IMG/VR virus record: IMGVR_UViG_3300020183_000042
Location: 1-64,000 of that record
Origin: a virus
Strand: one strand, 5' to 3'
DNA length: 64,000 nucleotides
Positions 1 to 64,000 of this stretch are shown piece after piece (within the stretch, counting starts at the first letter, position 1; every line of letters begins with the position of its first letter). A program made the translations under genes and the position numbers. Below the pieces are notes generated by a model. The model ran no database searches, was not told the DNA's origin, and saw nothing but the letters and a program-made list of their open reading frames with translations.

Positions 1-279
1 ACCTTCAATGTTTAGATAGTACACTTCTCTAGGGCCTTTTAGGGTTCCTTGATATTGAGATTTTTGAGCAGTAGATGCGAAGTCTAAAGATGTTGTGGTT
101 TTACCGCATTTAGGTTGTCCTGTAAGAACAACGAAACTACCCTCTGGTATTCCTCCATTCAATACAATGTCTAGTGATGGACTTACTGGTATAGTAATGC
201 TCTTTCTGTCTACAACAGCATTTCCATTTAATATGATATTGTCGCCAAAGGTTTTTATTACATCTTCTTTTAGATTCAT
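1..279 (-). CDS. RecA-like recombinase, N-terminal part (cut by window edge)
   Basis: The reading frame opens with ATG at 279 and runs off the left edge, giving 93 residues. A Walker A motif GQPKCGKTT follows a GGIPEGSFVVL lead-in, the usual start of the RecA/UvsX ATPase core, and the visible part ends near a YYLNIEG strand that resembles the RecA strand before its catalytic glutamate. RecA-family proteins form filaments on single-stranded DNA for strand exchange; a DnaB-type or KaiC-type ATPase is the main alternative. The rest of the gene lies outside the window. Confidence 0.65.
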   Translation of the reverse strand, partial: MNLKEDVIKTFGDNIILNGNAVVDRKSITIPVSPSLDIVLNGGIPEGSFVVLTGQPKCGKTTTSLDFASTAQKSQYQGTLKGPREVYYLNIEG

Positions 280-710
280 TATTCTAGATCCTTAAGTTTG
301 GAAATGATATTCTTTGTTGATTGTGGCTTACTATAATTGATATCTTGTTTTCTTGACAAATCAACAGATAAATTTTGATTTTGTTGACTTAGCTTGATCT
401 GTTCTTGTTCTATGATAGGTACGAGGTGAGGTGCTCGCAGCGAATATATTTTTGTTGCTTTGCTGTTGTTGAGCGCTCTGACTATAGCAATATCGGAATA
501 CTTTTTAAGTAATTTATGAGCTGAAGATATTTGATTTCGATAAAATTTTTCCCATTCTGGAGTAAGCCAAAATCTATAATGTAAATCCTGCTTATTAATA
601 ATAGCCATTTTCTCACAAATCATTTCTGTGATATATTGTGCGGCTGATACTTCTTTACCATTCGAATATTTAGAAGGATATTTTTTCTTCATTATATTGT
701 ATTTTTCCAT
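279..710 (-). CDS. Hypothetical phage protein
   Basis: A 143-residue basic protein of unknown function. The start at 710 overlaps the end of the upstream gene by 19 bases; an internal ATG at 692 is a possible alternative. The first half has an aromatic stretch (RFWLTPEWEKFYR) and the second half is rich in Gln and Ser. It is immediately followed by the RecA-like gene, so the two are probably co-transcribed. Confidence 0.7.
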   Translation of the reverse strand: MEKYNIMKKKYPSKYSNGKEVSAAQYITEMICEKMAIINKQDLHYRFWLTPEWEKFYRNQISSAHKLLKKYSDIAIVRALNNSKATKIYSLRAPHLVPIIEQEQIKLSQQNQNLSVDLSRKQDINYSKPQSTKNIISKLKDLE

Positions 711-1339
711 ATGTCTTCATAATAACCCCACCCAGGATAATTTTTATAAGCTAGGTTTTGATATGTTTTATAATGGGTAGTAAAATGACGCCCATGATTA
801 ATATGTATACAAGCTTTTGAGGATGTCCATGTTGTTATATTGTCGTCTGGTTCTAGATTGAGCACAACATCTTTGATGGCTGTTTTGATTCTTTGTTCAA
901 AATGATGTACAGCCTCATCAAATATCATTATCATTTGATGTAATGGTTGGTCATTTTGTGCTGACAATTGAAAACCAGTATCACATAAGCCTATATGGTT
1001 AGCGTTGCATAAACATCCAGTATCAAATTCAGGAAATAAAAAATATTCTTCTGGATATATTACATCATGTTCCAAAAAACAAACATACTTATATTGGTTT
1101 GGATCCACACTATACAACAGTTGTAGTATTTGAATAATAATATTTAGATGGTTTTTACTATTTGTTAATGCTTTTTTACTATCAAAAGGATTATTATTAA
1201 TTTTGAACCAAGAGCATGTTTTTATATCTACTAGATGCTTGTTTAAAGAAATATCACGCAAACTATTTAGTGTATATTCTATAATTTTTGGAATAGAATT
1301 ATCAGTGTAATATACTCCTAATTTATTAGTTGTAGACAT
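692..1339 (-). CDS. Glycosyltransferase-like protein (GT-A type)
   Basis: A 215-residue protein with an EHDVIYPEEYF segment, resembling the acidic metal-binding motif of GT-A glycosyltransferases, after a predicted strand (YKYVCFLEHD). Later segments contain conserved-looking His and Trp residues (INHGRHFTTHY, GWGYYEDIW). Family-level function is inferred from this motif only; acceptor and donor are unknown. It lies apart from the main glycan cluster. Confidence 0.5.
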   Translation of the reverse strand: MSTTNKLGVYYTDNSIPKIIEYTLNSLRDISLNKHLVDIKTCSWFKINNNPFDSKKALTNSKNHLNIIIQILQLLYSVDPNQYKYVCFLEHDVIYPEEYFLFPEFDTGCLCNANHIGLCDTGFQLSAQNDQPLHQMIMIFDEAVHHFEQRIKTAIKDVVLNLEPDDNITTWTSSKACIHINHGRHFTTHYKTYQNLAYKNYPGWGYYEDIWKNTI

Positions 1340-1371
1340 TTTTATTTACAAACCAGCTATCAAAATTAATT

Positions 1372-1674
1372 TTAGCTATTTTTAGGTCTATGTATACAAT
1401 CTTGTGTTCTATTGGTGGTATTCATATTTTTTATCAGTTCATCGTTTTGCATAGATGCTGCTTGTGTCATAATGCTAACATTTTTGCTTTTTTTAGCACT
1501 AGTTTCATTGATCATTAGGTTTTTAGTGGATGATTGTTTGTTTGTGGGATTTTTATCCAAAATTTTAGACACATCAGATTCTTTGAGCTTTAGTTCTTTC
1601 GCTATGGTAGCATTATCCATTTTCATGGTGTCGTGTAAATATTTAACGGCGTATTCTTGGATTTTTGTGCTCAT
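1372..1674 (-). CDS. Hypothetical protein with helix-turn-helix-like N-terminus
   Basis: A 100-residue protein. Residues 5-40 (AVKYLHDTMKMDNATIAKELKLKESDVSKIL) read like a helix-turn-helix in which ATIAKELKLKESDVSKIL is the DNA-facing part. The rest is low-complexity, rich in Ser, Asn and Lys. It could be a small regulator or a terminase-small-subunit-like DNA binder; neither can be settled here. Confidence 0.55.
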   Translation of the reverse strand: MSTKIQEYAVKYLHDTMKMDNATIAKELKLKESDVSKILDKNPTNKQSSTKNLMINETSAKKSKNVSIMTQAASMQNDELIKNMNTTNRTQDCIHRPKNS

Positions 1675-2078
1675 CAGGACATCTCTCTTTCTGCATTATT
1701 TATCCATGCTATGTTTTTTGTGGTAAGAAAATTAGAATATAGATCGAAGATTTGTTGATTTACCTCTTTGAATTCCCATTCTTTTCTACCAATTTTACTC
1801 ATGAATTTATTGTTATTGCCCTCGCTATATAGCCCTATTGGATTATACAGTTTACCGTGTGCTCCAACTTTCACAAAATATCTTTTAGGATTAGTTCCAT
1901 ACTGGGAGGATTTTGCTACCACTAATTCATTCTCTTTGTTTGCTCTTGGTTTTTTATTTTCGTCTATAAAGTCGTGATCACCTAATATGGTATAAAAACA
2001 CTCTATACGATTAGTGTCCGTAGATGTTGTATTTTGACGATAGATAAATTGATCGGTATCTGTTGTTAATTTGGCCAT
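1674..2078 (-). CDS. Hypothetical phage protein
   Basis: A 134-residue protein without a recognised domain. It is rich in aromatic and charged residues (IGRKEWEFKEVNQQIFDLY) and has no signal peptide or membrane segment. It overlaps the FmdB-like gene upstream by 13 bases, suggesting translational coupling. Confidence 0.65.
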   Translation of the reverse strand: MAKLTTDTDQFIYRQNTTSTDTNRIECFYTILGDHDFIDENKKPRANKENELVVAKSSQYGTNPKRYFVKVGAHGKLYNPIGLYSEGNNNKFMSKIGRKEWEFKEVNQQIFDLYSNFLTTKNIAWINNAEREMS

Positions 2079-2413
2079 ATGGTTTTTGGTCCTTTCTTTA
2101 TTCTTGACATTCCTTTTGGTAGGGGTTTTTCCGACTGTTTTTCTTTGTAATCATTATGTTTGGAGTATAATGATGTTTTTTGATCATCGCTCATTCTGTC
2201 TCTATTTCTATTAGCTAAATCTCCTATGGTTTTTAATTCACTGTCTGATTTTCTTACCGATGCGGATTGTGTGGCTAAATCAAGCATATAATCTCTGTGT
2301 GTATCCGTATTTTTACAGAATGTGCATTTAGGAGATTGCTCATAGTCTTTGATATAAAAGAATAACTCAAATTGTTTCTGGCAGTGATTACAATGATATG
2401 AATAGGTTGGCAT
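2066..2413 (-). CDS. FmdB-like zinc-ribbon protein
   Basis: A 115-residue protein starting MPTYSYHCNHCQKQFE, the typical opening of the FmdB family of small zinc ribbons, with a second pair CTFC near residue 31. The ATG at 2413 is chosen because the family starts MPTY and the upstream HNH gene ends at 2416. In phages these proteins are thought to bind nucleic acid or act as regulators; the exact role is unknown. The C-terminal half is charged and lysine-rich. Confidence 0.75.
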   Translation of the reverse strand: MPTYSYHCNHCQKQFELFFYIKDYEQSPKCTFCKNTDTHRDYMLDLATQSASVRKSDSELKTIGDLANRNRDRMSDDQKTSLYSKHNDYKEKQSEKPLPKGMSRIKKGPKTIWPN

Positions 2414-2415
2414 AT

Positions 2416-3000
2416 CTACACAATATAAGAATCTGGTAAATAGATAGACCATTCTGGTGGTAGGTCTGTTTTTATTTTAGATAGGTGATACGAGATTGGC
2501 AAGTATTTGGGACTCTTATTCGGCTTGAATGGTAGCCCTAATAAGGACATATGCGCCTTTTTAGGGGTTCGGTTTCCCTTTTTACGATTACATGATATGC
2601 AAGATGTTACAATATTGGTCCAACAAGTCGGAGAACCATTATCGTTATTCCATATAGATTTCGGAATCACATGATCATAAGTTAATTCATTATATGTAAA
2701 AACACTAGAACAATATTGACAAGTAAAATTATCTCGTATAAAAATGTTCTTACGAGAGAATGTAACATTTTGTTTGTCTATTTTAAAGTATCGTTTGGTC
2801 CTAGCAACTGCTGGTACCGGATATTTTCTGTTGTTTGTTCCATTTATATGATCATCTTTATAGAAATCAATCACATCAATACCATACCTTGGATTGTGTT
2901 CATATTTCATATACCAAACTATAGCTTTTTGCCAACCAATAATTGATAATGGGCTATAATCAGCATTGAGCAGTAGGCATTTACTGTTTTTTAGTCTCAT
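2416..3000 (-). CDS. HNH endonuclease
   Basis: A 194-residue HNH nuclease. The CQYC pair, the LTYDHVIPKS core and the CISCNRKKGNRTP segment give the metal-binding and catalytic pattern of the type often found beside PhoH or as free-standing homing nucleases. It overlaps the PhoH gene by 20 bases. The N-terminal part (LLLNADYSPL) is also typical of this family. It may be a mobile nuclease or part of DNA processing. Confidence 0.85.
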   Translation of the reverse strand: MRLKNSKCLLLNADYSPLSIIGWQKAIVWYMKYEHNPRYGIDVIDFYKDDHINGTNNRKYPVPAVARTKRYFKIDKQNVTFSRKNIFIRDNFTCQYCSSVFTYNELTYDHVIPKSIWNNDNGSPTCWTNIVTSCISCNRKKGNRTPKKAHMSLLGLPFKPNKSPKYLPISYHLSKIKTDLPPEWSIYLPDSYIV

Positions 3001-3712
3001 CTTCTAAAAACTCTAATCTTAGTAGAATCTTAGCAATAATTGGATTTCTAACAATATCCCCATATTCTAGTCTGGAAAGTCCTACGCTGTCCACACCATC
3101 GAGGGCTTTAATTAAATCCAAAAATCCGCCACGGAAATTCCTTGGCAAATCAGACTGACTAATATCTCCTGTTAATACCATTTTACTATTGTTTCCTATG
3201 CGTGTCAACAACATTTTTAATTGATCATATGAAGCATTCTGGCACTCATCTGCTACTATAAAGCTATTGTGAAAGTTTCGTCCTCTCATTAATCCCAGGG
3301 GGACTATCTCAATTTTATTATTTAATTTTAATGCTGTATAGTGACTGATAGGAATAAAATGTAATATTTCGTCTAAGATTGGTAATAAGTATGGATGTAA
3401 CTTTTCCTCTGCTGTGCCGGGAAGGTATCCTATCTTCTCTCCGCTTTCTACTACTGGTCTTGTTATAATTATCTTTTTTACTTTGTCGTCTAGTAAATAT
3501 TCCAAAGCCATACCAATAGCAATGTGTGTTTTGCCGCTACCAGCCACACCTTGACAAAATGTAATAGTATTTTCTGCTACTGTTCTTATATAGTCTTTTT
3601 GGTTCTCTGATCGTGGTTTTAATCTATTTCGATATAGTGGACCAATTGATTCTATATCGTTGGTAGCATCTATAACTTTAGATTTTCTCTTATCTTTACT
3701 ATTCTTTCTCAA
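2981..3712 (-). CDS. phoH: PhoH-like ATPase
   Basis: A 243-residue PhoH-family NTPase. Walker A is GVAGSGKT at residues 55-62, Walker B is FIVADECQNAS, and a GDISQSDLP segment matches the sensor region. PhoH is frequent in phages, where it is linked to phosphate stress or RNA metabolism, although its role is not established. It sits between the HNH nuclease and the ribonucleotide reductase in what looks like one operon running down from the promoter at 6545-6572. Confidence 0.9.
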   Translation of the reverse strand: MRKNSKDKRKSKVIDATNDIESIGPLYRNRLKPRSENQKDYIRTVAENTITFCQGVAGSGKTHIAIGMALEYLLDDKVKKIIITRPVVESGEKIGYLPGTAEEKLHPYLLPILDEILHFIPISHYTALKLNNKIEIVPLGLMRGRNFHNSFIVADECQNASYDQLKMLLTRIGNNSKMVLTGDISQSDLPRNFRGGFLDLIKALDGVDSVGLSRLEYGDIVRNPIIAKILLRLEFLEDETKKQ

Positions 3713-3736
3713 TGGGATACCTCGCTGAGAGTAGGA

Positions 3737-5929
3737 TTAAATTAAGCAAGCGCCGCCGGCACAACTAATCTCTTCTATTCCAGCAGTATTATCCTCTGTT
3801 TCTAATAGTTGTGTATAATCGACTTTTTTATAACTATCATACAAATCGCAGTAGATTTTCCAGTTATAAACATCTTTCATACAATAGGTTAATCTTCTTA
3901 CATCTCCATCGAAATATTTACCAGCAAAATTCTTCATCTTTGTGGTGAATAATAGCTTTTCCTTAGTGTCGTTTTCTTTAGCTTGATTCATATTCACATA
4001 ATCACAAGCGGCCCACAAATTATTATCAAAAGCATTAAGTCCAAGTTCTATTAATCCAGAGCACCACAACGCAGCATCCCCGTATTCTTTTACTATTTCT
4101 CTGCTTGTGTAAACAGTGGTAAATGGTGCTTGGGGATAATCTTTGTCTCCGCTCTGTGGAATTAAACTAATACCAGCAAAGTATTTACGATTATCATAAA
4201 TGTATTTTATTACTTTTTCCCACTCATCTGGTTTGACTGTGACAGTATTACTAACATTATGACTAAGATAATCTTGAGTACATAATGATTTATTCTTACC
4301 AGAGTGTACCCAATTCTTTTGAGTATCCTTTACGATAGACAGCATATCCACAGCGGGAAGTTGATTCTTGGTTTTGGCTCCGTCGGGAACCTCAATTGGA
4401 AATTTAACTACCTCATCAGTATTATTTGCTGACCAGCGAGATTTTTCACACGCTTGTGGGTTATAATTCTTAAAGTGCTGGTATGGTGCTTCTAAAACAT
4501 TAGCCTGCACATGGCGTATATAGCGTTTAGCGTGATGAGGATGGATGCCAGAACTAGTCCCGAGCATACTGCTGCTTGTGCCCTCTGGTTTTAAACACGT
4601 TACTCTAGCGGCTTGATTAATACCGAGTTTTTTAGCAAATTCTTTATTGGTTTCTATGGTCATTTTAGCACCAGCCTTTAGAACCTTTTCTGATAAAACT
4701 AGATCATATTTTTCCATAGTACCAGTTAACGAAACACCCAATAAAGATTCTCTTTCAAAGATGCGGCAACTAATATCTCCTAGATAATCTAACTTTGTAA
4801 AGCCTGCTTGTAGTGTTCCTATAATCGCAGCAGCTTTACATCTTTCATAAAAATCAGATTCATCCTCTATAGATGAACAATTAATAGTAGATAGATTACA
4901 CCCTTGCCATCCACTCTTACCGCTCTCCTCATCAACAGGCCACATACCCACTTCCACACACGGATTAAAGGTCATCTCTGTAGAATCACTCCAAATAAAT
5001 CCAGGTTCACCAAATTCTTTAACACTTTCCATTAAGGTTTGAAATTCTTCGTATGTGGTAGAATCTTTTAATAAAAGAGCAGAGTTGTTGCTTCGTGCTC
5101 TTTGGGGATTTTCAAGATACCAGTTTCCAGTTTTAGCTTTGGCCATTTCTTCATCATCATGACTAAACAATGCTAAACTAGCGGATCGTCTAACACCACC
5201 ACTTAATACAGCATCACTACTGTGCATCACTATATCATAAGCATCAATTGGTCGTAGTTTCTTTTGACCATTGGATACACAACGATCTAACAATACTCGT
5301 ATTTTTTCTAATCCTTTAGCAAGAGGTTCGAATCCTGGGGCTTTTCCAACACCAGAACTAAGATTTGATCCTTGTGGACGAATATTGTTATAATCAAATA
5401 GTATATGACAATTCTTATATTGTTTAAATTCTTCTACTGGTTTACTAAAATAACTACTTAATAATACTCCTAGAGCATCTGCCCATCCTTCTATGCTATC
5501 TTCTATAACATAAACAGTGCCTTTGTCCTCTGGAGGATTGTGTTCCAGAGTTGGTAATTTGGAAACGTGGTGTTTTTGCACACTAAATCCTGTGCCGCTA
5601 CCACATAATAATAACCAAAAGCATTCTTGAAAAAATCGTAATCTATCACAATAGGAACTTGTGCAATTGTAGATTTTGGCGTGACGTTTTAGAATTGGTT
5701 CGCCACCAAATTGCAATCCTCTTTGTGAGCCAAGAACTTTTTTCTTATACATCATATCATATGCCCAATCAATATCTGTTGATATTCCTTTGTCAGCATA
5801 CATAGCGAGCATCATATTTCGCATACGATCCACAGCTTCTTTCCAGGTTTCTCTGCGATTTTTATCTTCTAACCAACGAGCATATTTACTAACGAATGTA
5901 TAATTTTGAAGTTCTTGAAGTGCTGACAT
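3737..5929 (-). CDS. nrdJ: Adenosylcobalamin-dependent ribonucleoside-triphosphate reductase (class II)
   Basis: A 730-residue enzyme that reduces ribonucleotides to deoxyribonucleotides for phage DNA synthesis. Markers are the active-site region YNCTSSYCD, the radical-site pattern NPCVEVG, and the C-terminal pair CAGGAC that re-reduces the active site. One full-length chain and no adjacent small subunit fit the monomeric class II enzyme, which needs vitamin B12 and no oxygen. Start ATG at 5929 follows a good AGGAG. It lies in a nucleotide cluster with dCMP deaminase; thymidylate synthase ThyX is encoded far away at 61 kb. Confidence 0.92.
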   Translation of the reverse strand: MSALQELQNYTFVSKYARWLEDKNRRETWKEAVDRMRNMMLAMYADKGISTDIDWAYDMMYKKKVLGSQRGLQFGGEPILKRHAKIYNCTSSYCDRLRFFQECFWLLLCGSGTGFSVQKHHVSKLPTLEHNPPEDKGTVYVIEDSIEGWADALGVLLSSYFSKPVEEFKQYKNCHILFDYNNIRPQGSNLSSGVGKAPGFEPLAKGLEKIRVLLDRCVSNGQKKLRPIDAYDIVMHSSDAVLSGGVRRSASLALFSHDDEEMAKAKTGNWYLENPQRARSNNSALLLKDSTTYEEFQTLMESVKEFGEPGFIWSDSTEMTFNPCVEVGMWPVDEESGKSGWQGCNLSTINCSSIEDESDFYERCKAAAIIGTLQAGFTKLDYLGDISCRIFERESLLGVSLTGTMEKYDLVLSEKVLKAGAKMTIETNKEFAKKLGINQAARVTCLKPEGTSSSMLGTSSGIHPHHAKRYIRHVQANVLEAPYQHFKNYNPQACEKSRWSANNTDEVVKFPIEVPDGAKTKNQLPAVDMLSIVKDTQKNWVHSGKNKSLCTQDYLSHNVSNTVTVKPDEWEKVIKYIYDNRKYFAGISLIPQSGDKDYPQAPFTTVYTSREIVKEYGDAALWCSGLIELGLNAFDNNLWAACDYVNMNQAKENDTKEKLLFTTKMKNFAGKYFDGDVRRLTYCMKDVYNWKIYCDLYDSYKKVDYTQLLETEDNTAGIEEISCAGGACLI

Positions 5930-5930
5930 C

Positions 5931-6071
5931 TTATCTCCTATTGAGCATTATTAACGAAAATACCCCTAACACTACAACACTTTCAAATGATTGTTGTTGC
6001 ATATGGGGATTCTGAGTTATAAGACTATAAACATAAATACCTAATGAAATATAAAACGATATTAATATCAT
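5931..6071 (-). CDS. Small membrane protein (46 aa)
   Basis: A short ORF that starts in an ATGA overlap with the stop of the deaminase gene and ends two bases before the reductase start, filling the gap exactly. The protein (MILISFYISLGIYVYSL then VVVLGVFSLIML) has two hydrophobic segments, so it should sit in the inner membrane. No function is recognised. The coupling and exact fit make it likely to be translated. Confidence 0.6.
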   Translation of the reverse strand: MILISFYISLGIYVYSLITQNPHMQQQSFESVVVLGVFSLIMLNRR

Positions 6072-6538
6072 AATACACCGCACAGTTGTTTCAGCCACGA
6101 AAGATTTGGTTCAACATATTCTATTTCTATACCACTCATACTAACAAAAGTATCAAATATTTTTTGAGCTTTTTCATCAAAAAGGTGTGTACCGTGATTG
6201 TTTGTCATAACTACTTTTCTAACTCCTTCTTGCCATAGAGCCATAATGCAATCGTTACACGATTGACCAGTAACATATGCTATTCCATTTTCTGGTCGTA
6301 TAGTACAATTAGATAGAGCATTACGTTCAGCGTGAATCATCCACGGATATTTGTCTGGTCTACTGTTTGGTAATAGAGTATCATCCAGGCCGCGAGGAAA
6401 TCCGTTGTATCCTAGTCCTAAAATCCTATTGTTAGAATCTGTTATTACACAACCATGTTGTGTTTGAACATCATGACTACGTTGAGAAATAACTTTAGCC
6501 AATCCTAAAAAATAATCTGTCCAGATGGGTCTGCTCAT
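6068..6538 (-). CDS. dCMP deaminase
   Basis: A 156-residue zinc deaminase of the cytidine/deoxycytidylate family. The zinc motif is HAERNAL with a downstream QSCNDCIMAL, giving the HAE and CxxC ligands. It converts dCMP to dUMP, the substrate for thymidylate synthesis by ThyX. A sigma70-like promoter ends only six bases before this ATG, so the transcript would start on or next to the start codon. The N-terminus (MSRPIWTDYFLGLA) is typical for the family, supporting this start. Confidence 0.9.
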   Translation of the reverse strand: MSRPIWTDYFLGLAKVISQRSHDVQTQHGCVITDSNNRILGLGYNGFPRGLDDTLLPNSRPDKYPWMIHAERNALSNCTIRPENGIAYVTGQSCNDCIMALWQEGVRKVVMTNNHGTHLFDEKAQKIFDTFVSMSGIEIEYVEPNLSWLKQLCGVL

Positions 6539-6544
6539 AGGAGT

Positions 6545-6572
6545 ATTATATCAGACCGTCCGTGTATGTCAA
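6545..6572 (-). promoter_or_regulatory. Sigma70-type promoter for the dCMP deaminase-RNR operon
   Basis: Minus-strand TTGACA (6567-6572) and a perfect TATAAT (6545-6550) with 16 bases between. The predicted transcript start falls on the ATG at 6538, so the message would be leaderless. It is the only member of the promoter family seen outside 47-61 kb. Confidence 0.75.
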
Positions 6573-6573
6573 C

Positions 6574-6822
6574 TCACTTTGTTGTAAGTTTATTATATAG
6601 CACAAGACTTATAACGCCACCAGCAACGCCCATGATTAGTCCTGCTGGACTCAAACTGTTGTATTGGCCCAGCACATACAATATGGCGCCACCCATATAA
6701 GATCCTGCCACTCCTAATGCTACTGTTTTAACAAAACCAAAATTCTCTTCGCCAGGAACCAGAGTTTTGGCCACGCTACCAACGAATAAACCATAAACAC
6801 ACCAGACTAGTAAATTAAACAT
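6574..6822 (-). CDS. GlsB/YeaQ/YmgE-like small membrane protein
   Basis: An 82-residue, glycine-rich protein with three hydrophobic segments. The GLFVGSVAKTLVPGEENFG start and two GVAGSYMGG/GVAGGVISL repeats match the transglycosylase-associated YeaQ/YmgE/GlsB family, inner-membrane proteins of unclear function. It overlaps the next upstream gene by 8 bases and starts a run of small membrane proteins. Confidence 0.75.
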   Translation of the reverse strand: MFNLLVWCVYGLFVGSVAKTLVPGEENFGFVKTVALGVAGSYMGGAILYVLGQYNSLSPAGLIMGVAGGVISLVLYNKLTTK

Positions 6823-7204
6823 TTGATGTCTCCACTAAGGCTACTATTTCATCATCCTTGAGGTTTTCTCCATTATCGAACAATGCGCTCATTAATCTCG
6901 TACTATATTTATAATATTGTTCTTTTGACATATTTTCTCTTAGTATTCTTTTGATTCTTAATTTTGTAAACCAGCCCTTTCTAATAGAGTAGTTTTTGAT
7001 TTCTTTTCCGTACAAAGAATATTTGTCTTGTACTGTGCAATCTGACGATAGTTTATTTTTGTTGCATTCTTGTAATACTCTAATAAGGGTCAGTATAATA
7101 CTAATAACCATAAGAATAGCGATTACGCTTCCAAATCGTTCTTCTTCTGGAATATTAGCCTGTTTCATTACTCTTTCACCGATAATTTTTACTTTAGGAT
7201 TCAT
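6815..7204 (-). CDS. Hypothetical membrane protein
   Basis: A 129-residue protein with one strong hydrophobic segment near residues 26-44 (SVIAILMVISIILTLIRVL) followed by a charged, basic region (RKGWFTKLRIKRIL) likely to lie in the cytoplasm. No family is recognised. It overlaps both neighbours by a few bases. Confidence 0.65.
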   Translation of the reverse strand: MNPKVKIIGERVMKQANIPEEERFGSVIAILMVISIILTLIRVLQECNKNKLSSDCTVQDKYSLYGKEIKNYSIRKGWFTKLRIKRILRENMSKEQYYKYSTRLMSALFDNGENLKDDEIVALVETSNV

Positions 7205-7512
7205 TTTTTTATTACCCTTGTTTTACAGTCTGGTTTGATAATTACTGGGGGGTGTGTGATTTCAGACGGAGCGTCACCGCTTTCTGGTTCACAATAACCA
7301 CACTCTACCCTTTTTATACCATCGCCACTAATATACCAACCCTTACCCTTACAAACAGGACATTCTTTTCTTTTATATTTCTTTACGTTTTCTGTTTGAT
7401 GAGACTTGATAATGCTGCCGACTACTGTAACAACACCTGTGGACGATCCGTTGTATCCATAGGCTCCGAATATGATGGATGTTAGCAGAAAGAAGGCGAC
7501 AACCTTATTCAT
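7201..7512 (-). CDS. Secreted or membrane-anchored zinc-ribbon protein
   Basis: A 103-residue protein. The ATG at 7512 is preferred because it gives a signal-peptide-like start (MNKVVAFFLLTSIIFGAYGY). The mature part carries a DnaJ-type zinc ribbon with CPVCKGKGW and a later CGYC, then a proline-rich tail. An exported zinc ribbon is unusual. It belongs to the cluster of small envelope proteins around the papain-like protease. Confidence 0.6.
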   Translation of the reverse strand: MNKVVAFFLLTSIIFGAYGYNGSSTGVVTVVGSIIKSHQTENVKKYKRKECPVCKGKGWYISGDGIKRVECGYCEPESGDAPSEITHPPVIIKPDCKTRVIKK

Positions 7513-7651
7513 TTCTCTTTCTCCATCGTGGTCTTGGTTTGGGAGTATTATCACCCTTTGGACTTGGACTCCACAATTTAATAATCTTGTATAGAAAACC
7601 CAAGAACATTTGAATAGCGCGACCTAATGATATTCTATCAATGAGTTTCAT
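7505..7651 (-). CDS. Small basic protein (48 aa)
   Basis: Starts in an ATGA overlap with the stop of the protease gene and runs into the next start. The product has an amphipathic or hydrophobic N-terminal half (AIQMFLGFLYKIIKLW) and a basic, proline-rich tail (PKPRPRWRKRNE). It could associate with the membrane. No family is recognised; the gene is called from coupling and exact fill of the gap. Confidence 0.55.
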   Translation of the reverse strand: MKLIDRISLGRAIQMFLGFLYKIIKLWSPSPKGDNTPKPRPRWRKRNE

Positions 7652-9696
7652 AAGTATTTCTCGAAATCATAGGATGGAAGTTTTTGAACAGGAAAACCAT
7701 CAAAATTACTAAAAGCATAACTACCATTTTGAGCCAACATTTGACCAGCAACATCGGATCGAATTAAAAATGAGCCGTCTGGAATTGGACCCCATTCTGG
7801 ATGACCACCATCATTCCATTTACCCCAACTATTTTGCACAAGGAAAAGAGGCTCGTTTCCAGTATCATCACACGCTATCCAAGCCATACAATGAGCCCAA
7901 CTACCACTAACATTAGTTACACCGTTCTTATCTCGTTTATTACTAAAGCCAAAACTAGAGCATACGGATAGTCCATAACCATTAGCAAGAGCATCTCGCG
8001 CTTCTTCTACTGTGCGTACCAAACTTACTGTTTTTATTTGATGATCATTAGCCAGGTCTATTACTTTGTCTGGTAATCCTCGACCACCCCAGTTTGTGCC
8101 AATAGTGCTATTATATTTGGTAAAGTCTGCTATTCCCTTGTAGTCTTTACGAACCAGAATACCACCGTTTTTGCTCACAAATTCAGCCGCTCTGGCACAA
8201 CTCATTCCCTGACCACTATGACCTCTAGCACCATAAATAGCTTCTGTGGCACCGCGAGCTATCCAACCCTCTTTTTGTTTATGAATATCAATCTCTACTG
8301 ATCGACTAACATCACACGCATTTCGTGTTCCGTGTGAAACACAATTATGTGAAATTAATCCATTAGCTATAAAAGAATGGTCATGTTCTACATTAATACA
8401 ATAAACATTATCGGTATAGACTTCATTTGTAATTGTGGTAATTGGTGCTAGAAGTCCAAGGCTACAGGTTAACTTATTTTGTTTTACGTGTACTTTGGTC
8501 ATCACAGACAATTCTGGATATATTTTATATACTTGATCACCATATAAATCTATTTGATAAGCCTCTTTACTTCTGTTTCTTGGTTTTCTTTTGCTAATTG
8601 TGTGTTGAATTTGTAAAGAAATTAATATATCAGACATATCTTTTATTAAGACTTTAGAGACTGATACTCCGACAAGTTTGCGTCTTTTGTGGGTTGTAAC
8701 GCTGCCATCACCATCAGACCATCCTCTGAGGAAAGCTATTCTGTGATATCTAGAAGAATTTATTATTTCTCTATTTAAACCTTTTGACCATTGATTACCA
8801 TTTACAAAATAAGAAAATAATCTAGAAACAATAATATTTGAACATCTTACACAACATACATTTTTATCCACTCGATTCATTACCGTGCATTTTGCACCAA
8901 AAATATTGTTTAATAAATATACAATACGATCTCTGAGTTGTGTCTCTTTTATATGTAGATTAAATGTGATTCTTTCTTTATTATTGCCATCTATACCACC
9001 TTCAGCAGCATATAAACCTAAGAGCCACATTAAATCTGTAGATAGTCTAATAAATCTTGGTAAAGTATTTTTGCTACCTTTTATTCTGATATTTGTATCT
9101 GTTGTGTCGTGTTGTAAATTTGAAACATAAGTTAATAAATCTAAAATACGATCATCACTATTTAATGTTTCTTTTTTGGGTAAAACTAACAAATCTCCTT
9201 CTTTAAGATTTTTAGCTTCTATCCATTCATAACCACTATCATTAAAAACCAACATTTTGTGGTCATTAGTTATAGACAAGTTTTTGTCATATTTTTTAAT
9301 ATAGATATGATTGATTTGTCCCTCTGATGGTTTTTTGTTGATCAATTCATAAACCCTTTTAGATTTATTAGTATGGGTTATTACACTATCTCCAATTTTT
9401 ATATCTTCAATATTTTTGATTGAACCATCAGACATTAAGATTGTTGTGCCTTTAACTAAGCAATCTCCTGTTGTTTGTCTTTCGTTATAGGGACTCTTAT
9501 CAAACTTTAACACACTTTTGTATGGAGTACTTAGTTTGCCCTTACCACTATTCTTAATGTTTCTTGCTCCATCAGAGAAATAACTATATTTGGATTCTTC
9601 CATTAGATGATCAAATACATGCTGTTCCCAAAGACATCCACTAAAACCCTTCCTATAGTTGTTATATAAATCTGCTGAACTAAATCGTGGCATCAT
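7648..9696 (-). CDS. Papain-like cysteine protease interrupted by a LAGLIDADG intein
   Basis: A 682-residue precursor. Residues 1-78 and 452-682 form a C1-type peptidase, and residues 79-451 are an intein. After splicing the protease has 309 residues. Its catalytic Cys lies in GDCVSHG, the His in GSWAHC and the Asn in VQNSWG, the papain order Cys-His-Asn. The intein sits directly before the catalytic Cys, which is also the splice +1 nucleophile, so no active protease can exist before splicing. Phage papain-like proteins often occur near tail or lysis genes; here the neighbours are membrane proteins and tail-fibre genes. The role may be in host entry or lysis. Confidence 0.88.
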   Translation of the reverse strand: MMPRFSSADLYNNYRKGFSGCLWEQHVFDHLMEESKYSYFSDGARNIKNSGKGKLSTPYKSVLKFDKSPYNERQTTGDCLVKGTTILMSDGSIKNIEDIKIGDSVITHTNKSKRVYELINKKPSEGQINHIYIKKYDKNLSITNDHKMLVFNDSGYEWIEAKNLKEGDLLVLPKKETLNSDDRILDLLTYVSNLQHDTTDTNIRIKGSKNTLPRFIRLSTDLMWLLGLYAAEGGIDGNNKERITFNLHIKETQLRDRIVYLLNNIFGAKCTVMNRVDKNVCCVRCSNIIVSRLFSYFVNGNQWSKGLNREIINSSRYHRIAFLRGWSDGDGSVTTHKRRKLVGVSVSKVLIKDMSDILISLQIQHTISKRKPRNRSKEAYQIDLYGDQVYKIYPELSVMTKVHVKQNKLTCSLGLLAPITTITNEVYTDNVYCINVEHDHSFIANGLISHNCVSHGTRNACDVSRSVEIDIHKQKEGWIARGATEAIYGARGHSGQGMSCARAAEFVSKNGGILVRKDYKGIADFTKYNSTIGTNWGGRGLPDKVIDLANDHQIKTVSLVRTVEEARDALANGYGLSVCSSFGFSNKRDKNGVTNVSGSWAHCMAWIACDDTGNEPLFLVQNSWGKWNDGGHPEWGPIPDGSFLIRSDVAGQMLAQNGSYAFSNFDGFPVQKLPSYDFEKYL
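8344..9462 (-). mobile_element. Intein with LAGLIDADG homing endonuclease
   Basis: A 373-residue intein. It begins with Cys79 in GDCLVKGTTILM, has a block B TNDH at residues 143-146, and ends LISHN followed by Cys452. Both LAGLIDADG helices are recognisable (LLGLYAAEGGI near 225-235 and LRGWSDGDG near 323-331), each with its acidic residue, so the homing nuclease may be active. The frame is intact, and all splicing residues (Cys1, block B His, penultimate His, terminal Asn, +1 Cys) are present. Confidence 0.9.
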
Positions 9697-10190
9697 TTGC
9701 TCCCTTCGTTACAAGCCCAAGCAAGAGCCTTAAAACTCTCCACAATTTTTGCTCTTAGATCCTTATCTAGAGGCACATTATCATCTCCAACACCAGCCAC
9801 AATAACAGCTTGTGCCGACTTTGCTAAGTCTGGATATTTACCTTTGATGTCCATTCGCAACATTGGACCAGCAAGACCGTTAGCATATCTAACCTCATCC
9901 GTATTCTTGATGACCATATCTTCACCATCTAATTCTATTAATCTAGCAATATCCATATATAGATTAGCTAATCTTTTACCATCTTGAGATCGTGATGATG
10001 GTCCGCTTTTTAAGGAATCTATTACCGGATCACATGCTTCTCGTAATTTGCTATCTGATGGTGGAGTTACCACAACTATTTCATCCACATTAATTCTACC
10101 ACCACTACCAATATTGCTAAAGTCTGGTTTAACCAGACCCACAAGAATTAAAACTGCTGCTAATACTAATAGTAAAACTTTATTATTCAT
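9693..10190 (-). CDS. Membrane-anchored hypothetical protein
   Basis: A 165-residue protein with an N-terminal signal anchor (NNKVLLLVLAAVLILVGLV) and an exported soluble domain with two Cys (EACDPVI and WACNEG). The ATG at 10190 is chosen over an upstream GTG. The stop overlaps the start of the protease gene by four bases, so the two are coupled and may act together in the envelope or virion. Confidence 0.65.
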   Translation of the reverse strand: MNNKVLLLVLAAVLILVGLVKPDFSNIGSGGRINVDEIVVVTPPSDSKLREACDPVIDSLKSGPSSRSQDGKRLANLYMDIARLIELDGEDMVIKNTDEVRYANGLAGPMLRMDIKGKYPDLAKSAQAVIVAGVGDDNVPLDKDLRAKIVESFKALAWACNEGSK

Positions 10191-10584
10191 TATTCTCACC
10201 CTTACAAACTGTTGGACTTAGATATGGAAACATTTGATCGGCCACCTTTACTGCCTCAACGCAACAGCTTTTCACGGCCAGATCGCGCGTTTGCTTCCAA
10301 GATGCTACCAACTGGAAAAACACATCTTCGTTTGTTCTACTATTAGTGGTTACAACTGGAACAACATTAAACGTAGAAGAAGTACCAGATGGAGCAGAAT
10401 TTTTTCTAACACCACTCACTAAACCCTTAGCCTTGTCCACTAATGATAATACTAAATTTTGAACCGGACTTAATTTGTCCTTAAATAGAACCCAAAGGAC
10501 CAAACCCACACCAGCATATAAAGCCAGATCAATTGGCTTGACCGATCTTGAAAATTCTTCGAAACTTTGAGCATAATCTAACAT
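10183..10584 (-). CDS. Hypothetical membrane protein
   Basis: A 133-residue protein with one membrane segment at about residues 18-33 (IDLALYAGVGLVLWVLF). A C-terminal CC pair (VKSCCVEAV) and a lone Cys near the end lie in the predicted soluble part. It overlaps the genes on both sides and belongs to the same run of small envelope proteins. Confidence 0.65.
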   Translation of the reverse strand: MLDYAQSFEEFSRSVKPIDLALYAGVGLVLWVLFKDKLSPVQNLVLSLVDKAKGLVSGVRKNSAPSGTSSTFNVVPVVTTNSRTNEDVFFQLVASWKQTRDLAVKSCCVEAVKVADQMFPYLSPTVCKGENNE

Positions 10585-10967
10585 TATACGTTTCCTTTCT
10601 TTAAGAAAACACCAGTTTGTCTAAAAATTGTTACCATAGCATCTATTGAGGATGATACCATAATCATCAGAATAGATTTGATATACCTATGTATAATAGG
10701 TTCTATGAGATTTGGAACAAGAGGGATATCCACGATTAAAAAAACTTTATCGTAGAAACCGTTAATATATTCTATTGCTAGTTGTTTTTTCTCTGATCCA
10801 CTAAGATTATCCGCAACAGTCTCTATAATCTGAACCGTGCTAGCGGTTACTAATTGTAGAGCTTTCCACGCTTCACTTAGCGCTACGCTTTTTAGGTTGG
10901 TTAACGACTTTTTTAGTTCTTGGTGAAGTTTTTCGGCTTGTTCTAGAACTAGTTCTCGTGGATTCAT
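10584..10967 (-). CDS. Hypothetical protein, possibly membrane-associated
   Basis: A 127-residue protein with an alpha-helical, basic N-terminal half (LVLEQAEKLHQELKKSL) and a more hydrophobic C-terminal half (DKVFLIVDIPLVPNLIEPII and SILMIMVSSSIDAMVTIF). It overlaps the preceding holin-like gene by 95 bases in a different frame, which is unusually long, but a GGAG precedes its ATG. Confidence 0.55.
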   Translation of the reverse strand: MNPRELVLEQAEKLHQELKKSLTNLKSVALSEAWKALQLVTASTVQIIETVADNLSGSEKKQLAIEYINGFYDKVFLIVDIPLVPNLIEPIIHRYIKSILMIMVSSSIDAMVTIFRQTGVFLKKGNV

Positions 10968-11205
10968 TTTTTTTCTTCTCCTCTTGTGCTATTTTTTTAA
11001 CTTCGTTTCTGCCTCTTATATATCTAGCCAATATCCAAACCTGACCACCAATTAGTATTACACTTTCCACAGCATGAGATACTACTGTGATTAATTCTTC
11101 TTTTTGTTCATTCTCTGTTAAAATACCAGTTAAATATAGTCCGCTAAATATGAAGCTTACTAGCGTAAACCAAAATTCACTTGTTTTATAGCCTGATTTG
11201 ATCAT
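10873..11205 (-). CDS. Holin-like two-helix membrane protein
   Basis: A 110-residue protein with two membrane segments (FWFTLVSFIFSGLYLTGIL and AVESVILIGGQVWILARYI) and a highly charged Lys/Arg/Ser/Thr-rich tail. Two helices plus a basic cytoplasmic tail is a common holin layout, but sequence alone cannot prove it. It follows the tail-adhesin genes and precedes the papain-like protease cluster, which would suit a lysis role. Confidence 0.5.
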   Translation of the reverse strand: MIKSGYKTSEFWFTLVSFIFSGLYLTGILTENEQKEELITVVSHAVESVILIGGQVWILARYIRGRNEVKKIAQEEKKKNESTRTSSRTSRKTSPRTKKVVNQPKKRSAK

Positions 11206-11211
11206 AATAAA

Positions 11212-12858
11212 TTAATTTGGCCAAAGAGAATTAAGATCATAACTTGCACTATCAGCAGTACCACCATCATTACTCAACGGACCCATATAATACACATTAG
11301 TTGCGCTACCACCAGTACTATGTTTAGAAAATCCATTAAATATAGCATCACCAGTAATATCTCCGGTATTAATACTCCAATCATCAAAATTAGCACTTCC
11401 ACCTATATTAGAGCTATTTACAGAGCTATCACTAAAAGACGCATCGTTATTAATAGTACCCCCGTTAGCACTCTGACCTTTAAAGAAAGCAAAATCTGAA
11501 CCTATAGTTCCAATATTGATTGCATAATCAGTCATAACCACATAACTACCATTGCTTATACTACAACCAGTGAGGATAAAGCTTCTATGGTGGAATATGG
11601 CTACTGATGAATAGCTTCCAAGAGTTAATGTTGAGTTATTAGCAATGTTTGAATCATCATAGAATTCTACAACACAACCATCAGGAACAGTTAAATTTGC
11701 ATGTAGTTTGGAACTATTAAAGAATTGAATCTTTTTCATAATGCTACTACTAAGAGTTGGCATACTATTAGCTCCAAAACTAACATCATTAAATACTTTA
11801 AGGGTTCCACAATAAATATTACCACTAAAACCATTACCAGTATTTGTACGAAATTCCACGGTAGTATATACATCTCCATTAATTGTGACACTACTGCCAT
11901 TACTTATATCACCATCAGTATTCATTATTAGTGTGCCGCCATACATATTAATATAAGAATTACTAGCAAAATAACTATCAGTATTGAGAGTTAATTTACT
12001 ATTTGGATAATCAGCCTCACTTGCTGAACTATATGAATAAAAGTAATTACTGCTACTACCTTCTATAATGCTGCCCTCATTAAGAGTAACATCATTATAA
12101 AAGTATACATTATCATCAATAATACAGCTATCGGTTAGGGTTACAGGTCCATAAAAGCCATATGGACTTCCAGGGCAATCCATGATTTTTACATTTTCAA
12201 ACAATTCTGTTTTTCCTAAAACCTTTACATATCGTATGGTTGTGGTGCTACTGCTGTTGCCCACAACTCTTAAGTCTCCTAATATTGTTACTGAGTATGA
12301 GCCATTACCATAAATAGGCTGATAATTACTATTTCCACCACTAGAAGTAACAACAACATTTCCTTCTATAGTTACAGATTGACTATTATTATCAATATAA
12401 CTAGTTTCGTGAAAATTCACATCACCATAAATGGTTGTGCTGCTACTAAAATATAGTTTACAATTATCATATAGATCTATTTGTACTCTGGTTCCAGTAC
12501 TACCAATAGTTCCATAACCCGCAAGTTGCCGACCATTTATAAGTATAATATGGCGTACTTCACTAATAGTATAGCCATTAAAACTATTGTTTAGGTCACC
12601 GTTATCAAAAATTATAGTATCAGCAATGAAACTACCACTATTACTACTAATATCACTTAAAATTACAGCAGTATCTTCATCAGTAGGTAAACTATCTGAT
12701 GATAGTGTATGATCTCTATCAACAAACCAATTACCCAAAGTGTTCCAGTCGTTATTAACAGCACTATAAAAATATAGAGTGCGGCCAACGCTCTGACCAT
12801 CACCACCAATGATCCTACCAGATGATTTTACTTCATTCGACCCATAATTAATTGCCAT
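11212..12858 (-). CDS. Tail fibre or adhesin, repetitive beta-rich protein
   Basis: A 548-residue protein, extremely rich in Ser, Asn, Gly, Thr and Tyr, with many short strand-turn units (for example GDVYTT, GNIYCG, GDLRVV, GNVVVT). This pattern fits a parallel beta-helix or similar fibrous adhesin. It has no signal peptide, as expected for a virion protein. It sits with other tail-fibre-type genes, so receptor binding at the virion surface is the likely role. Confidence 0.7.
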   Translation of the reverse strand: MAINYGSNEVKSSGRIIGGDGQSVGRTLYFYSAVNNDWNTLGNWFVDRDHTLSSDSLPTDEDTAVILSDISSNSGSFIADTIIFDNGDLNNSFNGYTISEVRHIILINGRQLAGYGTIGSTGTRVQIDLYDNCKLYFSSSTTIYGDVNFHETSYIDNNSQSVTIEGNVVVTSSGGNSNYQPIYGNGSYSVTILGDLRVVGNSSSTTTIRYVKVLGKTELFENVKIMDCPGSPYGFYGPVTLTDSCIIDDNVYFYNDVTLNEGSIIEGSSSNYFYSYSSASEADYPNSKLTLNTDSYFASNSYINMYGGTLIMNTDGDISNGSSVTINGDVYTTVEFRTNTGNGFSGNIYCGTLKVFNDVSFGANSMPTLSSSIMKKIQFFNSSKLHANLTVPDGCVVEFYDDSNIANNSTLTLGSYSSVAIFHHRSFILTGCSISNGSYVVMTDYAINIGTIGSDFAFFKGQSANGGTINNDASFSDSSVNSSNIGGSANFDDWSINTGDITGDAIFNGFSKHSTGGSATNVYYMGPLSNDGGTADSASYDLNSLWPN

Positions 12859-12862
12859 ATTT

Positions 12863-13213
12863 TCAGCCCTCTGGAGTTGGTTCTGGAACGATTATGCTTA
12901 CGGTTCCATCATCATTCATTGTGAAATTTCCCACAACGCTAGATCCGATAGCTATACTTTGTGGTTTAACACTAGCTAATAATGCGCCCAATTTAGCATG
13001 AAGTTCAAAAACTTCTTTAGCATCACTTCCTAGTGCTTCGGCTATTTCGCTAGGTGATGCGGCGCCGTTTTGCCAAAAGGTTTTGGCCCCATCATTAAAA
13101 GCCTTAACCATATTTTGAAATGTAACCCTGGTTTGTCGTTTGATTCTCTCAGCAACTATATTTGCTGGTGGAACAGGATTGGGAACATTGTTGTTGTCTA
13201 GAACGCTCATCAT
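12863..13213 (-). CDS. Small tail-region protein
   Basis: A 116-residue protein with a helical middle (FQNMVKAFNDGAKTFWQNG...SPSEIAEALGSDAKEVFELHAKLGALL) and a short beta-rich C-terminus (VGNFTMNDDGTVSIIV). Proteins of this shape commonly accompany phage tail-fibre genes, though the function is unknown. It lies between the two large fibre genes. Confidence 0.65.
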   Translation of the reverse strand: MMSVLDNNNVPNPVPPANIVAERIKRQTRVTFQNMVKAFNDGAKTFWQNGAASPSEIAEALGSDAKEVFELHAKLGALLASVKPQSIAIGSSVVGNFTMNDDGTVSIIVPEPTPEG

Positions 13214-13252
13214 ATCTCCTTTATTATTTAATACTTAATTAATTTGTTTCAA

Positions 13253-14980
13253 TTATGTAAAAGATAAAGACTGGACTCTTGAAATTTGTACGCTTGCTAC
13301 CCAGTATACAGTGCCACTAACACCACTAGAACCTTGATTAATCTGAATAACTAAACCACTACTACTAGTACTAATTTGAGCATCTGCTGTTGCAAAATTA
13401 CTATCTAAAAATGATTCTATAACTGGACTACCAACTAATGATACTATGCTGGAATATTTTTTTACACATCCACGAATAACGAATCCGGCACTATCACCAC
13501 TGTCAGGTTCTCGTCCGCTAATATGAATAGAAAATGTTGCTGTTGTATCGTCTATTGTTATAGTATCATCACTATTAGTAGGATAATTTAAATATAAACT
13601 ATTCGATCCATTACTACTAGTAGTACCCATTAGAACATATGATGAAAATCTAGCATCTCCATTAAGACTAAATTTACCATTAGCAAAACTCAATTCTTGA
13701 GGATCGCTAGCACTATTTTGTTTTCCTAAAATTATTTGACCGGTTCCATTTGGAGAGATAGTAATATCATTATTAGCACCATCCTCAATTGTTATACTTC
13801 CACTATTCGTTCCACTATTAGTATTAAGTATAAGATCTCCAGTTCCGTTTGTTGTGATAGTAGTGTTACTATTACTATCACCAACTCTTAAAGTATCCGC
13901 ATCAACTTGCACATCGCCAGTACCATTTGGGGCTAATATTAGATTACCATTGACGTTGGTGCTACTAATAGTATTATCATCAAGTTTAAGATTATCGATA
14001 GTAATAATTCCACTAACAGCCAGAGTCGTACCGTCAAATGTTGCGTTGCTTTCAGCATTTATGCCGCTACCGGTACCAGTTAATATTCTATTATCAGCAT
14101 TATTACTTATATCTAATCCAGATGGTGAGGCTATGTTAACATTATTAATGTATAGTTTACCATCATGAGTAAATCTAAATGAATTATCATATATTGCTGG
14201 TCCACCAGTAGATGTATTAACAATAAAATCTGATCCTAGATAATGCGTACCACTAACAGATGCTTGGCCTAAAATCCTTATCGTTCTATTATCCAATAGT
14301 CCACTAGGAGTTAATGTTCCATGAGGATTATAAGCATCTCCTCTAATATTAAATATTGTATCACCAACTTGAGATCCAGAAGGTGACGCTTGAGTTCCTC
14401 TAGCATTAAACATTATAATTCTGCTAGTGTGACGAAGTATTTGATCGCCTTGTTCTTCAAGAGTAAAGTCTTCACTATATGAATTTACACGCAACATTGG
14501 GCTGGTCTGATCGCCAACAAGAATTAATCCAGCGTTTCCAACTGGACAATCACAATCTATAACTAATCTATTAGGAGTATCATTATATGTTAAGCCATTA
14601 GATGGCTCTAGTTTACCAGTGCCACTATTATATACTAAAAATTCATCATTGCCTAAACCACTAATATCTATATCAGATATTGATGATAGTGGTATTCCAG
14701 TAGTACTAATTGTTAGAGTATCAGCATCATCATTGTAATATATATTTATACCAGTTCCAGCAACCATAAATCCCGACTCACCTATTAAGTCCTCAATTTC
14801 TTCTGGATCAATTGATACTCCATCATTAAAATAAGGTAAACTATTCCATGGAGTTGTACCATCACCTAATTTAAGTTTATTGGTATCAGTCTCAAATCCC
14901 GGCTCACCTAAAAATAATACTGGATTTCTTGTCGACCAATTAGAGGAGGTATCTCTGCGAAGTTGAATTTTTACTGGCAT
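13253..14980 (-). CDS. Tail fibre with phage-type N-terminal attachment module
   Basis: A 575-residue protein. The first 50 residues (VKIQLRRDTSSNW...LGEPGFETDTNKLKLGDGTTPWNSLPY) match the short N-terminal module of tail fibres and major-tropism-determinant proteins that anchors to the baseplate. The middle consists of many repeats of a Gly/Asn/Asp/Thr strand-turn unit (APNGTGDVQV, TNGTGDLIL, SPNGTGQIIL), typical of a fibrous shaft, and the C-terminal part may bind the receptor. Confidence 0.8.
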   Translation of the reverse strand: MPVKIQLRRDTSSNWSTRNPVLFLGEPGFETDTNKLKLGDGTTPWNSLPYFNDGVSIDPEEIEDLIGESGFMVAGTGINIYYNDDADTLTISTTGIPLSSISDIDISGLGNDEFLVYNSGTGKLEPSNGLTYNDTPNRLVIDCDCPVGNAGLILVGDQTSPMLRVNSYSEDFTLEEQGDQILRHTSRIIMFNARGTQASPSGSQVGDTIFNIRGDAYNPHGTLTPSGLLDNRTIRILGQASVSGTHYLGSDFIVNTSTGGPAIYDNSFRFTHDGKLYINNVNIASPSGLDISNNADNRILTGTGSGINAESNATFDGTTLAVSGIITIDNLKLDDNTISSTNVNGNLILAPNGTGDVQVDADTLRVGDSNSNTTITTNGTGDLILNTNSGTNSGSITIEDGANNDITISPNGTGQIILGKQNSASDPQELSFANGKFSLNGDARFSSYVLMGTTSSNGSNSLYLNYPTNSDDTITIDDTTATFSIHISGREPDSGDSAGFVIRGCVKKYSSIVSLVGSPVIESFLDSNFATADAQISTSSSGLVIQINQGSSGVSGTVYWVASVQISRVQSLSFT

Positions 14981-14997
14981 ATTAGTGTTTCCTTTAA

Positions 14998-15225
14998 TTA
15001 AGCATTACCGCCATTTACACTATTAATAAAGATACCATTATAAAAACGGTATCCATACTTATCATCAATATCAGATAATATAGGAGTATTTAGCACATAA
15101 CGATCATAAACAATGGTGCCAGCATCCGGAAAACCGGTTCTAGCACAAGTTACAACCATTGTACCGTTTTTAATATTGTTAGCCGAAATTGCTTTGGTAA
15201 TATCTGTAAATGGTCTAGTAGCCAT
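14998..15225 (-). CDS. Hypothetical small tail-region protein
   Basis: A 75-residue protein, possibly a fibre accessory, with beta-rich character (GTMVVTCARTGFPDAGTIVYDRYVL). No family is recognised. It sits just upstream of the fibre gene in the same orientation. Confidence 0.6.
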   Translation of the reverse strand: MATRPFTDITKAISANNIKNGTMVVTCARTGFPDAGTIVYDRYVLNTPILSDIDDKYGYRFYNGIFINSVNGGNA

Positions 15226-15278
15226 AAATGTCTCCGGTATAAGAATGTGTTAATATTTAATTTGATACACCACTATTA

Positions 15279-15596
15279 TTACTTATCTATACGTTCCTCA
15301 AGAGCTTCCAGGGTTTTACCCAGTGTGGCTATTTGAATTTTTAATTCTGTCATTACTTCTGTGTTTCGTTGCAAAGCACTAGCAAATGCCGCTTGAGTTT
15401 CTTTATTAGTAGCTAATCTTTCCATAATAAATTGACGATCTTGATTATATGGACTCTGTGTTTCTATCATATGAGCAACTTCCGTTTTAGTTGCCATATT
15501 GCGACCTATTGTTACCCAAAAACCAATCATTGTTACAATGATACCAATACTGGTTGTGGCAATATTTTCCCAAAAATGAATTATGGTTTCGCTCAT
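15279..15596 (-). CDS. Membrane protein with coiled coil
   Basis: A 105-residue protein. The ATG at 15596 is chosen because a GGGAG precedes it and a terminator lies between it and the farther upstream alternative start. One N-terminal membrane helix (SIGIIVTMIGFWVTIG) is followed by a long heptad-like helix (ERLATNKETQAAFASALQRN...LEALEERIDK). The shape resembles a spanin or holin partner, but no family is recognised. Confidence 0.6.
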   Translation of the reverse strand: MSETIIHFWENIATTSIGIIVTMIGFWVTIGRNMATKTEVAHMIETQSPYNQDRQFIMERLATNKETQAAFASALQRNTEVMTELKIQIATLGKTLEALEERIDK

Positions 15597-15609
15597 AGTT
15601 ATCTCCCAT

Positions 15610-15641
15610 AAAAAAAACCACCGCACCTTGCGGCACGATGG
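15610..15641 (-). terminator. Rho-independent terminator
   Basis: On the minus strand a 10-bp stem closed by a GCAA tetraloop (15618-15641) is followed by eight U (15610-15617). It lies between the upstream structural gene and the membrane coiled-coil gene, so it should end or attenuate transcription after 15671-16276. It is the clearest intrinsic terminator I could find in the window. Confidence 0.85.
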
Positions 15642-15670
15642 CTTATTGGTAATCGAAAACCTTTCAGATA

Positions 15671-16276
15671 TCAATAATTGGTTTTGGCTTTGTAGTTATC
15701 ATTATAAGGAACTGTTGATCCTCTCATATATGTTAGTTCGCCAGGAACAGTTTGACTAGGATTAGCAGCATCATCACTAGTACCATCCGCAGGCGGGCCG
15801 GTGCGGCTGAGGGCCCAAGGAATTATAGTTTGAGAAGCAGGGTATCCTGCGTCAAATTTTCCGGTATAACGATTGTATTTGTTTTCTCTTATTGCTTTGG
15901 TAAATAATACAGATTTTTGATTTTCTGCTCTATTGATACTACGAATAACATCCTTGTCATTACCCGGAGTTTTAATAGCATTATCTGAAACACCGGCTAA
16001 TACATCTGTAATTAAACTACTAATCGGTTTTACATTGTTGTAAGCAAATGTGCCAGCAGAAACAGCTTTACCAGCATAATCTTTTTGTGTAACACTATCT
16101 TCGACAACCTTGGAACCAAAAGCGTCAACAGTAGGTACAACTGTTTTTACACTCTCCATTTTATTGGATGTGATCGTACCGTTGGCTTTCATTGTACCAT
16201 CATTATTGTCTGCTTCAACAATATAACCATAGGGAGAAACCGTTGTTGCACTACCATTAATTTGAGCTGTGGCCAT
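15671..16276 (-). CDS. Hypothetical structural protein
   Basis: A 201-residue protein of low complexity, rich in Ala, Thr, Asn and Ser with turn motifs (PGNDKDVIRSINRAENQK), no signal peptide and no membrane helix. ATG at 16276 is chosen because a GGAG precedes it. The gene ends just before a strong terminator, as often seen for abundant virion proteins. Function is inferred only from location. Confidence 0.55.
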   Translation of the reverse strand: MATAQINGSATTVSPYGYIVEADNNDGTMKANGTITSNKMESVKTVVPTVDAFGSKVVEDSVTQKDYAGKAVSAGTFAYNNVKPISSLITDVLAGVSDNAIKTPGNDKDVIRSINRAENQKSVLFTKAIRENKYNRYTGKFDAGYPASQTIIPWALSRTGPPADGTSDDAANPSQTVPGELTYMRGSTVPYNDNYKAKTNY

Positions 16277-16302
16277 ATTTAACTCCATATATATTGGATA
16301 GA

Positions 16303-16316
16303 TGTCTTATAAGACA
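16303..16316. promoter_or_regulatory. Palindromic 14-bp site (possible operator)
   Basis: TGTCTTATAAGACA is a perfect inverted repeat in the 53-base gap between the end of the DeoC-like gene and the start of the structural gene at 16276. Perfect short palindromes upstream of a start often bind dimeric regulators. It contains a TATAAG that could also be part of a minus-strand promoter. Confidence 0.35.
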
Positions 16317-16329
16317 AATACACCATATT

Positions 16330-16989
16330 TTATTTATGGGTCAGATTAAATTTTATGAAATTCTTTAGACTATTTAGTGAGTTGGTTCTAAAGCCAGATA
16401 GGCCAGATTTAGATAGTGTTGCAAAATGCTTCTCTAACCACATATTACCAGTACATAATATTTGAAGATTCTTCGAATTTTCATGCAAAAAGATAGATGC
16501 TAAGATATTATCGGCTAAATTATCTATAAAATATCCAGTAGATGGAAAAACCTGAATAACATTATTACTTTCTAATATTTCGCAAATTTTTTTTAAACAA
16601 TGGTGGTCGAACATGCGATATTCCAAAACATATCTAGCTTTGATACCCAAAGAACCACACAGCTCCGTACAACTTTTAACATCATCACGAATTTTATCAT
16701 ATTTTCGATTGGAAGCTAAATTTTGAGGCATAGAGATATCAACAATATTGGCTCCTGCTTTGTGAGATTGTTGTATAGCACATAAACGGGTTTTTAAATC
16801 AGAAATTCCCAGGGGATAATCTATTGAACAAGACAATTCTATATTTTCTGATAGACTAGCTTTAGTTGTTTTCACCAGATAATAGGGAACTGTTATGCTA
16901 TGAATATTGTATACACATAGTTCTTTAACCATATCTCTGGCTAAAGCGTCACTGGTTTCAGTATCTGTGATTGCAAAATCTATAAACAT
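16330..16989 (-). CDS. DeoC-like aldolase fold protein lacking the Schiff-base lysine
   Basis: A 219-residue protein with clear similarity to deoxyribose-phosphate aldolase over the TIM barrel: LCVYNIHSITV, CSIDYPLGISDLKTRLCAIQQSHKAGANIVDISM, and VFPSTGYF. In DeoC the motif is FIKTSTG with the catalytic Lys; here it is QVFPSTG, and the second lysine region is also changed. The protein is probably inactive as a classical aldolase or has a new role. It is directly followed by the ClpP-like gene, so the pair may act together. Confidence 0.65.
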   Translation of the reverse strand: MFIDFAITDTETSDALARDMVKELCVYNIHSITVPYYLVKTTKASLSENIELSCSIDYPLGISDLKTRLCAIQQSHKAGANIVDISMPQNLASNRKYDKIRDDVKSCTELCGSLGIKARYVLEYRMFDHHCLKKICEILESNNVIQVFPSTGYFIDNLADNILASIFLHENSKNLQILCTGNMWLEKHFATLSKSGLSGFRTNSLNSLKNFIKFNLTHK

Positions 16990-16990
16990 T

Positions 16991-17674
16991 TTATTTTTTC
17001 ATCAAGTTTTTGATATAGTCTATGTTTGGATATTTTTTACTACCTAAAATACCATCTGCAAAACCATAATCAACAGCTTCTTCTGCTGTAAGAATCCAAT
17101 CTCGTTTTGTCCCCAATTGAGTAACAATGTGTTTTCTAACCATTAATCTTTTCCAATTTTTTTCTTTACAAATCTTACTATTCATACACTTTTCTGTGAA
17201 TATATCAATCATCTTCTCGCTTTCTTTTTCGCTCCATTGAACCATGCTCAAGGCCGCTTTGTGTTCATTATCCACACTAATAGAACCATAATGAATAAGA
17301 AAATTAGTATTAGGAGTAAGTATCCTAAGATGGGCAGCCTGTAGTAATACGGTGCTACTAGATTCTACTTTAGCATTAGCAACAATTATAATTTTGCTTT
17401 TACTACTTTTGATAGTATCATATATACCTAAACAATCTTGCCAATCACCTCCCGGCATATGCATGTGAACTAATATTGGTTCTAAAGAAAGTAGATTCAG
17501 ATATCTTATATTTTTTTGAAATACTATTGCTGATCTATAATCCACACCAGATTCATTATCATCAGAAAAATAAGAATGTAAATATATTTCTCTATTTTCT
17601 ATATCAATATTATATGAATGTATATCGTTAAGCGAATTATTATTAGTATCTATTTTAGATTTATGACTCGTCAT
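16991..17674 (-). CDS. ClpP-like serine protease
   Basis: A 227-residue S14-family protease. The presumed catalytic Ser lies in VESSSTVLLQAA (residues 105-107), the His in FLIHYGS (residue 128), and the Asp in KRDWILTAEEAVDYGFAD, all in ClpP order. MHMPGGDW gives the family's glycine-rich strand. In phages such proteins often serve as capsid maturation proteases; alternatively it could degrade host proteins. The segment ahead of the protease domain is about 50 residues of low similarity. Confidence 0.8.
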   Translation of the reverse strand: MTSHKSKIDTNNNSLNDIHSYNIDIENREIYLHSYFSDDNESGVDYRSAIVFQKNIRYLNLLSLEPILVHMHMPGGDWQDCLGIYDTIKSSKSKIIIVANAKVESSSTVLLQAAHLRILTPNTNFLIHYGSISVDNEHKAALSMVQWSEKESEKMIDIFTEKCMNSKICKEKNWKRLMVRKHIVTQLGTKRDWILTAEEAVDYGFADGILGSKKYPNIDYIKNLMKK

Positions 17675-18092
17675 ATATTGACTTTATCTGTTCGTAAACT
17701 ATATCGTTAATATTTTTCATCACTTCAGAATCATTAAAGCATTTTCCTATAGCTATTCTAAAACGATATCTCGTGAAAATGTCTAGTATCTCGATTCCTT
17801 CTATGTTCTCTAGTATGTTCTTGATTTTTTTTGATATGTTGAAATTACTGTGCCCTAACCAGAAATTAAAAATTTTACTCGATGCGGTATACTCATTATA
17901 GGGAATTAAACCCATAGGAGAAGCGATAACTCTAATAGGAGACGATGTTTTAATTTTAGGTTGATCATCATCTTCTTCAACTTCTGTTTCTCCTATACTA
18001 TTGTTATAGTCAGTCCATTTAGCTTCATCAGTGTCTCCACCAAACGGATCATTCCATTTTTCCCATATAATTAATGGCTTAATATTAATCAT
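17661..18092 (-). CDS. Hypothetical phage protein
   Basis: A 143-residue protein with an acidic middle (EVEEDDDQPK) followed by a mixed helix/strand domain (FNFWLGHSNFNISKKIKNILENIEGIEILDIFTRYRFRI). No domain is recognised. Such a protein next to ClpP and sigma genes is often a virion-assembly accessory. It overlaps the ClpP-like gene by 14 bases. Confidence 0.6.
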   Translation of the reverse strand: MINIKPLIIWEKWNDPFGGDTDEAKWTDYNNSIGETEVEEDDDQPKIKTSSPIRVIASPMGLIPYNEYTASSKIFNFWLGHSNFNISKKIKNILENIEGIEILDIFTRYRFRIAIGKCFNDSEVMKNINDIVYEQIKSIYDES

Positions 18093-18463
18093 TATTTACC
18101 AGAAAAACTACTAGGTTTAATAAGAGGGGGATTCGTTGATTGCTTTTCTTCTTTAAGTTGTTCTATAGCTTTGATATTGTTAGATAAATGTAATGAGAGA
18201 CTGATACAGAACTTTCTGTAGTTTTCTCCTCTTTGAGATAATTCATAAATAAGATCCATTATATCAGTATAATATATGCCACAATTTAAACATACCATAG
18301 CTTTAGCAAATCGCTCCGCTGCTTCATCTGAGGTATCGTTAATATCTATACGAACTTTGGGTGTGTCACATTCTTTTTCTAAGATCAGATCAAACGAATT
18401 GTTGCTATTGGTCTGATTTGATGGTGGCTGTGTTTCAAATATTTTTTTAAAGAGATTTTTCAT
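18092..18463 (-). CDS. Hypothetical phage protein
   Basis: A 123-residue protein with a basic start (MKNLFKKIFE) and a helical region (AAERFAKAMVCLNCGIYYTDIMDLIYELSQR). No family match. It overlaps its neighbours by 1 and 4 bases, so it is part of the 16-20 kb block. Confidence 0.6.
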   Translation of the reverse strand: MKNLFKKIFETQPPSNQTNSNNSFDLILEKECDTPKVRIDINDTSDEAAERFAKAMVCLNCGIYYTDIMDLIYELSQRGENYRKFCISLSLHLSNNIKAIEQLKEEKQSTNPPLIKPSSFSGK

Positions 18464-18837
18464 TGTAGTTTTTGTATAGTCTCATATATCGTTGTATAAT
18501 AATCTGAATCTCCTATAGAGTCTATAGAAATCCAATAAGAATTGTTGATGTTATTAGTATATTCTACAAAAAACCCGTATATTAAATCCACAGTATCTCG
18601 TTTGTTAGTAATTTGTTTAAAGTCTAATAATTGGGGAATGAGATATATAGGATTAAGTACTATAAAATTCTTTAAAAAGGACACTATATATTCTGGAGTA
18701 TCAAAATAATCTTGTGTTAGAATAAATTTTGGAAACACTATTTGATTTTTATCTAATGATAATATGTGCGATTGACCACTTTGATTTTTATCAAAAGATA
18801 TAATTATACAGTTAATGTGGATAAGAAAATTACTCAT
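18460..18837 (-). CDS. Hypothetical phage protein
   Basis: A 125-residue protein of mixed beta/alpha character (HINCIIISFDKNQSGQSHILSL...DYFDTPEYIVSFLKNFIVL) with no recognised domain. It overlaps the sigma-factor gene by eight bases, so it is probably co-translated with it. Confidence 0.6.
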   Translation of the reverse strand: MSNFLIHINCIIISFDKNQSGQSHILSLDKNQIVFPKFILTQDYFDTPEYIVSFLKNFIVLNPIYLIPQLLDFKQITNKRDTVDLIYGFFVEYTNNINNSYWISIDSIGDSDYYTTIYETIQKLQ

Positions 18838-19489
18838 TATTGATTGTACTCTTGATTATTTCTATGGCTTTATTTAAGCCTTGTCTAACAGCTTCTCTAG
18901 TTATACCATATTTTTTCCCTATCTTTTCAAAAGTATATGATTCAAAGTAGTATAGTCTGATATAGTCTTTTTGTCTATCTGTCAGATAGTCTGTTGATAA
19001 TAATTTATTTATTAGGTTTTTAAGATCTTCCGAATTTTCGTTCTTTATTGTTTCTTGCTCTGGATCCATACCTCTATAGTCTTGTACCAAATCATATACA
19101 GATAAACCATCATGATCGTCTGACACAAAATCTAGAGAATAGGTTTTAAGTTTTTTCTTATTGAGCTGTTTATTTTTTGTTACCAAGGTTTGAATAGCCC
19201 ACAAAGCGCACTGATTGCGATACGAATATTTGGTTTTTTTTGTTCCTTTCTCGTTTTGATAATTATCATCCCAGCGCCAGTCTGCCATCATAATAGCGTT
19301 GGCTACACAAGCAGTAGCGTCCTCATCTTTAAGCATTTTTGTTGCTAGACCATTATAAAATTGATTAGCAAATTTTGAAATAGCTTTTTTTGCTAGTAGT
19401 AAATAGGTTTCTAGACTATCAAACTCAATCGAATTATGATCCTTGTAGGCAATCTTATGATTACCTACTCCATGTATTTGTAATACCAT
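18830..19489 (-). CDS. RNA polymerase sigma factor
   Basis: A 219-residue sigma70-family factor. The central region (ACVANAIMMADWRWDDN...KYSYRNQCALWAIQTLV) matches region 2, which binds polymerase and melts the -10 element, and the C-terminus (LTDRQKDYIRLYYFESYTFEKIGKKYGITREAVRQGLNKA) is a region 4 helix-turn-helix. The short size and lack of region 1 suggest a phage late-type factor. It lies in the virion-gene block, where I see no host-type promoter, so control of late genes is a plausible job. Confidence 0.8.
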   Translation of the reverse strand: MVLQIHGVGNHKIAYKDHNSIEFDSLETYLLLAKKAISKFANQFYNGLATKMLKDEDATACVANAIMMADWRWDDNYQNEKGTKKTKYSYRNQCALWAIQTLVTKNKQLNKKKLKTYSLDFVSDDHDGLSVYDLVQDYRGMDPEQETIKNENSEDLKNLINKLLSTDYLTDRQKDYIRLYYFESYTFEKIGKKYGITREAVRQGLNKAIEIIKSTINNE

Positions 19490-19518
19490 ATGTCCTCTAT
19501 AATAGGTCCTAAAAATAA

Positions 19519-20010
19519 TTAGTTAGTTAAGTTTTTCCACTGTTCTGGATCAGGTCTATCTTTATCTCCTGGTTTGGCTGGTTTATATTTTTTACCCATT
19601 TTTTCTTTTTTCTTGCGGATATTTTCCCACAAGCCTGGAAGGTTTTTTCCTGCTTCTGCTCCTTCTGTATCGGTTTCGCTTTCACTGAACATGAGAAAAT
19701 TGTGAATGGTCAGCATGTAATCTTCTGTTACTGCGATTTTACCTTGTAACCAACTTTCTGTCAAGCCTTCTTTTACGGATGGATTGTCTATAGCATCCAC
19801 TATTGCTTGAGCGTGCATCGCTATAGATTTGATAGATCCTAGACTCATTTCATAAAAATCATACTTGTACTCCATCAATTCCATCTCTGGATTTTCTTCT
19901 TCCATATCCTCAACCTCTGTAAAATCGCCATCTTCCGCTTTAGATTTAGTACCAAACTTATCCGTCAACTCTTCATTGATAGCATTTAAGATGTCATTAA
20001 TACGATCCAT
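19519..20010 (-). CDS. Probable phage structural or scaffold protein
   Basis: A 163-residue acidic protein with a basic C-terminal tail (LWENIRKKKEKMGKKYKPAKPGDKDRP). C-terminal motifs of this kind (NIRxKKxxx...PGDKxxP) recur in virion-associated proteins of marine and freshwater myoviruses, so a structural or scaffold role is suggested. No catalytic motif is seen. Confidence 0.6.
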   Translation of the reverse strand: MDRINDILNAINEELTDKFGTKSKAEDGDFTEVEDMEEENPEMELMEYKYDFYEMSLGSIKSIAMHAQAIVDAIDNPSVKEGLTESWLQGKIAVTEDYMLTIHNFLMFSESETDTEGAEAGKNLPGLWENIRKKKEKMGKKYKPAKPGDKDRPDPEQWKNLTN

Positions 20011-20683
20011 TGTATTGCCTCTTTAGTCTGGGGTGTAAAATCTTAAAAAGATGATCACTTAAAAGTATACCAGCATCACAATCCGATTGATAGTGAACCC
20101 CTTGCATAATTCTTGATTTGGTTGTTTCTCCCACTATTTGTGATAATAAGTATTTATGTTGTGGATATATATCGGCTAAAATACTAGCTCCAAGATTAGT
20201 ATACACCACATGACCAGAAGGATATGATGGAGTATGATGAGTTTTTGTTTGTATAACATCAATATCCAAATTATAAATTTGAGCCAAATTATATGGTCTA
20301 ATTCTATTAAAGTAGAATTTAGTGTTAAAAATAAAGGGCTTTACAATATTGTAAAATTCTTTGAAATAATTGAATGGAAACTGTATCCCAAGTTTATCTA
20401 CTAAATTATATATAAGATAATTAGGACTATCATCTATATCATAGATAAGTTTAATATCGTCTGTGGAACGAGTATGTGTCTGCTTAACAACATAATTAAG
20501 TTCTCTAAATGTGGACGAACTAGAGTTCAATAAAGGAGGATTTAATATGTTCTTCCATTCGATATCTTTGGCAATATCGGGAATTGTATATTCTATATTG
20601 TAGTCAGCATAAACTAAACTATTAATATCTTTAGAAATATATATTTGATTAATTTCTGATAATATTTTATAGTGGCGATTCAT
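19997..20683 (-). CDS. PAP2-family acid phosphatase
   Basis: A 228-residue protein with all three PAP2 motifs: KFYFNRIRP, PSYPSGH, and SRIMQGVHYQSD. These residues form the phosphatase centre of vanadium-haloperoxidase/PAP2 enzymes. No membrane helices are evident, so it is a soluble acid phosphatase type. Substrate is unknown; lipid phosphates, sugar phosphates and nucleotides are candidates. It lies next to the glycan cluster, which may point to polysaccharide precursor recycling. Confidence 0.8.
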   Translation of the reverse strand: MNRHYKILSEINQIYISKDINSLVYADYNIEYTIPDIAKDIEWKNILNPPLLNSSSSTFRELNYVVKQTHTRSTDDIKLIYDIDDSPNYLIYNLVDKLGIQFPFNYFKEFYNIVKPFIFNTKFYFNRIRPYNLAQIYNLDIDVIQTKTHHTPSYPSGHVVYTNLGASILADIYPQHKYLLSQIVGETTKSRIMQGVHYQSDCDAGILLSDHLFKILHPRLKRQYNGSY

Positions 20684-20698
20684 TACCATCCCCGTAGT

Positions 20699-21367
20699 TC
20701 ACCATGCTTTACAAGACCAATATCTTGCTTTCCATTTGGGTCCGGGATTATCACAATTATGTCTGGCTCTAAAACTTTTGCGTCTGGATGGTATATTCTT
20801 TTTGATCTTCATATTAGGATCACCAAAATTCACTTTCACAACATTACCTTTTTCATTTTTCACATAAACACTCATTTTTTTAGGACCACCAGGGGTTCTA
20901 AAGGGTTTATTTAAGGTAACTTTTCTACCTTGATATTCTGAAGCCTTACCTTGATAAACTAGGTATCTTTCATCTTTTTTATAGTTGCCCATTCTATCAT
21001 AATAAAATAATTCAAATGTTTTAGGATCCATATACTTATACTTGGCATCGCTGTCTAAATCAGACAGATCTATTATTTCCACTTCTTCTTCCATATCTAT
21101 ATATTCATTGCTTTCTGGAATAATAATATCCGATAAAGCAATTTCTTCTACAAAACCACAATCATCGCAATCGTTATATCCTATAGAAAATCCAAGAATT
21201 TCTAACACATTATTTAATAAGGAATTTTTTGATTTATTAGTTTGTCCTATACATATTGCGGCTCTTTGTTTAGAATCTGGATATTCTTTTTGCATGGTAT
21301 TATTGCCCATACAACGAGATATAAATTTTTGTTTATCTTCATTTTGATTTGGACTAGGAATTGGCAT
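20699..21367 (-). CDS. Probable virion structural protein
   Basis: A 222-residue protein. The N-terminal region (QKFISRCMGN...YPDSKQRAAICIGQ) and the basic C-terminus (KKMSVYVKNEKGNVVKVNFGD...RRKSFRARHNCDNPGPKWKARYWSC) are modules I associate with T4-like and marine phage head-assembly proteins; this is from memory of such families, not a search. The start at 21367 is chosen because MPIPSPNQNED is the usual opening, and it overlaps the end of the glycosyltransferase gene. Confidence 0.6.
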   Translation of the reverse strand: MPIPSPNQNEDKQKFISRCMGNNTMQKEYPDSKQRAAICIGQTNKSKNSLLNNVLEILGFSIGYNDCDDCGFVEEIALSDIIIPESNEYIDMEEEVEIIDLSDLDSDAKYKYMDPKTFELFYYDRMGNYKKDERYLVYQGKASEYQGRKVTLNKPFRTPGGPKKMSVYVKNEKGNVVKVNFGDPNMKIKKNIPSRRKSFRARHNCDNPGPKWKARYWSCKAW

Positions 21368-22439
21368 GATAACTACCATTCTGTAATAGGGTTTCGTTAA
21401 TAATATTAGCAGTATTAGTCCAGCTATATTTCTGTGCTGTAGCCAATCCTCCTCGATTTGATCTGATGTTATTCTGATACACATATTTCATATAATGCAC
21501 AGTTTGTTCTAGTTGATCGTCTCCCAATTTGGCCCAATTACCTTGACCAAAAAACCATTTTCCATCATTAGCTGGTTCTGTTTCATCAACAGAAATTAAA
21601 AAAGCATTATTATCATTACAATATTCTGTATGAGCAGAATAGAAGGTCGTGATGATTGGTTTATCTAAAGCCATACTTTCCAGAATTTCATTGTTCCAGC
21701 CCTCTGCTCTAGATAGGAAAACACCACAATCGCACCTATATATAAATTCAGCCAAATGATATTGTGTGGGTAGTTTACTATATACTTTAATTTTATCTTT
21801 TAGTTTAGATTGTTCTACCAAATTTAGCCACTGATTAGTTTCTTCATCGTTTAAAAATGGGTTGTGAGGCAATAACCATAATTCTACATCGTCCTGTTCA
21901 TTAAATGATAAATCAAAAGCCTTTATTAGAAGATCGTGACCTTTTCTTAGTTCCCATTTGCCAATATGAAAAAATATATACTTATTATTATTGAATCTAA
22001 TTTTGGGTGGACTATTAAAGATTGTCAAATCAACCGCCAAAGGAGACACATAAATCGGAGTGTTTATACCGTTGTTCTCTAGTATTGTTTTACCCCATGT
22101 CGATGCTGTAAAAATAAAATCAGGATATTTTAAATGATGTTTTTCTCTATCTGTAAAAGTATCTAGTTCAAAAAATGGAAACGCATAATAATGCCCCTTA
22201 CCTATTCTGGAAGCAAGATCATGTTGGTGCCATATTTTTAAACACGGGGCATCATAATCGAATTCGCTACTATTTTTCAGATAATTTTGTACAATAGACT
22301 TATCTGTTTCTGAATTAACTTCGACATTTGTTCCTATAGGGAATAATGCTATATTATTATTGAGATTCTTCATAATGTTTAGTGAAGTAATCCCATACCC
22401 AGTACTATTAATTGTACAATTTAAATTAAGATTTTTCAT
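21354..22439 (-). CDS. Family 4 glycosyltransferase (GT-B)
   Basis: A 361-residue protein with the GT4 signature FFHIGKWELRKGHDLLIKAF and the C-terminal nucleotide-sugar motif EGWNNEILESMALDKPIIT. GT4 enzymes transfer sugars from nucleotide donors with retention of anomeric configuration. Start at 22439 is selected (internal ATG) because it overlaps the GMP reductase end less. It is the first of several glycosyltransferases in this window. Confidence 0.8.
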   Translation of the reverse strand: MKNLNLNCTINSTGYGITSLNIMKNLNNNIALFPIGTNVEVNSETDKSIVQNYLKNSSEFDYDAPCLKIWHQHDLASRIGKGHYYAFPFFELDTFTDREKHHLKYPDFIFTASTWGKTILENNGINTPIYVSPLAVDLTIFNSPPKIRFNNNKYIFFHIGKWELRKGHDLLIKAFDLSFNEQDDVELWLLPHNPFLNDEETNQWLNLVEQSKLKDKIKVYSKLPTQYHLAEFIYRCDCGVFLSRAEGWNNEILESMALDKPIITTFYSAHTEYCNDNNAFLISVDETEPANDGKWFFGQGNWAKLGDDQLEQTVHYMKYVYQNNIRSNRGGLATAQKYSWTNTANIINETLLQNGSYHANS

Positions 22440-23529
22440 ATATTTTATTGTGAGTGTTGTTAACTTGAATGAATGTTGTTTTTTTACCAAAGTCTTTAAT
22501 TTTATTTGCTCCTATATATGTACAAGCACTACGAATGCCACCATAAATATCTTGTATAATTTCTGATACTAATCCTTTGTATGGTACAATAACAGATTTA
22601 CCTTCTGCTGTTCTATAATTTGCAACTCCATCATGGTGTTTATCCATAGCGTCTTTACTACTCATTCCATAGTATTTTAAGGACACTTTTCGCTTTATAT
22701 TATTATCTTGAGGATCTATTGGTTGCCAAGTTCCTAGACTAGCTTTATATTCATAAAACCATTCTCCTTCACATTCGTCGCATCCGGCAAACATACTTCC
22801 TAACATTACAAAATCACTATTCGCCCCAAACGCTTTACAAACATCTCCAACGGTTTTGCATCCTCCATCGCTGCAAATGTGTCCACCAAGACCATGAGCA
22901 GCGTCCGTACATTCCATCACAGCGCTCAGTTGAGGATATCCCACGCCCGTTTTTAAACGAGTGGTGCATACGCTACCTGACCCTATACCAACCTTGACTA
23001 TATCGGCCTTGCCGTGAATAATAAGTTCTTCCACCATTTCAGGCGTTACCACATTTCCTGCCATTATAATAATTTCTGGAAATAGTTTGCGAATATGTGC
23101 GGCTGTTTTCACAAATTGTTCGGTATATCCATTTGCAATATCCAAACACACATTGGGAATATAGCCTCTGCTAAGTTCTACGGTTTTAAAAACACGCTCT
23201 AGTTTTTCTATATCTTTTTTGGATGTGCCTGTTGAATACCAAATATAATCAGTTCGTTTAACAAATAAATTAACTAATACGTCTTCATCATAGTGTTTGT
23301 GTAAGCACGTTATCGCTTTATGAAGCGATAATGATTGCGCCATATTAATGGTTCCAACAGTATCCATGTTGGCCGCAACGATTGGAACACAACTTAGTTC
23401 TCGGGGACTATGAACAAATCTGAATGAACGATGTAGATCGACTTCTGATCGACTCTTTAATACTGAGCGTTTTGGTCGAATCAAAACATCATCGAAATCT
23501 AATTTGATTTCATTAATTATTTTTTGCAT
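22426..23529 (-). CDS. guaC: GMP reductase
   Basis: A 367-residue enzyme of the IMP dehydrogenase/GMP reductase family. The motif GIGSGSVCTTRLKTGVGYPQLS has the catalytic Cys188, with a downstream GGCKTVGDVCKAFGA. No CBS domain is present, and the sequence around the active site agrees with GuaC more than with IMP dehydrogenase. GMP reductase converts GMP to IMP with NADPH, shifting purines toward adenine. Phage copies are rare. It overlaps the 2-deoxyribosyltransferase-like gene by 17 bases. Confidence 0.85.
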   Translation of the reverse strand: MQKIINEIKLDFDDVLIRPKRSVLKSRSEVDLHRSFRFVHSPRELSCVPIVAANMDTVGTINMAQSLSLHKAITCLHKHYDEDVLVNLFVKRTDYIWYSTGTSKKDIEKLERVFKTVELSRGYIPNVCLDIANGYTEQFVKTAAHIRKLFPEIIIMAGNVVTPEMVEELIIHGKADIVKVGIGSGSVCTTRLKTGVGYPQLSAVMECTDAAHGLGGHICSDGGCKTVGDVCKAFGANSDFVMLGSMFAGCDECEGEWFYEYKASLGTWQPIDPQDNNIKRKVSLKYYGMSSKDAMDKHHDGVANYRTAEGKSVIVPYKGLVSEIIQDIYGGIRSACTYIGANKIKDFGKKTTFIQVNNTHNKIYEKS

Positions 23530-24052
23530 TGAAGAAATACCATCTATTGTGAGAATTTATTTCTGACCATGAATTAATATGTATTACATACTCTTTGACT
23601 TGATCCCACGAAGAAAATATCATTTCATGAGGAATAGTTCCAAATAGCCAATCTGGGGCGTGTAGCTTACCCTGCACCATATGTATGATAATAGGCTTTT
23701 TCTGTCTGTTGGCCCAAAAAATTTCTTCGTATGTGCCACACGGATGAATATCTAGATCTAAATTAACTATTAAAAAATCACTAATATCTACGAGTCTTAA
23801 GTCTACGGATCGTATAACTTTCATTAACTGGGACAGTTCATCATAGTTTTTTTCTAGTTTGAGTTTGATCTTGTGTTTATGGGTTTGTTCATCTTCTTGA
23901 CCAACAATAGTAGGTTTTTTAATAGGATTGAAAACAATGACTCCTAAATCTTGTAAGAACGGAGTAATATCATCTCTCCATCCACTCCCCCTATCATGAA
24001 CACGATCCATAGCGCCAGCTAAATAGACTCTTTGATTTTTTAAACGATTCAT
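23513..24052 (-). CDS. Nucleoside 2-deoxyribosyltransferase-like protein
   Basis: A 179-residue protein with the opening RVYLAGAMD, the VFNPIKKP segment and a later SDFLIVNLDLDIHPCGTYEEIFWANRQKKPI, the pattern of the nucleoside deoxyribosyltransferase/SLOG family. These enzymes exchange bases on deoxynucleosides or bind nucleotide ligands. Its overlap with guaC suggests a shared role in purine salvage or remodelling of the nucleotide pool. Confidence 0.7.
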   Translation of the reverse strand: MNRLKNQRVYLAGAMDRVHDRGSGWRDDITPFLQDLGVIVFNPIKKPTIVGQEDEQTHKHKIKLKLEKNYDELSQLMKVIRSVDLRLVDISDFLIVNLDLDIHPCGTYEEIFWANRQKKPIIIHMVQGKLHAPDWLFGTIPHEMIFSSWDQVKEYVIHINSWSEINSHNRWYFFNAKNN

Positions 24053-24055
24053 ATT

Positions 24056-24124
24056 TTACTTTTTAATCTGTTCCAAACCATTAAAGATACCAACTATTAT
24101 AGCTAAAGCAACTAGAATTGTCAT
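24056..24124 (-). CDS. Tiny hydrophobic peptide (22 aa)
   Basis: A 69-base ORF that begins in an ATGA overlap with the duplicated glycosyltransferase fragment. It encodes MTILVALAIIVGIFNGLEQIKK, one possible membrane helix plus a basic tail. No family; it could be a chance ORF in the gap. Confidence 0.3.
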   Translation of the reverse strand: MTILVALAIIVGIFNGLEQIKK

Positions 24125-24349
24125 GCGACACTCTCTATGTGTTCTGATGAAAGTAACATAGTTTGAGAGGGATTTAGAAAAAGATTAAAATTGTTATCTT
24201 TAGAAAATATATCGTGATGAAACATCACATGCTCACAATCATCTCCACTATAATTACCTATTAAAAAAAAATTAGTTTTATAGATCGCCATGCCTCCAAA
24301 TCCACTATTTATTCTAATCGGATCGGAACCGACCGGCAAGATATGTGTT
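24121..24349 (-). pseudogene. Tandem partial duplicate of the glycosyltransferase at 24350-25204
   Basis: In the minus frame the translation reads WFETHILPVGSDPIRINSGF, matching WFGFWILPIGSPIIKANSAF of the neighbouring gene, and continues to NPSQTMLLSSEHIESVA. The main gene ends NPSQTMLV. No ATG precedes this copy. It therefore looks like a remnant of the original C-terminus left by unequal recombination near CAAAnnATGTT motifs; translation is unlikely except from a TTG. Confidence 0.75.
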
Positions 24350-25204
24350 TCAAACCAACATTGTTTGAGATGGGTTTAAAAATAATTCAAACTCAGGATT
24401 ATTATTGTATATACTATGATGAAATGTAACATGCTCGCAATCTTCGCCACTATAAGTGCCAGATAAATAATACTGAGTCTTATAGATAGTCATACCACCA
24501 AATGCGCTATTTGCTTTTATTATTGGTGATCCTATTGGTAAAATCCAAAAACCAAACCATAACATTTGATTGTATTGATTTAAAGTTGATGGTTGAAATT
24601 CCCAGTCATGCCACCAAGTTCCTCTGTAAGCCCAACTATCATAATTCCAAATCATAAGTTGATCTTCTTCTGGTGTTAAATATTTTAGCTCAAAACTATT
24701 ACCAGCCATAGCACCTATATGTTGATTATCATTAAACCACCCAAAAGAATTATATATACCATTAATTTCTATTTGTTTAAAATCTGTATCAAAAACAATT
24801 ATAAAATCATAATCATTAAAATAGTTTGCTATATAGTTTTTTAATATATTTCTATATTCAGCTAGTGCTATTGTTCTGTTTTTATCTTTTACAGTTCCAA
24901 ACTGTGGTCTATTGTATGTGTGCGATATGATCTCAATATTAGAGTATTGATTTTTTAAATTTTCTAATTTTAATTTAGTATTATCTTCAGAATCATTTTC
25001 AAATAATATTATATTAAATCGACGACATTTATTATTAAATATTTCTTGTATAGTATTTATATTATTTTCTATGATATTTTCCACAGATCTACAAAGACCA
25101 ACTAAAGCAATCTTTTTATCTTTTAAAAAATTTAATCCACTATTTATTTTTTTTAGATAATCTTCTTTGTAAGAATCATGCAAAATAAGATTACGTGTGT
25201 TCAT
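24350..25204 (-). CDS. Glycosyltransferase-like protein (possible GT69-type)
   Basis: A 284-residue protein with ALVGLCRSVENIIENNI, FENDSEDNT and FDTDFKQIE, a pattern like cap-associated GT69 enzymes with a DxD-like metal site. The C-terminal third (FGGMTIYKT...DCEHVTFHH) is conserved in the adjacent duplicate. Its stop comes early relative to the duplicate because of the recombination junction. Likely acts on a surface glycan; the substrate is unknown. Confidence 0.7.
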   Translation of the reverse strand: MNTRNLILHDSYKEDYLKKINSGLNFLKDKKIALVGLCRSVENIIENNINTIQEIFNNKCRRFNIILFENDSEDNTKLKLENLKNQYSNIEIISHTYNRPQFGTVKDKNRTIALAEYRNILKNYIANYFNDYDFIIVFDTDFKQIEINGIYNSFGWFNDNQHIGAMAGNSFELKYLTPEEDQLMIWNYDSWAYRGTWWHDWEFQPSTLNQYNQMLWFGFWILPIGSPIIKANSAFGGMTIYKTQYYLSGTYSGEDCEHVTFHHSIYNNNPEFELFLNPSQTMLV

Positions 25205-25833
25205 TATTTAATAACCTTGTTTAAAGTATTTTGAATATTTACTAATCTTTCGGTATCATATGGAAATACTCCACAAGGATGATAAACAAAATCGCCTTCT
25301 TGCCAGTGTGATCCTGGATCTCCAGGCCCATTTCCTGGTTTATTCCAAACGCAAGAGTTAAAAGATCTTAGAGGAGCTACTGTCATAATATCACCAAGAT
25401 TATTTTTATTTGCCGCTAACCAAGTTTGCCACCCACAAACCAATGGTTCCCAAGATGCTTTGTTTTGAGTAATAGCTGTTAAAATAGCTTTGCTTTCATT
25501 AGTATTTTTCCAAACTATAGATCCACAATTAATCAAATTCCATGGTACTATGCCTTCTTCACAAACAGTCATATGCGGACCCAAGCATTCTAATTCCTCA
25601 ATTTTTATATTCATATTAGTAATTAATGTATCAGCATCCATAGTCCATAATACATCATACATATTTAATAAATTTATTAACGATGCCATACCAGCAACTA
25701 TACTTTTATATGGTTGATTATTGACTATTAAAGAATAATTATGCTTAGTACAATATTCTAGTTTATTAGGATTTGTTAATCTAGCCATAGGCTCTATTTC
25801 TTTAGACACATTAGTAAAAATCGCAACTCTCAT
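25204..25833 (-). CDS. GT34-like glycosyltransferase
   Basis: A 209-residue protein with a DxD motif in WTMDADTLITNM, a core like galactosyltransferases of the GMA12/MNN10 family, and C-terminal motifs EGDFVYHPCG. It would transfer a hexose from a nucleotide donor. Its stop overlaps the start of the GT69-like gene by one base, so the two are translated as a unit. Confidence 0.7.
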   Translation of the reverse strand: MRVAIFTNVSKEIEPMARLTNPNKLEYCTKHNYSLIVNNQPYKSIVAGMASLINLLNMYDVLWTMDADTLITNMNIKIEELECLGPHMTVCEEGIVPWNLINCGSIVWKNTNESKAILTAITQNKASWEPLVCGWQTWLAANKNNLGDIMTVAPLRSFNSCVWNKPGNGPGDPGSHWQEGDFVYHPCGVFPYDTERLVNIQNTLNKVIK

Positions 25834-25886
25834 TATAATTCTTTTATATATGGGCCTGACAGTTAAATTGTAGTATCTGTAGAAGT

Positions 25887-26996
25887 TTAAACATTATATA
25901 TATTTTTTACAGTATTATTAGGCAGTAAGTCTTGGTTTATTAGGTTGTTTATATCCAATAAAAAACTATACAATGTTTTTTTATGTTCTTCTACTAAATT
26001 ATTAAAATTTTCTTTAGCATTTTTAATCGTATCTCTGGCATGTTCTATTTCTTGTTTATCATTTCCATATGCAATACCACTATCAAATTCAACATTATTA
26101 TATTTTAATATTCTCGATGATAAGAATTGTTTTTTATCTATACCATCCACAGGATGTAACACTGTTATACATCCACAAAGCGGAGCCATAACTGAGTAAA
26201 ATGTATTAGGATCATAGCAATAAAACTTATCACAATTGTTAAATATTCCAATGATTGGTATTGATTTTTTTTTATTATAATGCGTATCTAAACATATGTC
26301 TTTTCGACTATGATAAGTCTGGATTTTTTTATGAAAAACACCAGGAGCGCAGTGATTAATTTTTTTATAAGCATAACAATTACGGTGTCTGTCACTAGTA
26401 TTATAATTCTTAATATAAGGATCAATCCATAAATTGATCAATTGTTTTGAGTTAATATTTTTGTTTGGCTCCCAGTGATAAACCAAATCGTTTTTGTTCC
26501 ATGTAAAAATTTGTTCTTTTCTAGTATCTATTCCTAACTCTAATAAAATCCATCTAATACAATATCTAGAATTAAGTGGATTACCACCCATAACTTCAGG
26601 ATATATAACTATAGTTTTATCATCTATTAAATTTGGATTAAAAAACTTGTCACAAAATATATTATCATATTTTTTATAGTTATAGCTATACAAAAGAATT
26701 TCAAAATTATCTGGGGCTATTTTTTTAAGTGTTTGTGCTAAATAATGTAATACTATTACTCCGCCACAGGATATATCTAATTCTGGAGTATAAATAACTA
26801 TCTTAATTTTTTCTTTATATGAACTATCTATACTATTAGTGACTTTATCATCAGGATTCATGTTATTATGATTATAAATTAATTGGTCATAATATTGATT
26901 TCTTAAAAAATACACATCTTCGATATGATTAAAAACAGGCGGTGGTTTTTGGAATTTAAGAGTCAAAATTTCTGGATTATAGTAAATTCTAGACAT
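25887..26996 (-). CDS. Glycosyltransferase-like protein (GT-B type)
   Basis: A 369-residue protein. The segment IVIYTPELDISCGGVIVLHYLAQTL is like the donor-side start of GT-B transferases, and VIYPEVMGGNPLNSRYCIRWILLELG resembles LPS-biosynthesis transferases. A later region (GCITVLHPVDGIDKKQFLSSRILKYNNVEFDSGIAYGND) matches the C-terminal part. Acceptor and linkage unknown; part of the glycan cluster. Confidence 0.6.
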   Translation of the reverse strand: MSRIYYNPEILTLKFQKPPPVFNHIEDVYFLRNQYYDQLIYNHNNMNPDDKVTNSIDSSYKEKIKIVIYTPELDISCGGVIVLHYLAQTLKKIAPDNFEILLYSYNYKKYDNIFCDKFFNPNLIDDKTIVIYPEVMGGNPLNSRYCIRWILLELGIDTRKEQIFTWNKNDLVYHWEPNKNINSKQLINLWIDPYIKNYNTSDRHRNCYAYKKINHCAPGVFHKKIQTYHSRKDICLDTHYNKKKSIPIIGIFNNCDKFYCYDPNTFYSVMAPLCGCITVLHPVDGIDKKQFLSSRILKYNNVEFDSGIAYGNDKQEIEHARDTIKNAKENFNNLVEEHKKTLYSFLLDINNLINQDLLPNNTVKNIYNV

Positions 26997-28134
26997 GGTA
27001 TATAAAGTTTTTTATTTGATCACATACATAATCTACGTCTGCAATTGACATTCCATGATGAGCGCCGAGTAAAAATCCATTCCTCATTATAGTATCAGCA
27101 TTATCAAAAGGCTGTAAATAATTTCTATATACAGGATGTCTTGTAACATTACCAGCAAAAGTAACTCGTGTTTGAATATTTTTATTTTCTAAATAATGAA
27201 GTAATGTATATCGATTTTTATATTGCAAAGGTATGGCTAACCAATTCGGCTTAATTGAATCATCTGGTAATAAAATTTCTGGTATATCTTTTAAATTAGC
27301 AAGATATTTTTCAAAAATTTCTCTGCGATGTTTTTCAAACTGGTCAAATCTTTTCAGTTGAACTAATCCAAAAGCTGCATTAATTTCACTACTTTTAAAA
27401 TTATATCCTAAAACTCCATATAGGAATTTATAGTCATAACGAATACCATCTATATCATGATTAAATCTATCGTCCATATTTTCGGAGTTATCGCCTATTC
27501 TTCCCCAGTCCCTAAATTGCAAAGCTTTTTGTTTTAATTTTATATCATTATACATTACCATTCCACCAGCACCACAAGCGGTTATTACATGACTAGCATA
27601 AAAACTGGTTGTGCTAATGTCGCTGTCTGGAGTATTTGTCATTGTGTCCGCAGAATCCTCGATTAAAACAATATCATCTCGATCAATTACAGTAAGTTCT
27701 GCTTTAAGATTTTTCCAGTCTGGTTTGTTTCCAATAAGATTTGGTAACATTATTACTTTTGTATCATCTGATACCAAAGATAATATATCTTCTATACGAG
27801 CAACATAAGAATTTAATCCCACATCGCAAAACACAGGTTCTAGTCCTAGTTGTATTATCGGAGCAAGTGTTGTAGAGAATGTGCAGGCTGGTGTTATTAC
27901 TTTTGACTCTTTTGGTAATTCTAATGATGCTAATGCAAGCAAACAAGCAGAAGATCCAGAGTTAACAAATACGCCATATTTCTTGCCAAAGAAGCTGGAA
28001 ATTTTTTCTTCAAATTCTATAGATTTTGGTCCAAAACCTGCTAATATTCCATCCCTCAAGCATTCTGTAACAGCGTTTATTTCTTCTTCTCCATAAGATT
28101 CAAATTTATTTGGAGCATACCATATCTTTTTCAT
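26989..28134 (-). CDS. PLP sugar enzyme with His in place of the catalytic lysine (RfbH/ColD-like)
   Basis: A 381-residue member of the DegT/DnrJ/EryC1/StrS family. In aminotransferases the PLP lysine lies in SFYATKN; here the segment is TTSFYASHVITACGAGG, with His at that position. This change is the mark of the 3-dehydrases RfbH (E1) and ColD, which remove a hydroxyl group instead of transaminating. A 3-deoxygenation step is therefore likely. Neighbouring 4,6-dehydratase and thiamine enzyme genes support synthesis of a 3,6-dideoxy sugar. Confidence 0.7.
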   Translation of the reverse strand: MKKIWYAPNKFESYGEEEINAVTECLRDGILAGFGPKSIEFEEKISSFFGKKYGVFVNSGSSACLLALASLELPKESKVITPACTFSTTLAPIIQLGLEPVFCDVGLNSYVARIEDILSLVSDDTKVIMLPNLIGNKPDWKNLKAELTVIDRDDIVLIEDSADTMTNTPDSDISTTSFYASHVITACGAGGMVMYNDIKLKQKALQFRDWGRIGDNSENMDDRFNHDIDGIRYDYKFLYGVLGYNFKSSEINAAFGLVQLKRFDQFEKHRREIFEKYLANLKDIPEILLPDDSIKPNWLAIPLQYKNRYTLLHYLENKNIQTRVTFAGNVTRHPVYRNYLQPFDNADTIMRNGFLLGAHHGMSIADVDYVCDQIKNFIYHV

Positions 28135-28136
28135 AT

Positions 28137-28919
28137 TTATAAATCCATTAATATACGATAAGTCTGAAAAATTCTATTCTCTAATGTATCTAATTGTAGG
28201 CCCAGATCGGTGTGTTGACCAGTGTAATTATTGTCCAAACCATCATCACTTGTTTGAATATTGACTTTATTAGACGATAATGTATTAATAATTTTCCCAA
28301 TATCATTTAGGCTATATTTAGTATTATAAACACAATTAATATGTTTTGGTAAGTTATTTGTGCTCAATAAATAATGCTCTAAAATTTTAATAAAATCTTT
28401 CATATGAATAAAATCCATAAATTTATTTTTATGGATAATAATATTTTCTAATTTTTTATATCTTAAAATATTAGATTTTATAAATCTAGTATCTAATTCA
28501 TTATGGTCAAATATACCAAAAATTCTTAAGTTATAAAAATTATCATGACAATCTATTGATCTAGCTATGATTTTTTTGCTTAAACTATATGGTGTTTCGT
28601 GAGAGTAAAATTCTGCACCAGAACCTATATTAATTAATTTATTAAAATATTTTTTATGATCTAATAAATTATAATACATTTTTAAATTTTTTTCGATCTG
28701 ACTATTATTTTCTAGGTTTAGTCTACTGCCACCTTGAATAGCTGTATGTATTACAATATCAAAGTATTGATTTTTAAAAAAATTATGAACATCTAAGAAA
28801 TTTTCTAGATTAAAGTTTTTTCTACTAATTTGAAAAATTTCAAAATCAAATTGTAGACTTTCATATATTGATTTTGCTATATATCCATTACTGCCGGTAA
28901 GTAAAATTTTCTTTTTCAT
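28137..28919 (-). CDS. NAD-dependent sugar epimerase/reductase (extended SDR)
   Basis: A 260-residue protein with the Rossmann start LLTGSNGYIAKSIYESL and a YSLSKKI (YxxxK) catalytic motif, typical of extended SDR enzymes acting on nucleotide sugars. Its start overlaps the kinase gene by four bases. Likely a reductase or epimerase in the neighbouring sugar pathway; the specific reaction is unresolved. Confidence 0.75.
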   Translation of the reverse strand: MKKKILLTGSNGYIAKSIYESLQFDFEIFQISRKNFNLENFLDVHNFFKNQYFDIVIHTAIQGGSRLNLENNSQIEKNLKMYYNLLDHKKYFNKLINIGSGAEFYSHETPYSLSKKIIARSIDCHDNFYNLRIFGIFDHNELDTRFIKSNILRYKKLENIIIHKNKFMDFIHMKDFIKILEHYLLSTNNLPKHINCVYNTKYSLNDIGKIINTLSSNKVNIQTSDDGLDNNYTGQHTDLGLQLDTLENRIFQTYRILMDL

Positions 28920-29836
28920 ATTTTTAAGATAAACTTAGTTAAACCAGTGAGTGTTTCAAAATTTGTTTTATGTAAAACTATCGGATTAGTATAATAATAT
29001 TCAAATATATCTTTAATAAATGGCAATTTTTGAGGTATACCACCACTAAGTATAATAGTATAATGATCAAATAGAATATATTCCTTATATTGAATAACTA
29101 GAGTTTTTAATATAGAACTCAATAAATTATTTAATGTAAAACTATTTTCATTAATATTAAAAATACCACCACCACCAGAATACTTATGTGATTGTTCGAA
29201 AACATTTAAATCTATATTAAGTGAAGATTTAACTATATCTTCAATTTTAATTGATTTCATTAAATCAAATATATCTATATTTATTTCATTAAAAAATTTT
29301 GCAAATACTAGTAGTGCTCTACCAGCTGGAATATATTTATTTATTGTATTTTTTGTAATAACTTGTGATCCAGTTCCTATATTGATAACATATTCTTGAT
29401 CTTGAATATTCATACATTCTATTACACAATTAGTATCGCCCAGAGAGCTATAAAATATATGATCATTTAAACATCCCAAAGGAATAATATTATTGATATC
29501 ACCACCATGATGTTGATGAATATGATATGTTTTTTGGTCTATAAAAAGCTGGCTAATTAAACAATCTGGTTTTGATTGTTTTTTTAAAACTTTCCATGAA
29601 TAATATATATCATTAATCCATTCGCCCCCAAGAATACTACAGGATATAATATATTTACACTCCGGATAAATGTTTAGAATATTTAAAATTATATCTAATA
29701 ACTCTTGTTTAGATATAGTTTCAGATTTAGTAAAAGGAGAAGTTATACTTATCGTGGAGCTAATTTGATTAGTATTTTTATCAAATTTACAACACTTTAT
29801 AAAACTTGCACCAAAATCAATTAGTAAGTATTGCAT
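28916..29836 (-). CDS. ASKHA-fold sugar kinase
   Basis: A 306-residue kinase of the FGGY/ROK-type ASKHA fold: phosphate-1 motif IDFGASFIKC, phosphate-2 motif INIGTGSQV, and adenosine motif ILSGGI. The INIGTGSQ form is common in sedoheptulokinase-like proteins. Because the next gene encodes a sugar-phosphate cyclase, it may phosphorylate the substrate that is cyclised. It overlaps the cyclase gene by 20 bases. Confidence 0.65.
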   Translation of the reverse strand: MQYLLIDFGASFIKCCKFDKNTNQISSTISITSPFTKSETISKQELLDIILNILNIYPECKYIISCSILGGEWINDIYYSWKVLKKQSKPDCLISQLFIDQKTYHIHQHHGGDINNIIPLGCLNDHIFYSSLGDTNCVIECMNIQDQEYVINIGTGSQVITKNTINKYIPAGRALLVFAKFFNEINIDIFDLMKSIKIEDIVKSSLNIDLNVFEQSHKYSGGGGIFNINENSFTLNNLLSSILKTLVIQYKEYILFDHYTIILSGGIPQKLPFIKDIFEYYYTNPIVLHKTNFETLTGLTKFILKI

Positions 29837-30836
29837 CGAGTTTATTTATTAATGTATCATTAATTTCTGTTGGTACAAATCTAGTAACGCCGGGTTCATC
29901 AACCACAATTAGTGTAATTTTATCTAGTTGTGATTTTTTATCATGTTTTAATAAATGTATAATTTGTTTACTATCTATATTTTTAATTCTCTGAAGAGCT
30001 GTATACTTATGTACAGTGTCTGTAATTAATTTTGATTTACTAAATAATTGATTTATAATTTCTATACCTAATAACACAGCTTCTCCATGAGGTATTGAAT
30101 AGTTGGATGCTGCTTCAATAGCGTGTCCAAAAGAGTGTCCATAATTCAAGCATTTTCTAATATTTTTTTCAAATTCATCATATTCTACTATGATCTTTTT
30201 AATTGCTAAACCATCACGAATTTGATTCTGTAAAGCAGAGTCTAGCGAATCTAAAAAGTGTTTACCTCCAATAAGAAAAAATTTAACTATTTCTCCCATT
30301 CCACTAAGTATTTCTTGTTTTGGCAAAGATTGAAGAAATTGCGTATCTATAATTACAGATCTTGGTGCAGAAAATAGGGCTAGTTGATTTTTCGTTGATC
30401 CAAAATTAAGGGCGGTTTTACCACCAATACAACTATCACACTGAGATAAAAGTGTAGTTGGAACATATGTCCACTTTATACCTCTTTTATATATACTACC
30501 CACAAAAGCACCTATATCTTGCGTAATACCTCCGCCAATAACATAAAGATGATTGCCCTTATTAAAGTTTTTATCTGCTAACCATCCACAAGCCATTAAT
30601 GCTGTTTCAATAGTTTTATTTTTTTCTGTAGCTTCTATTATCATCATATTTGAGTGTTTGATATCATATAAATCGTATATATTTTGATCTATGATAAGAA
30701 AATCATTAGATGTAAATTCACCACTAAATTTTTCAAAAACCACATGGTAATCATTAGGTATAGATTTGATAATAAAATTATCAGAACTTATATCTTCAAA
30801 CGAGAAATGTATATTATCTACAATAAAATTTTGCAT
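29817..30836 (-). CDS. 3-dehydroquinate-synthase-like sugar-phosphate cyclase
   Basis: A 339-residue enzyme of the AroB superfamily with NAD motif GGGITQDIGAF, VPTTLLSQCDSCIGGKT, and metal ligands in GEIVKFF, NYGHSFGHAIE and HGEAVLLG. These enzymes cyclise a C7 sugar phosphate using NAD and zinc. A lone gene far from other shikimate genes and flanked by a sugar kinase and thiamine enzyme suggests a specialised cyclase, for example acting on sedoheptulose 7-phosphate, rather than aromatic synthesis. Exact product unknown. Confidence 0.75.
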   Translation of the reverse strand: MQNFIVDNIHFSFEDISSDNFIIKSIPNDYHVVFEKFSGEFTSNDFLIIDQNIYDLYDIKHSNMMIIEATEKNKTIETALMACGWLADKNFNKGNHLYVIGGGITQDIGAFVGSIYKRGIKWTYVPTTLLSQCDSCIGGKTALNFGSTKNQLALFSAPRSVIIDTQFLQSLPKQEILSGMGEIVKFFLIGGKHFLDSLDSALQNQIRDGLAIKKIIVEYDEFEKNIRKCLNYGHSFGHAIEAASNYSIPHGEAVLLGIEIINQLFSKSKLITDTVHKYTALQRIKNIDSKQIIHLLKHDKKSQLDKITLIVVDEPGVTRFVPTEINDTLINKLDAILTN

Positions 30837-30837
30837 A

Positions 30838-31464
30838 TTAAATTCCTAGTAAACTATATCCTCCATCAATAATAATATTTTGACCAGTCATATTTCTGTT
30901 ATTAAGTAAAAAAGTACATAAGTCAGCTATGTCTGATGGTTGGGTCATACCTAGTGGTATGTTGTCTTGTAGATATTGTATTCTATCTTTAGAATTATTT
31001 TTTTCTGTTAATGGAGTTAATACAAACCCAGGAGAAATCATATTCACTTTAATATTATCAGAAGCCATCTCTATGGCTAATGTTTTAATCGCACCATACA
31101 TTCCATGTTTTGATACAGTATAGGCCAATCTTCCTGCTCTAGTTTCTGTCGCATACAATGATCCTATCGCTATAATATTAGCTCCATTATTAAATTTGAT
31201 TTGTTTACACAATTCTATAAAAGATAATGTATTAACTTTTATTGTATCAATTAAATTTTGCTTTGTTAATTCTTTATAGCTGCAAGGCTTATTTATTCCA
31301 GCACAATAAATCAGTGCATCAATATTAGAAAATTCTGTAATAAATTCAGTTGATAAATCAAAACTATCACGAGATACACAGAAAATATTATGGTTAGATT
31401 TAGCACAATATTGCTTAATAGTTGAACCAATACCACCTGTTGAACCAGTTAAAATAATATTCAT
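30838..31464 (-). CDS. Short-chain dehydrogenase/reductase
   Basis: A 208-residue classical SDR: GSTGGIG cofactor motif, CAGIN, the catalytic Ser in IGSLYA, and YTVSKHG (YxxxK), with a C-terminal DGGYS. It resembles FabG-type enzymes and probably reduces a ketone intermediate with NAD(P)H in the sugar/cyclitol pathway. Its start shares one base with the stop of the thiamine-enzyme gene. Confidence 0.8.
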   Translation of the reverse strand: MNIILTGSTGGIGSTIKQYCAKSNHNIFCVSRDSFDLSTEFITEFSNIDALIYCAGINKPCSYKELTKQNLIDTIKVNTLSFIELCKQIKFNNGANIIAIGSLYATETRAGRLAYTVSKHGMYGAIKTLAIEMASDNIKVNMISPGFVLTPLTEKNNSKDRIQYLQDNIPLGMTQPSDIADLCTFLLNNRNMTGQNIIIDGGYSLLGI

Positions 31465-32633
31465 TAAAACGAATCCGATATATACATGTCAGTTAATAAT
31501 CCTGGAATTATTTTGCCACTATTATCAACTCCTTTGTGTGTTACCTTTGGTTCATGTCTTTCTTTGGGGTGTGTGAAAACCTCAACAAAACATGGTTTAT
31601 TATAGTTTTTAGCCTCTTTTAGACAAGTATCAATTTCATAGTTTGATCTAATAGATAAATATTTTATATCAAATGCATTACATACAGATTGAAAATTTGG
31701 TGTTGTTACACCATTTTGTGGCCCACTAGCAAATTCTAAACCTTGAAAGAAAGATTCCTGGCTCAGTTTAATTGATAAATATCCATCGTTATTAACTAAT
31801 AATATTGTAATTGGTAAGTTATAGTGTTTGAGAGTTTGTAATTCTTGTAAATTCATCATTATACTTCCGTCGCCCTCAATACAAATAGTCGGGCTTTTAT
31901 TATTTGCTATACAAGCGCCTATACTAGCAGGCAACCCATAACCCATGCTCGCACAACCTACATTAGTAAAAAGTCTTTGTCCAGAATGGAGTTGGTAGGT
32001 TTGTAGTGTAATGACATGCGCACTACCATTGCTCGTGACTATTGTTTCTTTTTCCCAGATGTTTTTTGCACGATTTATTAGTTCATAAAAACTAGCATAG
32101 CCTTGAATATTTTTATGTTTAGGATAGACATATTGTTGTTTAAATCTAATATTTTTGATATATTCTAACCAATTATTTTTAGTAATTAAGTTGGGATATT
32201 CTTCAATTTCTGTGAAAAAAACGCGAAGATCTGTTATTATTTTGAGATGTATTGGAAATGGATGTTTTGATGCTTCATTATCATCGATATCGATAATTAT
32301 TTTTTTAGAATTTGGAGAAAACTCTTTGGTGTTATAGCCTGTCATTTTAACTGGCAGTCTGGTCCCCAAACAAATTAAAAGATCGGCTTCTTGAACGATC
32401 TGATTAGATGTCAATTGACCTAGGATTCCTATTCTTCCCATGTAATTCATATATGTATTATCAATACAATCTAGCCCAGAATGTGGACCAGTAACAACTG
32501 GTAATTGGTATTTTTGTAAAAAATCTAATAATTTTTTACAAGTATTAGATAGACATATTCCGTTACCAACTATAACCAGTGGTCTTTCAGACTGTTCAAT
32601 CATTTTAAATAGATTATCTAATAGATTTTTCAT
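31464..32633 (-). CDS. Thiamine-diphosphate enzyme, central and C-terminal subunit
   Basis: A 389-residue protein matching the middle and C-terminal parts of acetolactate-synthase-like enzymes. The ThDP site is GDGSIMMN...LLVNNDGYLSI (GDG-x-NN). ATG at 32633 is preferred; an AAGGAG lies nine bases upstream. It overlaps the N-terminal partner gene by 20 bases in the +1 frame. The reaction could be a two-carbon transfer like YerE, which would fit the neighbouring dehydratase and 3-dehydrase; this is inference. Confidence 0.75.
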   Translation of the reverse strand: MKNLLDNLFKMIEQSERPLVIVGNGICLSNTCKKLLDFLQKYQLPVVTGPHSGLDCIDNTYMNYMGRIGILGQLTSNQIVQEADLLICLGTRLPVKMTGYNTKEFSPNSKKIIIDIDDNEASKHPFPIHLKIITDLRVFFTEIEEYPNLITKNNWLEYIKNIRFKQQYVYPKHKNIQGYASFYELINRAKNIWEKETIVTSNGSAHVITLQTYQLHSGQRLFTNVGCASMGYGLPASIGACIANNKSPTICIEGDGSIMMNLQELQTLKHYNLPITILLVNNDGYLSIKLSQESFFQGLEFASGPQNGVTTPNFQSVCNAFDIKYLSIRSNYEIDTCLKEAKNYNKPCFVEVFTHPKERHEPKVTHKGVDNSGKIIPGLLTDMYISDSF

Positions 32634-33159
32634 CAACCATAGCTCCTTGAATATCTAATGGAATATCTATCCAAACTGGACCTGGGCGACCACTAAGACA
32701 AATTTCATATGCTTTATTTAGTTCATAAACTATATCTTCAGCATTTTTTATCATTACTGCATATTTAGTAATATTAGAAACTAATTTAACAATATCAAAT
32801 TCTTGATCGCCAATTTGTCTACACCCAGTTCCTTGTGATAATTGTGATCTTGGAACTTGTCCTGATATAAAAAATCCAGGTATACTATCGAGCCACATGC
32901 CAAGTACGCCAGTAATAGTATTTGTGCCGCCTGGACCAGTAGTAACAATATTTCCACACAGTCTATTAGATTGTCTGTAATAACCCTCCGCAGCCATAGC
33001 CAACGCTTGTTCATGATGAAAACAATATGTTGATAGACTATGATCTGCTTTACGCAAACTATCTATTAAATGTATACATCCACCACCCGAGATTGTGAAT
33101 ACATCACATATTTTTTTAGCAATTAAAAAATCAATAACAAGATCAGAAATTTTTTTCAT
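32614..33159 (-). CDS. Thiamine-diphosphate enzyme, N-terminal subunit
   Basis: A 181-residue protein that corresponds to the N-terminal (pyrimidine-binding) domain of the same enzyme family. The conserved Glu lies in HHEQALAMAAEGYYR, and VTTGPGGTNTITGV is typical. It stops just after VWIDIPLDIQG, where the full-length homologs continue. Together with the next gene it makes one split enzyme, so both chains are probably required. Confidence 0.75.
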   Translation of the reverse strand: MKKISDLVIDFLIAKKICDVFTISGGGCIHLIDSLRKADHSLSTYCFHHEQALAMAAEGYYRQSNRLCGNIVTTGPGGTNTITGVLGMWLDSIPGFFISGQVPRSQLSQGTGCRQIGDQEFDIVKLVSNITKYAVMIKNAEDIVYELNKAYEICLSGRPGPVWIDIPLDIQGAMVDEKSIR

Positions 33160-34313
33160 GTGATATCATTATATGTTAATGGATCATCTTTTTTTAGATT
33201 GTTTTTAGCCACACAATCTTTTTCTATAAAGTTACGAGAAGATAGTTGTCCTATTTCTTTTTGATATGGTATTGCACTATATAAATGATTTATAGTAATT
33301 TTTTCACCCTCCTTGATATTTTTCTTAAGATACAATCCTCTATATAGAGATTCTAAGTATTCTGTTTCTTTTTGATCTATAGTTCTTCTTTCATCATATG
33401 ATGTTCCACACATGGTCTGAGCGGTATGAAATGCCTTAAACCATTCGTCTATTTGATGTGGTAAAGAGCAATAGGATGATACTTCTTTTTGAATATGATT
33501 TTTAGGATATGGTATATCTATATGTCTTTCCCAAGTGCGAGCGCCCTTAGCGTAGGATATTAGCATAGATGAATGCCAATCATGGTATTCGTGTGTTGAC
33601 AACCCAATCGTAATATTTGGGTACCTATTTCTTAGGTAATCTATTTGATCTAATTCAAGCTCATTATCTTCGCTTGGATATTTAGAAACACAATGATTTA
33701 ATGCTAATGATATCTTTCTATTTAAAAAAAACTTAACACTATCATCTATTTGTTTTTCGTTGGCTCCACCAGTTGATAAAATAATTGGTTTTTTTGTATT
33801 AGCTAACTTATTAAGTAAAACCCAATCATTAAGATCCGAACTAGCAACCTTAATAATAGGTATATCAAATTTTACACACAAATCAACTGATGGTTCATCA
33901 AAAGCTGTTGCCATAGGTATACAGCCATTCTCTTTTATATAATTAACTAATTCCTCAAATTCTTCTTTAGATAATTTTGTATAGCTGGTCTTTTCTATAT
34001 ATCTTAGCCTTTTTGGTAAACTATTAAGATCTTTTTCTTGTTTAGCTTTAAAGTCTTTGTGAATAAAACTATCTACATCTCGAAATTGAAGTTTAATTGA
34101 TGCTTTAATATTATTATCTTTAACTACTCTAGAGAATTCTCTAATGATTTTTTTACCTCTAGATACTGAACCCCAGTGGTTATTAGCTAGTTCTAGAACA
34201 AATAGATTATCAAAAATATTCATATTATAAAATTTAGTTTCAGAATCATACATTTGACAAAATCTAGAACCTATAAATCCGCTACTTCCGAATACTGAGA
34301 TTTTATTGTTCAT
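33156..34313 (-). CDS. NeuB-like synthase with an epimerase-like N-terminal stub
   Basis: A 385-residue protein. Residues 30-385 are a NeuB-type synthase (LFVLELANNHWGS, STGGANEKQ, CVSKYPSEDNELELDQI, GLSTHEYH, GARTWERHI) with a C-terminal SAF-like domain (LKKNIKEGEKITINHLYSAI). NeuB enzymes condense phosphoenolpyruvate with a sugar. The first 29 residues (KISVFGSSGFIGSRF) are a GxxGxxG Rossmann start typical of epimerases, not NeuB, and then the NeuB start MNIFDNLFVLELANNH follows. This is a gene scar or fusion. Confidence 0.75.
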   Translation of the reverse strand: MNNKISVFGSSGFIGSRFCQMYDSETKFYNMNIFDNLFVLELANNHWGSVSRGKKIIREFSRVVKDNNIKASIKLQFRDVDSFIHKDFKAKQEKDLNSLPKRLRYIEKTSYTKLSKEEFEELVNYIKENGCIPMATAFDEPSVDLCVKFDIPIIKVASSDLNDWVLLNKLANTKKPIILSTGGANEKQIDDSVKFFLNRKISLALNHCVSKYPSEDNELELDQIDYLRNRYPNITIGLSTHEYHDWHSSMLISYAKGARTWERHIDIPYPKNHIQKEVSSYCSLPHQIDEWFKAFHTAQTMCGTSYDERRTIDQKETEYLESLYRGLYLKKNIKEGEKITINHLYSAIPYQKEIGQLSSRNFIEKDCVAKNNLKKDDPLTYNDIT

Positions 34314-34607
34314 TTATAACCAATCCTTAGTATTCATATTTTTATCATCAATAAATAAATCATAATTAGGCTTACCAAACTTTAAACCGTGATATTGAAC
34401 TCCCCATTCTTTGAATTGATTTTTTGTAACTTCTGTCCAATCTAAGCCGGTTGCTGTTCCTCTGGCAGTCCAATAGATTATAGTATGACCATCATCATAT
34501 AATTTATTAGCTTTTATTATATTTTCTATAATAGGAGTACTACTTATATAGTCTGGCTTATTAGGACTATGGCAGATAGTTTCGTCAATATCGATATATA
34601 TGATCAT
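34314..34607 (-). CDS. HAD-like sugar phosphatase
   Basis: A 97-residue HAD-superfamily phosphatase: DIDETIC carries the nucleophile Asp, YWTARG the Thr/Ser motif, and KPNYDLFIDDK the Asp pair. Such small enzymes dephosphorylate sugar or nucleotide phosphates. ATG at 34607 is chosen because it starts MIIYIDIDETIC. It immediately precedes neuB. Confidence 0.75.
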   Translation of the reverse strand: MIIYIDIDETICHSPNKPDYISSTPIIENIIKANKLYDDGHTIIYWTARGTATGLDWTEVTKNQFKEWGVQYHGLKFGKPNYDLFIDDKNMNTKDWL

Positions 34608-34608
34608 T

Positions 34609-35358
34609 TTAATTAAATTCACTAGTTGTATTAGTTATTCTTGGTATATTAAATTGTAGATTTGATTCTGATAAAGGAATATTTTTATCTTTAAAATAAT
34701 TGGCTAATGGTGATTCAAAATCTACATTTATATAATCATGGTCATACCAATAAGATTCTACATGGTCGTAATATTGAGATCTAAGTTCAACATAATCGAT
34801 ATTTCCGTGAAAAAATATGTCTTGTGTAAAATTATCGCTAGAATATTTAGTTTTTGATAATACTAAATTTGGATTTTCAAGTTCTTTAGTATCAAGTTTA
34901 GATAGAAAGTTTATATCTAGTCTGGAACAAAAAAATCTATCATATCTGTCATATTCTTTGGCAACATCAAAAATAGTTTTAAAAGCATATAATATATATT
35001 TTGCTGCAAATCTTGGTGGGGTTTGATGGTGGTTCCATTGAGGATGATTTTCATATTTTGGTACGGCCCATTTATGGGGTATTTCGTCCCAACTTGGGTC
35101 TTTTTCTATTATTATTTTTTTAGGATTGTATGTTGCTTTAATACGATCAAAATCTGGAGTCTTTGATCCTTCGTTTTTTAATGTTTCTGCCATAGGTCTA
35201 TTCCAATCATTCCACCAAGAAGTTGTGCCGGCGTTCACCCTATCCCATGTATGAATAAAAATATCTCCTGGCATAACATTATAAATATTTTGATAAAAAT
35301 TTGCATAACACTTTTTCCACGTTCTACTATGTCCTGAAAAAATATATGCTATTTTCAT
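34609..35358 (-). CDS. Glycosyltransferase-like protein
   Basis: A 249-residue protein beginning YIFSGHSRTWKKCY and containing FFCSRLDINFLSK, with an RLDI segment seen in several O-antigen glycosyltransferases. No standard family motif is complete, so it is called from this segment and from context. It abuts the HAD phosphatase gene. Confidence 0.5.
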   Translation of the reverse strand: MKIAYIFSGHSRTWKKCYANFYQNIYNVMPGDIFIHTWDRVNAGTTSWWNDWNRPMAETLKNEGSKTPDFDRIKATYNPKKIIIEKDPSWDEIPHKWAVPKYENHPQWNHHQTPPRFAAKYILYAFKTIFDVAKEYDRYDRFFCSRLDINFLSKLDTKELENPNLVLSKTKYSSDNFTQDIFFHGNIDYVELRSQYYDHVESYWYDHDYINVDFESPLANYFKDKNIPLSESNLQFNIPRITNTTSEFN

Positions 35359-35362
35359 GTAA

Positions 35363-36310
35363 TCACCATATAAACTTATTATTGTAATAAGATATTATAT
35401 CTGATAATTCATCGTCAAAAATCTTAATTGGCTCCCAGCCAAGATTTCTTAATTTAGAATCATCTAAAGCATATCTTACGTCTTGTCCATGTCTATTATA
35501 AGACAAATCTATATAATCTTCTATATCAGAATAACCACTAATGTTTAATATTTTTTTTACTGTTTCTATATTTGATTGCTCAAAACCTCCACATATATTA
35601 TATATTTGGTTTTTTACTCCAGATTGTATCATAGTAATAATTGCTCTAGCAGTATCTTCTGCATGTAACCAATTTCTAATTGGTGTTCCATTATTATGTA
35701 AGGGAATTTTTCGACCAAGTTTAATATATTTACAAGTTTTAGGTATTAATTTTTCTACATATTGACCAATTCCATAATTATTAGTCGGTCTAGCAATAAT
35801 ATACGGGATATTATGAGTTCGGCCCCATGCAAGTATTAACATATCTGCTGCTGCTTTTGTGGCAGCATAAGGATTGGACGGTTTTAAGATGTCGTTCTCT
35901 GTATGATCGCCACTAATAATATCTCCATAAACTTCGTCTGTGCTAATATGTAACAACGTTGGTTTTATAAAATTTTCTTGTCTATAATTTTGTATTAGTT
36001 TTAATAGATTATGAACCCCATCTATATTAGATTTTACAAAATCGTCGCTATTAGCTATTGAATTACCAACATGGGTTTCTGCTGCTGTATTAATTATATA
36101 ATCGCAGTCATATAGAAATTTTAGATCGTTTATATCACACTTAACAAACGAAAAATTTTCAAACGAATTAAACTCTTTTAATAATTCATCATTCGCAGCA
36201 TACGTTATCTTGTCAACTCCTTTTACATACCAGCCTTTATTTAGACATAATCTAGTTATGTGAGAACCTATGAATCCTAAACATCCAGTAATATAAACTA
36301 CTTTTGTCAT
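35363..36310 (-). CDS. NDP-glucose 4,6-dehydratase (RmlB/RfbG-like)
   Basis: A 315-residue extended SDR: GCLGFIGSH cofactor motif, the STDEVYG signature (Thr-Asp-Glu triad of 4,6-dehydratases), and YAATKAA (YxxxK). It makes the 4-keto-6-deoxy intermediate that feeds further steps such as 3-dehydration. No nucleotidyltransferase gene is present in the window, so the activated glucose must come from the host or from elsewhere in the genome. Confidence 0.8.
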   Translation of the reverse strand: MTKVVYITGCLGFIGSHITRLCLNKGWYVKGVDKITYAANDELLKEFNSFENFSFVKCDINDLKFLYDCDYIINTAAETHVGNSIANSDDFVKSNIDGVHNLLKLIQNYRQENFIKPTLLHISTDEVYGDIISGDHTENDILKPSNPYAATKAAADMLILAWGRTHNIPYIIARPTNNYGIGQYVEKLIPKTCKYIKLGRKIPLHNNGTPIRNWLHAEDTARAIITMIQSGVKNQIYNICGGFEQSNIETVKKILNISGYSDIEDYIDLSYNRHGQDVRYALDDSKLRNLGWEPIKIFDDELSDIISYYNNKFIW

Positions 36311-36311
36311 T

Positions 36312-36860
36312 TTATTTTTGATAATGATAAATAAACACGTCTAGATTAGACCAAATATCTTCGATAAGATTTGTAATAAATTTCCAGTCACCACCAGCCA
36401 ATCCACAACCAAATTTTGGAGCATGAATCTGTACTTTATTATCTCTATCAAAATTATTAGCAATAAATTTATTAATACCACTCATACTTTTACATAAAGC
36501 AAAATAGTTTAATGGTCTAGTATTTCTAGTATTAATTACACCATTCTGTGATATCATATTGGCAAAAATTAGTTTATGCCCATAATTTGTATCTTTAGCA
36601 ACTTCAACGAATTGAGTATATCCTAAATTATTGTTTAAAAAATTTTGACCAAGAAGATGATAATTTTCTTTTACCAAAGGATAATGCTTGGAAACAGCAG
36701 CAGCAAATCCAGCCCCAAATAAATCGATATTATTACATACATGAGGAACTATAATGCTACTACCATTATTTCCTTGTCGAATATATGTGTCGACATAATT
36801 AAAAATATCACCATTGATATTAACAATATTTGATTTATTGTATACTACTATAGGAATCAT
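36312..36860 (-). CDS. Macrodomain protein
   Basis: A 182-residue macrodomain: GDIFNYV, HVCNNIDLFGAGFAAAVSKHYPLV and the FGCGLAGGDWKF loop match ADP-ribose-binding macrodomains. These bind or hydrolyse ADP-ribose adducts. In a phage it might counter host ADP-ribosyl defence or clear NAD-derived metabolites, but no partner is seen. ATG at 36860 lies right after the upstream stop; an earlier ATG at 36878 is possible. Confidence 0.7.
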   Translation of the reverse strand: MIPIVVYNKSNIVNINGDIFNYVDTYIRQGNNGSSIIVPHVCNNIDLFGAGFAAAVSKHYPLVKENYHLLGQNFLNNNLGYTQFVEVAKDTNYGHKLIFANMISQNGVINTRNTRPLNYFALCKSMSGINKFIANNFDRDNKVQIHAPKFGCGLAGGDWKFITNLIEDIWSNLDVFIYHYQK

Positions 36861-36862
36861 TA

Positions 36863-37108
36863 TTAGATTTCTAACCATTTATTAATAGGACATTGTTGAT
36901 CAGACCATGCTAATTTGTTAAGGAATTGTTTTTTATTTGAAATATTACATCCACAAATCCCACACTGACTATTAATTTTATCAAAATCTTCACACGCTAT
37001 ACATATAGCATATCTTTGGTTTATTTGTTCTTGACTACTTTTAGGAAGTCCTCTTTTAATATGCCACAACAAAGATTTAATAAAAGTTTTAAGTTTAAGA
37101 AACCACAT
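36863..37108 (-). CDS. Small cysteine-rich protein
   Basis: An 81-residue protein with CIACEDF and CGICGC clusters plus a final Cys (QCPINKW), suggesting a zinc-binding knuckle. The start has a basic amphipathic helix. Function unknown. It overlaps the next gene upstream by 14 bases. Confidence 0.6.
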   Translation of the reverse strand: MWFLKLKTFIKSLLWHIKRGLPKSSQEQINQRYAICIACEDFDKINSQCGICGCNISNKKQFLNKLAWSDQQCPINKWLEI

Positions 37109-37331
37109 TATTTTTTTCTCTTATTTTAATTGGAATAATATTATTATCTTTATCAAGACTGAAGATAGGGTCGGTTTCTATAACAGTTTTAGATTCTAGC
37201 CATTTAGGAGAACCATCATTTAATGAATAACACAGTTTATCTCCGTTGCGTTTAAAATCAATAGTTAAGATATAAAGATTATTTTCATATCTAAAACTAT
37301 CTCCTGGAGATATTTCTTCCAAATATTTCAT
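37095..37331 (-). CDS. Hypothetical protein
   Basis: A 78-residue beta-rich protein (ISPGDSFRYENNLYILTIDFKRNGDKLCYSLNDGSPKWL). No family recognised. One-base overlap with the upstream gene suggests a shared transcript. Confidence 0.6.
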   Translation of the reverse strand: MKYLEEISPGDSFRYENNLYILTIDFKRNGDKLCYSLNDGSPKWLESKTVIETDPIFSLDKDNNIIPIKIREKNNVVS

Positions 37332-37519
37332 TAGTATTTCCTATAATAATCAATATCATCTAGAATCTCATCCTCGATAATCTCTCTCATTTTATTCTTG
37401 AATGCTTTTTTAGCTTTATTGGCAAACTTTTGATCATCACTTATATGATCTTTATTCTTCTGTTTATTACCAATAGGTTTACGAGATTTTCTTTTATCTC
37501 TATCGAAATCATCGGCCAT
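37331..37519 (-). CDS. Small basic protein
   Basis: A 62-residue protein of very high charge (DDFDRDKRKSRKPIGNKQKNKDHI then KKAFKNKMREIIEDEILDDIDY), with a basic N-terminal part and an acidic tail. It could bind nucleic acid or another protein. A weak promoter-like pair lies upstream at 37544-37572. Confidence 0.6.
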   Translation of the reverse strand: MADDFDRDKRKSRKPIGNKQKNKDHISDDQKFANKAKKAFKNKMREIIEDEILDDIDYYRKY

Positions 37520-37543
37520 TTATACCATATCTCCGTTTTCTTT

Positions 37544-37572
37544 AAAATAGGTGTGAAGACAGTTTCGGTCAA
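37544..37572 (-). promoter_or_regulatory. Possible weak sigma70-like promoter
   Basis: Minus-strand TTGACC (37567-37572) and TATTTT (37544-37549) with 17 bases between, just upstream of the small basic gene at 37519. Weaker match than the ten-member family, and AT-rich context makes chance likely. Confidence 0.25.
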
Positions 37573-37575
37573 GTT

Positions 37576-38328
37576 TTATCGTTTTTTATTTTTTAGGATC
37601 CAGTCAATAAATCTAGATACTCTAGTATGACCAGACTCATCGCCGTATCCAGAGTTTGTATTTTTATCAGCGGCCATAACACAAGAGTTTATTCCAACTA
37701 ATTCATTATCCCAATACATTGGACCACCGCTATCTCCACTTGCTATGAGAAATTCTAGTTTTGTTCTATTTGGATCATCATTTCTGGAAGGAGAACATAT
37801 TAACATATCCCTAAACACACCATCAACAACATTAGACCCTGCTCTTTTTTTACCATCGCAAGTTCTTTTACTACCAGTAAAAGTTCCAGTAAATCCGTAT
37901 CCCGCTATGGAAACTATTTGACCCACCTCATCATCTCCCTCATAAAGCTTAGGATAAAAATCTAACCCAAATGATTTTTCTGAATAACCTAGCGCTATAT
38001 CCGCTATGCCAAAACTATTTTCACTATAGTTTTCATGAATAATAATTTCTGAAATACAGTATTTTTTACCATTTAATGTGAAGATACAACTACTAGCATT
38101 TGTTGCAACGTGGGCTGCGGTAAGAATGTGATGGTCATCTATAGCAACAGCGGACGCTACAAAAAACTTAGTAATATCATCACCATAATTACCAGATAAC
38201 GCACCAGTGTGAATGAACCGTTTGCCAAATTCTATATATTTTGAATCTGAAACATTAGGATCTATAGTGCCAGCACTTATTTGTGAAACCATTATTAATA
38301 AACAAATCAAAATTATATATCTAAACAT
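37576..38328 (-). CDS. Secreted trypsin-like serine protease (S1)
   Basis: A 250-residue protein with a signal peptide (about residues 1-19, MFRYIILICLLIMVSQISA) and the trypsin triad: His73 in LTAAHVAT, Asp110 in GIADIALG, Ser200 in ASGDSGGP. It is exported and may cut envelope or extracellular proteins. S1 proteases are unusual in phages. The neighbourhood has other exported proteins, so a role in lysis, exclusion or infection at the surface is possible. Confidence 0.85.
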   Translation of the reverse strand: MFRYIILICLLIMVSQISAGTIDPNVSDSKYIEFGKRFIHTGALSGNYGDDITKFFVASAVAIDDHHILTAAHVATNASSCIFTLNGKKYCISEIIIHENYSENSFGIADIALGYSEKSFGLDFYPKLYEGDDEVGQIVSIAGYGFTGTFTGSKRTCDGKKRAGSNVVDGVFRDMLICSPSRNDDPNRTKLEFLIASGDSGGPMYWDNELVGINSCVMAADKNTNSGYGDESGHTRVSRFIDWILKNKKR

Positions 38329-38346
38329 TTCAACACCTCTTTTTAA

Positions 38347-38658
38347 CTAACGACGAGGTTTATTTTTTACTTTATTTAGGTACACTTTACAGTCACTTAT
38401 TACCTCTTTATTCCAGCTTTTATAGTCCATTAAGTGGCCAAATAAGAAATGACAAGGATCATCACAAAGGGTAATGAGATTGCTAGGGTCTAATTCTCTA
38501 TCTGGATTGCAATGAACCGGCTCTATATGGTGAACCTCTAATTTTTTATTTCTTCCACAAGCCGCACAAACTGGCTGACTACTCAGGTGTTCTTTCCTTA
38601 CGCTGCTCCACTTTGGTGATCTATATGCGTATCTTAAAAATTTTCTAAAATTAAACAT
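38347..38658 (-). CDS. HNH endonuclease
   Basis: A 103-residue HNH nuclease: CAACGRNKKLEVHHIEPVHCNPDRELDPSNLITLCDDPCH gives the zinc pair and catalytic His. Small size and the basic start (FLRYAYRSPKWSSVRKEHL) are like free-standing phage HNH nucleases. May assist DNA packaging or be mobile. Confidence 0.85.
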   Translation of the reverse strand: MFNFRKFLRYAYRSPKWSSVRKEHLSSQPVCAACGRNKKLEVHHIEPVHCNPDRELDPSNLITLCDDPCHFLFGHLMDYKSWNKEVISDCKVYLNKVKNKPRR

Positions 38659-38670
38659 TACTTAATACTC

Positions 38671-38898
38671 TCATATTTTTTTTATGTCATCTATAAACTT
38701 CTCCACAGAAATAATGTTCATCCATTCATATCTGTATATTAGAAAATTATGGTAGTTTAATTCAATATCATTGATACGTATTGTTTTTTGAGATCCCTCT
38801 TTGATTATACCACACCCATAATCAGTATCGACAACAAACATAGACAGATCGGTTCTGGTCGATTCATATTCTATAATACTTTCGAGGCTATCAAACAA
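38671..38898 (-). CDS. Hypothetical protein
   Basis: A 75-residue protein with no family match (DLSMFVVDTDYGCGIIKEG...IRINDIELNYHNFLIYRYEWMNI). It overlaps the actin-like gene by 28 bases, so the two are probably translationally linked. Confidence 0.6.
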   Translation of the reverse strand: MFDSLESIIEYESTRTDLSMFVVDTDYGCGIIKEGSQKTIRINDIELNYHNFLIYRYEWMNIISVEKFIDDIKKI

Positions 38899-39872
38899 CC
38901 CTTAGACACCGCATGTAATGGGTCGCTAGCGTGAGCAACCTCTTTAATTGGCAATGGAAAATTGTTTTCTTGTAGTTTTTGACTAAAGATTTCAATATAT
39001 CCTTTTGCTTGAGATGTTCCTCCAGCAACCACAATTTTAAGCGGACTTTTGAATTTGGGCAATGATTTATGATTGGTTAATGCAAAAGCTAGTTGTTTAG
39101 CCGTATAATCTATAAGTCTTTCATAATAAGCAGATACGGCGGATAACACATGATTATCATTGGGTTCACCGATTTTAAAATCGCCCCCCTCCTTCTCTGC
39201 CTGAACAACACTGTCTGGCTCTCCGGTTGCTACGGCGCTCATACGATCAATCCAGTCGCCGCTCTTGGTGGTACTAAAAACCACTGTTGGTTCGCCGTTA
39301 AGCATAACACAAACATTTGTCATACCAGCACCACAACTAATAGCAACCCCGGTATAATCATCACCCTCTAATTCTGCATAACATAATGCTTCTGCCTCAT
39401 TGATTGAGCGAGCATCATAACCACACTCTGCTAATACGGTTTTTACCACATCCTCATGATATCCCACATCAAAATCCTCATCTTCTTGGTCTACTGGTTG
39501 AGCAGGAACGCAGAACACTAACTTTTCTCCCGACTCTGATGCTGTTCCGACTACTTCTTTGAGAATAAAAGCGAGGATACGTTTTGCATCTTTTTCTTTT
39601 GCTGATACAACACCCCTATACATTGGGCGTTTTGCCGCATCGTTTCTTTCGACAGCTTTTTCTATAGCATCTTTACCAAGAATAATAAATGATCCGTCAG
39701 AATCTTTGATAAAAACCTTGCCAGACAAACCTTTCTCGATCATTTTTGTGGCTACTGGTGTGGTTGGTTTGATAATATAAAATGCGTCCCTAAAATCTTT
39801 GTATTGTATATTACCGTTAACTTCTTGTGATAATACAATAAAACTTGTGCCTACATCTAAGCCACGACTCAT
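38871..39872 (-). CDS. Actin-like ATPase (ParM/MreB/Hsp70 fold)
   Basis: A 333-residue ASKHA protein: phosphate-1 GLDVGTSFIV, phosphate-2 AISCGAGMTNVCV, adenosine motif VVAGGTSQAKGYI, and a connecting SINEAEALCYAEL. The layout matches ParM-like or MreB-like filament ATPases, also present in phages as PhuZ-unrelated actins. Possible roles are moving phage DNA or organising the replication compartment. Not a chaperone, as no substrate domain follows. Confidence 0.7.
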   Translation of the reverse strand: MSRGLDVGTSFIVLSQEVNGNIQYKDFRDAFYIIKPTTPVATKMIEKGLSGKVFIKDSDGSFIILGKDAIEKAVERNDAAKRPMYRGVVSAKEKDAKRILAFILKEVVGTASESGEKLVFCVPAQPVDQEDEDFDVGYHEDVVKTVLAECGYDARSINEAEALCYAELEGDDYTGVAISCGAGMTNVCVMLNGEPTVVFSTTKSGDWIDRMSAVATGEPDSVVQAEKEGGDFKIGEPNDNHVLSAVSAYYERLIDYTAKQLAFALTNHKSLPKFKSPLKIVVAGGTSQAKGYIEIFSQKLQENNFPLPIKEVAHASDPLHAVSKGCLIASKVL

Positions 39873-39876
39873 AATA

Positions 39877-40203
39877 TTACCTCTTTAAGTTTTTAAGTTT
39901 ATTTACGGAGTTGGAGATATTCTCTTCTGTTTGTTTTACATCTCCAAGATTATCGTATTTACGCTCCATTCCATCTGTTTTAATATCTACCACAAACCTT
40001 TTGTCATCAATAGATAGGTTGTTAACCACACGTTCTTTTTGGTCTTTTTGTTGTTTGAAAAATGATTGTGGACTATTATATACACCTTTTGAGGTAAAGA
40101 CCCCTATAAAATAGCCAATAAGACCACAAATAAGATTGAGTATTATTAGTATAGAAATTACTATAGCATCATTTGATAGAGACATTGGATAACCATTGTT
40201 CAT
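39877..40203 (-). CDS. Hypothetical single-span membrane protein
   Basis: A 108-residue protein with an N-terminal membrane segment (VISILIILNLICGLIGYFIGVF) and a charged, soluble tail (KQQKDQKERVVNNLSIDDKRF). It overlaps the thioredoxin-like gene by 35 bases and lies just ahead of the actin-like gene, so it might tether that filament to the membrane. Confidence 0.55.
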   Translation of the reverse strand: MNNGYPMSLSNDAIVISILIILNLICGLIGYFIGVFTSKGVYNSPQSFFKQQKDQKERVVNNLSIDDKRFVVDIKTDGMERKYDNLGDVKQTEENISNSVNKLKNLKR

Positions 40204-40567
40204 ATTTTTTTCTTTCGTATCCTATTATAGAGGCTTTCTGTTTACCATCAACAATATATCTTGTATCTGGTAAACTCTTAATTTTATATTTATCTCTTAG
40301 TTCTTTTTCTTTAGTAATATCAATATAACATACAATTTTACTATCTAATAAAGTGAGAAAATATCCATCGTCTATATCCTGTTTTAAGAGTCCACAAGCA
40401 GAACAAGATTTTGCACCAAATATAAGCACTATTGGTTGATCGGTGGATTCTGATAGTGATTCTGCTATGTGTAAATCATTTGCTACTGGAAAATCTGCGA
40501 ATGATATTGGTATGGTAAGAGTTGATATAAAAATCATCATGTATGTAGTAAATAATAACTTTTTCAT
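40169..40567 (-). CDS. Exported thioredoxin-like protein
   Basis: A 132-residue protein with a signal peptide (MKKLLFTTYMMIFISTLTIPISFA) and a thioredoxin fold containing CSAC (Cys55-Cys58) followed by a cis-Pro region (IKSLPDTRYIVDG). It should work in the periplasm as a thiol-disulfide reductase or oxidase. It may help fold or reduce the exported phage proteins encoded nearby, such as the trypsin-like protease. Confidence 0.75.
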   Translation of the reverse strand: MKKLLFTTYMMIFISTLTIPISFADFPVANDLHIAESLSESTDQPIVLIFGAKSCSACGLLKQDIDDGYFLTLLDSKIVCYIDITKEKELRDKYKIKSLPDTRYIVDGKQKASIIGYERKKYEQWLSNVSIK

Positions 40568-40576
40568 AAAATCCCT

Positions 40577-41440
40577 TTAAGTTTGATTAGTTAATATATG
40601 TAATGGTTTATCAAAATAATGAAAATACATAGGATCATATTCTGGATTCCATAGTCCTTCTTTTGATGTGTGTCCCCAAGGATCAAAAAATAACTCATGA
40701 TTATTTACTGAACAACGGTATTCATTCCAATATTTTTTTATCATATATGCTGGTGAAGAATGATACCATGATATAAAACAAGATCTATTAAAATTTGCAC
40801 CAATATAAGCATGATAGCTTTTTCTTGATATTTCGAAGATAAACAATCTATTATTTAGTGGTAAAACAGATTTGTATAATGAACTATCTAGATTTTCATA
40901 AACACCAGTTCCGCCCCCATCGTTTTCAGTAATATTTTCTGGATGATCGAAATAATATAATAGAGCAACACTTCTACATAATTTATTAGTATTTGGTTGT
41001 AGATCCTGACTATCATCTTCGTATACACAATTAGGAGTCGCTATATCTGCATTCGTATTAGCAAATGAACATATTGATAAGTCTCTATGTATAAAACCAC
41101 TTTTGGATGGGGCTTTATGTAAATGTATAGCCGGTGCGATGTATGGTGATGTAATTATATCAAACGTGTTTTCTACAAAACTTTTAAGAGTTTGAGATGC
41201 AAATAAATTAAATCCATTAATACATTCTTGTAATTCTAAACCCTTAATATATGCTTCATAATTACTACTATTTCTAGTTGTTTGATTATATGGTATAGTG
41301 TTTTGTATTAGAAATGAAAAATATGGAATAATCTGATTGTATATATTATTTTTAAGTAGATTATCTATAATAATATGTTTATATGGCTTTGTATAACGCT
41401 TAACGTCCAGATTATCTGATATATGAGGATGATCTAGCAT
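40577..41440 (-). CDS. 2-oxoglutarate/Fe(II) oxygenase
   Basis: A 287-residue protein with the HxD iron motif in GFIHRDLSICS and, later, the distal His and Arg pattern in RKSYHAYIGANFNRSCFISWY. The YYFDHPENITENDGGGTGVYE segment is typical of prolyl-4-hydroxylase-like oxygenases. These hydroxylate proteins, sugars or bases. Located beside an epimerase and the glycan cluster, so a glycan-tailoring role is conceivable. Overlaps its upstream gene by 29 bases. Confidence 0.7.
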   Translation of the reverse strand: MLDHPHISDNLDVKRYTKPYKHIIIDNLLKNNIYNQIIPYFSFLIQNTIPYNQTTRNSSNYEAYIKGLELQECINGFNLFASQTLKSFVENTFDIITSPYIAPAIHLHKAPSKSGFIHRDLSICSFANTNADIATPNCVYEDDSQDLQPNTNKLCRSVALLYYFDHPENITENDGGGTGVYENLDSSLYKSVLPLNNRLFIFEISRKSYHAYIGANFNRSCFISWYHSSPAYMIKKYWNEYRCSVNNHELFFDPWGHTSKEGLWNPEYDPMYFHYFDKPLHILTNQT

Positions 41441-42065
41441 TTTTTACAGTTTCAATGGTATCGTGATAAAATGTTATGCTTCTTATAGAAGTATCAAAAT
41501 TAATATTTTCCAATAGACATTTAGAAAAATTTCTTACATGAGAATGAAAATGGTCGGGATATACTCTCTGATTGTTGTGTTTCCAATATATAATATTGTT
41601 TTCCTCATAAAATCTATTGGTATAGTCATTGCTTCCATATAATACACATGGCCTAAATATAAGTACGTTTTTTATATTTGTAGAGATAATTAAATTTTCG
41701 ATCTCTTTTTTATTTTGACCATATGCCCATAGTGGATCATTAATTTCAAAACCACCAAATACTGCTAAAGTAGAAATAAAAATATATCTATGAAAAGATA
41801 CAGTTTGTATAATGTTTAGGAAATGATTAATATTATAGCAAGAGAAATCTATGATTGTGTCGTAGTGTTTATTTCTTAATAACTGACATTTATTTATATC
41901 TTCTCTATCTAGATTAATCCAATTTAAATAAGGAAATAGATTCTTATTTGTTAAACCCCTATTAGCGAGATCTGGATAAATATTATTCTCAATACATAAT
42001 TCTACAAAATCTCTACCAACCATCTGTGTGCCGCCAAGAACTAGCATATGTTTATCATTTTCCAT
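41412..42065 (-). CDS. NAD-dependent epimerase-like protein
   Basis: A 217-residue atypical extended SDR. It opens MLVLGGTQMVGRDFVE and has WAYGQNKKEIENLI (YxxxK-like) and LIFRPCVLYGSND. It resembles short CSP41-type epimerases more than classical sugar epimerases. Its ATG overlaps the stop of ruvB by 11 bases. Confidence 0.65.
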   Translation of the reverse strand: MENDKHMLVLGGTQMVGRDFVELCIENNIYPDLANRGLTNKNLFPYLNWINLDREDINKCQLLRNKHYDTIIDFSCYNINHFLNIIQTVSFHRYIFISTLAVFGGFEINDPLWAYGQNKKEIENLIISTNIKNVLIFRPCVLYGSNDYTNRFYEENNIIYWKHNNQRVYPDHFHSHVRNFSKCLLENINFDTSIRSITFYHDTIETVKNARSSSYIR

Positions 42066-42954
42066 TAGTGTGTCCTAATACCCTACCTTTCTGAGTTCTT
42101 AATACAAAACCCATACGAATAAGATATGGTTCTATACTATTCTCTATCGTTTCTAGTGCTATTCCAGTTACAGATGATATAGACTTTAATCCGAGTGGAT
42201 TGCCCCTATTCTTCTTTAGTACATCCAAGTATATTCTATCATAGGCATCCAGACCATTTTTATCAATACCTTGAAGATTGAAAATATCGTCTACAGATGA
42301 ATGTTTACCAGTACATGAAATATAGTTCTGATACCATTGTAATCTAGCATTTAAAATACGAGGAGTTCCTTTACTCCTTTGTGCTATTTCTAATAAATCA
42401 GAATCACTTATCATTAGTCCGAGCTTTTGGGCGTTCAATCCTGCTAGTTTGGCTAACTCATCGTAACTATAAAAACTCAAATGTTCCTTGATAGTAAATC
42501 GGTCATAGAATGGTTGACTAAGACTACCACCACTAGTTGTTGCTCCTACTAGAGTAAATGCTGCGACTTCTATTTCCTCTGGTTCTTTGTCCATAACTAT
42601 ACTAAACCTGAAATCCTCCATCACAGGATAGAGAAATTCTTCAACCAGTTTGGGTAGTCTATGGATTTCATCTATAAAAAATACTGATCGTTTGGTCATC
42701 CTAAACATATAGGGCAAAATTGCTTTTACACTTCTAAGATTAGCAGCGTTTGCCGTATACAGATTGACCTCCATTTCGGAGGCTATAGCACCCGCCAGGG
42801 TTGTCTTACCAAGGCCAGGAGGGCCGTCTATTAAAACATGAGGGAGGATGCTGTCGTTTTTTTTACAGCCCGCTGTGCTTATCTTTAACCGGCTAATTAC
42901 ATCGTTCTGACCAATAATTTCATCAAAACAAACTGGACGTTTTACCAATGTCAT
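42055..42954 (-). CDS. ruvB: RuvB-like Holliday-junction helicase
   Basis: A 299-residue AAA+ ATPase: Walker A GPPGLGKT (residues 44-51), Walker B FIDEIHRL, sensor VGATTSGG, arginine finger YDRFT, and a C-terminal winged helix (GNPLGLKSISSVTGIALETIENSIEPYLIRMG). RuvB drives branch migration at Holliday junctions with RuvA. Phage copies without ruvA are rare. ATG at 42954 is used (TTG upstream rejected; TTGGAG lies before it). Confidence 0.85.
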   Translation of the reverse strand: MTLVKRPVCFDEIIGQNDVISRLKISTAGCKKNDSILPHVLIDGPPGLGKTTLAGAIASEMEVNLYTANAANLRSVKAILPYMFRMTKRSVFFIDEIHRLPKLVEEFLYPVMEDFRFSIVMDKEPEEIEVAAFTLVGATTSGGSLSQPFYDRFTIKEHLSFYSYDELAKLAGLNAQKLGLMISDSDLLEIAQRSKGTPRILNARLQWYQNYISCTGKHSSVDDIFNLQGIDKNGLDAYDRIYLDVLKKNRGNPLGLKSISSVTGIALETIENSIEPYLIRMGFVLRTQKGRVLGHTNGK

Positions 42955-42966
42955 CGTATTCTCCAA

Positions 42967-43365
42967 TTAGTCACTTTTATCTTTTACCCAAAACACAAAA
43001 TCATTTGACTTTTCATCATAAGCCATATCAACAAGACCCTTTTTTACTAGGCCGTTAAGAATATTACTAACCATTCGGCTATTTATTTTTTCCAGAACAT
43101 CAGTAAATATTTTCTCGTTTAGAGTGTATCTGATTCGCTTCTTGTTTTTGCTGACCTGTATCTTAACAGACTCTTTCACGATAAGCAAACACTCTTGGTG
43201 AGATATTATCTTATCAAATTCTGCTTGTTCACTTTGCTTAACAGTATCTATAAGAAAATCTAATTCATCTGATTGATCCCTTGCTCCAAAATTATTAAAG
43301 ATTATAGCCCTAACTCTGTCTGTGAATTCACCTATATCGTTAATAATAAACCATTCTTCTTCCAT
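42967..43365 (-). CDS. Hypothetical protein related to 56696-57118
   Basis: A 132-residue protein that ends with GLVDMAYDEKSNDFVFWVKDK, similar to the LIECAWDNDLNDMVFWAKDK segment of the protein at 56696-57118, so the two are likely paralogs. A central helical segment precedes it. No function is known. It sits directly upstream of ruvB. Confidence 0.65.
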   Translation of the reverse strand: MEEEWFIINDIGEFTDRVRAIIFNNFGARDQSDELDFLIDTVKQSEQAEFDKIISHQECLLIVKESVKIQVSKNKKRIRYTLNEKIFTDVLEKINSRMVSNILNGLVKKGLVDMAYDEKSNDFVFWVKDKSD

Positions 43366-43374
43366 TTTCTACTC

Positions 43375-43752
43375 CTAGTTTAAGATATCAAATAAGCCTT
43401 TGTAATATCTGGGCTGTTGTATAAAATGAGAAGCATTGGCTTGTATGTGTTGTTTATATTCGTTATGGATAGGATCATAAATAAAATACTTACTTTTCCA
43501 TATACCTTCACCATAATAATTGGATCCCAAATACTGGAACTTTTTAGGGTTCGCAGTATTGGGATTCCAACTATTCACAGGAAACTCAACCGACGGAAAA
43601 CTATTGATATTATTTATGATATCCGTCATCCATTCTGAGAACGGAGAATCATGTCCAACATCAAATGTAAAATACCATTTGTACGGATTAACATTATTAT
43701 CATAATCATGATCATCATTGTATCCATCATCTTCATCATCTTCATCGTTCAT
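43375..43752 (-). CDS. Hypothetical acidic protein
   Basis: A 125-residue protein whose start is almost all Asp and Glu (MNDEDDEDDGYNDDHDYD), followed by aromatic segments (YKWYFTFDVGHD, EGIWKSKYFIYDP). No family is recognised. Acidic termini like this often occur in DNA-mimic or protein-binding phage proteins, but that is speculation. Confidence 0.6.
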   Translation of the reverse strand: MNDEDDEDDGYNDDHDYDNNVNPYKWYFTFDVGHDSPFSEWMTDIINNINSFPSVEFPVNSWNPNTANPKKFQYLGSNYYGEGIWKSKYFIYDPIHNEYKQHIQANASHFIQQPRYYKGLFDILN

Positions 43753-43759
43753 TGTTGTG

Positions 43760-43849
43760 CTATACGCAAAGTGTTATGTCAGCAATATTTTGTGGATGAA
43801 CATATCCTTCTGTAGTAATAAATACATCAGAATAAATTGATTGTTTCAT
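43760..43849 (-). CDS. Small peptide (29 aa)
   Basis: A 90-base ORF with a perfect AGGAG seven bases before its ATG, in the gap between the acidic protein and the tRNA-like element. The product (MKQSIYSDVFITTEGYVHPQNIADITLCV) has no family. Good ribosome binding suggests it is real. Confidence 0.5.
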   Translation of the reverse strand: MKQSIYSDVFITTEGYVHPQNIADITLCV

Positions 43850-43877
43850 TATTATTACTCCTAATATAGAAAATAAA

Positions 43878-43962
43878 AAGGGAGTTGGGGGATCGAACCC
43901 CAAGAGATTCTGATGATCTTAATAAGACAATCTTTGAATCTGCTAGTCCCAGACTACTCCAT
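43878..43962 (-). tRNA. tRNA-like gene, isotype uncertain (possibly Leu/Ser class)
   Basis: On the minus strand a T-arm with GGGG-UUCGAUC-CCCC, a D-arm UCUG/CAGA and a partly paired acceptor stem (AUGGAGU with ACUCCCU, one mismatch) enclose a long central region that does not fold into a standard anticodon arm. A helix AGAUUC/GAAUCU spans 25 bases. It is about 85 nt long, and a U-rich run follows the acceptor. It could be a tRNA with a long variable arm, a degenerate tRNA or a decoy. Confidence 0.45.
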
Positions 43963-43969
43963 TAATTAA

Positions 43970-44836
43970 TCAGCCAGGATAAGAGTTGTCGTACTCATCC
44001 TCATCATCTTCATAATCTTCGTCGTCCTCGTCATCAAACTGATCCCAGTAATCATCGCGGATATCATAATCCTCGTCATCATCCTCGTACTCGTCCTCGG
44101 AAAAATTAGCCGAGTAAAGAGGCTTGAGAAGTTCGCCTTGATACTCTCCAACAACTTCGTATTGGCAAGTGCGAAGTTTCTCACAATTACAATCACTAGG
44201 AACACTCACAACATCACGCGGATTAATCTTAACGATCACAATACGATCATGTGCTTCCACAGACCCATAACCAGCAACATAGTTTAATGCTCCAGCATGA
44301 AGTCCATTTGAACAACCGCGACCACGATCATCATCAACCTTGGCTCTTTGCATCTTGCAAATCTTGCCAACACTATTATCAAACGTACCACGATACTTAT
44401 CCATATAATCACTTCTCACAGCCTTGTAGGCAAGGAAATGACCATCCTCAGTAATGGGCAGATGCTCATGCTCAAGGAAATCATAGAGTTCCTTTTGACT
44501 CTGCATACTAGGATTCTCCATAAGATTGTTGAGGAAATTAACAAGAGGCTGGAAAGGCAGACCCTTGCTTATAAACTCAAGAATACGCTTGCTGATGCTG
44601 CCGTGAACTTCCTCACCCTCATACATCACCTTGCCATTCTTAATCTCAACCATACCATCGCTAAAACTGGATACGGCTTTTTCCACATCCACAATATCCA
44701 AGAGTTCATCGGCAGTTGCGGTTGGCAACGCTTCAAGAATCATCTTGTAATTAATATGATCCGGCAAAACCTGATAGGTTCTATTGTTAAGAACCAGAGT
44801 CAAATTACCATCAACCCACATAAACGGAACGCTCAT
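43970..44836 (-). CDS. rIIB: rIIB-like protein
   Basis: A 288-residue protein that follows rIIA by 27 bases and matches the T4 rIIB family: N-terminal MWVDGNLTLVLNNRTYQVLPDH, and core LEHEHLPITEDGHFLAYKAVRSDYMDKYRG, with C-terminal SNGLHAGALNYVAGYG. It then carries an extremely acidic tail (EDEYEDDDEDYDIRD) beyond the usual family length. rII proteins act in exclusion/lysis control in T4. An AAGGAG precedes the ATG. Confidence 0.85.
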   Translation of the reverse strand: MSVPFMWVDGNLTLVLNNRTYQVLPDHINYKMILEALPTATADELLDIVDVEKAVSSFSDGMVEIKNGKVMYEGEEVHGSISKRILEFISKGLPFQPLVNFLNNLMENPSMQSQKELYDFLEHEHLPITEDGHFLAYKAVRSDYMDKYRGTFDNSVGKICKMQRAKVDDDRGRGCSNGLHAGALNYVAGYGSVEAHDRIVIVKINPRDVVSVPSDCNCEKLRTCQYEVVGEYQGELLKPLYSANFSEDEYEDDDEDYDIRDDYWDQFDDEDDEDYEDDEDEYDNSYPG

Positions 44837-44863
44837 TATTTTTCTCCTTGTTTACCTGTGAAA

Positions 44864-47497
44864 TTAACCAAAAACTTTACTAATTTGATCCCTAAACAAA
44901 TCAACCTTATCTAACGTAACAAACCAACTAGATAATCTTCTCCAACTTTGACGGTTATCAAATTGATTGAGAGGATCAGTATCTCTGAGATTTCTCAAAT
45001 TACCATCAACCATGTTGGCACACATAATATACTTGAGCAGCGGGTTGCTGTCAAGTGTTGTCTTAATTGTTTTTCTTAGATCGCTAATGGGTGATAGAGT
45101 ATGCTTTTTGTCTCTATCATTCTTAGTGGAAATAAGTTTCTTATATGTGTCCGAAGTATTCGGATACCAACTCTCTAAAAGACTCTTCATTGAGTTAAAG
45201 AGTAAGTTAGTATTCTTGATCTTCTTTACATCTAAGCCATTAATACCAATAGCATCAAGCAACTTGGCAATATGAGCATAGTAGTCTGTTTGCTTAAATC
45301 TTTTTAGATCATATCCATTACGATGAATAGTATCGGCAAAAAACTCCATTACAATCAGACTATCAATAGTGTTTACTAGAGTTTTGTCCGAGACATATTC
45401 TTTATAGTCCAGACCGAATATGTTCAGAATATGGTATATAAACTGTCTATCAATATAGCCTTCGTTATAATCATGATTCATCTTGTCATCAGTGTTGTAT
45501 TCTTTCTTACAGAATTCGATCACACTATTAATATCACGCACATCACTAAACTGCGAGGAATCAATAGTCTTGAGTCGATCTTTGAACCAAGAGTTAAAAT
45601 CAATTAGGTTGTACCCGTCCTTAATTAAACGATCCACACTAGACTGTTTGATAGCATAGATATTTTCTCCACCAAACACAGAGTTATCCGTAATAATCTT
45701 ATCCCAACGCTTAATACCTGCTATCTCTGGATAATTTTCAATAGACGCATATCGTAGAATAGGAATATAAACGATAGTATCAGCATCCTCCAAATCATCC
45801 AAACGACTAGCACTAAGACTTCTCATATGAGAAGCATCATTGTAGCCATAATTCAATGTTGTGGTATCTTGTGCATCTCCGTAAACCAGAAAAATATCTT
45901 GGTCACTAACGCTACCCTTGCTACCTTTACTTGCTCTAGTTTTTGGAGTTGACTTAATTAGATCACGATGATCCGAAACATTAAGAATATTAGACTCTCC
46001 AACATCCTTGACTAGTGCTTTAAAACCATTGGTCACATCCTTATGATCTGTGGTATTAACCAACAGATAAGCAAAACAATCATTCTGATTGCAATACTTG
46101 GTAACAATCTTTTTGGCTGTTTCCGCAGCACTCATATCACACCAGAAAAACTTCATTGAATTAATCTTTTTCTGATGATTCCAATAGTATTGACCCTTGC
46201 CGGTTAGAGTTTCGTGATGAATCTTATCTGTAAGATAAATCAGGCGTCGAGAACGATAACCCGCTGTTCTATAATTGAACACATAAAGGTTCTCATCCTT
46301 CTTGAGTTTATATTCCAAATCCTCACCAGAATTAATAGGATGATCTTTACCATCACTATCTTTCCACGATGCTCCAACACCCCATCCACCAGCAAGATCA
46401 TTCATCTGATAATAAGTCTGGATTGCTTCTACCTTGGTTTTGGCAGTAGCAATCTTGTCACTAAAATTCTGCTTCAACTCCACGAAAATATCTTGGGTCT
46501 TTTCACGCAGAGTTTTAACAACAGCCTTGGTATACTGCAAACCTTCACGGCTAACATCCATTTCAAGTTCGCCAATACCAAAATCCAGTTCCAGATAAAG
46601 ACCCTGACCAATAATTTCGCCAACAAAAGTCTTCCAAGATGCAATATCGGCCTTGTTAAAGGCTCTATTCCATTTGGCGATATGGTCTGGAGTCTCAGTC
46701 TTTTCTTCTCCTATAAGGTGAGAAACCTCAACAGGGTAGGCGATATTGCCCATCAAGGCAACAACCCCGCTTTGAATACGATAATCATTATTGGGAAACT
46801 TCATGTGATCATTATTGAGTCGGCAAACTCTCCAGCCTTCTCCATCAATCACCACGTTACGCTGACTATATTCCTTAGTAAAATCCCAATGAACTCCACC
46901 CTCAATAATGGGCTTCATTCTAAAATAATGAAAGACCCTAACAGCCTTCTGACTAAACTCTTGGAAATCATATTGCTTAACAGCAAAACTAATCTCAAGA
47001 CCATTAGGCTCATTAGTTTCTGTGCTATGAATAAGATTCAGAGTAGGAACACCAGCATCATCAATAGCCGCAATATAAGTATATTGAGTACCATTAAAAT
47101 AAGAAGTAGTTGTGAAACTCTTAGTATAAGCAAACGGACTCTTTGAGCCTAGACCAAGACAACCAACAAAATCATTGCTATCATTCTTATTACTAGCACC
47201 ATAGGTGGTGTAAAGATGTTCCATATCTTTTTGACTAAGACCAGTGCCGTAATCTCGCACACTAAAATTAGGATTAGCGGCCGTAGGCAACGTCACCTTA
47301 AAAGGATTCTTATTGCCAGCACTAATATGAGAGTCATAGGCATTGGTCGCAAGTTCACGAATGACTGCCATTACCTTGTCGGAATAAAGAGAGTCCGACA
47401 AGATTTTAAACATTTTGCTCGTTTGAGCAATAGTAAATTGATTAGCACTACTAATACCAGCACTATGAACTTCAACAGTTCGATCCGCAAGTTTCAT
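44864..47497 (-). CDS. rIIA: rIIA-like GHKL ATPase
   Basis: An 877-residue GHKL-type protein: N box VIRELATNAYDSH, G1 VRDYGTGLS, G2 GCLGLGSKSPFAYT, the typical nucleotide-binding set, followed by large family-specific domains. It matches the T4 rIIA family and lies directly before rIIB. The ATG at 47497 is chosen: GGAG precedes it and a promoter lies at 47530-47557, which excludes the longer upstream reading. Confidence 0.9.
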   Translation of the reverse strand: MKLADRTVEVHSAGISSANQFTIAQTSKMFKILSDSLYSDKVMAVIRELATNAYDSHISAGNKNPFKVTLPTAANPNFSVRDYGTGLSQKDMEHLYTTYGASNKNDSNDFVGCLGLGSKSPFAYTKSFTTTSYFNGTQYTYIAAIDDAGVPTLNLIHSTETNEPNGLEISFAVKQYDFQEFSQKAVRVFHYFRMKPIIEGGVHWDFTKEYSQRNVVIDGEGWRVCRLNNDHMKFPNNDYRIQSGVVALMGNIAYPVEVSHLIGEEKTETPDHIAKWNRAFNKADIASWKTFVGEIIGQGLYLELDFGIGELEMDVSREGLQYTKAVVKTLREKTQDIFVELKQNFSDKIATAKTKVEAIQTYYQMNDLAGGWGVGASWKDSDGKDHPINSGEDLEYKLKKDENLYVFNYRTAGYRSRRLIYLTDKIHHETLTGKGQYYWNHQKKINSMKFFWCDMSAAETAKKIVTKYCNQNDCFAYLLVNTTDHKDVTNGFKALVKDVGESNILNVSDHRDLIKSTPKTRASKGSKGSVSDQDIFLVYGDAQDTTTLNYGYNDASHMRSLSASRLDDLEDADTIVYIPILRYASIENYPEIAGIKRWDKIITDNSVFGGENIYAIKQSSVDRLIKDGYNLIDFNSWFKDRLKTIDSSQFSDVRDINSVIEFCKKEYNTDDKMNHDYNEGYIDRQFIYHILNIFGLDYKEYVSDKTLVNTIDSLIVMEFFADTIHRNGYDLKRFKQTDYYAHIAKLLDAIGINGLDVKKIKNTNLLFNSMKSLLESWYPNTSDTYKKLISTKNDRDKKHTLSPISDLRKTIKTTLDSNPLLKYIMCANMVDGNLRNLRDTDPLNQFDNRQSWRRLSSWFVTLDKVDLFRDQISKVFG

Positions 47498-47529
47498 TTG
47501 TATTCTCCAAGGTTTCCTGTGATGCTCGT

Positions 47530-47557
47530 AGTATACATCGTCATTCCGCGTTGTCAA
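47530..47557 (-). promoter_or_regulatory. Sigma70-type promoter for rIIA-rIIB
   Basis: Minus-strand TTGACA (47552-47557) and TATACT (47530-47535), 16 bases apart. It overlaps the stop codon of the preceding membrane gene. The predicted start lies about 26 bases before the rIIA ATG. Confidence 0.75.
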
Positions 47558-47799
47558 CCTTGATTTTTCTTTTGATTCACTCGTTGAATACTGATGTAAC
47601 CAAAATAGATTGGTATTAATCCTATATACCATACTGGTAAGGCTAGAGAAGCAAACCAAAGTCCACTAACGATTGATAGTGCTGATAATATATAAACTAT
47701 AAAAGATGGAAAATTTAACCTTGAGGTTAAGTATGCTAGCGGTCCAATCAAAATAGTTACTAAAACTATTAACGATGCTGCTAACGCTAAACTAGCCAT
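47554..47799 (-). CDS. Hypothetical membrane protein
   Basis: An 81-residue hydrophobic protein with three probable membrane segments (LALAASLIVLVTILIGPLAYL, FIVYILSALSIVSGLWFASL, VWYIGLIPIYFGYISI). No family is recognised. It overlaps the coiled-coil gene by one base. Confidence 0.7.
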   Translation of the reverse strand: MASLALAASLIVLVTILIGPLAYLTSRLNFPSFIVYILSALSIVSGLWFASLALPVWYIGLIPIYFGYISIQRVNQKKNQG

Positions 47800-48122
47800 T
47801 AGATTTCCTCATCGTCGTCTTGGTCTTTATAATCATCTTTTGGAACCCATGTTTCATCAGTATCATCGATATTATAATTTTCTTCAAAATCTTCATCATC
47901 CTCTGCTAACAGAATAGTAAAATTATTGAGTATTTCTAGCATAACATCAACTTTGTGAGCAATATCTCTAACTTCTCGTTTGATTTCTATTATATCTTTA
48001 ATTAGCTTGTCTTGATTTTTGCTTAGATCATCAACACCCCTAGATAAAGAGTCGTCTTTTTTATATAAGTCCTTATACGATTGCTCAATTTTTTTATAGA
48101 TGTCGTCAATATCTCTAGACAT
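47799..48122 (-). CDS. Coiled-coil protein
   Basis: A 107-residue, strongly helical protein (IDDIYKKIEQSYKDLYKKDDSLSRGVDDLSKNQDKL...IKREVRDIAHKVDVMLEIL) with an acidic tail (EDDEDFEENYNIDDTDE). No enzyme motif. It overlaps the upstream membrane-protein gene, so the two may form a membrane complex. Confidence 0.6.
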   Translation of the reverse strand: MSRDIDDIYKKIEQSYKDLYKKDDSLSRGVDDLSKNQDKLIKDIIEIKREVRDIAHKVDVMLEILNNFTILLAEDDEDFEENYNIDDTDETWVPKDDYKDQDDDEEI

Positions 48123-48131
48123 AACTACTCC

Positions 48132-48431
48132 TTATTTGGGGTTGCGATATTCTCGTAAATCTCCATTTTCATTAATTTTCTGATCTTCATAGGATGATGC
48201 TAGTCGTCGATAGAATTCTTGCTTAATATTCTCTAATACACCAGTTATCATAGCAATCTTCTTATATGAAACAGGTTTAATTAACTGGCCCAATACCCTG
48301 CTAAAACAATAGTTTATTCTACCAAGGTAGATGCTAAGATCGTTTGAGATTCTTTTATTACGAATAGCAATAACCATCACTGATATAGCATCGTCTAATT
48401 CTTTTCTTTCGTCTTCACTAATGTATGGCAT
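48132..48431 (-). CDS. Hypothetical helical protein
   Basis: A 99-residue, mainly helical protein (ELDDAISVMVIAIRNKRISNDLSIYLGRINYCFSRVLGQLI). No family recognised. It abuts the kinase-like gene. Confidence 0.6.
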   Translation of the reverse strand: MPYISEDERKELDDAISVMVIAIRNKRISNDLSIYLGRINYCFSRVLGQLIKPVSYKKIAMITGVLENIKQEFYRRLASSYEDQKINENGDLREYRNPK

Positions 48432-48962
48432 TTAATCCTCCTCGCATTTACATTCGTATCGTTTACAATAAGAACATTTTGGCCCAGGGTCGGGATTGCC
48501 CCAAGCATTTGATAATCCATCAAAACTTTCTTCACCAGTATCTATACAGACCAATTTTTTGGTGCGTCCTCTTTTTACTAGTCCAACATTGTACCAATGA
48601 CAATCCCAAAATTTCAATCCGGTCTTCTCATTGATATCATTAACGAGTTTTTGTATCTGCTTCATACTAATTTTTGTCGCGGCCCGATCAATGGTTGCTT
48701 TTTCTATAATATATCCCCAATCGCTTGGATCATCAAACACCATATCACCATCATCAGCAAATTTTAATCTACAAACTTTGCTATGAATTTTTGGTGCAAG
48801 ATCGAACTTTTCTAGTTTTTTGTGATATGTATATGACCGCGTAGCTTTCTTCTTATTCCTAAATTCCTTAAAGACTAAGCCACAATAACCAACTATAGGA
48901 TAGACTTGACAATATCCTCCCTCATTACTCCAATCACTATAATCTATTTGATAGTTAAGCAT
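48432..48962 (-). CDS. Protein-kinase-like fold, reduced
   Basis: A 176-residue protein with features of a minimal kinase-like domain: VFKEFRNKKKA (possible ATP-binding Lys), KFWDCHWYNVGLV (a D-x-x-x-x-N catalytic loop) and VCIDTGE (DFG-like Asp). It ends with CSYCKRYECKCEED, a likely zinc cluster. ATG at 48962 is used. Whether it phosphorylates anything is unknown; similar folds occur in phage aminoglycoside-kinase-like proteins. Confidence 0.5.
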   Translation of the reverse strand: MLNYQIDYSDWSNEGGYCQVYPIVGYCGLVFKEFRNKKKATRSYTYHKKLEKFDLAPKIHSKVCRLKFADDGDMVFDDPSDWGYIIEKATIDRAATKISMKQIQKLVNDINEKTGLKFWDCHWYNVGLVKRGRTKKLVCIDTGEESFDGLSNAWGNPDPGPKCSYCKRYECKCEED

Positions 48963-49284
48963 TAGAGTTATTAATAATTTTGTTAGCCATAATTTCTTGA
49001 GCAATATTAATTGCCTCATTAAGATTTGTAGTTTCACATAGTCTTATCGGCCCCTTTGGAATATCAATCCAGTAAGAACCATATACGCCATAAAAAACAC
49101 CACCAAGAGAGTGGTCGTGCATTAGAAAATCAATTTTGTCGTGAAAAATATCAAAACACCATTCACCACTATCGTCTTGAGTTTCTTTTATTGTATCTAC
49201 AATTAAAAATCTAAAATTAGGATGTTTAAAATCTTCATGACTATGAACTATACCACGATAAAATCTGTTTGGAATAGTAACCAT
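48955..49284 (-). CDS. Hypothetical phage protein
   Basis: A 109-residue mixed alpha/beta protein (FRFLIVDTIKETQDDSGEWCFDIFHDKIDFLMHDHS). No family recognised. It overlaps the kinase-like gene by eight bases. Confidence 0.6.
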   Translation of the reverse strand: MVTIPNRFYRGIVHSHEDFKHPNFRFLIVDTIKETQDDSGEWCFDIFHDKIDFLMHDHSLGGVFYGVYGSYWIDIPKGPIRLCETTNLNEAINIAQEIMANKIINNSNA

Positions 49285-49285
49285 T

Positions 49286-49606
49286 TTATTTTCTAAATTT
49301 AGCGTAAAAATCCTTAAACTCTATTTTATTAGAATATAATGGAACACAAGTTGTTTCATCAGAGTAGGGATTATCTTGAGTTCGTAGATCATACAAATCT
49401 CCACGATCATTAGTTTTACCCCAAGCAACAGGATTGTCAAATATCTTTTTAAGACTAGATAATTCTTGTTCACAACTTAACCATCGTACATTATCTTCTT
49501 TTAGTTTTTTTAGTTCATCTTTTGCGTTGTTCACAACGAACCGATCAGCACCATTTGCCCAGGCAAATTCGATAAGAAATTCGATAGGATCAGAATGTTG
49601 TTGCAT
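49286..49606 (-). CDS. Hypothetical phage protein
   Basis: A 106-residue protein with a helical central part (FVVNNAKDELKKLKEDNVRWLSCEQELSSLKKIF) and a C-terminal region rich in Asp/Tyr. No family recognised; co-oriented with its neighbours. Confidence 0.6.
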   Translation of the reverse strand: MQQHSDPIEFLIEFAWANGADRFVVNNAKDELKKLKEDNVRWLSCEQELSSLKKIFDNPVAWGKTNDRGDLYDLRTQDNPYSDETTCVPLYSNKIEFKDFYAKFRK

Positions 49607-49607
49607 T

Positions 49608-49829
49608 TTAGATAAATCCTATGCGAGTTTTTTCTGTAGTAACAATGTTCTCTATATCAGTAGAGTTAAAAATTTCCTTGCAATATGATCTTCCATTCCA
49701 CCATCCGCACTCATAAGAGATAGAGTTATTTGAACCAATATTAACACCAATAATAGTTCCATGAACATCATCTGTTAGTTTAACTTTGGTTCCAATATTG
49801 TAAAATTCTAGAATATTATTTTTACTCAT
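49608..49829 (-). CDS. Hypothetical beta-rich protein
   Basis: A 73-residue beta-rich protein resembling an SH3-like fold (KVKLTDDVHGTIIGVNIGSNNSISYECGWWNGRSY). No family is confirmed. It is followed by the tRNA-Leu gene. Confidence 0.6.
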   Translation of the reverse strand: MSKNNILEFYNIGTKVKLTDDVHGTIIGVNIGSNNSISYECGWWNGRSYCKEIFNSTDIENIVTTEKTRIGFI

Positions 49830-49862
49830 TTGTTTTCCTTTTAGTTAATAATTCCTAATTAA

Positions 49863-49935
49863 TAGGAGTGGTGGGAGTCGAACCCACACTGTACGGATTT
49901 TAAGTCCGTTGTCTCTGCCATTGGACTACACTCCC
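49863..49935 (-). tRNA. tRNA-Leu (UAA anticodon), short variable arm
   Basis: A complete cloverleaf: acceptor GGGAGUG/CACUCCU, D-stem GUC/GAC with GG loop, anticodon loop CUUAAAA in a 5-bp stem, variable region of only five bases, T-arm GUGGG-UUCGACU-CCCAC, discriminator A. Anticodon UAA reads UUA, which is frequent in this AT-rich genome. Bacterial tRNA-Leu normally has a long variable arm; this one does not. The CCA end is not encoded. Confidence 0.92.
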
Positions 49936-49945
49936 AAATGATAAT

Positions 49946-50013
49946 CGACTACAACAACTAAAGGTATGAGGTTGATTATTTGTGGGCCTCTCCCGTTTAA
50001 ACTGTTGTAGCCG
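49946..50013. ncRNA. Long hairpin between tRNA-Leu and 50040 gene
   Basis: An inverted repeat (CGACTACAACA at 49946-49956 and TGTTGTAGCCG at 50003-50013, one mismatch) encloses about 46 bases containing a smaller GAGG/CCTC stem. It would form a hairpin in the transcript running toward the tRNA. No poly-U run follows, so it is not a classical terminator; a processing signal is possible. Confidence 0.4.
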
Positions 50014-50039
50014 ACTACCGTTTGATTTTATAAAGAGTC

Positions 50040-50321
50040 TCAGCCGTTGTTGTGAGCCTTTAGACGACGCACAATCTCGGCCATAGCCTCAACATTATCA
50101 ACCGTCTTAGTGGGCTTCGCACGCTCCATAGCGGGAAGATCAATACCCTTCTTAGCCAGAGCGGCCTTAGTACGAGCATAACGAGCCATCGTACTAGCAA
50201 CCTTCTGACCAGTCTTGGTAGCAATCTCAGCATAAGTCTTGGACGAATAAACCGCCTCAAGAAAAGCCTCGTCGCTGCAACGAACACGGGTCTGCTTCTC
50301 AACATTAGTACCTTCAGCCAT
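50040..50321 (-). CDS. Small DNA-binding-like protein
   Basis: A 93-residue basic, helical protein (VRCSDEAFLEAVYSSKTYAEIATKTGQKVASTMARYARTKAALAKKG). A central segment reads as a possible helix-turn-helix (YAEIATKTGQKVASTMARYAR). ATG at 50321 is used (GGAGG nine bases before). Promoter at 50398-50425 lies upstream, leaving a 70-base leader. It could regulate transcription. Confidence 0.65.
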   Translation of the reverse strand: MAEGTNVEKQTRVRCSDEAFLEAVYSSKTYAEIATKTGQKVASTMARYARTKAALAKKGIDLPAMERAKPTKTVDNVEAMAEIVRRLKAHNNG

Positions 50322-50397
50322 AATAATCAACCTCCAAATTAATCCAACCTTACTTCGCGGTTCAGTCACGCGACCGAATCACCCGCGTTGTATCATC

Positions 50398-50425
50398 ATT
50401 CTATCACGGGTTATCGGCTTGTCAA
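50398..50425 (-). promoter_or_regulatory. Sigma70-type promoter
   Basis: Minus-strand TTGACA (50420-50425) and TAGAAT (50398-50403) with 16 bases between; the spacer includes CCGATAACC, a motif shared with other members. Drives the small DNA-binding-like gene. Confidence 0.7.
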
Positions 50426-50444
50426 CCCCTTCAACTTGAATTTT

Positions 50445-50621
50445 TCAGTCAGCACCAACCAGTTCATTGTCTTTTTTGTCGCTAAAAAACGACAGAGCAT
50501 CTGTTAAAATTTCATTATGAATTTCCAGATTATTAATGATAGCATTGGCTTGTTCTAGTGCTTTGGTTAGATGATAAACTTTATTAGCAAGTTCATCGGC
50601 CACATAGTTTTTCATAATCAT
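50445..50621 (-). CDS. Small helical protein (58 aa)
   Basis: An ORF with a strong GGAGG before ATG at 50621. The product (MIMKNYVADELANKVYHLTKALEQANAIINNLEIHNEIL) is helical, with heptad-like leucines. No family. Lies between a downstream promoter and the glycosylase gene. Confidence 0.55.
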   Translation of the reverse strand: MIMKNYVADELANKVYHLTKALEQANAIINNLEIHNEILTDALSFFSDKKDNELVGAD

Positions 50622-50759
50622 GGTAGCCTCCTTTATTTAGGGACAGTATTAATTACACTTTTTCTTTTTCTTTTTAAATATTCTGTGCCAATTCTTATCC
50701 CATATTTTTTGGTCAATATTGCGTGGTCGTCTTTTACTCCCTTTACTATTCTGGCTGAT

Positions 50760-51464
50760 TTAATCCTCCAGCACAAAACTCCAGTAGCGACTATCGTTCT
50801 TCTTTTGTAGAGCGTCCCAATAAATTGATCGTGCAATATATGATGGTATCTTGTTTTTTCCACAATTAATCATCCAATGACGCTCCATCTTTTTATACGA
50901 GTCCGTACCACTTCTACTCTTATTGTACTTGAGATGTTCCATATCGTAAAGTCGAAGTTGATGAATATCTCCACACAATACTCTTGCCTCATTGGGATGG
51001 ATCATTTCCAAAGCAAAACTAACTTTTGCTAACCCGATCCCATTAATTTTACTAACAATAGTATCACGCTTCTTAACATGACCCTTTTGAGTGGTAAAAT
51101 AAAAATCTTTAGGATTGGCCCAAAACTTTGTGGCAAAATCCCAAATATATTTTGTACGATTGTTATGAAGTCCAACTCCGCTTTTGTGAAGTTTATCTCT
51201 CAAGATATTCTCATCACTAATCCACTCATCAAAGTTCTTGATAGCATTATAGCCAGAGCAATTACCTTTCCAAGTAGTATGAACAGAACAGTAAGCAAAG
51301 AGATAACGCCTAAAAATATCAGAGGTATTCTGTGGGCGTACACTTTCCCAATATTCCTTGTATGCTACAATCTTTTCTCTCTGAAATGTGGCGAAGAAAA
51401 TATCTGCCTTAGTCCTATCAAGAGTAGTATTCTGAACTGGAATTACTGTGTTCTCAACAATCAT
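50760..51464 (-). CDS. HhH-GPD-like DNA glycosylase
   Basis: A 234-residue protein with a helix-hairpin-helix motif (KINGIGLAKVSFALEM) and a downstream Asp (CGDIHQLRLYD), which is the usual position of the catalytic Asp in HhH-GPD glycosylases. These remove damaged or modified bases. ATG at 51464 (GGAGG before it) is chosen, not the TTG at 51476. A promoter lies at 51490-51517. Confidence 0.6.
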   Translation of the reverse strand: MIVENTVIPVQNTTLDRTKADIFFATFQREKIVAYKEYWESVRPQNTSDIFRRYLFAYCSVHTTWKGNCSGYNAIKNFDEWISDENILRDKLHKSGVGLHNNRTKYIWDFATKFWANPKDFYFTTQKGHVKKRDTIVSKINGIGLAKVSFALEMIHPNEARVLCGDIHQLRLYDMEHLKYNKSRSGTDSYKKMERHWMINCGKNKIPSYIARSIYWDALQKKNDSRYWSFVLED

Positions 51465-51489
51465 AGAGTCCTCCAATGTGTATTCTGCG

Positions 51490-51517
51490 ATTTTACACTA
51501 CGGATCAGCGTTGTCAA
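51490..51517 (-). promoter_or_regulatory. Sigma70-type promoter
   Basis: Minus-strand TTGACA (51512-51517) and TAAAAT (51490-51495) with 16 bases between, ahead of the glycosylase-like gene. The spacer ends AGTG, as in several family members. Confidence 0.65.
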
Positions 51518-52174
51518 CTATCTACGAAAAAAACCTAAACTTTCCTCTAAGGACCAATCAACATTAGTATCTATAATATGTTTAATATTATCAGGAACAT
51601 AATATGGATATTTATTTTCTAACACTGGTGCATCACCAATATTTTTTAGATGAAATCTGTGCGAGATAATATTAATATAGGAATAATAGTTTTTTATGAG
51701 CATATCATATGAAAATAAGATATAGTTAGAAGCAATAACAGGCATAATCTCATTGAGGTATCTATACTTAGTAGTCCTCATATCGAATATGTTTTTGTAT
51801 CTTTTTTTTGTTATTGGATTTCTATCTGCTGGTATTTCTCTAATTTCGATATCGGTAGAAAACCATTCACTTAATAAGAATGTTTCCCAGTTTACCATTC
51901 TGTGATGATGGATATGATGAGGCATATTAATCATAGCCATGATCCAGTCGTATGGATTTCTAACTATACCTATAAACAGGACATGTTTATCCTTATAAGA
52001 AATTGTTTCTGGTTTTGTCCATCCAAACCAGTGTTTATTACCGTAGAAATGAGTTCTAGTTAATCCAAATTTTTGAGTAAATATTTTCTCTGTGAGATTT
52101 GTTCCAGAGTGTCTTTCTCCATAAATTACAAACTTATCAAGATATGATCTATACTCGGAACATATTTGTAACAT
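51518..52174 (-). CDS. Sulfotransferase-like protein
   Basis: A 218-residue protein with YGERHSGTNLTEKIF (5'-phosphosulfate-binding loop pattern) and IGIVRNPYDWIMAM (3'-phosphate motif R-N-P-Y-D-W), typical of PAPS-dependent sulfotransferases. It would sulfate a sugar, peptide or small molecule. It overlaps no neighbour closely and lies near the ligase gene. Acceptor unknown. Confidence 0.65.
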   Translation of the reverse strand: MLQICSEYRSYLDKFVIYGERHSGTNLTEKIFTQKFGLTRTHFYGNKHWFGWTKPETISYKDKHVLFIGIVRNPYDWIMAMINMPHHIHHHRMVNWETFLLSEWFSTDIEIREIPADRNPITKKRYKNIFDMRTTKYRYLNEIMPVIASNYILFSYDMLIKNYYSYINIISHRFHLKNIGDAPVLENKYPYYVPDNIKHIIDTNVDWSLEESLGFFRR

Positions 52175-52177
52175 TTG

Positions 52178-53497
52178 TCATATTTGTCTATTAGAACCAT
52201 GTAGGATTTTAAATGTAGGAAATCTTAGACTGATACCACCATCTTGGTTTTCTGTTTCTTCAAAATATTGAACAGTAATTGTCTTACCAAGAATATGTTT
52301 CGGGTGCTTGTAAAAGTTTTGACGTTGTTCAATACTAAAGCCACTACCAACACGCACAGTATGTCCCTTATGATTAATAGTTACACAAGAAAGCATGGTT
52401 TCTTCATGTTCTTTACCGTTTAATACATATCGAAATGGTCCCATTTCTGTGTCGATAACTTCGTACTCATCATCAAAAAATTTCTTAACCTTGAGCAAAT
52501 CTTTGCTACGCTTTCCCTTATATGGTTCATCTGCTCGCAACATTACTCCTTCCCATCCTTTATCAGCGGCTTCTTTTACCCACTCTTGGAAATGCTCATC
52601 ATTATGAATCAATTCTTGTTCAAGCACAGTCAGGATTGGATATGACTGGTAATATTGCATAGCACCACAAATATCAGCATATCGAATAGAATAAGGTCTA
52701 TTACTCTTACCCTTCTTACTATAAAACTCATCAGTAGTTATCGCATCAAAAATCTTAAAAGACGGATTAGGAATAGTATGATCCTTCTTACGCAGTTCCT
52801 TCATCACTCCCTGGAAATCCTCATTACCATCTTCATCTACCAGACAAAGTTCGCCGTCCAAAACAATACTATTAAGACCAATAGCCTTAATACCATCTGC
52901 AACTACTTCTAGAGTATCGAATACTTTTCCTGTTCTTGAAAGGAATGTAACTTCTCCAGCCTCATCAACAATAGCGATACATCTGGCCCCATCAATCTTA
53001 CGAGAGACATACCATCCATCATTCCAATCAACAAGTTTAGGCTCATACTTTTCTGCTAGAGCAACACTAAACTCTGGAATCCAATCTGGAATAGCCTTGT
53101 TGATAATTTTATCGCCAGCACGGGTTTTCAAATCTTTATCAATAACACAATGAATAAGTTCCTCATAATCACTGTGATGTTCGATAAAACTATTGACCGC
53201 AGCAATAGCATCGTGACCAGTAATCTTGCGATTCTTTAGATCTTCAAGGAGATCAAAAAAATTATTGTATTCATTTTTACGAGCCACAAGATGACTCTTT
53301 TTCTTTAGATTATCGCTAGTAACATTATATTGCCAAAGAGGATGATAGGTATACAGCAGAATCTTCTTGGCAAAATTTGCAGAAGCATTATTAAAGATAC
53401 CACAGTTTATTTTGATAATATCTTCTTTTTCTTTCGTACTGCTAGTTGCCCTAAGAGCATTAACCATATTCTGAACATAATTAAAATCGTGAGTCAT
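52178..53497 (-). CDS. ATP-dependent DNA ligase
   Basis: A 439-residue ligase: motif I SRKIDG with Lys167 as the AMP-accepting residue, LDGELCLVDEDG motif III, and GWEGVMLRADEPYKGKRSKDLLKVK at motifs IV-V. C-terminal OB-fold follows (TVRVGSGFSIEQRQNF). It seals nicks during phage replication and recombination. Promoter at 53524-53552 and the leader place it at the head of its own transcript. Confidence 0.92.
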   Translation of the reverse strand: MTHDFNYVQNMVNALRATSSTKEKEDIIKINCGIFNNASANFAKKILLYTYHPLWQYNVTSDNLKKKSHLVARKNEYNNFFDLLEDLKNRKITGHDAIAAVNSFIEHHSDYEELIHCVIDKDLKTRAGDKIINKAIPDWIPEFSVALAEKYEPKLVDWNDGWYVSRKIDGARCIAIVDEAGEVTFLSRTGKVFDTLEVVADGIKAIGLNSIVLDGELCLVDEDGNEDFQGVMKELRKKDHTIPNPSFKIFDAITTDEFYSKKGKSNRPYSIRYADICGAMQYYQSYPILTVLEQELIHNDEHFQEWVKEAADKGWEGVMLRADEPYKGKRSKDLLKVKKFFDDEYEVIDTEMGPFRYVLNGKEHEETMLSCVTINHKGHTVRVGSGFSIEQRQNFYKHPKHILGKTITVQYFEETENQDGGISLRFPTFKILHGSNRQI

Positions 53498-53523
53498 CCA
53501 AATAGTCTCCTGTGTTGCTACCC

Positions 53524-53552
53524 ATTCTACACTACTGTTATCGGCTTGTCAA
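53524..53552 (-). promoter_or_regulatory. Sigma70-type promoter for the ligase gene
   Basis: Minus-strand TTGACA (53547-53552) and TAGAAT (53524-53529) with 17 bases between. Spacer contains CCGATAAC and GTAGTG, like other family members. Transcript start is about 20 bases before the ligase ATG. Confidence 0.7.
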
Positions 53553-53553
53553 G

Positions 53554-53904
53554 TCACCGTTCTTGAATTTTTCTTTTTGAAAGAAGATAATTCATAGCGT
53601 TGGTTATTCCTTCTAAACTATCGTCGAATTTTCCTAATCCCGTGTTGCAGCGGTCACACAACCATCCTCTAAAAGTATCATCACTATGATCGTGATCCAT
53701 TGTCCATTTACGAGGAATCTTTTTGCAACATTCACAAACTTCTGGTTTTGGTGGAGCCTTTTTATGTAGTTTGTTTCTTATCTTGGTTTGCTTTTTAATA
53801 CAACTTCTACATCTACTATCCAGATTATCTTTATGAGAAATATGTTTGGGAAAACTTTTTAAGTTCTTCCTTTTCTTGCAGTAAAGACAAATTTTTCTGG
53901 GCAT
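53554..53904 (-). CDS. Recombination endonuclease VII
   Basis: A 116-residue His-Me finger nuclease: CLYCKKRK and CRSC zinc pair, then CECCKKIPRKWTMDHDHSDDTFRGWLCDRCNTGLGKFDD, matching the T4 endonuclease VII signature (DHDH...GWLC..CN.GLG). It resolves branched DNA before packaging. Pairs logically with ligase and RuvB, and possibly the RecA-like protein. Confidence 0.9.
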   Translation of the reverse strand: MPRKICLYCKKRKNLKSFPKHISHKDNLDSRCRSCIKKQTKIRNKLHKKAPPKPEVCECCKKIPRKWTMDHDHSDDTFRGWLCDRCNTGLGKFDDSLEGITNAMNYLLSKRKIQER

Positions 53905-53906
53905 AT

Positions 53907-54608
53907 TTAAGTGATAGAATCTTTATCCATCCTATTATAAGCATCTGATCTTTCTTTATTAGATTCTCCAGAGGACAAATCAGTATGATCATAATCCATA
54001 ATATCTGTGTCTGGAGTTACCCATCTCATGTTTCTTTCAGCGGTCCATAGTGTGCTGTTGTATTTGCGATGAATCACAAGGTCTTTTTTAATTGTGAATG
54101 ATGGATCGTGCATAACCAATCTATTGTTTGGTTGAATAGCAAAATTACCATTATCCATCATGATAAAATGACCACACTTATGTTGTGATGGAAATTCGCT
54201 CAGAGTAAAATCTGTATCCCCACTATCAGTAGAACTTGCCCAATCAAGAGTGAACAAATATCGTCCAGTATATTCTACTCGTCGGCGTGAAATAAATTTG
54301 CAAGTATGATTTCGTAGTATAGGATACGAAGTTACCGAAACATGATAACTAAAAGAATCCCACAACACTAACTCATCTAACTCTTGTTGTTCACTATCTT
54401 CTTTCCAACAAAAAGCATGAATGGGCATCCTCCACCACAATCCACCATCCTCCATAATAAAATGGAATAATGGTGCTTGTGCTGGTATAGAAGTCATACC
54501 AAAAATATAACACGGAAACTTTTTGTCAAAAGAATCCTCTTGATTGCGTAGAAAATTTCCACGCACATAACCACTAACAACAGGAATTGGAATGTTTAAG
54601 TATGCCAT
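53907..54608 (-). CDS. Hypothetical phage protein
   Basis: A 233-residue protein, beta-rich with many aromatic residues (LFHFIMEDGGLWWRMPIHAFCWKED...RRRVEYTGRYLFTLDWASS) and no catalytic motif I recognise. Proteins of this type occur in other large phages without known function. It ends next to the tmRNA gene. Confidence 0.65.
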   Translation of the reverse strand: MAYLNIPIPVVSGYVRGNFLRNQEDSFDKKFPCYIFGMTSIPAQAPLFHFIMEDGGLWWRMPIHAFCWKEDSEQQELDELVLWDSFSYHVSVTSYPILRNHTCKFISRRRVEYTGRYLFTLDWASSTDSGDTDFTLSEFPSQHKCGHFIMMDNGNFAIQPNNRLVMHDPSFTIKKDLVIHRKYNSTLWTAERNMRWVTPDTDIMDYDHTDLSSGESNKERSDAYNRMDKDSIT

Positions 54609-54618
54609 ATTATTTTAG

Positions 54619-54972
54619 TGGATGCGGCGGCATCGAAGCCGCGTCCTAGCATAAATCAAATTACATCTTCTACAAGTTTATTTTGTTCATGAGTTAAATA
54701 GGAATACAGAACAAACAAGATTCATCCTATCTTACCAACTGCTCTTAACCTACAACCCGTTGGATATTGTAAGTGCAGAGGGATTTAACATCAGACTTTT
54801 GATCGCTACCCTCATTCGCAACCGCAGTCTGTTACTGCCCTTTTTTGTCAGGCAGCAAGTGCTAACTGATTATTGCCAGTTAAAGCATTTAGTAGACTTT
54901 TATAGTGGCCTGTCTACCAACCACTACTTGCTAACATAACTCTCCGTATGTAGTCGAAACCTTTACGCACCC
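54619..54972 (-). ncRNA. ssrA: tmRNA (ssrA)
   Basis: A 354-base transfer-messenger RNA on the minus strand. The 5' GGGUGCG pairs perfectly with 3' CGCAUCC, followed by discriminator A; 5' region has GGUUUCGACU, like GGAUUCGAC in tmRNAs; the T-arm is GCGGC/GCCGC with a six-base loop, one shorter than usual. A pseudoknot AGUGG-uug-GUAGAC-agg-CCACU-auaaaa-GUCUAC precedes the tag reading frame. A second pseudoknot uses CAGACU/AGUCUG and GAGGG/CCCUC. tmRNA rescues stalled ribosomes and tags proteins for decay; smpB was not seen in this window. Confidence 0.93.
54848..54886 (-). other. tmRNA tag reading frame (ALTGNNQLALAA)
   Basis: Codons from GCU at 54886 to UGA at 54848 encode ALTGNNQLALAA, a tag that ends LAA like bacterial ssrA tags. 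An A occurs four bases before the resume codon, as in known tmRNAs. The frame begins five bases after the first pseudoknot. Resume-codon position is inferred. Confidence 0.85.
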
Positions 54973-54980
54973 GTATTGTT

Positions 54981-55008
54981 ATTATACACTGTTGGTTTGA
55001 GAAGTCAA
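54981..55008 (-). promoter_or_regulatory. Promoter for the tmRNA gene
   Basis: Minus-strand TTGACT (55003-55008) and perfect TATAAT (54981-54986) with 16 bases between. The tmRNA 5' end at 54972 is eight bases downstream of the -10 box, so initiation would produce the mature 5' end directly. Confidence 0.8.
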
Positions 55009-55023
55009 TAGGCATAGAAAAAT

Positions 55024-55051
55024 TTGCTTTTAGTCGAAAATGGTGTATGAT
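55024..55051 (+). promoter_or_regulatory. Plus-strand promoter for the HNH gene
   Basis: TTGCTT (55024-55029) and TATGAT (55046-55051) spaced by 16 bases, back to back with the tmRNA promoter. It lies before the ATG at 55085 and overlaps the longer reading from 55040, which supports the shorter start. Confidence 0.5.
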
Positions 55052-55084
55052 ACTTTATCAAGTTACAATGTATTGAGTTCGATT

Positions 55085-55594
55085 ATGAATCATTGTGTCA
55101 ATTGTTCAAAAGAAACAAATAATCCTAAATTTTGTTGTAGATCATGCGGAGTATCGCATAATAATCGACTACAGCCTAAAAGGATGGCTAAAAAAAGATA
55201 TTTCAAATGTTTGTGTTGTAAAAAACAAACCGAGTTTTATACTAATAATCCTAGAAAATATTGTTCAAAAAAATGTCAAATCAAACATAAAAGAGAAAAA
55301 TCAGATAATATTATAGAAAAACAAGGCTTCGGTAATGGTTACTACCACAATGTAAGAATTAGAAAATACTTTATACGCAAGTATGGTAACAATTGTATGA
55401 TCTGTGGGCAGTCTGGAGATAACTGGAATGGAAAACCTATAACTCTTATTGTGGATCACATAGATGGGAAATCTAATAATAATAAATTAGATAACCTGCG
55501 TATTGTTTGTCCTAACTGTGATTGTCAATTACCAACGTACAAAGCCAAAAATAAAGGTAATAGCACCAGACAATATTTTATAGTTCAGAAATAG
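55085..55594 (+). CDS. HNH endonuclease, the only convincing plus-strand gene
   Basis: A 169-residue protein. Its N-terminus has several zinc-finger Cys pairs (CVNC, CCRSC, CLCC, CSKKC), and the C-terminal region CMICGQSG...LIVDHIDGKSNNNKLDNLRIVCPNCDCQ is the HNH core. ATG at 55085 is used because the promoter overlaps the earlier start. It lies between tmRNA and tRNA-Ile and its last codons overlap the tRNA by three bases, like a homing nuclease inserted beside an RNA gene. Confidence 0.85.
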   Translation: MNHCVNCSKETNNPKFCCRSCGVSHNNRLQPKRMAKKRYFKCLCCKKQTEFYTNNPRKYCSKKCQIKHKREKSDNIIEKQGFGNGYYHNVRIRKYFIRKYGNNCMICGQSGDNWNGKPITLIVDHIDGKSNNNKLDNLRIVCPNCDCQLPTYKAKNKGNSTRQYFIVQK

Positions 55595-55664
55595 GGCCGG
55601 GTAGAATCGAACCACCTTGACGAATTTATAAGATTCGCATCTTAGACCATTAGATGACGGCCCC
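55592..55664 (-). tRNA. tRNA-Ile (UAU anticodon)
   Basis: A complete cloverleaf: acceptor GGGGCCG/CGGCCCU, anticodon loop CUUAUAA with stem CGAAU/AUUCG, T-arm GGUGG-UUCGAUU-CUACC (one G-U pair), discriminator A. Anticodon UAU reads AUA, a codon frequent in AT-rich phages but rare in many hosts. No encoded CCA. Promoter at 55696-55723. Confidence 0.93.
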
Positions 55665-55695
55665 ATATTGTAAAAGATCAACCACCGACCAATAC

Positions 55696-55723
55696 ATTAT
55701 ACACTATCGACCACCACTGTCAA
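55696..55723 (-). promoter_or_regulatory. Sigma70-type promoter for tRNA-Ile
   Basis: Minus-strand TTGACA (55718-55723) and TATAAT (55696-55701) with 16 bases between, about 25 bases before the predicted transcript 5' region. It overlaps the end of the SLOG-like gene at 55720. Confidence 0.75.
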
Positions 55724-56061
55724 CCCTTGAGTCTAAAATCCCAAATTTTCAAGTTGTATTCTTTGGCTAAATCAAACATCATCTGAGTTCCTTTTCCTCC
55801 AGTGAATAAAACGCAACCATCAGCATATTCTGCCATTTGTTTGTTTCGTAAGTATCCTGCTTTTTTACCATAGGTTTTCCAATCAGCAGGAAAAATTTTA
55901 ATTGGAATATTATTTTTTCTAGCCCATAATTCTCCACAAGAGTCAACCCCTCTTGCTGCTCCACTAACTACTTGAGAAATGTTGCTTGATAGTTCATCTA
56001 ACTTTAGTATATCTTCGTCGTTCAAATAGTAATCTCTCCCTCCAGCAATAATAGTTTTCAT
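55720..56061 (-). CDS. YspA/SLOG-family protein
   Basis: A 113-residue protein with TIIAGGRDY, VVSGAARGVDSCGELWARKN and FTGGKGTQMMFDLAKEY, the signature of DUF2493/YspA proteins in the SLOG nucleotide-binding superfamily. These may bind or cleave nucleotide ligands; role in phages unknown. ATGA overlap with the upstream methyltransferase. Confidence 0.8.
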   Translation of the reverse strand: MKTIIAGGRDYYLNDEDILKLDELSSNISQVVSGAARGVDSCGELWARKNNIPIKIFPADWKTYGKKAGYLRNKQMAEYADGCVLFTGGKGTQMMFDLAKEYNLKIWDFRLKG

Positions 56062-56600
56062 TTTGTAGACTCCATAAAATTTCTATACATAGCCATAACG
56101 ATTCCACTAGTAGTTCCCACATTTAATGAACGAACACTACCATAATTGGGTATGGTAAGAATAACATTGGCACGATTCAGAATAAGGTTACTCAATCCTT
56201 TGTTTTCCTCTCCAAAAATAAACATTGGTTGACTAATATGGGTATTAGGATTAAATTTATAATCAAAGAGATTAATTGTCTTATCAGCATACTCTGGAAT
56301 ATTGTTCTCTATTGCAATAAGAGTTCGTCCAGAACATTGAAGAAGAAAAAATTCTTCATTCTTATGATGGTAAATAGGAGTATAGTGATGCGTTCCAACA
56401 CTACCCCTTTTATCCCACTTCTTTTTACCAACATAATGAACACTACGAAATCCAAAAAAGTTTGCATTACGAATCATTGTGCTAAGATTAAAGTCTCCGC
56501 CGATATTTACCATAGCAACACTTGCGATAATGCTTTTACTATGACAATAGTTCGCAATATCTGGTACACTCAAATCTTTAAGATTGTCGATTACGTTCAT
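56058..56600 (-). CDS. SpoU/TrmH-family RNA 2'-O-methyltransferase
   Basis: A 180-residue SPOUT-fold enzyme: NLSTMIRNANFFGF (motif 1), MFIFGEENKGLSN (motif 2) and TIPNYGSVRSLNVGTTSGIVM (motif 3) with the SAM knot. Members methylate tRNA or rRNA 2'-OH. It may act on the phage tRNAs or on host tRNA. It overlaps the coiled-coil gene by 23 bases. Confidence 0.9.
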   Translation of the reverse strand: MNVIDNLKDLSVPDIANYCHSKSIIASVAMVNIGGDFNLSTMIRNANFFGFRSVHYVGKKKWDKRGSVGTHHYTPIYHHKNEEFFLLQCSGRTLIAIENNIPEYADKTINLFDYKFNPNTHISQPMFIFGEENKGLSNLILNRANVILTIPNYGSVRSLNVGTTSGIVMAMYRNFMESTK

Positions 56601-56760
56601 TTTCCAAATCTCTTAGTTGTTGTTCCAAAGTTTTAAGTTGATTATACAGAGAAACACAGTTGGTACAGAAATCTGAACTAATGTACTCTCTAGTATCAGC
56701 AATCTTGTTCTTTATTGCCCATATCTTTTCGTCTAGACTTAGGTTTGGATCGTTTAGCAT
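56578..56760 (-). CDS. Small helical protein
   Basis: A 60-residue helical protein (LSLDEKIWAIKNKIADTREYISSDFCTNCVSLYNQLKTLEQQLRDLE) with one CxxC pair, possibly zinc-binding. It overlaps the next upstream gene by 65 bases and the SpoU gene by 23, so translation of both is plausible but not certain. Confidence 0.5.
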   Translation of the reverse strand: MLNDPNLSLDEKIWAIKNKIADTREYISSDFCTNCVSLYNQLKTLEQQLRDLENERNRQS

Positions 56761-57118
56761 TTGGCTTTTTCTCTTTCTTAGTCTTTTTATCTTTGGCCCA
56801 AAACACCATGTCGTTCAAATCATTATCCCAGGCACATTCAATAAGGTCTTGACCAGCCAATTTTGCTAAACCAACATTATGAATCCAGACAGTAACATCT
56901 TCGTAAATGCTTTCATTAATAGTTTCATCAAGAATTGGTCGATCCATATCATCATATCCAATGCACTTTTGCTTGACCAAATTGATAACTTGACCAACTG
57001 AAACATAATTATCAAGATCATTCGATGGAGCATCAGAGAGAGTTTTTGCTGCTGCATTTATTATTTCTTGAGCATATCCATCCAAATTACTAATCGCATA
57101 AACTTCTGGTTTTGACAT
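56696..57118 (-). CDS. Hypothetical protein related to 42967-43365
   Basis: A 140-residue protein with a C-terminal segment LIECAWDNDLNDMVFWAKDK, shared with the protein at 42967-43365, followed by a very basic tail (KKTKKEKKPNAKRSKPKSRRK). ATG at 57118 (GGAG before it) is preferred to the TTG at 57130. The basic tail suggests nucleic-acid or membrane contact. Confidence 0.65.
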   Translation of the reverse strand: MSKPEVYAISNLDGYAQEIINAAAKTLSDAPSNDLDNYVSVGQVINLVKQKCIGYDDMDRPILDETINESIYEDVTVWIHNVGLAKLAGQDLIECAWDNDLNDMVFWAKDKKTKKEKKPNAKRSKPKSRRKDMGNKEQDC

Positions 57119-57130
57119 TGTATTCTCCAA

Positions 57131-57391
57131 TTATTGAATAAATTTAGATACACCACCGCCACTATGATTCTTGTCTCTAATTCGGTCAATAGTGTTTTGT
57201 AAAGTTAATCGTCCTCTAGGAAGCCACTTGGTATCATTATACAGAGCAGTTACGATCTGAGGAATCCAATGTTGATAAGCATCAGAATATTCTTTGGGAA
57301 AATTCTCTTTCAACAGAGTTTGCATAGCCTGAATATCTTTGCTAATATTCTCTCGTAAATCAAGCAGAATATTAATCTGTTCGGTATTCAT
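57131..57391 (-). CDS. Hypothetical protein
   Basis: An 86-residue helical protein (ILLDLRENISKDIQAMQTLLKENFPKEYSDAYQHW). No family. It overlaps the zinc-ribbon gene by one base. Confidence 0.6.
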   Translation of the reverse strand: MNTEQINILLDLRENISKDIQAMQTLLKENFPKEYSDAYQHWIPQIVTALYNDTKWLPRGRLTLQNTIDRIRDKNHSGGGVSKFIQ

Positions 57392-57813
57392 TATGCAAAT
57401 TCTCGGTTGGACACAACCTCTTTCCTCTTGAGTTTAAGAATTTTGTGCTTAGTTTTATAGATACCAGTATCTTGATTTTGGTAATCTGGCCCCATATAAA
57501 TGTGTGCAAACCCAGCGTTCTTATCAAGACCCCATGCTTGAATACCTTTATCGTCAACTTTCTCAACCACAAACTTTCCTCTGTATCCCATAGGGATTAA
57601 CTCTCCCTCATGAATATAATATGGGCCTCCACCAACCTTAACTTTATCTCCCTTTTGAAGTTGACTCCAATGAAAGTTAGAGTCGGCTTTCATGGTGCGT
57701 TTTTCGGTATTAGTTACCTTGAAAGAAAAGATATGATTACAATTCTTGCAAACATAGGCTCGCGGACCAGTAAGATTTCCGCAATCTGGACAAGTTTTTT
57801 TGCCTTTTGGCAT
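57391..57813 (-). CDS. Zinc-ribbon protein
   Basis: A 140-residue protein opening with a CPDC...CKNC ribbon (residues 7-22), then a beta-rich SH3-like region (GDKVKVGGGPYYIHEGELIPMGYRGKFVVEKVDD). The promoter at 57843-57870 lies upstream. Function unknown; may bind nucleic acid or a protein partner. Confidence 0.65.
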   Translation of the reverse strand: MPKGKKTCPDCGNLTGPRAYVCKNCNHIFSFKVTNTEKRTMKADSNFHWSQLQKGDKVKVGGGPYYIHEGELIPMGYRGKFVVEKVDDKGIQAWGLDKNAGFAHIYMGPDYQNQDTGIYKTKHKILKLKRKEVVSNREFA

Positions 57814-57842
57814 CGTGTTTCTCCGTTGTTAGTGATAACCCA

Positions 57843-57870
57843 AGTATACCACAGTTATCGGAGTTGTCAA
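57843..57870 (-). promoter_or_regulatory. Sigma70-type promoter
   Basis: Minus-strand TTGACA (57865-57870) and TATACT (57843-57848) with 16 bases between; spacer has CCGATAACTGTGG, ending with a TGG that gives an extended -10. Drives the zinc-ribbon gene. Confidence 0.75.
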
Positions 57871-58088
57871 GAAGGATTCTTTAGACCATCTACGATTGTG
57901 AGTTTACCCGGTTCATAGCGAGCAAAATAACTATTATGAATTTTTCGTTTGATTAAATTGTCTTGATAGATTTCAGTATAAACATTAATACGATATCTAT
58001 TATCCCATACATTAATAATCTTGGTCATTAGATGATTCTTAGGTTTTTCAACTTGTTTAAAAAGTAAACTCTCAATTTCAAGATCCAT
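57867..58088 (-). CDS. Hypothetical protein
   Basis: A 73-residue protein, beta-rich (IINVWDNRYRINVYTEIYQDNLIKRKIHNSYFARYE). ATG at 58088 is used rather than the TTG at 58100, since a GGAG sits between. No family. Confidence 0.55.
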   Translation of the reverse strand: MDLEIESLLFKQVEKPKNHLMTKIINVWDNRYRINVYTEIYQDNLIKRKIHNSYFARYEPGKLTIVDGLKNPS

Positions 58089-58281
58089 TATTGTCTCCAA
58101 CTAATGTATCAATATCCAAAACGATTCTATTATTATGATGCTCTATCATTAGGTCTGCCACATAATATTGTCCTAAATTTCTATCATATATTGTAACTTC
58201 TTTTTGCCAATTGAAACTACCAAGATTTTTAATATCGTTTGCTCGTTCATTTAGAAATTGAAAAAGATCAATCCATTTCAT
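58078..58281 (-). CDS. Hypothetical protein
   Basis: A 67-residue protein with mixed helix and strand (WIDLFQFLNERANDIKNLGSFNWQKEVTIYDRNLGQYYVADLMI). No family. Overlaps both neighbours. Confidence 0.6.
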   Translation of the reverse strand: MKWIDLFQFLNERANDIKNLGSFNWQKEVTIYDRNLGQYYVADLMIEHHNNRIVLDIDTLVGDNNGS

Positions 58282-58496
58282 CTTGCTCTCCTATTTGCTC
58301 GATCAAGTTTGCGAATAGTCTCAGCAGCATTAGCAGGAACCATCACAAGACTAGGGGCAGTTTTGTGTCCCCAATCCATAAAGCCAATCGCTCTAGTTTC
58401 TCTAGAACAAATAATGCAAACCAGGGTTCTCCCCGTGTCATTAAGAAACTCTAATCTCGATTCTGGAATCGCACTATCACAATAAATACAATTCAT
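58278..58496 (-). CDS. DksA/TraR-like zinc-finger protein
   Basis: A 72-residue protein with CIYCDSAIPESRLEFL and CIICSRETRAIGF, the C4 zinc-finger arrangement of small phage TraR/DksA-type proteins (though the family is inferred from the motif and size). Such proteins can bind RNA polymerase and alter promoter choice. First gene after a strong promoter (58517-58544), with GGAGG before the ATG. Confidence 0.65.
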   Translation of the reverse strand: MNCIYCDSAIPESRLEFLNDTGRTLVCIICSRETRAIGFMDWGHKTAPSLVMVPANAAETIRKLDRANRRAR

Positions 58497-58516
58497 AGGT
58501 ATCCTCCGTTGGATGG

Positions 58517-58544
58517 ATTATACCATAGTATCGTCCGTTGTCAA
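58517..58544 (-). promoter_or_regulatory. Sigma70-type promoter
   Basis: Minus-strand TTGACA (58539-58544) and perfect TATAAT (58517-58522) with 16 bases between; the spacer has CGATACTATGG ending in an extended TGG. Transcript start is about 15 bases before the zinc-finger ATG. Confidence 0.8.
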
Positions 58545-58564
58545 GCGAACCTTTAAGGAAAGCA

Positions 58565-59113
58565 TCACTGTAAACTATTATAGACAGATAAAAATTTATC
58601 TATAAATACTGTGTGCATAGATTGTTTATAACACTGTTCAGCAAATATACCATCAGCATATCTTATTGGTAATTTCCATTCCAAATTTTTGCAAATTTCA
58701 TAAGATACTAAAAAATTATGACTATCAATATAATCAAGTTTAATTTGTTTTGATAATAACCTTACAGTACCGTCTTTCCATAATTGTTTAAACCATATGA
58801 AATCATATTTTTCTAAATCATAAATATTTTCCCATAGTTTTGGATGAATAATTGTATCGTCATCATTAAAATAAACGTGTCCATATTCGACTTTTGACAA
58901 TCCATAATTTCTTTGAGCATTACCATAAACACTATTTTTATTTGTTGTGTAAAAAATATCAGTATTTTTTGATATTTTTGATATTTTTGTATGTATCTTA
59001 CTTGTATCTACAATAATAATCCAACGATAGTTCTTGGATGGAATATTAATACTATCAGCAATTTTAGATAGATTATCTGGTCTAGAACAAGGAGTTATGA
59101 TATTAAGAAACAT
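58565..59113 (-). CDS. GT2-like glycosyltransferase
   Basis: A 182-residue protein: NIITPCSRPDNLSKIADSI (nucleotide-sugar start), QRNYGLSKVEYGHVYFNDDDTIIHP with the DDD metal site, and later HNFLVSYEIC. Matches GT-A family 2-type enzymes. Acceptor unknown; distant from the main glycan cluster. Confidence 0.7.
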   Translation of the reverse strand: MFLNIITPCSRPDNLSKIADSINIPSKNYRWIIIVDTSKIHTKISKISKNTDIFYTTNKNSVYGNAQRNYGLSKVEYGHVYFNDDDTIIHPKLWENIYDLEKYDFIWFKQLWKDGTVRLLSKQIKLDYIDSHNFLVSYEICKNLEWKLPIRYADGIFAEQCYKQSMHTVFIDKFLSVYNSLQ

Positions 59114-59115
59114 AA

Positions 59116-59523
59116 TTATAATCTAGTAAAAGAACCATCATCATTACTATGATAACAAGAATTTAAACCAACAGCATTTAATAGTTTATTACAATTTTCG
59201 CACGGTTTACTTCCGAGAATTAATCCTTTCCTGTTGATACGCAGTACCACAATATTCCAATTAGGATCAATGGTATTATAACTATCCAACAGATTACTAA
59301 TAAGATGGCTTTCAGCATGAACAAACGGATACTCAATATACTTAGCCAAATTAAATTGTTCACCAATTCTGTGTGCCTTGGCATTGGTTTTAATTGGGTT
59401 GTTTTGGGTGAAACAAATCATCTTATTGCCATCAAATGCGGCAGCATAATGATAGCATCTAATCAGTTTGCTCGGTTTCCAACTTTTGTATGCTTTGCGA
59501 ATTGTTTTGGTTATTATTTTCAT
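59116..59523 (-). CDS. Cytidine/deoxycytidylate deaminase-like protein
   Basis: A 135-residue zinc-deaminase-like protein: HAESHLISNLL (HAE) and KPCENCNKLL (CxxC), with a basic N-terminal helix. Probably binds cytidine-type bases but the exact substrate is unknown, since dCMP deaminase is already present at 6068-6538. It overlaps the next gene by 65 bases. Confidence 0.65.
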   Translation of the reverse strand: MKIITKTIRKAYKSWKPSKLIRCYHYAAAFDGNKMICFTQNNPIKTNAKAHRIGEQFNLAKYIEYPFVHAESHLISNLLDSYNTIDPNWNIVVLRINRKGLILGSKPCENCNKLLNAVGLNSCYHSNDDGSFTRL

Positions 59524-59671
59524 TTGATATTTTACTTGCTAGAACAATACCACACCCAGAAGATTCTATTACTTCATAGTCTATTGATTTTAGTGGTATT
59601 TTTATAGGTTCTTTTGATCTTGGATTATCGGTAAGTGGTATTTTAGTTGGCTCAATTATTTTATTCCTCAT
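59459..59671 (-). CDS. Hypothetical small protein
   Basis: A 70-residue protein, Pro/Lys/Ile-rich at the start (EPTKIPLTDNPRSKEPIKIPL) and Asn/Gln-rich at the end. No family. Begins in an ATGA overlap with the small membrane gene, so translation is supported. Confidence 0.55.
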   Translation of the reverse strand: MRNKIIEPTKIPLTDNPRSKEPIKIPLKSIDYEVIESSGCGIVLASKISNENNNQNNSQSIQKLETEQTD

Positions 59672-59814
59672 TTATTTGCTAACATATATAATCCCACATT
59701 AGCAAAGGAGTAACCAATATAAGTGATAAGCATACCAGTATTGCCCTTGTAGCCTTGCTCTAAAGCCACATAAAGATAAATTGCTCCAGTAAATGCTATT
59801 AACCAAGCACTCAT
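59668..59814 (-). CDS. Small membrane protein (48 aa)
   Basis: Starts in an ATGA overlap with the UvdE stop and ends in an ATGA overlap with the next gene, so it fills the gap exactly. The protein (AWLIAFTGAIYLYVALEQGY and MLITYIGYSFANVGLYML) has two hydrophobic helices. No family is recognised. Confidence 0.65.
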   Translation of the reverse strand: MSAWLIAFTGAIYLYVALEQGYKGNTGMLITYIGYSFANVGLYMLANK

Positions 59815-60728
59815 ACAATTACTCCATTACATATTTTAGAGTGGTGTTCTATAGCATAGTCTTTCATTTTGAGTTCCATGTCAATATCAAATTCTAATCC
59901 GTATGTATTAAATGGATTTTCAGCAAAATCAGCATGGGAACGAGGATTATTTCCGGGTTTACTTTCGCTGTAATGAAAAAGCGGTCTATATCCATGCCAT
60001 GTATCATAACACATTCTTAGTGCTGTTTCTTCGTCCAGATTGTCTGGATTACATTTGTGATGAAGATAATCGAAAGTAATTGGTATATTGGTTGCTTTGT
60101 GAAAAATATTAACTAGTTCGTTCACATTCCAGCAGTTAATTTTGTCATCATTTTCAATAACCAGTCTGCTCCTACAATTAGGATCAAGACGATTAAAATT
60201 TTGAATAAAGCGACTAATGATTTCAGAGTGTGTTCCATTTTTGTTGTGAACATGAAGGTTCATTGGGTTGGTATAATTTGCTTCAAGGCCAATTCTGTCG
60301 AAGAAACTGCTGTAGAAATTGAGTTCTGTGATTGTTTTATCCACGGCTTTCTGGTTAGTGGAAGCGAGGACATTAAATTCACTAGGATGAGCAGAAACAC
60401 GAACCCCAGTGCGGGAAATAGTTTGTGCAATATTATCAAACTCATCTTGAATAGCATCATGATTAGGTAAATCTTCTAGGCTAACATTAGCCTCGTCAAA
60501 AGTAATTAGAGGAAAAATATCGCTACTAACTCGGTAAACATAATTATTTTCAGCACAAAATTCAATAGTCTTATCTGTTACCATAAGATTGTTTTGAATT
60601 CTGCTACCAAGAATTTCTAGTGCTTCTTCTCGCGGTAAACTAGAAAAACGCTTATAGGTCATAGTCTGATGACTAAAACCATCCTCTTTAAGTTTGAGAC
60701 TAATACAGCAAAGGCCGAGTCTGTTCAT
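59811..60728 (-). CDS. uvdE: UV damage endonuclease (UvdE)
   Basis: A 305-residue UvdE-family enzyme: RLGLCCISLKL start, VSAHPSEFNVLAS, NLHVHNKNG, IENDDK, and FDYLHHKCNP with HYSESKPGNNPRSHADF supply the metal ligands. It nicks DNA 5' to UV lesions. Its ATG at 60728 lies about seven bases after the -10 box of the promoter at 60736-60763, so the message would be leaderless. A longer start inside the promoter is rejected. Confidence 0.9.
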   Translation of the reverse strand: MNRLGLCCISLKLKEDGFSHQTMTYKRFSSLPREEALEILGSRIQNNLMVTDKTIEFCAENNYVYRVSSDIFPLITFDEANVSLEDLPNHDAIQDEFDNIAQTISRTGVRVSAHPSEFNVLASTNQKAVDKTITELNFYSSFFDRIGLEANYTNPMNLHVHNKNGTHSEIISRFIQNFNRLDPNCRSRLVIENDDKINCWNVNELVNIFHKATNIPITFDYLHHKCNPDNLDEETALRMCYDTWHGYRPLFHYSESKPGNNPRSHADFAENPFNTYGLEFDIDMELKMKDYAIEHHSKICNGVIV

Positions 60729-60735
60729 GGGTGAA

Positions 60736-60763
60736 ATCATACCACAGTATCGGCAAAAGTCAA
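60736..60763 (-). promoter_or_regulatory. Sigma70-type promoter for UvdE
   Basis: Minus-strand TTGACT (60758-60763) and TATGAT (60736-60741) with 16 bases between; the spacer holds CCGATACTGTGG, a motif shared with 57843-57870. Places the transcript start on the UvdE ATG. Confidence 0.7.
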
Positions 60764-60957
60764 GCAGCGTCTTGAGAAATTTCTTCCGCACTATGAATTT
60801 TTACCACATGAAATTCTATGCTTGGAGAGTATAAGATATTGAATTTTTTAATAGCATCTTCTGATGATTCGGCGTCTAATACCTCATTAACTAACAGATG
60901 TTGTTTGTATGGATCGTATAATCTATATACTTGTGCTGTAATATTAAATTGTTTCAT
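60760..60957 (-). CDS. Hypothetical small protein
   Basis: A 65-residue protein of alternating strands and helix ([38 protein letters not shown]). Its start overlaps the end of ThyX by 14 bases; its end meets the UvdE promoter. No family. Confidence 0.6.
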
Positions 60958-61594
60958 TGTGCCACCCTAATGCTTCTCCAATAATAGGAAATTGTTCAGT
61001 AAAAATACGTTTACATTCTTTGGCTATGATTTGATGTTCTTTTTGAGTGCCGTTACTAGAACGCAAATCTATATAATGAATCCATGAGCGAATTGATCCA
61101 CTCATATAAAGTCTAGTGGGAGTTGCTAGTGGTAATATGAATCTGGCACACTCTTTTGCTATTCCATCCTCTATCATTCCATCATACAACGCTTTTGATT
61201 TAGCAAAATGCTCGCGGATTCTAGTATACCATTTTACTTTGGTTTCAACTTGTATATCGTCTATACTGTTTTGTCTATTTTTAGTATCTTGACGACGAAG
61301 TTCAAACAATGGTATTTCTTCTGATAATAATGTTGTATCAGCATATCGCTGAGAAAATTCTTGATAAGTAAAACTTCTGTGTCGTAGAATTTGAGCAGCA
61401 AGTCCTCTTGTGGTATTGATTTCCACAGTCATAAATGCCATCTCAAAAATACTCCAGTGTTGGTGATCTATGCAGTATTTTAACAACTTGGATATATTGT
61501 CATTATTCTGATTGTTAGGATTGCTTACTCTAGCACAGTATGCTATGTGTTTTTCTGCATCTGGAGTAACGCTTACTAGTTTCACATTATCCAT
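60944..61594 (-). CDS. thyX: Flavin-dependent thymidylate synthase ThyX
   Basis: A 216-residue ThyX. The signature RHRx7S is at residues 71-81 ([11 protein letters not shown]). It converts dUMP to dTMP using FAD and methylene-tetrahydrofolate, and gets dUMP from the dCMP deaminase encoded at 6068-6538. ATG at 61594 is chosen. It overlaps the upstream gene by eight bases. Confidence 0.93.
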
Positions 61595-61844
61595 AATTAC
61601 TATCACTAATATGAGCGTCTGTTTTTTCTAGGTTGTTTTGATATTCTTTTTGGTATTCAACCCACTTATTATCTGTTATATGATTGAAAATCGCTCTAGC
61701 AAGTTTACTAACACTTGGAGCAACACCGCTAGTATTAGGATCATTAGAATCCAATTTTGCCCAATAATACTGATTATCGTCCTTATCTTTAATAGTCTCA
61801 TAGCCTTTATTCTTTGCCCAACTTTTAGTTTCTTTCCAAAGCAT
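61587..61844 (-). CDS. Hypothetical protein
   Basis: An 85-residue protein with [63 protein letters not shown]. The repeated aromatic/charged pattern suggests a small folded domain, but no family is recognised. Confidence 0.6.
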
Positions 61845-61845
61845 A

Positions 61846-62457
61846 TTATGTTCCGTGTTTGTATTTTTGATAGAGAGAGTTTATTTTTCTAAAAACTTCT
61901 GGAGGAGTATTTTCTACAATAAATTTATCTTCATTATCTGTTATGTATGCTTGAAGTTCATCGTTTAATACATCGTTATTATAACCTTTGTCTAAGATAA
62001 ACTGTCTTACCTTTTTCATTTTTTTCTTGTTGTTGTCTAATATAGAGTTAACTGTTCGTGCATATTGATCATTTGCGGAATACAAAGCATGACTTAATTC
62101 GTGTCTTAAAGTTGCTTGATCTTGAGCGCCAATGATATAGAAATTATCGTGTCTGTATCTGAAAAATTCTAGTAGATTGGTTTCGTACTCTGTTAGTGGG
62201 TCAAATAAACCTTTTTTAAATGGGTCTAATACTTTGCTTGGAAAATTAAAACCAATCCAATCTTTGTGATAAGTATCTCCACCATAAGTTAGCGAATACC
62301 ATTCTCGTAATTGTCCAACTGTGAAAATTTTATCTCTAAAATCTGGATTGATACTCTCATAATGCTCTTGAAAACGCATAAAAGATAGAGACAATTCTTG
62401 CTGAGAATCTGCCTTTATCCACACGCTATTATGCGGTTGTTTTTGAATAGTGAGCAT
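61846..62457 (-). CDS. HExxH metalloprotease-like protein
   Basis: A 203-residue protein with LRHELSHALYS, giving the zinc motif H119-E120-x-x-H123, and a downstream acidic helix (NDELQAYITDNE) that may supply the third ligand. Likely a small metallopeptidase; substrate unknown. No signal peptide, so it would act in the cytoplasm. Confidence 0.6.
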   Translation of the reverse strand: MLTIQKQPHNSVWIKADSQQELSLSFMRFQEHYESINPDFRDKIFTVGQLREWYSLTYGGDTYHKDWIGFNFPSKVLDPFKKGLFDPLTEYETNLLEFFRYRHDNFYIIGAQDQATLRHELSHALYSANDQYARTVNSILDNNKKKMKKVRQFILDKGYNNDVLNDELQAYITDNEDKFIVENTPPEVFRKINSLYQKYKHGT

Positions 62458-62648
62458 TATTTATTGTCTTTACCAAGCCATTGAGGAAAATTACTAATAT
62501 CTAAAGATCCCAACAAAAGCATAGATGGTTTTTCTGCTAGATTACGAATAGCATAACACTTATTGTGATTAGAATCATAACCACAATCAATAACATCATA
62601 CTCTGTTACACTATGCAACATTTGTATGAGAGTTTCAATATCATTCAT
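62457..62648 (-). CDS. Hypothetical protein
   Basis: A 63-residue protein (LIQMLHSVTEYDVIDCGYDSNHNKCYAIRNL). ATG at 62648 preferred to a TTG. Overlaps the metalloprotease-like gene by one base. No family. Confidence 0.55.
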   Translation of the reverse strand: MNDIETLIQMLHSVTEYDVIDCGYDSNHNKCYAIRNLAEKPSMLLLGSLDISNFPQWLGKDNK

Positions 62649-62650
62649 AA

Positions 62651-62878
62651 TCAAGATGGAATTTGTTTATTCTCTGTGTTAGATAGAACATATTTGTTTA
62701 GTGTTGCTAGTTTACTATCGGCACTATCTAACAAATCAACATATTTCTTTAACTCTAACAACAAATCAGAATGTTCACCAATTCCAACGGGTGAATTTAG
62801 GTATACTGATAATGTAGCAACCGCTTCGCTAATTTGAGCATTGTAATGATCCACAAGGGCTTTTGTAAGAGGATTCAT
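62651..62878 (-). CDS. Hypothetical helical protein
   Basis: A 75-residue protein with helical character (LTKALVDHYNAQISEAVATLSVYLNSP). No family recognised. Confidence 0.6.
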   Translation of the reverse strand: MNPLTKALVDHYNAQISEAVATLSVYLNSPVGIGEHSDLLLELKKYVDLLDSADSKLATLNKYVLSNTENKQIPS

Positions 62879-62887
62879 ATTTTCTTT

Positions 62888-63112
62888 CTAGGTTTTGGGT
62901 TCGTAATAATTGTTTTTGATTAGTTCCACAACATATCGTGAAGTGTCTGGCACGTTGTTACCACCCATATAATAACTAGCCAGAAAATCGAACAAACGTA
63001 GTAATTTTTGTTTCTCAACATACTCAGCATGATATGATTCGTATTCTAATCCAATATATTCTCCAACACTGTTAGAGAATTTGATGATATTATTGTATAA
63101 TTGTTTGTTCAT
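62888..63112 (-). CDS. Hypothetical protein
   Basis: A 74-residue protein (YNNIIKFSNSVGEYIGLEYESYHAEYVEKQKLLRLFDFLASYYMGG) with helical and aromatic content. No family. Confidence 0.6.
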   Translation of the reverse strand: MNKQLYNNIIKFSNSVGEYIGLEYESYHAEYVEKQKLLRLFDFLASYYMGGNNVPDTSRYVVELIKNNYYEPKT

Positions 63113-63118
63113 AATAAC

Positions 63119-63427
63119 TCAATGAAGATCAGGGCAAGTGTTGTTGTTTTGTTTTTGTATCATATCCAGAGCATTATGATATCCATCAGCATAAGCGGAT
63201 GTTGTATCTCCTTCGTTAGTTGCATATAAAACAACTGTTTTATCATCTAAATTTACGAATAAATGCTCATTACCAATACCAAACTGTGCTATAGCAGCAT
63301 TGTGTCCTAAAAATCTTTCGTATGTATATACGGATATAATTTCTTTTTCCATAATTATACTATCTGTTTGTTTTGCACAACCACAGATTACTGTTATTAG
63401 CATAATTAGAATCTTATATTTGGTCAT
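63119..63427 (-). CDS. Probable lipoprotein
   Basis: A 102-residue protein with a signal peptide and lipobox-like Cys (MTKYKILIMLITVICGC, Cys17). It should be anchored in the envelope. The mature part is mixed strand and helix. No family. It overlaps the broken small gene by 14 bases. Confidence 0.55.
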   Translation of the reverse strand: MTKYKILIMLITVICGCAKQTDSIIMEKEIISVYTYERFLGHNAAIAQFGIGNEHLFVNLDDKTVVLYATNEGDTTSAYADGYHNALDMIQKQNNNTCPDLH

Positions 63428-63638
63428 AGTTGCTCCAGTTTTTCTCTAGATGCTCCAGCGTTAGTCTAGTTGTACCATCGTCGTAGAAACAGTCAAGGTC
63501 TGTCTGAGTAATTTTTTTATATTCTGTGGGCCAAGTGTGGTACAAAACATTCATAACCGATTGACCGTATCACATATCTTCATGTGAACCATATGTTTCA
63601 TCAACAAGATCTAGGAATATCTGGTTTATCGTAGTCAT
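63414..63638 (-). pseudogene. Small gene split by an in-frame TGA
   Basis: A minus-strand reading frame from ATG 63638 to TAA 63414 is interrupted by TGA at 63570-63572. The two parts read MTTINQIFLDLVDETYGSHEDM and YGQSVMNVLYHTWPTEY...EHLEKNWSNYDQI in the same frame, and Trp would fit well at the stop. TGA is used as a normal stop elsewhere (for example rIIB and the ATGA overlaps), so this is probably a nonsense change or a sequencing error. Re-initiation at ATG 63554 is possible. Confidence 0.55.
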
Positions 63639-63693
63639 CTTTCCCAACTCTGTGATCTATCGCTCTTGCTAAAATAAGCAAATACCTATTCAT
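63601..63693 (-). CDS. Small peptide (30 aa)
   Basis: Begins in an ATGA overlap with the 63690-63908 gene; encodes MNRYLLILARAIDHRVGKDDYDKPDIPRSC. It has a hydrophobic start and may be a coupled short peptide. It overlaps the start of the broken gene. Confidence 0.4.
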   Translation of the reverse strand: MNRYLLILARAIDHRVGKDDYDKPDIPRSC

Positions 63694-63908
63694 AGAACGC
63701 TAACACTTGTTTTTGGTTTCTGATTATTTTTACAATCTGCTAGTTCTCCCTTTAATTTAATAACATATCTCATCCAGGCATCTATTTCTTCTTGCATATT
63801 TAATAATTCGCACTGAACATCCATTAATAATTCTGGTTGAACGGAACCATATTCATTGACCCAACTATCAAATTTCGACCAAATGTTTTGTCGTCTTTGA
63901 TTATCCAT
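63690..63908 (-). CDS. Hypothetical helical protein
   Basis: A 72-residue protein with a helical middle (MDVQCELLNMQEEIDAWMRYVIKLKGELADCKNN). It looks like a coiled-coil accessory. No family. Four bases separate it from the partial gene upstream. Confidence 0.6.
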   Translation of the reverse strand: MDNQRRQNIWSKFDSWVNEYGSVQPELLMDVQCELLNMQEEIDAWMRYVIKLKGELADCKNNQKPKTSVSVL

Positions 63909-63912
63909 GAAT

Positions 63913-63999
63913 TTATGTCCATAAGTGATGTCGGATTTTGATCAATTCGATCAACATCTTTGTATCTTCCTCGTCGTATTCTTCTTCTAGTTCATAAAC
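63913..63999 (-). CDS. Acidic protein, C-terminal part (cut by window edge)
   Basis: An open frame entering from the right edge and ending at TAA 63913. Its last 28 residues include VYELEEEYDEEDTKMLIELIKIRHHLWT: acidic then helical. Identity unknown because the rest lies outside the window. Confidence 0.5.
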   Translation of the reverse strand, partial: VYELEEEYDEEDTKMLIELIKIRHHLWT

Positions 64000-64000
64000 T

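Follow-up and report, generated by a model that had tools for sequence, protein, structure and literature searches.

Inteins that lie in the active sites of their host proteins follow a known rule (PMC7765530; PMC5050341). In the mycobacterial DnaB intein DnaBi1 the +1 residue is the P-loop Ser, a residue of the host active site (PMC6195587), and this doubling of the +1 nucleophile as a host active-site residue is also found in the phage protease described here. However, DnaBi1 (PMC6195587) is a class 3 mini-intein at an ATPase P-loop Ser, whereas the phage protease carries a class 1-type intein with a LAGLIDADG endonuclease at a catalytic Cys. The terminase (TerL) genes of mycobacteriophages likewise hold several inteins near functional motifs of one phage gene; both their splicing and their cleavage of intein-less alleles have been demonstrated, and their penultimate residue may be non-canonical (PMC5050341). 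The TerL inteins occupy several positions in the ATPase domain, whereas several intein types share a single codon of the protease. Ribonucleotide reductases (RNRs) of phages and bacteria also carry inteins, which are likewise sporadic in phages (PMC3653736), and the RNR of L001, a sister phage of the one studied here, is an instance, but the host enzyme is a different one and the insertion site is unrelated. PI-SceI and PI-PkoII resemble our intein in block A and in LAGLIDADG architecture, but are distant in sequence and reside in other host proteins.

The DNA analyzed (the window) is the first 64,000 nucleotides of the IMG/VR virus record IMGVR_UViG_3300020183_000042. We read the locus, with a probability of about 0.88, as a LAGLIDADG class 1 homing intein that invaded the catalytic Cys codon of a phage papain-like (C1) protease, a selfish element that makes protease activation dependent on splicing, probably without regulating it. 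The features of the gene are given below, in which A3 is an alignment of 65 diverse homologues of the protease.

7648..9696, minus strand: papain-like cysteine protease precursor ORF interrupted by the intein, 682 aa, no internal stop (ORF listing)
9463..9696, minus strand: N-extein, precursor residues 1-78, ending in NERQTTGD and holding the putative oxyanion Gln74
9475-9477, minus strand: codon of the putative oxyanion Gln74, aligned with the C1 Gln (NQG) in a profile alignment
8344..9462, minus strand: intein of 373 aa, Cys79 to Asn451, splicing domain plus LAGLIDADG homing endonuclease (Pfam; empty site of L001; homologous intein at the same codon in L082/L091)
9460-9462, minus strand: codon of intein Cys79
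9424..9462, minus strand: intein block A (CLVKGTTILMSDG) with the Cys1 nucleophile (from sequence; resembles the PI-SceI N-terminus)
9259..9270, minus strand: intein block B TxxH (TNDH), from an alignment of five inteins at this site
8998..9024, minus strand: LAGLIDADG motif 1 (LLGLYAAEG), from the intein alignment and a Pfam family match
8704..8730, minus strand: LAGLIDADG motif 2 (LRGWSDGDG), from the intein alignment and the LAGLIDADG_3 match at residues 320-385
8344..8406, minus strand: intein blocks F and G (VYCINVEHDHSFIANGLISHN) with penultimate His and terminal Asn451 (NCBIfam intein_Cterm, 431-452)
8344-8346, minus strand: codon of intein Asn451
8341..8343, minus strand: Cys452, the +1 extein nucleophile and protease catalytic Cys, aligned with the C1 catalytic Cys
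7651..8343, minus strand: C-extein, residues 452-682, the remainder of the papain-like fold (AlphaFold2 model of the L001 homologue; Foldseek)
7891..7893, minus strand: catalytic His602 (GSWAHCM), from profile alignments; invariant in A3
7831..7833, minus strand: catalytic Asn622 (VQNSWG), from profile alignments; invariant in A3

An earlier note, made from the letters of the window, had placed an intein at 8341-9462. The intein is real, that span being the intein plus the +1 codon, and the boundaries read at that time agree to the codon with those given by domain searches. The precursor matches the Pfam families Intein_splicing (E=7.8e-16) and LAGLIDADG_3 (E=7e-13), and residues 431-452 score 29.8 bits with NCBIfam intein_Cterm, above its cut-off of 15.6. 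The residues of a class 1 intein are all present (C79, TNDH in block B, S-H-N451 and C452 at +1), and uninterrupted homologues lack exactly this insert. The homing nuclease motifs, which the earlier note had described as looking intact, were both recovered; each carries an acidic residue, and both are conserved in an alignment of the inteins of the window, L091 and L090, which are 73-75% identical. Between the window and L091 the intein gave dN 0.156 and dS 1.25, and its endonuclease part 0.168 versus 1.56. Among the three inteins dN/dS was about 0.1 in splicing and endonuclease parts alike, an approximate value given the high dS and a rough estimate of selection because dS is near saturation. 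Such purifying selection in both parts, the nuclease included, suggests that the splicing and endonuclease activities both appear to be kept in inteins of this type. The window intein is predicted to splice, and its endonuclease to cut the empty site.

The host protein was less readily assigned. The joined extein had no sequence matches in Pfam, PHROGs or the PDB and no tblastn matches among 50,697 phage records. Single homologues gave sub-threshold Pfam Peptidase_C1 matches in 14 of 30 cases (best E 0.002) and none above the cut-off, and thus kinship is claimed at the superfamily level. An AlphaFold prediction from a shallow alignment of 30 close homologues reached a pLDDT of 44 and was discarded, whereas the AlphaFold2 model of the L001 protein built from A3 had a pLDDT of 89 and a pTM of 0.91. 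This model has a papain-like fold by Foldseek, its best PDB matches all being C1 peptidases (E 2e-10 to 4e-7), of which xylellain is first (E=2e-10) followed by cathepsin B and plant enzymes; among the viral matches are phage proteins that bear a peptidase C1 annotation. The TM-scores, normalized by query length, reach a moderate 0.4-0.6, which again places the kinship at the superfamily level. Xylellain (PDB 3ois) and cathepsin B have the fold and the Gln/Cys/His/Asn residues in common with the phage protease, but the latter is only about 13-18% identical to the best C1 structures and belongs to a family of uncultured phages.

The A3 profile also picks up a cathepsin chimera and a surface cysteine protease of C. 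difficile, and in these matches the blocks around the His and the Asn are aligned. Compared by hhalign with nine C1 domains from bacterial genomes, the profile gave a probability of 97.3% and E=2.7e-11. In that alignment L001 Gln73, Cys78, His228 and Asn248 fall on the C1 catalytic residues, their equivalents in the window precursor being Gln74, Cys452, His602 and Asn622; the oxyanion Gln and the catalytic Cys, His and Asn are therefore present in the expected order. The equivalent of Cys452, which opens the C-extein sequence CVSHGTRNACD, is kept throughout the A3 homologues, four Cys-less paralogues excepted. In the L001 model Cys78 starts a long helix (residues 78-98), and in papain the catalytic Cys likewise stands at the start of a long helix. 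The residue alignment and the helix position together argue that the catalytic Cys and the +1 splice residue are one, which bears out the earlier reading of both the papain-like protease and the dual Cys: fold prediction, Foldseek and aligned catalytic residues agree. By profile and structure comparison only, the protein is thus a predicted relative of the C1 peptidases at the superfamily level.

We think it very unlikely that the element has lost splicing, or that its host lacks protease activity, such that the insertion would be of no consequence for activity. The catalytic Cys is missing from some proteins of the wider family, and catalysis is thus dispensable in some paralogues, but all class 1 residues and all host catalytic residues are present here, Cys, His and Asn are invariant among the orthologues, and the C-extein has a low dN/dS (dN 0.186, dS 1.31).

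The class 1 pathway of intein splicing is established, and its application to this precursor would run as follows. The chain would be broken between Gly-Asp and the nucleophilic Cys, and Cys79 would start splicing by forming a thioester. Cys452 would then take over the N-extein to give a branched thioester, Asn451 would cyclize, and an S-to-N shift would form the Asp78-Cys452 peptide bond and free the Cys452 thiol, which could then act as the protease nucleophile. The anatomy of the gene points to a precursor that is inactive and to an active site that splicing creates. Protease activation would therefore need splicing, probably without being regulated by it.

The back-up that the earlier note had said could undo its reading, a paralogous protease supplying the activity, was looked for, and no active one was found among 14 related contigs. 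A single uninterrupted protease copy is present in 11 of the 14 (contigs of up to 244 kb), and in G014 the only copy is the intein-split one. The other two have a second, longer copy in which the His and NSWG are kept and the Cys is lost (KSGTAYG, DSGTAFA), and which is therefore not expected to supply cysteine protease activity. No second copy was found in the window's own contig, an 84.7-kb fragment. The Cys-less paralogue, of about 527 aa (L069:8256-9839, L079:10564-12144 and L294-L300), is a phage pseudoprotease.

When the joined extein was searched against viral contigs, 185 relatives were obtained, of which 80 were kept. The 80 fetched homologues are uninterrupted, 76-93% identical and have GDCVSH at the insertion site. 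The sister phage L001, with 91-98% DNA identity to the window across most of 12 kb, has the exact empty site: GGAGAT is followed directly by TGTGTTTCACACGG, whereas in the window the intein stands between GGAGAT and TGTGTTTCACACGG. The uninterrupted GDCVSH homologues and this exact empty site show that the insert is not due to chance. By equally strict patterns the empty site is present in at least 120 viral contigs versus seven with a His-Asn/Cys junction.

A wider junction pattern, in which the Cys is preceded by an intein with a terminal Asn and the His is not required, gave 16 other contigs with an intein at the catalytic Cys codon (17 with the window); some are near-copies, and 16 should hence not be read as the number of independent events. 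All inserts with a readable start begin with Cys. The inteins fall into at least five sequence groups, with about 34% identity or less between groups over their length, although the groups may share a distant ancestor and thus five groups are no proof of five origins.

Group (i): window, L091, L090/L087/L092 and the L088 mini-intein; penultimate His
Group (ii): L332/L335/L334; penultimate Asn
Group (iii): L339; penultimate Lys
Group (iv): L093/L089, L337 and L333/L340; penultimate His
Group (v): L336/L338; penultimate Lys

The L088 mini-intein has 170 aa and no endonuclease, and its splicing halves are 48-54% identical to those of the window. A tree of the joined host proteins with five occupied alleles requires five changes, and it places empty alleles as sisters to the window, L090, L091 and L088. 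For the 13 occupied rows of a tree of the C-extein, 10 changes are required, of which at least eight are forced by well supported branches. L091 and L332/L335 are close hosts with inteins only about 32% identical, and the window phage has a protease intein and an intact RNR whereas its sister L001 has an RNR intein and an empty protease site. Such gains, losses and replacements are what a homing element leaves behind. A search of the flanks of the insertion gave no clear co-conversion tract, and homing is therefore argued from the distribution and the conserved motifs.

The insertion site is one of the best conserved parts of the gene, and the intein may be held there because imprecise loss would destroy the active site and because conserved DNA would be a stable target for the endonuclease, a target that would lie in the intein-free relatives. 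The intein would spread by homing, with frequent loss or replacement. Another view, that different inteins settled repeatedly at the catalytic codon since a zymogen-like delay helps the phage, for instance by holding up a protease tied to lysis or assembly, with splicing as a post-translational timer, seems to us very unlikely.

The earlier note had also proposed that protease activation could be tied to splicing conditions, and for this we found no support. The intein would then be a retained regulatory switch, a redox, metal or other signal delaying splicing and freeing the protease at the right stage of infection. The active site logically requires splicing, both junction nucleophiles are Cys, all inteins of the window type and the mini-intein have a further Cys in block F (position 355), and conditional splicing is documented in other inteins (PMC6195587). 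However, a regulatory intein should be retained across relatives in a way that fits the function of the host gene, whereas occupancy is scattered and the intein mostly absent, the sister phage L001 included. Moreover, unrelated inteins occupy this codon, in close hosts too, and their penultimate residue may be His, Asn or Lys, which argues against a common sensor, and the purifying selection on the endonuclease is expected if homing keeps the element. A conserved switch is therefore disfavored by the intein-free sisters, the scattered occupancy and the unrelated inteins at the same codon, and we consider it very unlikely, although a switch in this phage alone is conceivable. From its distribution the catalytic codon is a hotspot that has long hosted a selfish element, and not a dedicated on/off switch.

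Other inteins were seen in these phages. The L001 class II RNR gene (8643-12023) has an intein at 9612-10799 that directly precedes the Cys of NPC and ends in Arg in place of Asn (NGITSRR before C). This intein is also found in L318, the two contigs being 89% identical, and is either non-canonical or dead, yet kept in frame. In the L093 record (G014, 175,823 bases) intein-like matches fall in the protease gene, a class II RNR gene and a gene of the DNA polymerase III alpha type.

The phage is tailed, with the T4-like genes rIIA, rIIB and clamp loader, and belongs to an uncultured group with no matching phage records. Small membrane-type proteins flank the protease gene (window 6574-7554 and 9693-11205) in an order common to relatives, and one of them has weak holin similarity (phrog_6918, E 3e-4); a role of the protease in lysis is possible. 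A T4-type prohead protease or endolysin role was also considered; neither Peptidase_S77 nor Phage_lysozyme was found in the relatives, but, as the S77 search matched nowhere at all, this negative carries little weight. The phage protease gene is also carried by L083, L084 and L085/L086, which were binned as Flavobacteriales, SAR202 and Lokiarchaeota MAGs. As the L084 protein is 100% identical to one on the 167-kb viral contig L094, the binned contigs look to be phage. The window also has a tmRNA gene (54618-54972, tag GNNQLALAA) near tRNA-Ile(tat) and tRNA-Leu(taa) and a sugar biosynthesis cluster (21354-36310) of glycosyltransferase, dehydrogenase, NeuB, DegT aminotransferase, TPP enzyme and epimerase.

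In the literature searched, which takes in only a minority of subscription journals, neither an intein in a papain-like protease nor several intein types at the catalytic codon of one was found, and the papain-like peptidase host and the several inteins at one catalytic Cys codon look new. One thiol would perform two catalytic jobs in turn, first as splice acceptor and then as protease nucleophile, such that the spliced product would be readable as enzyme activity and a zymogen-like precursor would arise at no cost. The family of phage proteins, unannotated and missed by the family libraries searched, is given a likely function. The five or more intein groups, one with an endonuclease-less mini-intein, stand beside close empty alleles and form a natural series suited to the study of intein gain, replacement, decay and loss in uncultured phages.
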